A stretch of 64,000 bases of DNA, from positions 23,786,501-23,850,500 of the forward strand of contig NC_084766.1 in assembly GCF_028858725.1 (NCBI RefSeq), given 5' to 3'. The stretch is from Colius striatus (lineage: Eukaryota; Chordata; Aves; Coliiformes; Coliidae). The position numbers and the translations under genes were made by a program. Positions 1 through 64,000 of this stretch are shown piece by piece (the stretch's first letter is position 1; each line of letters opens with the position of its first letter). Under the pieces are notes generated by a model. The model was not told the origin of the DNA, did no database searches, and was given only the letters and a program-made list of their open reading frames with translations.

Positions 1-870
1 GGCTCCTGTACAGTTCTGCTCTTCTGGGTTAAAGCATCCTTTACTACCACATGTTCTTGTCTTGCAAGCATGTATTCACTGATCAGCTCCACAGGGCTGC
101 TGAGACTCCAGACCTTGGTCTCCTGTTTTGCCACAGGAATCCCTGAGATGTACTACAGCAAGGTGGGATGAGTATCTGTGGTGTGGGTTCAAATGTTGAA
201 TGGTCCATTTTTGGGACAGTTCCTTGCAGGGGATTTGATAGCTGTACAGGGTGTGGGAGCAGCCTGGTCTCTCTGAGACTAGTGACTTCCACAAGCTCAT
301 GCTCACCCAAGTGTCAGGTTTGAGGCAAAACTTGATAGATTTTCAGAGGTCAGAAGAGAAAGTCTGGGTGCCTGCAGCACACTCACCTCTTGCAGAAAAC
401 AACCAGTTCTCAGCACAGGCTCTAAGTACACTTCACTCTCCTCCCTGACACAGCCAGCTCTCCTCTGTGCACGTCTACAGCAGATTTCTCTGACTACAGC
501 AAAGCAGCGTGGAGCCTCCTCTTGGGAGAAAGCTCTCAGAAGTGGGGCCATCACCTCTGTGGTGAGAAGCTGACTGGCAATGTTGGTGCTGGCTGGGGCT
601 CCCCCGCTTCTCCAAGCGCAGCTTTCACCTGGACCTGTGCCCCCTTCTTCTCTATCCTATTTCCTCTCAGGCACTGTGCCAGGGGGTACATGCAGGCTCT
701 GGAGGGCTGCCAGCTGTGTCACAGGGCTCAACACCCTGCTCAGGAGGGACGTGGGGGGACACGTGCTGAGGACAACAGCTCCTGCCACCCAGGCCATGCA
801 TTTTCTTTTTGCAACTCAGCCCTGATGATCTCTGTTTTGATGCACGCAGAAATCTCTGTATCCTTATCAC

Positions 871-876
871 AATAAA
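871..876 (+). other. Possible poly(A) signal of an upstream + strand gene (ERLIN1 by synteny)
   Basis: An AATAAA lies in a stretch that reads like the end of a transcript. No coding exon of an upstream gene is visible in bases 1-870. In human the gene next to CPN1 on this side is ERLIN1, in the same orientation, so its 3' UTR could end here. That is an inference from gene order only. The hexamer could equally be chance. Confidence 0.25.
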
Positions 877-3800
877 GACTTCTGAACCCACGCCAGAAAA
901 GCTTTCGCACTGTTTTCCAGAAGATGGGAACTTGCCAGTAGTGAAATGGAGCTTTTGGCCCTCAAGATGGAAAAGTCCTGAGACTTCCTTTCCTTGCAGT
1001 TCCCTGCTTTCCTCCTGGGTCGGAGCGGGAGTTCCCGATGGATGGGCAGCATCCCCTCCTGGCAGGGAAAGGCACTGTGGTCTTTCACAGGCTCTGGGCA
1101 CCTCGCAGGGGCGGCCTAGCTCCCGGGAAGGTTGCTAGTGCCCAAATCCCATTTTCCCTTGCTTTAGCTTCACCCTGACCTCACCAACGCAACTTGTTCT
1201 CTCCTGACATACACTGTACGGCTGCAGCTTCTCCCTCCCCCAGGCAGCACCGCTGGCATCATGCCATAGCACTGCAACCCCTCCTAAACAGGTGAAGGAC
1301 GGGGGGCTGTGCCCATGGCTCATGGGGCTGTGTGGCTGCATGCCTCTGTGTGCAGCCACAGCTGTAGCTCTGCCAAGGTAAACATGCCTGTCACGGTTCA
1401 TCATTTTTCTTTCAGCATGCACCCTCCCTAGTTTGCTCATTCTTATGGCTCTTAGCTTGAACTTTCCTCAAATTTTCCAGTCTTCCCCTGGTAACAATAT
1501 GACCAGAATTAAAAGGAACACGTCAGGTGGAGTCTTTCCCAAACCAGCTCTGGAGAGATCAGCTCCTTGCTGCCTGTGACCCTCTTTCTCCCACTGCCTC
1601 AAGATCTCTCCATCTTTGAACATCTTGGGGGGTGGAAGATCCATCCCAGATGTATTAGCCACATTTTCCAAATTAAGTTTGTGTTTACTTCCTGCCCTGT
1701 TTCTAAGTGCTAATGTCCCATATTGTTTGTTTCTGCTTTCATCAGTGGATTTTCATATGTTCAAACTTATTATTTGCTTGAAGCTTCAATAGCATATTGT
1801 TTTCCTACAATGTAATAAGAGCCATGCTAGGTCAGATGAGATAGGCAGCACATTGGCATTTGTCTCCAGCTGCGTGATGGGTGTTGATTTAAATGGACAT
1901 TTAGGGGAAAAGCATGATCCTCTGCTTCTTGCAATCAGGACTGTAGGAAATTTGCAATCAAGTGATTGCCTCTGGATTTCCATAATTAACAGCTGTTGGT
2001 GCCCCAGTTCTTTATTAATTCACCCTATCCTCTTGTGCACTCTTTTAATTTTCAGCTTTGACAAGGTAATTTCATTGTGCATTGTGTGCAAGAACGATTT
2101 CCTTTTGTTTGATTTAAACCCACTGCTTGAAGAGGCTGCCTCCATCCTTATGCTACGGGTAATGCTGACTAATTCTCCAGACCCAGTAGTGTGTGAAATG
2201 CGTTCTTCACCCACCCCAGATTTTGCTCATGACTCCTTTTTAGGATCTAAAAGTCTGGCATTTCTGAGAGATTTTTTTTTTCTGTTGTTTCTCACATCAG
2301 CATTGCTTGTGTCCATAGGGAAGTGAGAGCTTTTCTCATGTATCCCTTGGCAGCACTGCATCTCCAATTCTGCCACTGCTGTCCCAAGCTACAGAAAACA
2401 GCCTGGGAAGGGAAAGGGGAAGGGGGAGACAGACCAAACATGGGGTTTGTGCTATTTTACTATAGCCCTGCTTAGCACTCTTTTGCTGCCAAGTAACACT
2501 GGCTAGCACTGGAAACCTGCCCATCTGTTTCACACTGCCTTGGTTAGTGAAAGCTGGGAGAGAGCAACTCCATGGGAACCCAGCAGCCCTGGGAGCAATG
2601 ATGTGAAGAAGGTGAGGGCACTTCCCAACGCTGCATGGGCTGCCAGCTCTGCAAAATGCCACCAGACATGGTTTGTTGTAGAGATAAGAGCTGTCCTGCC
2701 ATACCCATGTTTGCCATACTCATGCTCACCACAGCCTCAGCTACTTTTCCTGCAAGAGCTGGGAGAAGCTGGAACCTCCAGGACTGTTTCTTGTTACCTG
2801 ATTAAAGATGGATGCAGTGCCATTCCCGCTCCTGAGAGTGTGTTACTTCAAGACTGACTGAGAAGTAGGGATGTGGTGAGATGGAGCTCAACTGCGAAAA
2901 GGTATTAATATGTTTACTGCTATATTTATATATGTATGATATTCTTTCTTTTTCTGGTCATGTCGTCAAAAGATGCTTGTAAAAAACTGGACTTCTACAT
3001 TTTTTTAAAGGGCCATAATTGGGAGGAGGGCACTGTGCAGATGTGGTAGAAGGCCAAGAAAGGCACAGGCACAAGAAGAAAAAGGACCACTATGGTGTGG
3101 CTGGGGTAGAAGAAAGATGGAAGCTGAACTCAAACCCCAAGTCCAAGTAAGTCAAGCAGGAGCAGGCAAACTGTGCTTCGCCCATCAGCCTGCATTGTTT
3201 GCATTAGAGGTTATAAACAGCAACTCTGTTTTTACTACTGCTGTTCCCAGGAAACTGAAGCAGAAAGGTAGTTGGCAGCCCAAGAAGATATGGAGGACAG
3301 GTTGGAAAGCAGTGGTACCAGACAGCACTGGTGGACGATGCTTTGCTGGAGAAAGAGGCAGCTGAGGCGTTGTCACAGGCGTTATAGAGCAATGCAGCAT
3401 GGAGCCACTTCAAGGTCAGAGGGAAGGCCAATACTCAGGCATGGCACTGAGTATCCTGAGAAGTCATGGCTAATGGCAGGGAAGAAGAGCTCCATTTCAG
3501 CGTGTCCTGAGCAGAGCAGCACAGCATTCTCGTGTTACCAAAGGCAGCCTTTCTCCTGGCTTGTCCAGTTGCGATGGTAAATCTTTCAGCTGTTTGTGCT
3601 GACATTTGGGATCTGTGTCAGGGATGTCCTAATAACGACCTCTGTCAGAGCTGTTAAGCTGCCGAAGTTTGAGTCCCATGGGGTAAGGCTGCAAAGCAGC
3701 GCCGCCTCTCACAGCTGTGCCAGGCCATGGGCAGAGCACAAGGACCCTCAGACGGCTGCTGCCCACCAGAGCAAGGGTGTGTGTGGCAGAGGGACAGAGA

Positions 3801-4030
3801 GGAACCAGCTTCCCCCAAGTCCAGAAACGGTCTGCTTCTCTCAATTAACAGACAGCAGGGCATCTTCATCTGCCTTTGTTGAGCTCTCTTCTGCAGCTCA
3901 GTGGCAGTTGGAGCTTATTATCACACCCACTCCCAGTGCAGAGCAGAGCTCTCCTTACTGTTACTTGCTCAGTAGATAACTCCCACATAGGACCCCACTT
4001 TGCCCCGTCCTCCCTCTGCAACGTGCTAGG
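877..4030. other. Upstream flank of CPN1, no gene seen
   Basis: Reading frames here are short, lack recognisable domains and are not joined by convincing splice sites. The longest plus-strand frame (1,853-2,326) lies mostly over a CR1-like fragment. I see no RNA gene. Base composition is ordinary until it rises sharply into the CpG island near 4.03 kb. Confidence 0.5.
1815..2200 (-). repeat. Old CR1 LINE fragment
   Basis: The stretch near 1,820 (GCCATGCTAGGTCAGA) resembles the 3'-region text of ancient amniote CR1 elements. The stretch near 2,085-2,130 (TTCCTTTTGTTTGATTTAAA) resembles a well-known CR1 segment further in. Both lie in the order expected for an element on the minus strand. The copy is heavily diverged and 5' truncated, as most CR1 copies are. 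The boundaries are estimates from memory of the family. Confidence 0.5.
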
Positions 4031-4506
4031 TCGGCGCTTCAGGCTGTGGGTCGGGCGATGCGGCCCCTGCCCCTGCTTTCCCCGAGAGCAACGGGACTGA
4101 CAGGTGAGCAGGGCCCGGGGCAGAGGGGCCGGCTGACCCACAGAACCTGCGGCGATGTCTCCCTCTGCTTCCCCGGGAGATGGGGCAGGAGAGCAGGCGG
4201 GGCTGCGAGCTGGCGGCCGGGCCCGGGGTGGGGGGAGCGGCGGGAGCTGCCCACCCCGGGCAGGCAGAGGCCGGGCACGGGCTCCGGGAGCCGTGCGGGA
4301 CCGGGGCTGACCCGGCGCCATCCCCACCCCGCTCGGCTCGTGTCCCGCGGAAGGGCTTGGCGACGGGCATCCCCCTCCGCCCGCCGCCCCCCTCTCCTCT
4401 CCCCCGCCCCGCCGCTCGCCGTGTGCTTGGCAGCCCCGACGCCCTCCGCAGCCAGTTTTCCAGCCCTGCGCTTCTTCTGCAGTGACAGGCAGTGGCTGCG
4501 GGGGCC

Positions 4507-4525
4507 TGTTTACTGTCCAGTTAAT
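4507..4525 (+). promoter_or_regulatory. Adjacent FOXA-like and HNF1 half-site motifs
   Basis: TGTTTAC (4,507-4,513) matches the forkhead/FOXA core. GTTAAT (4,520-4,525) matches one half of the HNF1 palindrome. They lie 7 bases apart and about 265 bases upstream of the CPN1 ATG, as an AT-rich patch in a very GC-rich island. CPN1 is a liver-secreted plasma protein, and both factor families drive liver genes. Binding is inferred from the motifs alone. Confidence 0.4.
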
Positions 4526-4787
4526 AAGTGAGCTGGAGCGGGGCGAGGGGGGGAGATACTTCTTCGACGGCGGAGAGCAGGCTGGCGGCGGCGGGCGGGC
4601 GGGGGGAGCATTCCTGCGCCGCGGGGCCCCGGCGCGCCCCGCTCCGCTCCCGTCGCCCCCCGCCCGCAGGTGTAGGGGGCTGGCACTCGGAAACTGGAAA
4701 GAGCTGGTTGGAGTTTGCACTTTAAGCTGCCGGCTGGGAGGGAGCCGGGGGCTCGGAGCTGACCTGGGCGCCCGGCGGCGCGGGAGG

Positions 4788-16093
<11,306 letters not shown>

Positions 16094-16208
16094 GGGCAGC
16101 TCACTTGACTAAGTGCTGGGGGAAGCCGTTTATACAAGGCCCAGCTGATGACTCCAGCCAGTGAACTTTCCAACAGTCCAGCATGACACTAACCCAGATT
16201 ATTAGGTT

Positions 16209-17205
16209 ATTAAACAAGGAAGTATTTAATCTCTGAGCAAACTATGAAGTCATTCACAAGAAAATGTGCTTAGGTTGCAGTTCTCCAGGCAGTGTATCTG
16301 TAGTTGCTGAGCTCTTCTCCTGCACTCGCTCCATCTCAGAGAGCTCCACTTCCTTTACTCCTGGACTCAGTTGTTACAGCCCATGTCAGATGCCCAGACA
16401 CTAGTGCATACCAGGGAGAATCGAGGCTCCTGGTCTTTGCTGCACTCACAAGCTGTGCTCATGAATCCTGGCACTAGTCCTCTGGGTGCAAGTGCCACGC
16501 TTCTCCCTCAGGTAAGGACATTTGCTGTCTGTGGACTCTGAAGTTAAGGGGAGGTCATTTTTAAAGCAGTCAGTGATGTGACCAGTTCTGAAAACAGTTT
16601 GTCCTGCACATAGCACAGCTATTGCTGGTTAGGAACACAAGTGGGAATGCAGCCCTGGGAGGTGGCACTCCGAGGTCATCTCCTGGCTGATGTCACCTCT
16701 ATCTTGATGTGCAGATGGGACTTTATAGTAGCTGGGTTGGATTAATTGTAGTCAGGCTGAAACGATACATGCTGACAAAATCCAAGGATTATCCTGTCTC
16801 CTTATGTCTTCAGACCCAAACCAGATGGCTCCCTGAGGGTCTGCTCTAGCCAACATACAAACTGTTGGTCTGAGCACACGAGCAGCTAGGTGAAGTCTAA
16901 CAACTTGAGATGGGCAGGAGTGCAAGACAGGCAATTTCATGTTCCTTTGAGACAAATACCCTGAACCTTGGTTCTGTCAATGTGTAAGAGGGAAGTGTGG
17001 ATGCTTGATGCCAGCAGTGTGCTATGCAGGTACAGCACAAGCCATGTGAGTTATAATCAGGTTAAGGGAGACACAATCCATAGTGAAATTGGCTACTACA
17101 GCGCTACTACTTAAAATGCTGTTTAGGCTGTACAGGTAGGTTAGTTCCCTAGTAGAAAGATCTTAAGCAGGCAAAACCTTTCTAGCCCTCTTCATAGAAA
17201 ATAAA
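16209..17205 (+). other. Candidate CPN1 poly(A) signals
   Basis: ATTAAA at 16,209-16,214 lies 116 bases after the stop codon and would give a short 3' UTR. A canonical AATAAA lies at 17,200-17,205 and would give a 3' UTR of about 1.1 kb. The sequence does not decide between them. Confidence 0.4.
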
Positions 17206-20050
17206 TAGCTCCAGGGGGAAAAACAGTCCCACCCATGTGGCCCAGCGAATTCTTATTCCTCGGCCAGTGACTCCAGTCTCCTCCATACAGCCTTCCATTG
17301 CACTGTCTCTCTCTGTGTCTCAAGCCTGTCCAAAAAGTTCCCCCCAGACATCCCCTTGTTCCTCCTCTTTTGCAAACATCTCTTCATCTCTTGTGAGCAA
17401 ACTCTACCACCAAATAGGCAATATTCTGCTCTTCATCCCTTGCTGTCATCTCCTCCTCTGTCTCTGGTGCTAGTGGCATTTTCAGCCCTAGTGGCACACA
17501 CACACTCCTTTAGCTCTGCCTGCTGAGAGAAGTGATTTTTCTGTCATGCCTGTTCCTGGAAAGGCAGAGTAAGCAGTGCCTCACAGGGGATTTATACAGG
17601 CTCTTGGAAAACGGGGCCAGGAGTGGTAGTGCGGTTAACCATGGCTGTGAGTGATTTGGTCTGTAAAGGGCAGAATGGGCCAGCAGGTCCCCATTCACAA
17701 CCAAAGCTGATTTCAAAATCTCTAAATTCTCTATTTTTTTTGTCATTTGATGGCAGAATGAAGTAGAAAAGGATGGTGGGGCTGAGATATTCAAACTCCT
17801 GCGTGGTTTAAACACCCCTTCCGCAGCCAAGCCCAGCAGCATTACTCCAGATGTTTGAAGCCACATGTCAATGCATCCAAAAGATTTCCTGGTGGACATG
17901 CAGGCAGGATGAGGGAGGCTACTCTCTGTTCCACAGCCTGGCCCCATGCAGCATGCAAAAGAGTCTATTGTCACCACGTGCCAGACATGGGAAGATGCTG
18001 CTGCCCTCAACCATAGCACAAGCTCAGCTGACTGAGCTCACTGCTCACATCTGAGGATGTGTATAAAGCTGAGAGCAAGGAAAAGGCTCCGAGGGAGCAG
18101 CTTTCAGTGGGCTAATTCAGCAAGTCAGTTGCTGGGCAGGGCAATGCTCAGCCTGCAACAAGCTGCTCATGCCATCCAAGTCCCTCCCAGCAGTGTCAGG
18201 ACACCCCGCTTGGCCTGCTGGCTCCAGAGTGCTCTCATGTTGCCCTCTTGTGGTCCCAGAAAATGCAGGACAGTCTCCATTCTCCCGTACTTTCCAGTCA
18301 GAGGAAATCTAGAACAGAACAGACAGCCCAGGTCACATCACTCACCTCTCAGGCTGCTGTGGGGTTGGCAGTGCAGCAGCAAAATTAGTCTCTGTTACAA
18401 GCTTTTTGCCCTACAAGAGGGCATGGCCTTCTGAAAGACTCACTTTCTCTGGGATGGGATTTGTCCAGCTCATTATTCTCACAGCTCTAAATATTTTTGT
18501 GTTGAGCAGTTTGGTAAAGCTCCACTTGGCCATGGCTGAGCTCTCCACGTGAAAACGTGGTTACAAAATGTTTCCAAGGCAGCGGTCTCTTAAGCACGCC
18601 TCTCAAAGGCTTGCCATGAACTTAGTCCCCAGTGTTGCAAGAAGCGTGAGCTACAAACAGCATTAAACTTTGGACGTAACATCTGCAGCACAGTGGTTTC
18701 ACGTTCTTTTGAGGTTCCAGTCAAGGCAAAATCAGTTGATAGGTTTGTGTCAGAAGACATAGCAAACAGTTGATCCTCCCCATCCTTTCTGGGCCACTCA
18801 TGATTTTGCAGACCTCTTCCTCCACCCTATATCCTTCTTCCAAGCTGAAGAGTCACAGACTACAAGTTGTTCACTGTTCAGTCTGTTCCCCATACCTCTG
18901 AGCTTCCCTACTGCATGCCTCCAAACTGTCTTCCATTCTCCTTCAGACTTGTTGAGATAAGTATGGGACACCGGAGAAACGTGTAAACAAAGTGAAGCCA
19001 GGCACGAAAGAATGAATCGAGAATCTTACAAGCAGAACTGTCAGAAACCACAGGGGGTGTGGGGAGGTGGATGTGAGTCTGTCATACTGCTTCCTGTGGC
19101 TGGCATAAAGGAGGCAGAAATTAGCTGAACTCAAAGGAGATTGAGGCAGCTTTGCTAGGGATGTCAGCAGAGAAGAGATGGTTATGGGAGTGACCTGAAA
19201 GGCTGCAGGAGAGATGGGGACACCCAAAAAAAGCTCAAAACCTGTCTTGGCAGACAAGAACAACAGAAATTTTGGGTCAGAAGACAACATCTAGAGCCCC
19301 ACGGCAGGAGCTGCTGACTATTCTTCAGCTCCATCAAACAATATATGAGCATCCATACCTACGGGGAAGAGAGCATCCAGCTCCCCATGCACCCTCGGCC
19401 CTCTGCTAGCAGCATCCTGCAGTATGGGTCCCCACTGCAAGAGAGCAGACGGGGAGGCAGCACTCAGCCGGTGCACATACCAACACCCCTCTGGCAGCGG
19501 TGCGTGCAACATGCTCTGCACACCCTGCTCCTGGCTGGTAGCGAGCCAAGATGGGATCTGGGTGGTTGCTATGGAGACACATAGCTAAATGCACAAACAA
19601 GTGCCAAACAGTGGTAACTGCTCTAGGGGCTGAGAGACTCAGGGCTGCACAGCGTGTTGCTGAGGGATGACATCCCTTGAGGCATGGAGGCTTTTTTTTG
19701 GCCTGCCAGGAAAACCAGTGCAGGACGTACTGTATTTGGTCTGTCTGACCCCTATGTGATACACAAACTGGCCCTCCCCATCACAGCTTTCTGGTGGGGA
19801 GCTATTTGTTCTTCTCCATCTCAGTGCTCTGGTGTGATCTTACAATGTATCTAAGCAGCCAAGCCAGCTCCTAGCGGAAAAACTGGGACTGCACCAGATG
19901 GATAGTGTAGACCCGCTCGTCAGCTGCTACCAAAGCAGAAGCCCACGAGGCAGCAAGAGACTCCCAAGAGAAGGCAACAGCGGGACAGGGGAGGCCCAGC
20001 GCTGCTCGTGTCTACGACACAGCAGCACTTTGTAGGGAAGAAGTCGAAGC
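17206..20050. other. Intergenic stretch between CPN1 and the DNMBP CpG island
   Basis: No conserved coding exon, RNA gene or clear transposon was recognised. Frames are short and lack domain-like composition. Confidence 0.45.
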
Positions 20051-20900
20051 TGCATCAGCAGCTGCCTGCCTTGCTCTGCGCCAGGCTCCCGGGTGCTCTG
20101 CTGGCACCCCAGCACGGGCACACGACGCACAGGTGCGGTGCCCAGCCGGGCAGCTGCGGGGGTGGCAGCGCTCCGCGTCCCCGCGCCTGGCACTCCACGC
20201 CAGGCTGTCCCCGGGGTGGCTGCCTCGCAGCCCGGGCCCGAGCGATGCTGCAAAGGGAGACAGATGCCCGCCTGTCACCCGGGGAGCCCGGCGTCCCCAG
20301 GCCGCGGCCCAGGCCTCGCTGATCAGCCCCGGCCCGGCCCGGCAACCCTGGCCACGGCCTCCCAGCCGGCACCAGGCCGGGCCCGGCGGGGCGGGCCGTG
20401 CGGAGGCAGCCGGGCGGCGGGGCGGGCCGCGGGGCCGGGCGGGGCCGGGCAGCCGCCGCGGGGGGGGGGCGGAGGCGGGAGAGGGACCCGCAGGGCCAGA
20501 GCTGCCGCGGCGGCCGGAGCGGGCCGGGAGAAGGTAGGGACTCGCCGGAGCGGCCGTAGGGAGCCTAGCGCTCCCCGCCTGCCGCCGCCCGGCACACTCG
20601 CTGCCCCGCCCGCCACCCTCAGCCCCACGGCCCCGCGGCCGCCCGGCCTGCGCCTCCGCCGAGCCCGCGGCGCGGTCTGGCCCCTGCTTCTGCCGGGGCC
20701 CCCGCCGCCTCCCGCCCACCGCCTCCCGCCCTCGCCCCGCTGTGCCGGCACCCTGTCCCCCGCGCCGCCCAGCTGTAGGCCGAGGCCCTGCCAGTCCCGG
20801 GGGCTGCGCTGGGCCGCCGCCCGCGCTGGCCGGCCCGGGGCGGCGGTTGCCCCTGTCTTGTGGTGCTGCTTGCTGGGGTGGGTGCCGCTAGCTCGGGTGG
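20050..20900 (+). promoter_or_regulatory. CpG island, likely main promoter and noncoding first exon of DNMBP
   Basis: This is the strongest CpG island in the window, with a run of ten G near 20,461 and many GC boxes. It lies 8.3 kb upstream of the first DNMBP coding exon, which is preceded by a splice acceptor and so needs an upstream noncoding exon. A plausible donor (AAG followed by GTAGGG) lies at 20,534. The exact exon cannot be fixed without transcript data. Long open frames on both strands here reflect the base composition. Confidence 0.6.
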
Positions 20901-20943
20901 GTACCGCTAGCTCGGGTGGGTGCTGCTAGCTCGGGTGGGTGCT
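20875..20943. repeat. 19-bp tandem repeat, about 3.6 copies
   Basis: Units start at 20,875, 20,894 and 20,913, with a partial unit at 20,932. Each full unit carries CGGGTGGGT (or GGGGTGGGT) followed by the palindrome GCTAGC. Units differ at only one to three bases. The array sits on the downstream shoulder of the CpG island. Confidence 0.85.
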
Positions 20944-20949
20944 TTCCCC

Positions 20950-23900
20950 TCCCAGCCAGCAGCCAGGGGCTTGCGGCAGCGTGTGGCCCTTCTGCCCTGC
21001 GTGCCCTGCCGCCTGTGCCCCACAGCACTTACGCTGCCCTGGGAGCACCTCGGCAGTGTGGAGCAGCTGTGGGTACAGGAGCTGCCCATGTACTCTCCAT
21101 ATTGCGTCTGTTGGAACTTCGTCTCTTAAACTGTGTCAGTGCAGCCGCTGGTAGCCCCAGGTGGTCGCCGACCAGGCAAGTATACAGCTGGTAGTAGCTG
21201 CCGTTGCCTGAGCAGCTCGTTGCTGGGGAGCACCTGGTCCTGTAAAAATAGTGCAGGCATCAGGGGCTGGGAGTGGTGTGGCACCATGAGCCTGGTGAAG
21301 GCTGGCACAGGTGGATGCACACAAAAAGCAGAAGCACCACGCTACAATGCTGTCCCCCTGGGTGCTCCTCTGAGAGCATCTGCCTGCTTGGCGCCAGCCT
21401 GAAAAGAGAAGCTCACGAGAGTTCTGTTTGTTTTCACTGCAGCAAATGCAAATCCCTCTGTGTCACTGCCAGCCTGACACCATCACCTTATACTAATAGA
21501 GGTGAACTGGAGATGCCTCCTCTAGTGTGGCCCTGCCAGGAGATGGAGGCTTTTGGCTCACCCTCAAGACCTTCTGAGAGGTGGCTGCTGCTCTTGCGAT
21601 GACCCTTTTGCTGACCCTGAGCAGTGCCTCAGTTGATCCCATCCTTGACACAATTTGGCCTCTGAGTTCAAACATCTCTGCTGCCGTGCCTGGTGTTTGA
21701 AGTACTCCCCCCACCTCTGTCCTTTCACATCTCATTTTGCCTTGCCTAGGAAGTGCCTAGGAAGCTTCTAGTTTTGTCATCAACATTAATATCTGGTTTA
21801 AGGTTTGTCATTTTTTGTAACTTTCATTTTCTTTTGAAGAGGCTCCCTCTCTCCTTGTCTCTGCCATTCTCTCATTTGTTTCTGCCATTCTCTACTTTGC
21901 TTCCATTGCCATTCTACATTTTCCTCTGCAAACAGCCTGAAAGAGTTTGTAGGTAGAGAATTTGCAGTTTTGCAGATGCTTTGCCAAATACAGCCTCTGC
22001 TGTGCTATGAGACGTCACCATCATCCCCCTCATTTTGACTCACTCCTCTGGCTGCAAGTCATTCTGGGTATTGTGTCTAAATGTGTCCTGCTTGTTTGTA
22101 TCAATAATGCCCACATCTCTGAGCTATCTTCTGCTGCTCTGTTCTTTGAAATCCTCTGCTCTGGCAAGGCCAAAGGTTTCAGTTCTCTCTCCAGCTGCTC
22201 CACCTGGGATTAGCAGTGACATTAAAAATCACTACAGTCATGCAACAGTTGTAGAGAAATGATCACTTGGCAATGGGATAGGAGGAGCTGAGCAGCAGGG
22301 AGAGAAAAGGAGTGACACTGGGAGCTGTGCAGAACAGCAGCTCTGATAGCCCTGGTGGAAGCGTGGCCTTGTGACGACTCAGAGTTCTGTGTGCAGGTGA
22401 AGTATCCCTGCAGTGGGTGACTGTTTGGATGGACTTTGTGATGGTGGTGATGTGGCTTGGGTTGGACAGCCTGAGTTGTGCTTACCTTAGCACTTCATTG
22501 CCTTAACTGATGATTTCCCCTCAACCTCCAACAAAAGCATTTTTCTAATCATGTCCTCAGAATTGCTCAACTTCACTTGTGAGTGACACAGCTTTTACTT
22601 TGACTTATTTTTAGAACCCTTCTGTTAGGAAATATAATCTATTGCTTCCTTCTCAGGAGCACCTAAGGGCTCTGAAAGGAGGAGAGGTCCATGTGATGCC
22701 AAGTATCAGCAGAGTCCCTTCCGGGGATTTAGGTTCACAGAACAGGAGCAAAGGCAGGCAAAGAGCAGAGCTTCCAAGTCAAACTCAAGTAATTTCCAGG
22801 TTTCTGCAGCAACGTAATGGGCTTCTGTCCAAAAGCTATCTTGAAAAATATTGTTCAGGGTGCAAAGTCAAGTGCTCCAGTGTTAAGGAATGTCCTTGTA
22901 GCCCCAGTCCAACCTGTTTTGGATATGTACCTAAGATGTAATGACTAATAACCCCCAGTACACCCAGCCATGGGTACCTCACAGCAGAAGTGATGCTGCT
23001 CTTGGGGCTTTATCTGTTCCTTATTCTAAGTCATGTCATTTTAGCCTACCTGCAAAAATGGCAAGAGAGACAACTGTGTGGGAGGAGACAGAACTCGTTA
23101 GCAGGGTCTGTAAAGCACATGTAGCCACTCCATACAGAATTTGAGAAACTTTTGCCTCCTAAGCTGATGTATTGGCCTTTGCTTGCTTGAGTCCCCAGTG
23201 CCAGGGGTTAAGTACCCATCACAGTCCCCTTGCTCACACGTTGTGGCCAGGTGCTCTGCTTTGCATTAAAAATTGATGCTGTGCTCTAGTTTCCAGATCA
23301 CTTTCATTTGCTTGTCATCTGGCCCAGCATGAGCTCCTCTTCCTTTCTCCCCAAGCAACATCCTGTGGAAATGCCACCAGCCTGCCTTCAGCCACATCCT
23401 GCAATGAAGCAGGTGACCAGCCAGGGAGAGAAGTAGTAGTGGTTTGAATGACTTGTGTGGTACATGGCAGAGCTCCTGTAGCAAATACCCCAAAACTGAC
23501 AGATGAGTGGTGGGAGACCAGAACTTGCTTAAGTAGCTCTTGTCTTAGGTTGTCCTGGTTCTGGAAGGCTTGGTGATCCAACCTATATTAATTAAATTCA
23601 GTGATTTTTGGTTTGTCACATCACAGACAAAGCAAAAGAAGCAATTTCTTTTTAAAGTGAGGAGATTCCTGAACCTGCTGGGAGCCATATGGGGTTGGGA
23701 AGTGGAGCACAAAAAAGATCTATGTTTCCTACTGTGTGAAGCTCAGCAGGGGGACTCTTTAGGATCTTCTGTGACAAGCAGCACGTCTTAATGAGAGGCT
23801 GCAGCAGTCAGCATTTCCCTGGTAGGAGAAGGTTCCTCTCCTCCACACCATTAGTTGGGTTTTTGCCCTGTTTGCTACATTGTCCATTCTGTCAGAATGC

Positions 23901-26900
23901 ATAGGGCCAGCTCTGCAGTTTGCCACAGCCACAGTCCCTGCACTGGCACTATCAGCAGCCAGGGCCCAGGCAGCCTGGCTCAACGGGGTATTGTTTGTCC
24001 CAACCAGGAATGTGCAGGCAAGCAAGGACCTCTGTGAGTTTACAGAGCAACGTGTTCTGCTCCCTCCTAGCTGGGGGAGTGACTGCGGGTGGCAGCAGCT
24101 CTGAAAGCTGGCTTGAGCCATCGGGCATATTGGTGTGCGGGCAACATCCTGCCCTCAAAGCGTGGCTGAGGATTCTGTGGGCTGTGCAGTTGCAGTGGGG
24201 TAAGGAGGAGAGAAGGAGGACTGTCCCGATTTAGAGACCACGGGGAGGAACAGAGCGAAAGAGTAGGAATGCCTCAGCAAGTAGTTAGTAAGCATCTGTT
24301 CCTGACACAATGGCATGAGAAGCCAAACGTTACTCCTGGCTTCCTCCCACTGCGTGTTAGGGACTGATCCTGCAGCCTAGAGTGCAGCGAAAGCTGCAGC
24401 AAATCTCTTGTCAAAGCCAGACCCAGTAGCTAGAGGGTGCACTGAACAGGGCTGGGGGGCATCATCTCTGGGGGTGCACTGTGTTTTCAGTGAACAGGCT
24501 TTGAGCTGTAGTGAGTAGAGGGAGGCATGAAACAACTCAGATGAAAGGCATAGCATTGTTCAATTTAAGAAAAAAAATCACTGGCAAGATTTCATATTTT
24601 TAATATAAATTTCTTTAATGATTCTACAACAAACTTGACCTTTGTACATTTCTGGGAACCTGACTCCTGGTCTACTGCTCAGGCAGGCTCTAATGTTTTT
24701 ATAGAGACTGAGACATCTGCTGCACAAGCATGCACTCGTCCCTCTTGTGCAAACCAAGTGTGCCTGTGCAAACCCATGCTAAGTATGTTGGTCTGTTTGG
24801 GAATATGTTAGTTTTGCAGTTCTGATGCTGTCATGCTGACCAGAGCCAGTTCTAGTAGCGCTGCTTCTTGAATGGGAAGCTGAAAAGTACTATTCAGAGA
24901 GAAATAAGAGGTGATAGTGACTGTTAAATTTATTTTTCTTGCTGCTAAGTTTGTGACACCTGTCTTGTACTGCTTTTTATCTCATGATCTGATCAGCACT
25001 TTGGGTATACCACTGGATTATCTGTCTGCAAACCCTTTAGGTCTCTTCTTTTACTGCAGCTGTTAATACTTTTTGTAATCGGCCTGAAATGGTCTATTCA
25101 TGTTGCTGCTTTATCTCCTAAGTGCTTGAAGTCCTTACTTCGGCATCTTTCAGCAAACACAGGGAAGACAGGACTCCTAGGGAAGACAGAACTCCTGTTT
25201 CTAAGGTACAGAAACTCATCAGAGACTCATCTGCTCACTTTTACCATCAAAAAGATGCAAAAAAGGGCATTTATGTCAACACCTTTGATAAGTCTACTTC
25301 CATCTAAGTGATGGTGCCTTGAGCAAGAGCTGACAAGTACGTGTGGTGCCGAGCCCATTATTTGAGAGTTCTTACCCTGCCCAATTTCAACTGCACAGAG
25401 AGAGGAGGGATACAAGAAGTTGTTAAGAGTCAGTGTGTAAATGTCTGGCTGCTGCAGCTTAGTCTGTGCTGAAGGTCTCAAAACAATATTTTAACAGAGT
25501 TAATAGCTGTCATTTCATTCTAGTCTCTCATTAGCCCACGCTGGAACAGACATGTTCCAGAGCTAATGGGATAGGCAGTCTTCCACAGAGGTGATGTTAA
25601 TGTGTGCTGAGCATGCATGCAGGCGGGCTGGGGGCAGTGATTAATGCCCTGGGAATCCACTCCCCACACAAGGCTGTTGTGTCAGGCCCAGAGCTTGGCC
25701 CCAGGCAGGCTGGAGTCAGGCAGCCAGGAACACGTTACCTACTTTGTGCAGGATTGGGCAGTGAGGCGGAGACAGCGTGTTCTGAGCGAGGTGAGTTCCT
25801 TGCTGCACCGCAGCTTCGTGCTGGCACAGTGAGACTCTCCTTGGATATGGATCTGCTGCTGGGCAGCAGCAGGAGCCCTGCGATTCCCAGTCCTGACCTC
25901 CGTCTGCATGAAGTCCCAGTGTTTGCTCGGCTGTGGAGGAGACCTACCTCCATCAGTCCCTGCTCCTGGCAGGCAGGGATCACCCATCCTGAGGTGAGCA
26001 GCGAGGATGGTGCTTGGCTTTGGTCAGGAGCAGTGACTCACTGAGGGTCACAGGCGGAGTCTGCTCTTCCTGCTGGAGCCTCTGCTTGAGCTGTTGCTGA
26101 ATGTTTGTTTTCATCAGATCTAGGGAGGACCCGGGAGAAGCTCAGGTCCACCATTAAGCCTGAAGAGTTGGACTCAGAAATTTTCCACTGTGGAAGATGC
26201 TGGGAGGCTTCTTTCTCTAGGTAGGAGTTTGGAGGAAACGTTGGCAGCACTCCATGGAGGCAGACAATCCCAAGGTCTGGGAAAACACAGTGTTTTGTGT
26301 TCAGTTTATGTTATGGAGCAAGGAAACCCCCCTCAACTGATTCGCTGCTTTTGAATGCAGGGGCATACTGTCTGTACTGGAGTCAGAGAATGATCCTGCT
26401 CTTCTCAGCACTGCTGAGGGAATAAGAGCTTGTTGAGATTCTTTTTTTTGTCAGTTTCAGATGTTACTTCATGCATTCTTACCTCATGGGCCAGCTCTCG
26501 GGGAATGCTTTTCACATGAGTGTGTTTGTGCCTATGTTTTACTATCACTGCAATTAATATATACATGGTAGAACAATTGCAATCCTGCTTGCCTCTCTTG
26601 ATCTTCGGCCTCAATGGAAAATCATGTACATTGTAATGAATGAGTCTCCAGAGCTGCAGGTGAATTAAAGAAGTGACACTGCTGTTTTCAGGGGCAGGAC
26701 CTGAGCCTCAGGCAGTGGGAGGGGGCCGTATCCTCAGTCCCAGTGACTGCAGCAAAACCAGGGTTTAGGTCTGCAGCACACATGCTGTAATCCTTACACT
26801 GCTCAGTCCACTCTTATATTACACTTTTGACAGAAGAAACACGAGAAATCTCACTGTACCATCATGTGCTCCCGGAAGAACAATTCCGAAGAAAACTCCG

Positions 26901-29186
26901 AGGCAGCAATTAACGCCTGCAATGTTTTTTCCTCCCTTTGTCCCGTGTGGCTGTAAAATTTGCATATTCAGAGTGTGGCACAGGTTGATAGGGCTCTGAA
27001 CTCAGCAGAGCTCTGTGCCACCAGAGCCGACAGCCTCAGCCTGCCTCCAGGGTGGAGGGCAGCCCCAGATGCCTGCACAGGGCTGCTACTGCTGCGCTGG
27101 TTGCTGCCATTCTCCTACTGCCATCAGAGCATGCAGCAGCCTGTCCCAGACACCCTGCCCCAAACAGCACAAGGCTCCTTCCTTGTCTTTAGTGTTTCCA
27201 AGCTAACTAATGGCTCTTCCATCTTTTCCCTGCTCCACATGGTCATGTTTTTAATACTGTTACTCCTTCTGCCTCAGTAGGTTTCTGCTACTCTGAACTG
27301 CAGCTCTTTGTGCTTCTGATTCACTCCAGTCCATTCATCTCTTTTTGGTGGCAGAGTGCTGTCGGCTGCTGGATATTGGGCTCTTTGTTTGCACAGCCAG
27401 CACAAGGCTGGTGACAAAGGGGCAGCCTGTGTCCTGAGGAGCCCACATGCTACTGGGAAGGCAGTGGAGAGCCAGAGGAGTGACAGAGGGACGGCAGAGG
27501 TGAGGGTGGCCATGGGCCAGGCTGCAGTCTGATGGCTGCAGCAGAGGCACGGCTGGGAGTGGGTAGGGACGTGCTGGGGAAGCTGTTCCTGCCGAATACA
27601 AACCCGCTTTGTTCCCAGGAGGTGAGCTGGACTGGATAAACAGAGTGATCCTGTCAGCAGAAAGCCATTCCCTGGCTGGATCCCCCGCTGGCACTCTCAC
27701 TGGAAGTTGACTGCACTCCATCAGCTGGAATGTTTTTCTCCTCCCTGTGTTAGCTTCCTCTCTTCCTGCCTTGGGGCTCAGGTGGGGCTGTGCATGGCTG
27801 TACGAAGAAGCGGGTGGTGGTGTGTGCCAATGCCATGTTCTTTCTGCTGTTAGAGATGAGATGGTTTGCCAAGCCATGCTGAGCTCGGTATCACCATCTG
27901 GGGTGGTGCTTGGGGGTGACCGTGCCCCATGCGTGTAGAGATGTTTTGGGGGGGGAGGGGGTTGAATCCCATTGCAAGGATGTGTCAGACCGGACGAAGC
28001 AAGGACTCTGCTTGTGATGTGGGAGGAAAGCAGCTTGTGTCGGGGCTGCTGGGGAGATTGCTGACCTCCTGTTGTCACAGAAGGCAGGACTCTGAAAGCA
28101 CCTCAGAGGGCTGTCAGCAGTGCCATGCTCTGCCCATAATTGCAGTGGGACAGGAAGATGGAAGGAAGCACACATCAGTTTGAGGTGCAGATGTTAAGGA
28201 ATAATTTTTGGGTTCCTGTTTGCCTTGGACAGATACACTTTTCAGTTTCCCCAGTTCCCAAGGGATATAGGAAGAGGAGAAGGAGTGACTGAAGCTGCAG
28301 GACTGCTGCTGCCTTGGTGTGGTATATTGCCTTGATGGTGAGGCAGCTTGGTACAAAGCAAAGACAATACAGAAAAGATATCCTGGCACAGCAGCCACTT
28401 CTAGAGGAGGAAGAAATCCAAGACATAGCCCCTTGGTGAGGGTGCCTTCATTGTCCCCTGCCAGGGGAAATGTCAGTCTTGGATCCCAGAGCCTTGGACA
28501 GGGTCTGCACCCTCATCTTCACCTGGCTTCTGCCAAGAGCCATGATGTGGCCTCCCAGGGGATGGCTGCGCAGGCAGAAGGGCATTTGCAGACAGGTCTG
28601 TGTCAGCCCAGGTGAGGCTGGGAGTAGTTCACTGGTCTGAAAGAGGATGGTGTGGTGAGCTTGCCTGAGTGGACCTTGTGCCTCTTCTCTTGCTGGGTCA
28701 AAGTGTGCCGCTTCTCCAGCACACGATTCCTGTGGCTCTGAGCGGTGGCATGGGGAGAGGGCTGCCTGTGCCCATACCACCAGAGCATGCATGGTGAGAC
28801 CATGTAAGTGGTGCTATCTGCCCATGCAGTCCTGGCAGGCTCAGGGCCCTGCCCTGTGTGTTAGGGAAACGCTGAGCTTCCTCCCCTCCTCTTGCTTCCT
28901 TCCTGACAGGAATTCACTTCCAATTTTGTTGCAGCTTCTCCCCCTGTTGCAATACTAACACGTGTCCCCACAGAGATAGTCAGAGGGGCTAGGCAAGGCA
29001 TGGGGGCTGCATTGCTGGAGACTCTTGGCTCCTGGTGTGTGCTTCCCATGGTGAGGGGTTTCAGGGAGCTCGAGACAGGATCCTCTCACACTGTCTCTCA
29101 TGCTCAGGAAAGATTTTACTTTCATAGTGTTTGTGTGGTAATTACAGGTGTTTCTGGCTGCTAACAAACTTCCCTCTGTGTCTCAG
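20950..29186 (+). other. First intron of DNMBP (probable), no gene seen
   Basis: This is noncoding sequence between the CpG island and the acceptor of the first coding exon (TCTCAG ending at 29,186). No domain-bearing frame was found on either strand. A 247-codon minus-strand frame at 27,335-28,078 has low-complexity composition and no recognisable family. A possible small exon with good splice signals (about 25,751-25,791) could be an alternative 5' UTR exon, but this is weak. Confidence 0.4.
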
Positions 29187-29220
29187 CTTTAGGTACTGAT
29201 CCACCTTCAGACTCCATACA

Positions 29221-32200
29221 ATGGAGGCTGGCTCCCTGGTACGGGCAGTCTTTGATTTCTGTCCCAGCGTTTCTGAAGAGCTGCCCCTCTTCGTAGGAGA
29301 TGTCATTGAGGTTCTCGATGTGGTGGATGAGTTCTGGCTCCTGGGCAAGAAGGAGGGTGTCACAGGTAAGAGCGGGAAATGCCTGCACCTGGATCCACAG
29401 ATGTGCCAGCTAAACAGTCTGTGAGCACACCTTCCCTTGGCCAGCCCTGTGCAGGACCAGATCTGATTTACTACATCTTTCATGGGACTTTGCTTGGGAC
29501 TGAGAGTGCAAGTCGCCTGCTACTGGTCTCCTGCCAACTTTGTGTCAACTATTCAGACAATTCATTTGTTGTTTTTTGAGAGAGATTAGTGGAGGGTCAC
29601 TTCTCAAGAAGATGACAGCTTCACAATACTAGTTTCTCCATCCTCTGTGGTGAGACAGCCCATTTCCTGGCTAGTTTATGCACTGACCCACTGTGGCAGT
29701 GGAAGGAGAGAGAGGAAGCAGATGCACTCAGAGTGGAAATGCATCCACGTCCAAGTGACCTCATCCGGTCAAGTCAGTGGGAGACACAACGGCAGAGTTT
29801 GTGTGTCCCCCTGAGCCCTCTGACTCAGCCCTACTTCCTCCTTTCCGCTTTAAAGTATTTCCTGCACAAGCTACCAACAATATCTGGGTGCCTGCAATAG
29901 TGTGAAAGTCTCCAATAATTTTTGAGAGGCATGAGAAACTTCTGAAGCAGCAAATGCCTTAGTGAAACACTTAGGCTCGTAGCCACTGTCTAAGCAGCTC
30001 TTTCTCATCATAGTACTGGTGTTGAGAGGATGTATGAACTCTCAGGGAGATGAAAACCAGACCACTTCAAAGCACAAGACTGACTCTCTCTTCAGCATTA
30101 GGGTGGGACTAGAGTTTCATCCCTGGCCATGGAGATGGGGCTGCTATTGCAGCAGCAGCAGCCCCGGCTCTGCTAACAGCCATGTCTGTCTCCCAGCTAA
30201 AACAAAGATGGACAGGAGCAAAGGTGGAGAGGAGGACTTCTTTCCTACACTCCATGTAGCTGATAAGTGGCTTTGAATGAATGTATGCCTGATCCTTCTG
30301 CTGCTGAAGTCATTGGGCACAGATTACTTGCGGAAATCACCAGTATCTACTTCACAGTTTTGTCTCCTAGAGTAACTGATGTGCTTGTTCTCAAGAAGAT
30401 GAAGCTATTAAGGAATGATAACCAGATGTATGTTGTAGCTCAAAGATAAAGAAACATGCTGATGTCAAACCAAATGGTTTTTAATGACCTTTGACTCAAA
30501 ACCCACTTGCATTCCTGCTTTCCCTTGGAACAGCTGTTGTAGAGAATTAAAAAAAAGTGCTTTTGAATAGAAGCTGTGGAGGTGCCGCAGCCTACTGATA
30601 ATAATACTCAGTACTCTGTGAGGAATAATTAATGTAGCTCCATGACTTCCTTTCTAACTGTATTAGGTTGTTTCCATGTAGAGAGCAGGAAACTAAGACA
30701 TGGAAAAAGTGGTAATCTTGGTTAAAATAATGAAGGAAGCCACTGAGGCTGGCAGCCTGTGAGCTGCAGATTGAACCTCAGCTTAGTGACTGCAGATGCC
30801 AAACTGCCTGAACCCAGTGCGAAGTTCTAAGTGCCTAGGATATGGTGTCTCCAGATTTTCTTGGAGGAGATGGATGCCATAGTGGGTCATCAGGAGTGAA
30901 TGTTGGAAGTGCTGCTAGCCCACACTCCATCATATTCCCTTGCCACAAATTGTAAAAGATAGGAATGACATTTTAAGTGACCTTTGTAGTGGGCTCTGAC
31001 ACATCCTGTGCTCCTGAAACTAGTAGCTGAGTGGTATCTTGTGATGGCCAGAAAGTGTGTGCTGCCCTGTCTGGCTGTGGCCTGTTTTAATAGCTTAGCA
31101 TCTAACGGGTGCCACAGTGAAAGAAGTGCACAGAGGTGATAAAGTGGGGAAAGTCCCTGGAGCCTCAGTAGCACTGATGCTATGGCAGAGCCTATCCCTC
31201 AGATGTGGCCATTTTGAGTGTGGTGGCCTGATTTCTGCCCTGAGGCCACACAGGGGCCAAGGTTTACAGAGTGGGGAGCACCAGGTGGATGTGCCCAGTC
31301 CGAAGTCACTGCTCTCATGATCCAGCACTACTGGGTCTCCCAGTCTTCATTGTGGCTGAGTTGTGAAGCAAGCAATGAAAGCTGAAAAACCTAAGATATC
31401 TGTTCCAAGAAACTTCATGCTGATGGCACAGTCCCAGTAGTGAACACAGCCTGTTCATTGCCTGGAGTGAGCTGAGTGTACAAAGCTTTTTGTTCTCTGT
31501 TAGCTCCTAAGCATTTAAAACCTCAGGAATTCCTGACTCACCAACTCATTCCTCTTCCACCATGTTACTGAGGCACCCTGGGTAGCTGTGTATTTTCCTT
31601 TAGCAAGAGATTAATAGATTCCAAAATCTGTAAGAAGGCTGAAGGGGGTGGTGGTGGCCTACAGGAAAGGCTTGTTGCTGACAACTACTTCTTGTTTTAG
31701 GGCAGTTTCCTAGCAGCTTTGTGGAACCTGTGGATATTCCCCCTTTGAAGCAGGGAGAAAAACTGTTTGTTTGTACCAATGACTTCACATCTCAAGAACC
31801 AGGGAGCTTGTCATTGCAGAGAGGTAATCTCCATTCCCTTCCTTTGCTTTGCACATCATAGCTCTCATTTATGAAGGATTTCCAGATGCATGAACCTAGT
31901 CACAGCATCCTTCCCAAAGTGACAGGAGAGAGGGAAATTTCCTAATACCTCATGACATGGGTCATGTCAAATCCACTGTGGACCTTTAGGCTTCTGCCAC
32001 TCTGGTACTCGTTTCTCATGATGTGCCTTTAGTTTTGAAATTCCAAACATTGGAGTTGTCTGATCATAGTAAATTTATATCTGCCTTTAACTGCCCTCCA
32101 ATCCCCAAATCTTAGACTGGTGTTTGGGAAGGAAATCAAAGCTTTGATACACCTTCATGGCTTTGCAGCCAAAACTTCTTAGGTACGTGCATGCAAGAGG

Positions 32201-35200
32201 CTGCGATGCTTCATGCCTTACCCGCAGTCTGTGCATGCAGTGCTCAGCATGCACTACACTCTGCAGAGGGACAGACCTCACCCACAGGCAAGAAGGACAC
32301 GGGGAGGCAATCATGAGGGCAGTTTTGACCTGGTGTGTCTCATTCCCTGCAGGAGACCTGGTGGTCCTGGGAGGATCCTTGGACTCCAGCTGGCTCCAGG
32401 GCCGAAGCAGCTGGGGTTCCAAGGGCTTTTTCCCCTCATCATGTGTGCGGGAGCTGTGCCTTTCAGTTCGGAGCCATCAGCTGTCTCAGAGTGCTCTCCT
32501 GGAGGTGCCTGCCTACTCACTGGGTCAAGCCCGGGCCCTGATGGACTTGTCTGCTCAGCTAGAGGAAGAACTGGACTTCAGGGAAGGAGATGTGATCAAC
32601 ATTGTTAGTGTCCCAGAGCCTGGCTGGTTTGAAGGCGAGCTCAGAGGCCACAGGGGCATCTTCCCAGAGGGTTTTGTGGAACTGCTTACACCTCTGCGAG
32701 CATCAGGAACCTCAGTGAGTTCAGAGCCTACAGGGCCTTGTGACACCAATGGCACAGTGGAGGTGCCCCCCAAGGAGGAAGAGGAGCCAGGGAGCACTTA
32801 TGGTGTCGCCCTCTATCAGTTCCAAGCCCTAGAGTCCAAGGAACTGGATTTTGATGTGGGTGATAGGATTCGAATCATAGGCATTCTGGAGGATGGCTGG
32901 CTGGAGGGGGAGCTGAGGGGGAAACGTGGCATCTTTCCACACAGATTTGTGAGGCTGGAAGACTCTGAGGCTTGCATGAAAAAGGAGAGTGCAGTGGATC
33001 TCCAAGGTGGAGGCAGCTGGGGAGTGTCCATCCATCAAGACCCAGAAAGCACCTGCTCCAAAGTCCATCCTCTGCCAGGGAAAGATGACAGGGAAGAGGA
33101 AGATGGCTCAGCTGTACACCCTGAGCCTCCCACCATTTTCTCTGACAGAGTGGGGAAGTCAGAGAGCCCTCTTGGCACTGACTTGAGACAGCATCAGGCC
33201 TTTCCAAGCACAGAACACCAAGAGCCACATCCCAAAGGCACAGCAGACTCACTCCCCTTGGACCACATTATGACGGTGAATGGCCTTCACCCCTCTGCTC
33301 AGCTGCCTCCCCAGTGGGGCAACAGGCCTGGCCAGGCAGGTGAGTTGGTGCCTGAGGGGGCCATTTCAGCCTCCCCAGGAAACTCAGAAACTCACACGCT
33401 GCCTGAGCACAATGGAGACGGTCCCACCGTGCTTCCACAGGCTCCCCACTCTTCCCCAGATCCTTGCAGGAGCAAGGCAGTTTCTTCTCCTGACAGCTGG
33501 GCAGCATCTGAGTCCCAGGAGTGCCACAGCAGCATCCAGGACCTAGATGATGGGATGGACAGTCAACAGGAGAAGTCCAAACCCTGTTTCTCCAGCTTGG
33601 GAGGTGTCCAAGTGGGCCTGGACACATGGGCTGGGAGCTGGGGGGAGTGCTGCCAGCTTGCATCGCAGGGGGATGGCAGCACAGACATTGACTCCAAACT
33701 GACAGAGCAGCTGGCACAGTTTGAAAAGAGTCTGTCAAGTACCAGTGCTGAGCAGGATAAAGTCTCCCGTCACTTCTCTATCTTGGACTACAGCTCTGAG
33801 AAAGACATTGTCCGTGGGTCTCCAGAGTGTGCCCCTCAAGCCAGGCAGCCAGAGAGGCGGAAGGCCCTGAGGCCACCACCTCCTCGGCCAGGCAGCCTTG
33901 CCACAGCCTCTGTGCACAGGCTGGCTGGCCATGTGCCCAAGGGCAGGTTTCTGTCCTCAGTCAAGCCATCCCGGCCTGCACCACGGCCTCCATCCAGCAA
34001 CCAGCGCAAAAATGTGGCCCCTACGCAGCTTCAGCCCAGCACACAGGAGCAGCGGGCGGAGGAGGGGCTCGAGGACTTGACACGGGCAGGATCGGTTTCC
34101 CCCCACTCTATCCTGCTGACGAGGATCAGAGAAGTGGAACGAGACCTGGAGGCGTACGGCAAGACCCACGCTGAGCTAAGCCTAATGCTGGAGGAGCAGC
34201 AGGATGAGCTGGTGAGAGCAGAGACCCTGGAAAACCTTGATTTCTGTGACTCCAATATCGAGAGCCTCAGCATGGAGCTGCAGGAGCTGAGAGGTGAGAT
34301 TGCAGCAGCGTGGGATGGGCGTGTTTCAAGGAGACAGCTGACCCCTGCTGCCAGCAGACATTGTTTGATCTAGTCTTTTCTTTCCTTCTTTAATCCCTGA
34401 TTTTGGTCCTTTTGTAAGCATTGCAGTACAAATCACGATGATTTTGCTTCAGAGAATTAGTGTCATTCTCTGGACATATCCCATGACCCTCCGTCCTGGC
34501 CTTCTCTGCCCCCTTTTCCTTCCATTTCTTTTTCCTCCTAAGTCCTCTTCCATTCCCACCATACATCCAGAGCCTTCATCTGATCCATTCCCAATGTGTC
34601 CTTGCTTTCAAACAAAACCACAGCTGCTGCATATTCAACCTCACCACTTCTTAGCTGTAGGGGAGTGAGCAGCAGAGTGGCTTTGCTGGTGGTCCTGCAG
34701 TTGAGATTTGAGTTGATGTCTCTGGCTTGACTGCCCTCAGGCTTTCAGGGCACTGGGTTTCCTGCACGTTCTTCTCTGTTGGTGATACAGACCTCTGGGG
34801 ACTTGTCACTCATATCAGAAGGAATGCTTGAAAGGTGCTGAACCTGGCCCAGCAGTGGGATGGATTAGTGGCCAAAAAGTCAAGTGTCTCCCTGTGCTCG
34901 TGCTGTCTGTGGAGTTCAGGATAGGAAATGGCACTATGCTGTCAGTAACAGCAACAAAAACCTTTAAATTTTGGCATGTCTGTAGCTTGAAAAGGTGACT
35001 TTTACCCATGCAGGCCAGAAAAATTACTCAGAGAGGAGAAATTTGCCATGATTGTACCAGCACAAAGATGCCATATAAAGATCAGTGCTGTTAATTACAT
35101 TGCGCTTGATATTACAATAGACAACGTGGAAAGACCAGACCACGTTCATCTCCCATAGTCCCTTTCCCAGCTTCTCCCAGGAGCTCTGACACTGCAGTTC

Positions 35201-38200
35201 TGTTCCCAAAACCCACGATGTGCAGGAAATGTGGGCACTACACGCAGGAGTTGGAGTGAAATGCCAACTCCTGCCTGGGGATTACTCACTCTGACTTCAT
35301 TGCCTCCATCCTCCCACTGCTTAATCAGCGCAAGGGAGCCCAGGCACGTTGCTGCAGGATCATGTCTCATGCAGAGCGCAGGGAAATGCAGGTTGGTAGG
35401 AGAGTGCCAGGGAAACAGGGTGACAGACAGCCTCCATGTCAGCAGTGTACCAGAGGGGTGCTTGGAAAAGGCTTAGAGGATTTGAGGCTAGATGAAATAA
35501 CTTGAAGGTAGGAAAAGGAAAATCTAGGCTGGATCTCAAGGGAGATTTTCTGATGGCATGAGTCTTGCTGGGAAATGTCTCCTACTCTCCCAGGGCTTCC
35601 TAACAGAGGGCAGATATGGCAGAAACTGTGCCCTGTTGGTTACTGCAACTGGAAGATTTAGGCAGGAACTAACACACTATCCTGAGGCATCCTAGCCATC
35701 AAGTTACCCACTTGGTAATCCTAGGGGATGACTTTTCACCACTTCAAGAGACCTGAGGATTTATATGTAGCCTCTCTATGATAAGTAGCCTGATAAAGAT
35801 GTGCCCTACCCAAGCTCTGTCCCATCCCTCCTGACACATCTGAGTGTGGCCAGAGAGCGTGTCTCAAGCTTGCCAGCCCAGCTTTAGTACAGGGGGACAG
35901 ATCAGTAATGCACTATTGCATCAGCTCTGTAAATCATGTTTGCACCGTGCCTTGGGCCTGCCTTAGCCTTGCACCGTGAGGTGCACATGGAGACATGCTG
36001 GAGGGAGAAAAGCTTCCCCTAAGTATTGACTGGCAACCAAAGTAGGGCTTGAGATGGAACTCAGCCTCTTGGTATGTCCCTTGGGGAGCCAAAGGAGGAG
36101 CAGAAAGTACATGGTCTTCTAAAATATGCATTTAAAATCTCCAGGTTACTAGTTTGGTGTGCCATGTGTGCACACTGTTGGTTTCGCCGATCACCAGACT
36201 TGGGCAGGGTTAGTGCTTGCCCTCCTGCAGTTGGAGTAGGAGGCACCATTGGTTTTATTTTTGTCTTCCACCAGCTGGAAGCATTGGCTGTGCAGACCTA
36301 ACAAATGTTAGAAGAATCTGAGACGTGGATGGCAGTCACCAACTCTCCTGATTTCTGTCTAGCACCAACTCTCCTGATTTCTGTCTAGTGTATGTTGTGG
36401 TTGGCTTTTGGTTTCTCATAGGAGCTCCTACATTTGGCGTGGAAAACTGAAATAGATTGTGCCCTGCAGCAAAAGCAGTTACCGGAGTGCATGTTTCTAT
36501 AGCCTCCTGGAAACTCAGATTGTGTTGGCACTGGACTCCATAGCCCAAGTGGTGCCTTCAGGCCTGTTCCTGTCAGCAGGTGCACCAGCCGTTCTCGCTG
36601 GAGCAGGGAGCTGGGCAGCTGTGGCTGCATGGCACTGTGTAGTCACTGCTCAGGAATGCTCTGTCACACAGGGACCTGCTTCTCTCCTGTTCTTCACAGG
36701 ACCTGTGGGTGAGGGCTGGGAAAAAGGTGGGTTCAGCATCAGGTTTGAGCCAGGGACAGCCTGAAGGCCTCAGTTTCCCCCATTGAGGTGTGGAGCAGAG
36801 CCCAGCCTCTGCTAGACCATGTAATTTAGCCCCCATGCTGGCATGAGCGTGAAGGCAGTGGAAGGAGATCCGATATCCCATCTCTGGTTTGTGGCTTCCC
36901 AACAGTCCCACACACCATCGATTTCCCTTCCCTGAGGACGTTGGTCTCGGGCAGGGCCTCCACATGCACCAGTGCCCTTCTTTTCGCTGCCTCTGAGACG
37001 CCCGGGGAGAGGCTTTGGCAAAGCAGCGGAGCCGGTTTGGGCGGTGAGAGCGCAGCTCCAGTCTCCCTCCTCGGGCTGGTTACTGATTACTTTGGGCAGC
37101 AGGTGGAGGAGGCCGCCAGGGCTCTCAGCGATTGGGCCTGCTCTTCTCAGTGCCCTAGCTGGCTGGTTTCAGGAAGCCACGCCTGTGTTTCACTTGGGAT
37201 AGGAGCAGTAGAGCAGAGCAGAAGAGCGGCGTCAGCGCGGGCTTGGGCTGGGGGAGCAGATAGCAGAGGGAGTCAGCACCTGCTCTACACCCCAGCGGGA
37301 CTATGTGCTCTTACGCCAGGACCAAACACAGTGCGAAGGAGCCGAGGCTCCGAGGCTGGGAATATGAGGACTGTTGTGCTGTGTGGAGAGAGGAGGTGGC
37401 TGGGGCAGCTGCACTGCGCGGTGAGGCTCGCTGCTATGATGGACCCAGGGCGAGGAGGCAGGACCCACGCTGCCGTGGAGCTGGTTACAGGAGTGAGGAG
37501 GGCATCTCTGCGGATCAACGGAGCATGAACGGAGACTGGGAAGGTTTTTGGAAAGGAGATATCCAGTATGTGGACTGCAGGAGAGAGGACAGTGCTTGGG
37601 AAAACAAAAGCTGGAATACAGAGGGTAGAAACTTTAGGGTGTATGAGAGGGAGGGCGTTCAACATAGAGACTGCAGTTCCGAGATAAGAGAAGGGCGGTA
37701 CAGAGAGGACAGAGTACCTGGGCAGTATCGGGATAGGAGAAGGCAGTATGGAGAGAATACAGGCCCTGGAGGCTATAGGGAGGGGGGAAGGCAGTATCAG
37801 GAGGACAGAAATTCTAGGGACTACAGTGAGGATGACAGATGTTATGGGGAAAAGGAAAGGTGGTATAGGCAGGAGAGGGACTCTGGGGACTACAGGGAGG
37901 GGAGTAGGCGGTATAGAGAGGATGGAGGCAATCAAATACACAGGGGAAGGGAAAAGTTGTATAGAGAGAATGGAGACTCTAGGGTACATAGAGAGCAGGA
38001 AAAGTGGTATGTAGGTGTCAGGGACCAAGAAGACTTTGAGCGGCATAGGCAGCCCAAAGACCATGCTGTGATTAACAGTTATTTGGGCAGAGCTCGTGAA
38101 GCTCCTGCATTTGCAGTCTGGTCCTCAGAAAATGGTAGAGCGCGCCAGGGGCCAGACAGCTGTTACACACAGTCTAAGATGCAAGATGTGGACTGCAATG

Positions 38201-41200
38201 GTCACGGAGAGCTGCAAGGAGCGGCCCCGGGGCCAGGGATGCCAACAGAGCGCTCGAGGGTCCGCACGGGCCGGCCGGACTGGAGCCAGGCCTGGGAACA
38301 GGAAGCCGAGGAAGCCGACAGGGTGGGCTCCGTGCTGCAGCGGAACAGCTTCTACCGACGGACGGCACCCAGCACCCTGCGGCACTCAGAGTTTGTGCAA
38401 ACCAGGAAGGAGAAGCGAGGTACCTGGGGAAATGCTGGGTCGTTGCCTCAGGGCCTGCCTTCCCCTTGCCCGGACACCAGGGCAGTAATGGAGCTCTGGC
38501 ACAGGCAGGTGCCCAAGCATAGATGGGCATCATCATTGTTACCCCTCTGTACAGTGAACTACATGTCCTGCTAGGGCTCTTGCCTCTATTTTGCAGAGGC
38601 CCAGGTGGGAAGGAAGCCCAGGCAGCAAGGATCTGCAGCTCACTGCCATCTTCACTCCTCCATCTGTGGCCCAAGTGTTCTGGGTACACCCTAAAACCTG
38701 TGGCACCGATTTGTCTGCTCTTTCAGTGTTCTAAAAAAGTTTTTTTATAGGGGAAAGGGTGAGATGTTGGGTTTATTCACATTGCCTATTTTACTTTCAT
38801 AACCCATCATGAACAGATTCGGTGTGTAGGAACCAGTTCCTGACCCTGAGGAGGGTAAGCATGGCAGCTGTTGGCAGGCCGCACAAAGCAACAAATAGGG
38901 AAAGTCTTTGTAGCACTCAGACATATGTAGGGGGCAAGTATTTGTAGTTGCATGATTCCACGTGGGCAGACACTGGGCCACCTACATGTTGTGGGGGCTG
39001 TTGCAGATGAGAGTAGTATCTGCTGCATCACCAGCCCCTCAGTACTGCAGTGCCAATGGTACAGCAGTTACATGACCTGTGTCCTCAAGCCATCCCTGAG
39101 TCTCCAATCTCATCAACTGGCATCTTGGAACTGGAGAGATACCAAAGCTGGAGGACTCAGGCTGTCTTAGCATGGGCAGAATTGTCCCATTGATACTGTG
39201 GCTAGGACAGAGTCAGCTGCAGACAACTTTGAGGGGGCTTGGTTTGTTTTTGCAAGAATTGGTGTGTGCTGAAGAAGTGGTGGTGAGGAGGGGGCAGAGG
39301 ATGGTAGGGTCTGGGCAGAGAGACCAAAAGAGCCCTTTTTGGTGGACTGGTTTCCTTAATGGGCAGCCATATGTCTGAAAACCTGTTTGCTTCTGCACTC
39401 ATTCTGCCAGCGTCTGTCTCAGGCACTTGTGTGAACTCTCCCTGAGGGGGGGTAAACAGCACCACAGTGCAGCAGCCAAAAAGGTGCCAGAACTGGAGGC
39501 TGCAGCTGCCTATTGGATTAAACAGTGTGAAATCTGTCTCCTGGAGGTACTTGATTAAGCAGGCTCTGGCAGCTGCATTTCTGCACTCTCTGGCCACACT
39601 GGGAGGGTGGGACTTTGCTCGGCTGTTGTCTCCCAGGCGAGGGAAGGGAGAGGCTTTGCAGTGCCAGGACGTCCAAAGGGCAGTGCAGAAGCGAGGAGGA
39701 GCGAGAGAGGGAAACGACCCACAAAGCTTTAGCAGGCTGGAGCAGTGCTGGCCTGGCCAGCTTTTGCAAGAGTTGAGGGGACGGACTGATGTCAGTTGAG
39801 AGCTGGGAGGAGGTGATGGATCTTTTTTTTTCCCCCCACTGTGGCAGTCTCGGGAGCAGGGGAGCAGCTACAGGATGGGCAGGGCCAGGGTCTTGCAGCA
39901 GGAGAGGAGGATGGAGGCTCCAGGTATTTTGTAACACTGTCTATCCTGTGGCCTGTTTCTGGCTGCAGTTCCCTGTGCCTTTACTCCTGCGCTGGTGGGA
40001 CACAGTGCTGCACCAGCAACAGCCCTCCTTGGCAAAATACACTTTGTTGCCATAGTGGCCTCAATGTAAGGCCTCACCCACACCAGCACCTCTTTGCTGT
40101 CTCAGTGTAAGACCTCACCTGCATGTGAGAGCCTCCCCAAAACCCTCCCATCACACTGGGCAGCACACACTCTGTCACATGGATGATAAGAAAAAGTTGG
40201 CCTTTCCCTCTGTGTATGCTCCAGGCACCTTTTTAGTGCTGTCTGCTTCTCTCCCAGGTTCTTGCTCCTGTCCACAGAGTAACAGAACTTAATATTTGAA
40301 AGCCCCAGTAGAGATGAGATGGTCTTGTCTATAAGCAGGGTTATTATACTTTGTACAGATTTCTCTGCAGTGTAGCCCAATGTCAGCTGTTTGGTTAGCG
40401 CATCTCCTCTGGGATGAGACTCAGATGTGTCTGCCTGCCTCATCAACAGAAGGAGAATCCACCTGTCAGAGCTTCACTGCTTAGTCACCGCCACTCTTAA
40501 AGGTTTTGCATGCTAATGTGTTGCATTTCAGCTCTAAACACCAACCTTTTTGTACTAAATTAGAGCTTTTTAGTTGTTGGATGTTCTTCTGAGGCAGGTA
40601 CTACAATTAAGTATTTTTTCAGTCTTCATTTCTTTGTAGTGGATAGAGTCTGAAAATATTCGTGGCAAAGATTCACAGGAAGATCTTTCATTGTTTATTC
40701 TTCCTGATGCTCACTCATTTTTCAGTTCAGACTCTTAAAATAATGGATATCAGAGCTGCATGAGGCATTCTGGGTGGGTGTCAGCACTTAACACTCCAAT
40801 CTGCCTCTACAGCGCTCAGGGAACTCCTGCTGAGCTTTGGCAGACCAAGCAGAAGCATTACTCCCCAGAATACAGCCCTATGGGTGCCTGCATTTCTTGT
40901 CACCGTTCATACATTTCACTGCATTAAACCTGCTTGGTTTGAATAATTCCATTTTATTCAGGATACCTTGGGTCACTCCGTGACTCATACGCCTCATCTT
41001 TATTTGTGTTGAATTAATGTTCAGTTCTCTACATGACAGCAGTGATTTTCCATTTACTTTAAAAATACTGTGTAGGATCAACTCCAAATATACTCCCTGG
41101 AGAACCTGATTAGGAATGCCCTCTGTTCTGGATATTCTCTGCTAGCAAAGGGGTTTTGAGGTACCAGTTAGCATGGTCTTATTTTTGCTTTTTAGACAGA

Positions 41201-44200
41201 AAGAAACAGAATATTTATTGTCTATTTCTTCCTTTTTGCCAAACTTACCAAAAATTTTACTCTCTCTCTGCTTACTTGTGTACATCATTGAGAGGGTTTC
41301 TTTTGTCCTGGATGGAAATAAAAGTATTATAAAGTAGCATTTCCCCAAATTGTACCATCCATGGATTTTTATTGATACCTTTCTGGTCTCATTTTTCCGT
41401 GCTTCAGAGTTCCTGGTGTGTCTGTTGTCTGTTATCTGCATTTTCTATGTTAATTAATTTGTATTTGCGACCTTTATTGAAGCAGAGACCTGGGACAGAT
41501 TTTGCACCAACATTGTCCTCTTGATTGCATAGCCATGTTTTTTTGATTATCTGATTAAACCATCCAGCTTCACTCTTTTTTTCCATTAGTGTTTCTGCTC
41601 ACACTTCTGTTGATGCTCTGCCTCAGCTTTAGGTTAGCTCTTTGTACACCATCATATTTCTTCACTTTTTCTTTGCATCACAGGCTGGGACCATCCTCTG
41701 TTCACATTAAATGCAGTGGGGCTATGTTCATGTCTGGATAACCACTGCCTGTTTGGGGTAATGGTTGTAATTTTACCTGGCATAGAGACAACCCCACCAA
41801 GCAGGCTCTTCATCAGACATCTTTGAGACATTAAGCTGTTTCATGGCCCTGGAGAAGTGTCTCCATTCTGTTATTTTTCATCTCATTTTTCTGGCTTGCC
41901 TCGATTTATCTCCTGCTGCATGGTCTCGGGGCTCTACCACAGCTGATTTCACTTCTGTGGACTGAAGTCTTCTTTTGCTATGGCACCTCTCTTTTGCATC
42001 CCCTCTGTTGCATTTGGAGCAGTGGATATATTCTGTTACAGGCTTATTTCCAACGTCCTGAGTGAGAGTTTTCACCCCAGCCAGATCCTGCTCCTGGCAG
42101 CAAGTTTAGCCTTTCACTCAGTTTAATTATTCCCTGCCCTAGTTTCGTCCCCTCTCTTCTCATGGTAGTCAGTGGCTCCTCCCCTCCTGGCGTCCACATA
42201 CTTCAAATATTTGCAGCTGGTTTGTTTTGTCCTGAGTCACTGCTTGACTCTGCTGAGCTGTGAGCCTGGGGCTGGGCTCCCCTGGCTCCTGTCGGAGATA
42301 CATCGGAGATACCTAGGCCTCAGCGCTGGTGGGCAGCAGGTCCCTCTGCAGTTGGCGTGAGCAGCCTGGGTGCCCTGCGAGGCTGTGCCGTGCCGTGCCA
42401 CGGGGGATGGTGCCAGGTGAGCTCTGACAAGGCAGAGCTGGGGACAATGCAGCCGTTTGGGTGAGCCCCCAGCCTGTACACGATGGGCACGCACCCCGTT
42501 TGATCTGGATCTTCATGGGTCTGCTCTGCTTCCAGAGTGGGGCAGGGAGAAAACCTCTGTTGGCATGTGTGCTCCTACTAGGAGGTTGGGCAATTAGAAC
42601 TTTTTGGTGATTAGAGAAAGTCAATGATGGTGGCATTTCTTTGATGAGCAGAATGATCCATGTCATTGCAATATGAAATCAAGGCCTCCACAGGAAGGGC
42701 AGAGGTGGCAGCGTTCTCCATCTTGATACCTCACTGCCAGGGGCTGGATTATGAGTCGGTGTTGAATCTCCCATGCATCAGCAAAACTCGAAAATGGGTG
42801 CTGCTGAGAGACTGTCACAGACCATCAAACTGATCCAGAGAGGCAAAGAGACTTGTTGCAAATTTGCCAAAGGCGATAGAGAAAACAATGTTGTTAGAGG
42901 ATTTAATTTAGAGTGGCAGATTACAGAGCTCATGCAACCTACAAGAGGACAAAATTTGAGTCTCTGAAAATTGTGATTGAGAACATTGTTTTTGGAAGTT
43001 TATTTCTAAATAGCCGTTTGGCATCACACAAATTTGTAACTGGATTGGAATTTGGTAGCTTCATTAGAAATACCAGTCGCATTCCCGCAGACTAACAGAG
43101 CCTCTTCCAGCTGTGGTTTACCTCTCAGTGCTTCCAAAGCTGATGAGCATGATGGCTCAGATTGAAAGGTAACATTTAAATAGAAAATCTGTGAAGTAAA
43201 GTGGAGATCTGTTAAAAAAGCTGTGAAATGGGTGGGTTTAGTTAAATGCTTAATAAGCCTCATTTAGAAAAAGCTGCTATTAGACACACGAGGATGTGTG
43301 ACAAACAGGGAAAAGGAAATTGATGGCAGTCAGCAGAGATAGTACGAAATGCAAAAGTGGGGGGTTTAAAATGCATCAGAATCAAACCCTAAGTATTATA
43401 TGTATTGGTCAGATGGAAGAGACAAATGTTGAAAACAAATGCTGTATTTGAGTTTTTTGAACTGTGAGTGTTTGGAAAGGGGCAGAACAACTTTTGAGTT
43501 CTTTGCTGAAGGAGGATGCCAGACTGATGATAAACAACAAGAGTCCTAAGAGACCTGGCTGCAACATAGCCTTGTTTTTAAACAAATCTTGGAATACTCA
43601 GAAAGAGTAAGAAGGGCAGAGGAGAATTAATCTGTATAAGTTTACAAAATCATGCAAACACCGATACAGTATAAGTGGGTAGAACTGGTGGCCAGCATTG
43701 TGCCAGGTCAAGCAAGCTGACTACTATGGGCTTAAAACCTGTGCAGGGAAGGGATTAAGTTCACTTCCACAGATGGGGATTTGAGACTTGCAGAGGAGGA
43801 GTGTCGTGGAGCTGGCAATCTCACAAATGTCAGTAGAATCGTTGTCGCAGGGCACTCTCGGAAAGGGCCTGACCTAGATTTACTGCCCTGGGGTTTACTT
43901 GGTGGAACGTGGGGAGTTGCTGCATTTGTTGGAAACACAGGGCATCTCCAGCTCTGTTTCAGTGAGCTGGAGATAGACACATCATGTGGCTGCAGCTTAG
44001 CTATGGCTAAAGCTGGAAGCACAGCAAGGTTGTTTGGTGGTACTCCCAAGGTGTTCTGTACAAAACTTCATCTGCTGGCATTTTGCCTGGGGATAAATGC
44101 AAAATCCTGTTCTTTGACCAAGGCAAATATAGTCTTTTCCATTTTAATTCCCCAATGCTGTTGCATGGGTGATTTCTGTATCTTATTCTGGCTGGTCTTC

Positions 44201-47200
44201 ATTTAAAAGATTCTTCCCTAGCTAGCCCATGCCACACTATCAGCTCACTTGGCCACCTCACCTGAGTTTCACACAGCTGTTTGCATCTCAAATTAACACC
44301 TTCCTACTTCCTGCTATTTCTTTAAAGTAACTCATTTATTATTATTTTCTTAACTCTTCGAGCTGCAGAGACCTGCTTGGTGTTTCCTGTATATTTTACT
44401 GTCTTGAGTCCTGTTCAGGCTCTAAGCACTGTGTCTCAGGAATGATGTCCCTGTAGGGTGTTTGCTCAGCAAGGCCTGGTCTGCTTCCGAGCGCTGTGCA
44501 AAAGCAAACAGCAAATGTTAAGCCCTTCCTTGCAGACTCCTGCTGCATCTGAGTTAATGAAGTTCATCACTGGGGACTTCCCTAGCTGAAGTAAGTCTTT
44601 TGCCCAGTGCAAGGTGGCTGTGGTGGGGATAGTTTTAAGGACTCTTGACAGTAGGAATTGGTGAAGCCTGCTCTTTAAATGTAGTGCTGATTGTGACACT
44701 AAATCCTCCTCTGTGGAGCTGGCTCTTTTGGTACTCCGCAGACTTGATTTCAAGGTAGGGCAGCAGAGGTGCCTGCTTAGAGAAATGGGTATCTTCCCTC
44801 CCATGTCGAGGGCATCTTCTGAACAGGGTTTTAGGTGGGTTTCCCAATTGCTGTGGTGGAGGGAGTGTCTGGAACTGATTTGGAAGTGTGTGCAAGAGGC
44901 ACATCAGTTCTAGTGCCCAGGTAGCTGTGGGAAGTTGCTGCTTGATGCCAATGGTGTTGGTTTCTGTTTGTCACTGCTGCCCTGCAGTGGGAAGGGCTGG
45001 AAACTGACATGCTTTCAGGTAGTTATGGTCCATGTCTCTGTTTCTTCTCTTTCCTGTGCTGTTTCAGTGTAAATATTTGAGCCTGGAAGCAGTAGCAGGA
45101 CGCTTAGGCTGAGGTAGCTGTTTCCCATCCCATTCACACTGCTGCTGGTTACTGCCGTCACTCACCACTGCCTGTCAGGGCGAGGCTGGAGGCAGGGGAC
45201 AATGGAAGCAAGGCCTGCCCCGTACCTGGGCAGAAGCAGCTGGGAGCACGGTTACCAGGATAAGTCCCAAGCCCTGCTGGGTGTCCCCAGGAGTCCCTCA
45301 GGTTGAGCCGCTGTTGCCCGGGGCTGTAACTGGAGAGGCCGGGGAGGTGGGGAACTGGAAGTGCCTGTCCTGCAAGAATATTTTTACAAATGTCTGAGCT
45401 GGGGCATGCCCACAACTGTAATAAAGTCCCTTCGAGAGAGACAGCAGCTGGGGCTCCGTGGGAGACACGGATAGAGCGGATGGGCATCTATCAAATCGGC
45501 AGCTGGCCTTAGCTCAGGTAGGCTGGGTGCTGCCAGTGCCCCGTGGCCTCAGTTCTGCCAAGCAGTCAGAGAATGGGGGAGGCCCGAGTGTTCCTGGCCC
45601 TGCCCTGCTTGGAGCGGTGTCCCGGGGAGGTGTTGCAGAGGGGCTTTCCTGAATTTGGGATGAGGGTGGAGGGTGTGGTACCGTGATACTGTGTGTTGCC
45701 GTGGTTCTGGCCAGAGGGCGCATGCTTTTAAAAGCAGGCAGGTGGGGCAGAAAATGGCTGGGGCCCCGGAATGTGCTGGGGGATAAAATGTCTCAATGAA
45801 AACGGGAGGGGGCTGGGCTAGCCCGGGCGCCGCAGGTGGGACAGAAAACCAGGAGGCGAAGCGGCCGCCGGGGGCTGGGCCAGGAGAGCGGCAGGGCGGC
45901 CGTGCCGTGCGCCCCGCAGCCTGCCGCGGTGGGCTCGGGACGGAGGCAGCGGCGGGACGGCAGCCTGGGCGCACAGCAGGGCCCAGGGCGGTGCCGGGGG
46001 CTGTGCAGCCGCGGGTTGCTCGCCATGAGAGCGGAGCCGTCCGTGGGGCTGCATCCGGCTCCCCGGCCTTCGCCTGGCCCGGCCCCTGCGCTGCTCGCCG
46101 CCCCGGCCTGACTTCCCTGGCCCGGCCCGGGCAGGAGCCCCTAGCCGCGGTCCAGCTCCAGGCTTTGCCGCCGGCAGCCCCATTGTGAGTGCCCGAGGCC
46201 TTTTCGGCCATTCAGATGGAAATGCCCCCGGGCTGGAGAATAGAAACCCTGTCCCAGCCCGAGGGAAAGAGGTGGCCGCCATTGCCCGTCCGGGAAGAGG
46301 GCAAGGAGAGCAGCGGGGCTCCTCTCCATCTCTGCTCAGCCTCACCGAGTTCCCTGGAGCGGCAGAGTTGGAGAGTGGGGGTAGGAGAGGGGTCTGGACC
46401 CGGCCGGCATCAGTGGGGACAGTCTGAAGCAGGTTTGGTTGCTTGGTGCCCTTTGCCCAAAGGGGTGTGATGATGGGACACCACAGGTTACTGCTGGGAG
46501 CAGACCAGGGCTCCCTGCTGCCCTGGAGAGATAGGGAAGGCATCTGGAGGATGTTAATCTTACTTGTCTGTCTTGCAGAGATGACTCTCCTGTCCTCCCA
46601 GACACCGTCCTTGGAGCCATCCTCAGCTGCCACTGAGAGCCCAGAGCAAAGAATGCTGGAGAAAAGATCAAAGGTTATTGAGGAACTGCTTCAGACAGAG
46701 CGGGACTATATCCGAGACCTGGAGATGTGTGTGGAGAAGATCATGGTGCCCCTGCAGCAGACACAGGTATGAGCGTGAGGGCAATGTATGGTGCAGCACT
46801 GGTGGGATGCAGTGAGGATACTGAGTTTTTTAGATTTTGAGGTTTCTTAGCAGCAGCACAGGAACCCAAAGGGGAAAGTCAGCTACACTGGGGGGAGCAG
46901 GGTGGTTCTTCCTGCTCCCTGCATTCATAGAAATATTCTACCTGTTTTGGAATCTTGCTGAGCTCTCACTGTTGCTGAAAGCAAGAGATCTGGCATCAAG
47001 TATCACATTCATTTCCTGGAGCATTTCCTTTTCATTGAGTTCGTAGGTTAAATTCATTGTCAGGAGAAAGAAAATGTGTGCTGTTGGTGGGAGGACAGAG
47101 TTGGTGGGAGGGGAGGGAGGACATCAAGTGAACAGAGACAGGGATGAAATTGCTGGAAAAGAGGAGGACACTGGTAGACACATAAAGAGCGAGAGTTTCA

Positions 47201-50200
47201 GTGCACTGGAAGATGACAACAGAGTGAGTACAGAAGTCGTTGTGATGGGAGGAAGTAGCACTGGGTGGCTGCTGTGGAGCTGCAGGCAGATAGTTTGCAG
47301 GAGGGCAAGGGGAGACTGTTGGCTCTGTCTGGGACATTTTTCCCCATCCATCTCTCTTCCCATTCCCCAGATGCAGAGTATAGACTTTGAGGGTCTTTTT
47401 GGAAACATCCACATGGTAATTAGCTTCTCCAAACAGCTGCTGTCCACTTTGGAGACTTCAGATGCCATTGGTATGAATTCTGCTGTTACCTTTTCTCATC
47501 AGGCTGGGATGGGCTTTGCTAGTGGTGGAGCAGAACAGAGTAGTTACAATGGCAAGAGACTGTCATTGGGGTTGGGCTTCCTCTCTGCTGATTCTTGTCA
47601 ATCATCAGTCTAGCAGCGAAGCCAAGGAGCCTTGTTGCCCTAAGGGTTGCTGTGTTGAGAAACACTGTGCTTGTGGCCCTCCCTAGCCCCAAAGAGAGCC
47701 CCACTGCTCACTGTTGTGCTGCCAGCTTTTGCCTCTTAGGCAGCCTGTGGCCTTGCTCTCCATGTGACTCCCCACCCACACTGCCACTCACCAGTGTCTC
47801 CTTTCCGCACCTCTGGTAGAGCTGGATCAATTGAGGTCTCTGGGCAGAGCCACCTAGGGCCTCTTTGTGTGAGTAAATCGTCCCCTCAAGGCACGGTGAG
47901 ATTTCATGACGTGGCCTTGGCTTCAGCCTGAGGCCTCCTTCCCTTGACACACCTTTGGTGCACAGCTTTCCATTTCTGTCCCCCTGGCCTACAGCAACTG
48001 GAAAGCAGGAAAGATATGTGGCCATGCTGAGGATGACAAGGCATCCTTGTTGCTCTAGAAACACTGTCCTCTCAAGCTGTATGTGGGAAACGGGGATAGT
48101 GGATGTCTCATTGTGAGACTTGCCAGGATTGTTGAAGGCAGCTGGAGACCAGGACACACTGAAGTCTGCTTTACTGCTGTCTGCAGGACCAGTGTTCCTG
48201 GCACAGCGTGCAGAGCTGGAGAGCGTGTACAGGGTGTATTGCCAGAACCATGATGAGGCCATCACACTTCTGGAAGCCTATGAGAAGGATGAGAAGATAC
48301 AGAAATTACTCCTGGATCTGCTGGATAGCCTCAGGTTTGAATCTTTCCTGTGGTGGCCACCAGGCTGGAGTTAGGGGGTGTTCAGTCTCCAACATCCCTT
48401 CCCCTCTGCCAGCAGTGCTTGAGCAGTTCCAGTGGTGACTGAACAGAGGCTGCCTGTGTCACAGCATAGTTGGCCAGGCTCTGGGTTCAGAAGGTCCCCT
48501 GCCCCCATGCCCCTTAAGCCACAGAGAAGGTGGCATGTCTTGAATTGGGAGCTTCTGTTCCTCAAGCCCTGCCCCACCTTGGCCGGTGAGGAAGGAGCCA
48601 CTTTGCCTGGCTGTGTGACTGCCAGGGCTCCAGCTTGGGGACTTGAATGCCCTGGGAGCCATCAGCACCAGCTGCTACTGGGGAGGGGGATAAGGGCTGC
48701 CCACCACCTTACTCTGGCAGCATCCCTGCAGGAGGGAAGGGAGGGGTGCTGGCCCCGGGACTGCACGCCTGCCACCCCATTAACCCGTTGCTCTTCTTTG
48801 CTTTTTGGCACTCTGTGGGCCGTCAGGAGCCTGTACAGTGAGTGGTAAGTGCATCTTTCCCTGTTAGTCCCTGCTTGTCCATCTGGGCTGGCCTGGCTGC
48901 TCCCTTGTAACTAACCTCCCACCACTGGCTGGGTGCATGTTGGGGGGCCCTCAGGAGCAGAGGCAGAGCTGAGAGGAGCAGGGTGTCAGTGGCATGATGG
49001 CAGCAGAGGCAATGGATGGGCTACACAGGCAGGCAGCACAGGCAGGTCAGGAGGTGAGGGGAGGGGAAGTCTTGGGTAGGGAACAAATATTGGGGACCCA
49101 TAATCCCAAGGAGCCGGGAAAGCCCATGCCAGCTGCAGTACTGCAGTCAGTCCGTCCTGCAGTGAGGCTCAGATATGAGCAAAGAGGTGATGGGACAGGA
49201 TCTGAGGCAAGTGGTACTTTGGTAAGTTTGTGGCTGTGCCTGTGTGGATTTTGCAGTGGATCTGGTGATGAAGAGGATCTTGGCCGGGAAGGGTCACTTG
49301 GTGTGAGGTCTGGAGACCTGGGGTTGATATTGAAATCAGTGGGGGTTCAGGAGTACAGGGAGCTTGGAGAAGAGGGTGGTGTGACTGACTGACTTAGGGA
49401 GCACAGTGGATTTAGAGGCATTGGTATTCAGGATGTGGTTGGGATTGGTTTGAGGGGGCAAGACTTGCATGGTAGAGCCATACGGAAACCTGGTGCGTCT
49501 CCTTTGTCCCGCCTTCCCAGGGGCTGCACAAACTACATTAACCTGGGCTCCTTCCTCATCAAGCCGGTGCAGAGGGTGATGCGGTACCCACTGCTGCTGA
49601 TGGAGCTGCTGAGTGCCACCCCCGAGGCTCACCTTGACAAGGCACCGCTCACAGCCGCCGTCCTCGCCGTCAAAGAGATCAACGTCAACATCAACGAGTA
49701 CAAGCGCCGGAAGGACCTAGGTCAGTACCTGGGGCATGAGACACAGGAGTGGGTGTGTTGGGGTTGGTGTCTGTCAACTCCTGGGCCTTACCTGGCAACT
49801 ACAGTCTGGAGGGAATCTGCTCCCAAAGCCTGTGCCCTCATGGAAGGGCGGTAGAAGAGCTGCATTTAAAAAATGTGAACATGAGATACAGTACTTAAAT
49901 TGATGCAGTATACATCTGACTTCAGCTGTTTCTTGTGATACAGAGGTAAGAAATCTATGCAGTCACTGAACACATGGTTATTACATGAAAAAAAAAAAAG
50001 ACAAGTAGGAAATGAATATTCTTGGGCAGTCTCAGTCTTACTGAGATTTGGAGACTAAGTTTGAAGGTTTATCTGTAGAAGGGACAGAAATGCAGAGGCA
50101 GAGGCTGCAAGTGTGAGGTCTCCAGCCCAAGCTCCTGCTTGGAGTAGGATTGTCTCAAAAGCTATCTCTGATCAGATCGTTCTCACTGACCCCCAACAAT

Positions 50201-53200
50201 GGAGATGTCACAGTCTCTCTGCTGACATATGCCAGGGATGCACTACCTTTGAGATGAAGCTGTGCTTGCTGACCCATGCTGAAGCTCTCAAGCTGCAGGT
50301 GCTGGCCACCAGTGCCTGGCACTGGTGAGACCAATTGCACCCCACCACCTTTGTAGCTGCCCTTCAAGTGTCTGCAGTCTGTGAGCAGATCACCTTCCGC
50401 CTCCTCCCAGCCAGACTGAGCTCACCCAGCTCTCCCTGTGGGGCCTGAACTCTCCCTATGGGTCAGGAGCTCTGGTTCTCCCACATCTCTCTCGTCCTGG
50501 GAGCACCAAGACTGGACACAGTATCCAAGTGCAGCCTCCCCAGAACTGAAGAGAGGGAGAAAAACATTCCCTTTGATCCACCAGCCACTCTCCCTATGGT
50601 TCAGGAGCTCTGGTTCTCCCACATCTCTCTTGTCCTGGGAGCACCAAGACTGGACACAGTATCCAAGTGCAGCCTCCCCAGAACTGAAGAGAGGGAGAAA
50701 AACATTCCCTTTGATCCACCAGCCACTCTCCCTGTTTTCCCTTTGAAGCCCCTCACTCATGCAGTTCTTACACTTTACGCTTTCCACATTGTCCTACTAA
50801 AGCTGAAGTGATACAGGCTGCCTGTAATGATTGCTCCTATTTGCTGAAGAAGAAATATAAATACCTCCTTTGGGACTAGTGATTATTGTACACCATCTCC
50901 TGTGTCATGCTAGTGCTATGCATGATCCTACAGGGGAGTCTTGAGTGGTGGCTCTACAAACTGTAGGGCATCTTGAGAGCCAGATGGGAATTAGGTGGCG
51001 GTACCGTGATGGATTTAGGTATGGTATGGTGTATGGTATGGTGTATGGGATGAGATGAGATGAGATGAGATGAGATGAGATGAGATGAGATGAGATGAGA
51101 TGAGATGAGATGAGATACTTGGGACTGCAGAGGCTTAGGGAAAGGGAGAATCAGTAAGGCAGTTGTTGACAGGCACTGTAAGACATGGTCATTGTGCTGA
51201 CAAGGGTTCTGATTTCCACATCAAATTCTTTAGTGCTGAAGTACCGGAAGGGGGATGAGGATAGCCTCATGGAGAAGATCTCCAAGCTCAATTTCCACTC
51301 TATCATCAAGAAATCCAACCGTGTGAGCAGCCACCTCAAGCAACTGACGGGCTTTGCACCCCAGGTAACGTGCATAAGCTGCCAGGTACACTTACACCCC
51401 ACCTGTGGTGACATCTGCTGTGCCCCCCACACCCCTTCCCCAGTGAGTAGCTCTGAGCCCGGCCAGCAGGGCACAGTGAGTTTAAGGTCCAAACCACAAC
51501 TCTGCTGTCCAGCTTGTGGGCAGGAAGCCCCCATCTCACACTCTGGGAGGTGCTGAAGTCCTGCATTACCTCCCCTGAGGCACTTTCTCTCACAGATGAA
51601 GGATGAAGCCTTTGAAGAGACAGAGAAGAATTTCCGGATGCAGGAGCGGCTGATCAAGTCCTTCATCCGGGACCTTTCCCTATACCTGCAGCACGTCCGG
51701 GTGAGTCAGTCTGGGCTGATGCCTTAACCACAGGGCTCTCCCTGCACTGCCCCTCCTGCCTGCACAGTGTGTACCTGCAGTGCCTCTGGCTAGTGCTCCT
51801 GCCCTCAGCCCTGCTGAAGGGAATGGTCTCGGAGGGTCTGGGCTGCCCTGGGAGACCTCTCCTGGGCAGCAACCGTGGCTGTGCTGACTCTGTGTCCCTG
51901 GTGCAGGAGTCAGCGTGCATGAAGGCACTGGCAGCAGTGAGCATGTGGGATCTGTGCACTGAGAAGGGCAGTGAAGACTTGGGCGAGTTCCAGAAAGTGA
52001 ATCGGCTCATCAGTGACCAGCTGTTCTCTGACTTTGTGAGTGAGGCTGTGCTCTCGTGCTGGGGGCACCCCACTGGGAACCTCCCTGCTGCAGGGGGGCA
52101 GCCCCTGAGAGGCTGCAGGGGGGATAGCACAACCTGACAGAGGTGTGAGCACTCCTGTTCAGCTCTTGTCTCCTGAAAGCTTTATGCCTGTGGGTTTATG
52201 ATGTGTGTTGAACATGCCTGTTAGATACTTTTTCAGCCCTACCTGAAATGTTACAGCTCTGTATGGGAGGTACTTCCCATGTTGTATGTTCAGGTACTTC
52301 CCATACTGTTGCCTACACTGGCACATTTATAGAATCGTAGAATCATTTCAATTGGAAAAGACCTTTAAGATATCAAATCCAACTCCTCACCTCACTATGA
52401 TGCCAAGCCCATCACTAACCCATGGCCCTCAGCACCTCAGCTATGTCTTTTAAATATCTCCAGGGATGGGGACTCCATCAACTCCCTGGACAACCCGTGC
52501 CAGTGCTTAACAACCTTCTCGGTGAAAAAGCTCTTCCTCATCTCCAATCTAAACCTCCCCAAGTGTTAGATTATAACATTTGTATTGGAAGGGACCCATG
52601 GAGCTCTGGTGGGTGTCATCAGGAAGGTGCCCACTGTGCTGTCCCAGGGAGGTTGTATGCAAGGAGGGTAAGCTGTTGGTGTTCACTGCACGCTGGGAGA
52701 GAGCAACTTGTCTCAGCTGCTCTCTGCATGTCTGCCCACCAGAAAGAGCGGACGGAGCGGCTGGTCAGCTCGCCCCTGAACCAGCTGCTCAGCATGTTTG
52801 CGGGGCCCCACAAGCTGGTGCAGAAGCGCTTTGACAAGCTCCTCGACTTCCACAACTGCACGGAGCGAGCGGAGAAGCTGAAGGACAAGCGAACGCTGGA
52901 GGAGCTGCAGTCAGCCCGCAACAACTACGAGGCTCTCAACGCCCAGCTGCTGGACGAGCTGCCGCAGTTCCTGCGCTTGGCCAAGGAGCTCTTTGCGGGC
53001 TGCGTGCGTGGCTACGCCGAGGCACACTGTGACTTTGTGCGCCGGGCCCTGGAGGAGCTGAGGCCCCTATTGTCGGTGAGTTCCTGGAGCACAGCTCAGC
53101 TTAGTGCTCATCTCTCTGCAGGGCTTGCCCGTGAGCCTTTCTGGGACCCATCCCCTTGAGGGGCAGATTCAGGCCCTGAGTGCCTTGGGGAGGGCTCTCG

Positions 53201-54969
53201 TTAGGGCAGAGATTGCAGGGTCACAATGCAACTGGGTGTAGAGATAGTGAAGGCTCAGGCTGCTCCAGAAACAGTGGCAGATGAGCATTGCCTGGGAGAA
53301 TATCAAGTTGTGAGTTTGGGAACTGCTTCGAGCTGGGTCCAGACAGGACTGCATATCTAGGACTAGTGCAGGTCACAGGCAAGACTTAGATCCCTGCTCG
53401 GCCCAGGAGCTGGCTTGGTCTCTGATGGAGCTGTTGGCTGTTTTTCCCAGCAGCTGTCACTTAACTATGACCTGCAACTCTGCTCTGGTTCCAGTTGCTG
53501 AAGGTGTCTGGCAGGGAAGGAAACCTCATTGCCATCTTCCAGGATGAGCACAGTCGAGTCCTTCAGCAGCTCCAGGCCTTCACCTTCTTCCCTGAGTCCC
53601 AGGCAGCTCCCAAGAAGCCTTTTGAGAGGAAGAACGTGGAGCGTCAGTCTGCCCGGCGGCAGCCCCTCATCGGCTTGGTGAGTCCTCTGAGCCCTGTGCC
53701 AGGGCTTTCTGTGCCCAGGGCCTGGGCTGAACCTGCCCTGTTCCCCCACAGCCCAGCTACCTCCTGCAGTCGGACGACACCCGAGCCACCCTCCTGGCCC
53801 GCTATCCCCCAGACAGCCTCTTCCAAGCAGACCGCAATTTCAATGCTGCCCAAGATCTGGATGTCTCGCTGCTGGAGGGAGACCTCGTGGGTGTCATCAA
53901 GAGGAAGGACCCCATGGGCAGCCAGAATCGCTGGCTCATAGACAATGGGGGTAGGTGGCTGCTCATGGTTGCCTGCCGTGAGGCCTCTCATCTACTCACC
54001 TTGTGCCACAGTCTGAGCTACCTTCCTCTCCTTTGCAGTGACCAAGGGCTTTGTGTACAGCTCCTTTCTGAAGCCCTACAACCCACGCCGCAGCCAGTCG
54101 GACGTCTCTGTGGGCAGCCACTCTTCCAACGACTCAGAGCACAACAGCTCCTCTCCCCAAAGCAACTCCACACTGACCTTCAGCCCCGGCGGTGCGGCTG
54201 TCACCTTCACTCAGAAGCCACCGCAGGACTCACTGGCTGACCCGCAGCAGTCCCCGCAGCCCCCCTCAGAGGTGGACTCTCCGTCTCTGCCCCTGCGTGG
54301 CTCTGGTGACAAGATGGCCATGCCGGAGTGGCTGCGGCGCTGCGGCCGCCCTGAGCTGGGCAGCAGTCCCGGCTCCCGCAGCGGGCAGCCCGCCAAGGCA
54401 CGGTCCCGGCCCACGCCCGCCGAGGACAGGGATTCTGGGCTGGAGAGCGGCGAGTCAGAGGGCAACCAGGTGAGCCTCAGCCTCCCCTTGCTGAGGTGGG
54501 GCTGGATCTTCCTCCTCCCTGGCAGTGATCAGGGAGAGGTGATAAGTAGAGGCTGCTTTGTCTCAAAGGGCTGAGGCGGAGAATGAGACCCTTTCTCCCA
54601 GCAGCAGCAGTGCAGAGACAGAGAACTAGGCTGAAAGAAGGGGCAAGTCTGGCTGAAGCTAAGATAGGGATGACGCTGCGGCTGTCCCTGGGGAGAGGAG
54701 CAAAAGCCCACACATGCTGTGCAATGTGAGAGCGAGGCCGTGTGGCATGACAGTCCAACTGACGCTCTTCCTTTGTCCCGCAGGTCTATTATGCTCTGTA
54801 CACCTTCAAAGGCCGAAACGCCAACGAGCTGAGCGTGTCAGCTAACCAGAGACTCAGGATCCTGCAGTTTGAGGATGTCATGGGCAATCGGGAGTGGTGG
54901 CTGGCCGAGGCACACGGGAAGCAGGGCTACGTGCCCTCCAGTTACATCCGGAAGACAGAGTACACGTGA
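29221..54969 (+). CDS. DNMBP: Dynamin-binding protein (Tuba), Cdc42 exchange factor, complete, sixteen coding exons
   Basis: Coding exons are 29221-29365, 31701-31823, 32353-34293, 46579-46766, 47371-47470, 48187-48334, 48827-48844, 49521-49720, 51234-51364, 51596-51700, 51907-52035, 52743-53075, 53495-53677, 53752-53950, 54039-54469 and 54784-54969. All are GT-AG and in phase, giving 1,519 residues (human 1,577). The ATG has A at -3 and G at +4. Domains in order are four SH3 domains (about 3-60, 66-127, 146-203, 238-293), a long low-complexity region with proline-rich motifs, a predicted coiled coil before residue 736, a DH/RhoGEF domain (about 766-949), a BAR domain (about 990-1199) and two C-terminal SH3 domains (about 1270-1332 and 1459-1519). 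The family binds dynamin through the N-terminal SH3s and N-WASP/Ena-VASP through the last SH3. It activates Cdc42 at cell junctions. The unstructured part is somewhat shorter than in human. Nothing is broken. Confidence 0.95.
32353..34293 (+). CDS. DNMBP: Large DNMBP exon: end of SH3-2, SH3-3, SH3-4, linker, coiled coil
   Basis: This 1,941-bp exon carries 43% of the full-length coding sequence. It starts inside the second SH3 domain (the GDLVVL strand) and holds SH3-3 (ALMDLSAQ...[11 protein letters not shown]) and SH3-4 (ALYQFQAL...[10 protein letters not shown]). Its linker has the proline-rich stretches [13 protein letters not shown] and SRPAPRPP, then an acidic helix that looks like coiled coil. 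It ends in phase 1 at 34,293 before GTGAGA. The reading frame runs 80 bases past the donor to a stop at 34,373. The frame is also open 5' of the acceptor, and that part is intronic. Confidence 0.93.
34294..37300 (+). other. DNMBP intron, part upstream of the internal alternative exon
   Basis: No coding exon or clear transposon was recognised. The last 350 bases before 37,300 become G+C-richer and would be the promoter or 5' UTR of the transcript that uses the exon at 37,303. Confidence 0.4.
36337..36388. repeat. 26-bp exact tandem duplication
   Basis: The unit containing ACCAACTCTCCTGATTTC and ending in TGTCTAG occurs twice, 26 bases apart. It lies in a DNMBP intron and has no apparent function. 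Confidence 0.85.
37303..38419 (+). CDS. DNMBP: Probable alternative first coding exon of DNMBP with 16-residue repeats
   Basis: An ATG with A at -3 opens 372 codons plus one base and ends at AAGCGAG followed by GTACCT, a usable donor. The leftover single G is the same phase as the main upstream exon. Splicing to 46,579 therefore rebuilds the GAG codon (Glu-Met-Thr...) and continues into the RhoGEF domain. The product would be 1,155 residues without SH3 1-4. The segment is highly charged and has no hydrophobic core or known domain. Its middle is a 16-residue repeat with Tyr at position 1 and usually Arg-Glu near it. The last part ([18 protein letters not shown]) is not repetitive and reads like conserved coding sequence. 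A coding exon is supported by length, codon structure, donor and phase. Expression is inferred. Confidence 0.7.
37699..38007 (+). repeat. Coding 48-bp tandem repeat, six full units and one partial
   Basis: Taking Tyr as the first residue, the translated units run 16, 16, 16, 7, 16, 16 and 16 residues. Typical starts are YREDR, YGENT, YQEDR, YRQER, YREDG and YRENG. A second Tyr or His is common at position 10. The nucleotide units are diverged from one another but stay in frame throughout. The unit length is a multiple of three, so gain or loss of units would keep the frame. Confidence 0.8.
38420..45780 (+). other. DNMBP intron, part downstream of the alternative exon
   Basis: No coding exon was found. 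The stretch from about 40.5 to 43.7 kb is A+T-rich. The part around 40.88-41.45 kb has a faint resemblance to old LINE text (for example GGATCAACTCCAAATA), too weak to classify. The rest holds only short frames. Confidence 0.4.
45780..46190 (+). promoter_or_regulatory. Internal CpG island, likely promoter of the short DNMBP transcript
   Basis: A sharp, isolated CpG-rich block lies about 0.4-0.8 kb upstream of the first RhoGEF exon (46,579). A consensus donor, GTGAGT, lies at 46,185-46,190 and could end a noncoding first exon spliced to 46,579. Human DNMBP is known to have a shorter isoform that lacks the N-terminal SH3 region. The match of this island to that promoter is inferred. Confidence 0.55.
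46581..54969 (+). CDS. DNMBP: Short DNMBP isoform starting inside the RhoGEF exon (predicted)
   Basis: The third base of the exon at 46,579 begins an in-frame ATG (Met-Thr-Leu-Leu). A transcript started from the 45.8-46.2 kb CpG island could begin translation here and give 782 residues. These are the DH domain, the BAR domain and the two C-terminal SH3 domains, without the dynamin-binding SH3s. The exons are those of the full-length gene from 46,579 on. The start has A at -3 only if the upstream exon supplies it, so start strength cannot be judged. Confidence 0.45.
48827..48844 (+). CDS. DNMBP: 18-nucleotide DNMBP microexon in the DH domain
   Basis: The preceding exon ends in phase 2 (AG, 48,334) and the following exon begins GGGCTGC (49,521). 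The human protein needs SLYNEW between them. Bases 48,827-48,844 supply SLYSEW between a CGTCAG acceptor and GTAAGT donor, in phase on both sides. Skipping it would keep the frame and remove six residues from a DH-domain helix. Confidence 0.88.
50080..50745 (-). repeat. CR1 LINE fragment in DNMBP intron, internally duplicated
   Basis: The order of blocks follows the avian CR1 3' half in minus orientation. It includes AAGACTGGACACAGTATCCA and the following CATTCCCTTTGATCCACCAG. The copy is diverged at its left part. It contains a recent internal duplication (50,449-50,724). The left edge is uncertain. Confidence 0.65.
50449..50724. repeat. 138-bp tandem duplication inside a CR1 fragment
   Basis: Units 50,449-50,586 and 50,587-50,724 differ at only about two positions by eye. 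The duplication is therefore far younger than the CR1 insertion, whose sequence is diverged from the family. The third position after the array resembles only the first few bases of a unit. Confidence 0.93.
51051..51115 (+). repeat. Pentanucleotide microsatellite (TGAGA)13
   Basis: Thirteen perfect TGAGA units lie 118 bases upstream of the exon beginning at 51,234. A shorter GTATGG-type repeat precedes it (about 51,019-51,048). Such perfect arrays are usually length-polymorphic. Confidence 0.97.
52330..52565 (-). repeat. Avian CR1 LINE 3' end in DNMBP intron
   Basis: The sequence opens with AGAATCGTAGAATCATTT, the reverse complement of the 8-bp repeats that end CR1. It continues through GGAAAAGACCTTTAAGAT, CTCCAGGGATGGGGACTC and ATCTCCAATCTAAACCTCCC in the family order. 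The element is on the minus strand and truncated at about 235 bp. This is the least diverged CR1 in the window and the best sign that the host is a bird. Confidence 0.88.
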
Positions 54970-55983
54970 GGGGACGGGCAGGAGCCTGCACTCCCTGCCT
55001 TAGGACAGGACTGCTGGGGCCTGGGGAGGGAGGCTGGCCCAGCCTGTAGCCCCTGCTGCTCCCCCCAGGCTGTGTACCTTGCAGCTCCTGGGCCCCACCA
55101 TGCTGGCTGCTACTTCCCCTTCTGGGGAGAAACAAGAGTAGGCTGGCAGGGCAGGCAGCTGTGTGAGGGCAGAGAGTTCAGCTGTGCTGTCTGAGCCTCC
55201 TGTGTCAGCAGGAGAGCAAAGCTTAGGGCCGCAGCCTGGGAGGGTAAGGCTCAACCAAGGCTGAGGAGCTGCTGTGGCTTTAAATCTTATCAGGTTAATG
55301 CTGAGTGTCTGGAGTCTGTCTTTAGCCAAGTAGTGTTAAAAGCAGCCTGGGCCCTGCAAACGTGCTCTTTGTGCCTTATTAGCAGCAGGAGCCTGGTCTT
55401 GCCTGTCTGCAGGACCTCAGGGACATCTACACACTGCCTGGGGAAGCAGCTTGGAGGTTCACCGAGAGTAGTTGAGCTCCAGGGCTGGGATGGGCCCAGC
55501 CTCTTTCTGAAAGCTCTCACAGCAGAGCCCCAGTGGGTGTTTCATCCCTATGGCTTGGTCTCCCATTGGCTCTAGGCTCTGCTGCTAACAGCAGCCGTCA
55601 GGTTCTCATCTTCCAGGCGACCCAGGGGTCCAGAACACCATCTTCTCTTGATGGCACTGTATCTCCTGTGCCCAAGGCCTGTATTTACTTGGACATGCCT
55701 ACCTGGCTGCTCTGGGCTGGGGCAGGGCAGAAGGCAAAGCACAGGCTGTCCTCCAGCCTGGCTTTTGGGGGACTCTGACCAGGATTGCCTCACTTGGGCT
55801 TTCCTGTAGGGCACTGGAGACAGCGCTGACCTTCTAGGAGGGCAAGACCCTCTCTGGGAGGTATGTGGTACCGTGTGCCAGGGTCGTTTTTGTGCCTTAT
55901 CCACTGCTGCCGTGCCCTGAAGGAAGTTTCCTTTTCCTTGGGGCAATGTTTTGTGTCCCCTGTACTGCTGCTCTGTAAATAAA
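54970..55983 (+). other. DNMBP: DNMBP 3' UTR ending in AATAAA
   Basis: After the TGA at 54,967-54,969 no further coding exon is seen. A canonical AATAAA at 55,978-55,983 is followed by TTGTGTATAGG and other GT-rich sequence, as expected for a cleavage site. The 3' UTR would be about 1.03 kb. Confidence 0.75.
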
Positions 55984-56748
55984 GATTTGCCCTTGTGTAT
56001 AGGAGGTGCCTGTGCAGGTGTTGGAAAGGCTGGGAGATGGGTCCAGGCCAGTGCTGCGCACAAGGGCAAAACCCACAGGCTTCATGCAGACCCTTCGTGG
56101 CCAGGAAGAACATTCACCTTTCAGAGAGGTCTACTATGTGTTTGCCTTGCTTTTTGTGCCACCTGCCCCTGAGGCACTCAGAAACCCTCACAGGAAAGCT
56201 CTTCATTTAATAAGTAGTGCTTGCACTATCCTCTCCCCCTGCCCTGCTGCTTGTTACAAGGTTCAGGTGGGGGAGTGAGGCTTGTGTCCTTTCTGGCACC
56301 AGCCAAGGTGAAGGGGTTGTCCCTGCCATAGGTGGGCAAGTGGGCACAGGCTCCCTGGGTGCCAGCAGTTGCTGGCAGTGCTGCCACTCCTGCCTTTTAT
56401 GCTCAGGAGTGTGTGTGGTGTGTGTCTCTCCCCCACAATCTGGTTTGTAGTCTGGAGCCACAATCTGACCCACTAGTGGTTTCCATCACCCCATTACTTT
56501 GCACAACAGCCAAAGGGAGCTGCATCCACAGGAACGGCAGGCAGGCCCGGGCTGCCCCAGCTCCCCTGCCAGAGAGCACTGCTTGTGCCTGGGTAGAGCT
56601 GTACCACTCCGTTTGGACTCCACACCACTGTGCATCTGTGACTGTCACATCTATCCCATGTGTGAATAGTCTGTGTTACCCATCCCCCCACACAGCAGCC
56701 AGGCTTAACGCTAAACTGAGGCCTACTTAACATGCCTTAAGTCAGACT

Positions 56749-57131
56749 TTTAATTGCAACACTAGCAACAGTTACAAAAAGTAAATAAATTATAACATTC
56801 ACTCTCAAATTAAACTTCAAATTTGATTCTATAGTGCTAAAGCATCTCAGCAAGGTTCCCCTGGCAGGGTGAAGTACAAAAAGTAAGACCCCCAAGGGGT
56901 CACGGTCTCCCTGCCTGGCAGGGAGTATACTTTCCCCTGTATACTGGAACGAATTAAGCAGCTCCAGATCCTCATATGCACAGCAGGCAGGGTGTGCTAG
57001 CAACGTTAACAGTCCATTCAAGTCCAGACCCTCTGTTCTGAGAGCAGCGAAGCGGCTGTGTCCGCGGCAGAGCCAGAGGGTGGGTTGTGGGAGAGGCTGG
57101 TGCCTGTGCACCCACAGCTGCTTCGCTCCAC
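56749..57131 (-). other. ABCC2: ABCC2 3' UTR with candidate poly(A) signal
   Basis: On the minus strand an ATTAAA occurs at 56,754-56,749, about 380 bases after the stop. A second ATTAAA lies further on at 56,211-56,206. No minus-strand AATAAA was noticed nearby. The nearer signal is preferred. Confidence 0.45.
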
Positions 57132-63950
<6,819 letters not shown>

Positions 63951-64000
63951 CTGCAACAAAGTGGTTGCAGGGTAGTGAGCATCAGAGCCCCCATGGCTCC

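Follow-up and report, generated by a model that had tools for sequence, protein, structure and literature searches.

A 1,117-base segment in the intron between exons 4 and 5 of the DNMBP (Tuba) gene of Colius striatus is probably a genuine coding alternative first exon, which would be joined in phase to exon 5 (Table 1). The segment begins 3 kb into this 12.3-kb intron and consists of an ATG followed by an open frame (372 codons and one base in all, with no internal stop) that runs to a GT donor matching the phase of exon 5. All positions refer to the window, that is, the whole stretch of 64,000 nucleotides analysed here.

Table 1 Features in and around the candidate alternative first exon of DNMBP
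Feature	Position	Strand	Basis
Putative 5' leader and promoter-proximal stretch	36980..37302	+	CpG o/e; one GC box
Candidate alternative first coding exon, DNMBP	37303..38419	+	Open frame; TESTCODE 0.857; codon score 0.193; phase-1 donor
Eight 16-residue repeat units (two partial), majority consensus DYRERERRYREDRDPG	37675..38031	+	Periodicity; aligned units with consensus and profile
Non-repetitive C-terminal part of the exon	38056..38419	+	Top codon score of three parts; signal drops past the donor
5' splice donor GTACCT	38420..38425	+	Sequence; weak by position matrix
DNMBP intron hosting the candidate exon (exons 4-5)	34294..46578	+	Splice sites of exon 4 (donor) and exon 5 (acceptor), from the sequence
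DNMBP exon 5, start of RhoGEF domain, opening AG ATG	46579..46766	+	Pfam RhoGEF; phase-1 acceptor
Eleven DNMBP exons after exon 5, to stop TGA	47371..54969	+	Spliced model open; RhoGEF, BAR and one SH3 by Pfam

The candidate exon lies within a stop-to-stop frame of 436 codons (37264-38574), which is the second longest among the 94 frames of a program-made list; the longest, with 741 codons, is that of DNMBP exon 4. Over the length of the exon its own frame contains no stop, whereas the other sense frames contain 4 and 25 and the antisense frames 6, 2 and 15. In Markov simulations of orders 1-5 (1,000 runs each), 371 open codons are reached in 2 of 5,000 runs. Because the sequence is purine-rich, with windows around the exon reaching 73% purine, the frequency of stop codons is lowered, and a frame could in principle stay open by chance. 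However, with 25 stops in one of the other two sense frames and so few simulated runs attaining the length, a chance frame is the least probable of the explanations considered here.

The coding composition of the exon is distinct from that of the intron over its whole length and is uneven between its parts. By TESTCODE, the whole exon scores 0.857, compared with 0.845 for an exon 4 stretch that starts about 110 bases upstream of the first residue placed in exon 4, and with a maximum of 0.535 in 220 intron windows. The codon score of the exon is 0.193, which is equalled by none of 300 dinucleotide shuffles, while exon 4, left out of the training, scores 0.074 and the best of 134 intron windows -0.111. 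Because the best antisense frame scores 0.138, likewise above the intron windows, the codon score separates the strands weakly. The score of the N-terminal third does not exceed that of its shuffles (115 of 300 match it), and the C-terminal part has a codon score of 0.414, matched by 1 of 300, and a TESTCODE value of just 0.563 when taken alone. Frame 0 is the top frame in 10 of the 11 99-base steps over 37300-38388, and every frame is negative in the five steps from 38488 on, although stops are scored, and hence this drop is not independent of openness. The 5' edge of the signal is not sharp, as a different frame scores 0.38 at 37201-37299. The 372-codon frame that an earlier note on this DNA had placed in the DNMBP intron is confirmed.

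The open frame extends 51 codons beyond the 372 and has its own stop at 38574, as a separate nested gene or a single-exon open reading frame would have. Past the donor, however, the coding score is negative and CpG is nearly gone, and the translation of the exon finds no relative in Pfam or PDB (0 families and 0 chains up to E 10), which makes a nested gene highly improbable.

The exon ends AAGCGAG/GTACCT at 38419/38420, and this donor has neither A at +4 nor G at +5. On a position matrix it scores 0.18 bits, a value equalled or exceeded by 12% of the 3,468 GTs of the window; the donor of exon 6 in the spliced model scores 0.41 on the same matrix. The earlier note had described a usable donor at the end of the frame: a GT is present there and in phase, but it is weak, and three GTs within the frame outscore it. 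One of these, at 37420 (TGCGCG/GTGAGGCT), scores 4.06 and leaves a phase identical to that of the donor at 38420. A shorter first exon could therefore keep the ATG at 37303, end after 39 codons and one base and leave the repeats in the intron, and the first exon of a paralogue, presumably ARHGEF38, is also short, with 62 codons. Against this arrangement, openness and coding signal run 333 codons further and end near 38419, and we regard it as improbable.

The canonical exon 4 ends CTGAGAG/GTGAGA at 34293, also one base over, and therefore both exon 4 and the candidate exon enter exon 5, whose acceptor reads ...CTTGCAG/AGATGACT at 46578/46579, in one phase. This is exactly the phase that the earlier note had claimed, and its 1,155-residue product is recovered as well: the spliced model comprises 13 exons and 3,468 bases, has GT/AG at every junction, and stays open for 1,155 codons up to a TGA. 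The downstream 783 residues contain a RhoGEF (DH) domain (PF00621, 3.5e-37) followed by a BAR domain (PF03114, 1.8e-44), so the Cdc42 exchange part is kept as proposed. One C-terminal SH3 stretch is found at residues 726-777; with a cut-off of E 0.01, Pfam does not report the penultimate SH3. The exons encoding the N-terminal SH3 domains start at 29221, 31694 and 32352 onward, all upstream of the new start, so that the four N-terminal SH3 domains of the long form would be absent from a short form of the gene, as had been predicted.

The region upstream of the ATG is enriched in CpG. The observed-to-expected ratio is about 0.45-0.55 in windows of the putative leader and at most 0.21 below 36.8 kb; on a wider scale it is 0.24-0.60 over 36.8-38.6 kb and at most 0.21 elsewhere in 36.0-39.6 kb. 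There is a single GC box at 37039, with no TATA-like motif in 36501-37303 and no upstream ATG in 37000-37302. Further along the host intron, at 45.4-46.5 kb, lies a CpG island that is stronger, and as a promoter for an SH3-poor form it is a better candidate.

The segment may instead have a preceding exon and be entered through an acceptor; it would then be a cassette or follow a first exon that is non-coding. The best acceptor near the ATG, at 37296 (CTGCTCTACACCCCAG/CGGGACTATG), lies 7 bases 5' of it and has 11 pyrimidines in 16 positions. Cassette entry is disfavoured: the phase of this acceptor does not fit exon 4, and in the scanned interval, 37264-37419, the AGs that do fit number four and have weaker tracts of 3, 5, 9 and 3 pyrimidines in 16. 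Entry through a preceding exon as a whole is unlikely. Behind a non-coding exon the acceptor at 37296 might still be used, and the protein would be unchanged.

The middle of the exon encodes a Tyr/Arg/Glu-rich repeat domain, whose units span residues 125-243 of the 372-residue segment. The repeat, which the earlier note had reported, is real and has a period of 16 residues, with a z value of 6.8 against 300 shuffles (residues 121-255); the repeat profile is built from the very units it describes. Because the copies diverge from their consensus at 29% of bases, Tandem Repeats Finder reports no array in the repeat region. The proximity of tyrosines to acidic residues likewise holds up, since the segment contains 12 Y-x-[DE] motifs against a shuffle mean of 3.84, and none of 2,000 shuffles has as many. 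The pN/pS ratio between repeat units is 0.68 in their own frame; the two remaining sense frames give 0.71 and 0.77 and the antisense frames 0.76-0.99. No frame is singled out, and as a test for selection this comparison is not discriminating. When neutral decay of the repeat units is simulated, a mean of 3.9 stops arises and 1.7% of 20,000 runs remain stop-free, whereas a milder column-shuffle control leaves 24% stop-free. The absence of stops inside the repeats is therefore modest evidence for coding.

The weak donor at 38420 and a repeat divergence that displays no clear frame-specific constraint would both suit a fossil exon, which once was coding, is now neither transcribed nor spliced, and in which no stop has arisen so far. 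The rarity of stop-free outcomes under neutral decay, the intact 436-codon frame and a codon signal that persists to the donor argue against decay. A fossil exon is thus unlikely, but it is the least unlikely of the alternatives to a genuine coding first exon.

Searches with the candidate exon yield no pattern match in viral contigs, and in prokaryote contigs (genome_contigs) none of 5 pattern matches is confirmed by tblastn, so no relative was found there. The exon is single-copy in its own genome, where the only match among 6 candidates scored is the exon itself. The downstream 450 residues give 14 exon-sized matches in this genome, 8 in DNMBP and 4 and 2 in two paralogous loci, and no retrocopy of the downstream part is among them. 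Rfam gives no match in the window at gathering thresholds. Homology of the candidate exon to the first exon of ARHGEF38 was considered and rejected: an end-anchored alignment is matched by 2,545 of 5,000 shuffles over 25 residues and by 1,924 of 5,000 over 40, and a local alignment by 1,638 of 2,000.

Among the listed papers with open PMC text, none announces in its title or the opening of its abstract a form of DNMBP that begins with an exon of this kind. DNMBP is among the isoform-switching genes listed for kidney tumour types (PMC8650491), mouse Dnmbp exon 1 is lower in trophoblast giant cells (PMC7409654), and DNMBP is named in gene lists (PMC3562341, PMC8505629); the main text of PMC12569825 contains nothing on isoforms.

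From these features we infer that the candidate exon is transcribed and spliced and that the new segment is functional. Transcription would start within a few hundred bases of the ATG on its upstream side, where CpG is enriched from about 36.9 kb on, and translation at 37303; splicing to exon 5 would be in phase 1. The resulting protein would retain the DH domain for Cdc42 exchange, BAR and the C-terminal SH3 part. The SH3 domains of the N terminus, four in number, would give way to a head of about 125 residues, then the array of 16-residue Tyr/Arg/Glu repeats and finally a tail some 120 residues long. The most likely effect of such a replacement would be to uncouple dynamin from the exchange factor and leave the BAR module to be aimed by a disordered, charge-balanced segment that could be phosphorylated on tyrosine. 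Tentatively, an intronic DNMBP promoter might thus produce a second Tuba, in which the fast-evolving repeat takes the place of the dynamin-binding SH3 array and aims the exchange factor and BAR domain by phosphotyrosine docking or condensation, so that one gene would supply both a dynamin-coupled and a dynamin-free, kinase-addressed factor. If the exon is transcribed, DNMBP would make two exchange factors with a common catalytic and membrane-bending core and different addresses, and the short form would show a way in which Tuba could activate Cdc42 separately from dynamin. Mutations in the SH3 exons further upstream would leave this form untouched, and it would be an example of a conserved Rho regulator that has acquired a disordered repeat domain via an intronic promoter.

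A layout free of N-terminal SH3 domains is also found in ArhGEF37, which is described as RhoGEF-BAR-SH3-SH3 and has a role in clathrin-mediated endocytosis; the described layout includes no repeat segment, and DYN2 is not found in the pull-downs of that study (PMC6526708). The long form of DNMBP shares with the candidate product the gene and all exons from 46579 on (RhoGEF, BAR and C-terminal SH3), whereas it has exon 4 and those before it, with the SH3 domains of the N terminus, where the candidate has a repeat domain with no match in Pfam or PDB. The short human isoform (isoform 2) has 823 residues and likewise is without the four N-terminal SH3 domains, but it starts at the Met that opens exon 5 and is not known to have a repeat domain. 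A parallel in gene structure is a paralogous locus on C4 of the same genome as the candidate exon, which we take to be ARHGEF38. Its coding first exon ends CAAG/GTACAG in phase 1 and joins an exon that opens AA AAA ATG, is homologous to DNMBP exon 5 and is followed by the DH domain. Although this first exon comprises only 62 codons and one base, ARHGEF38 is a family precedent for the architecture, with a coding first exon joined in phase 1 to this homologous exon.

The candidate alternative first coding exon of DNMBP contains 372 codons with no stops, and the remaining frames of the same stretch carry 4 and 25 stops on the sense strand and 6, 2 and 15 on the antisense strand. An opening of 371 codons was reached in 2 of 5,000 Markov simulations (order 1-5, trained on the candidate stretch). 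The 3' end of the exon, AAGCGAG/GTACCT, leaves one base over, as does exon 4; exon 5 opens AG ATG in phase 1, and the spliced junction reads GAG ATG. When the candidate exon is joined to exon 5 and 11 further exons, all junctions are GT/AG and 1,155 codons stay open up to a TGA. The frame, the phase and the predicted 1,155-residue product of the earlier note are borne out. The host gene is identified as DNMBP by three SH3 stretches in exon 4, whose best PDB match is named dynamin-binding protein, and RhoGEF, BAR and one SH3 are found in the exons downstream (Pfam).

Positions of the features in the window, or in the named locus
Feature	Position	Strand	Remarks
DNMBP SH3 exons	29221-29370; 31694-31831; 32352 onward		probe, human N-terminus
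DNMBP exon 4	end 34293
Antisense open frame	37285-38124	minus	279 codons, overlapping the candidate exon
Candidate exon	37303-38419
Possible alternative donor	GT at 37420		TGCGCG/GTGAGGCT
CpG-rich island	45401-46500		maximum o/e 0.73, maximum GC 0.75
DNMBP exon 5	start 46579
Weak DNMBP donor	48335-48352		CCTGTG/GTGGCC; needed by the model to retain the Trp-Gly-Cys-Thr-Asn junction (from comparison with the human protein); a GT 18 bases before it would lose six residues
Tandem repeat, DNMBP intron	50449-50733		138 bp, 2.1 copies, 98% matches (Tandem Repeats Finder)
CR1-like stretch (presumed)	near 52.3 kb
ARHGEF38-like coding exons 1 and 2	L019:6939-7125; L018:7232-7422	minus	compatible in phase 1 via GTACAG donor

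The candidate exon is taken as real coding sequence. By TESTCODE its frame scores 0.857 and the exon 4 stretch 0.845, and none of 220 length-matched intron windows exceeds 0.535. With training on 1,397 DNMBP codons, the codon score is 0.193, compared with 0.074 for exon 4 excluded from training, and exceeds all 134 intron windows (maximum -0.111) and all 300 dinucleotide shuffles. The signal is uneven: the N-terminal third is matched by 115 of 300 shuffles and the C-terminal third by 1 of 300, and TESTCODE ranks them in reverse (0.919 and 0.563). Because the best antisense frame scores 0.138, the codon score separates the strands weakly; the frame is longer on the sense strand, which also has the ATG and the donor. 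In 99-base steps, with stops counted, the candidate frame is top in 10 of 11 steps over 37300-38388, and over 38488-38982 each of the 5 steps has a negative score in every one of the three frames. CpG observed/expected is 0.24-0.60 across 36.8-38.6 kb, with its minimum within the repeats, and at most 0.21 elsewhere in 36.0-39.6 kb. This fall-off of both signals past 38419 is consistent with an exon ending at or near the donor. The 5' edge is less clean, a different frame scoring 0.38 at 37201-37299.

The donor at 38419/38420 lacks the usual +4A and +5G, and 12% of 3,468 scored GTs match or beat it. Use of the GT at 37420, which outscores it and keeps the phase, would give a 39-codon first exon without the repeats.

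Eight 16-residue units, two of them partial, occupy residues 125-243 (majority consensus DYRERERRYREDRDPG). They differ from the consensus at 29% of bases and are not picked up as an array by Tandem Repeats Finder. The tyrosines beside acidic residues, suggested earlier as kinase targets, are indeed in excess: Tyr-x-acid occurs 12 times versus 3.84 in shuffles, with none of 2,000 shuffles equal, and YxxP, YxN and PxxP show no enrichment over shuffles in the segment. Disorder is predicted, since the charge-hydropathy measure is below 0 in all three parts of the exon, lowest in the repeats. Between units, pN/pS is 0.68 in frame; the two remaining sense frames give 0.71 and 0.77, and this comparison does not prove constraint inside the repeats.

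Translation of the spliced model would yield a Cdc42 exchange factor that keeps the BAR and C-terminal SH3 parts and loses the dynamin-binding SH3 domains. Its repeat segment would most likely serve as a disordered region for docking or clustering, which may be adjustable through tyrosine kinases. A short DNMBP could also start at the exon 5 methionine, without the repeat exon, from a promoter in the CpG-rich island ending about 80 bases 5' of exon 5, so a DNMBP lacking the N-terminal SH3 domains does not by itself require the 37-kb exon. A layout without N-terminal SH3 domains is workable, because ArhGEF37 (RhoGEF-BAR-SH3-SH3) is reported to depend on its BAR domain for recruitment to endocytic sites at a late stage (PMC6526708).

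No second copy of the candidate exon was found in the same genome (1.21 Gb, 191 contigs), which is probably avian, judging by the CR1-like stretch and the compactness of the gene. The downstream 450 residues of DNMBP match DNMBP plus two further loci, on C4 and C11, which we take to be ARHGEF38 and ARHGEF37. A human ARHGEF38 N-terminus used as probe locates the first exon of the ARHGEF38-like paralogue with 64.5% identity over 62 positions; it has an ATG start, 62 codons plus one base, and the end CAAG/GTACAG. Its similarity to the candidate exon is no higher than that of shuffles, so no common descent is asserted for the two. The next exon has RhoGEF-like sequence directly after its opening and fits in phase 1. 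The DH exons of the ARHGEF38-like gene and DNMBP are alike in opening in phase 1, with AA AAA ATG and AG ATG, respectively; because the former would join a first exon of its own there, the family offers a sequence-level precedent for entry into the DH exon from a separate coding first exon.
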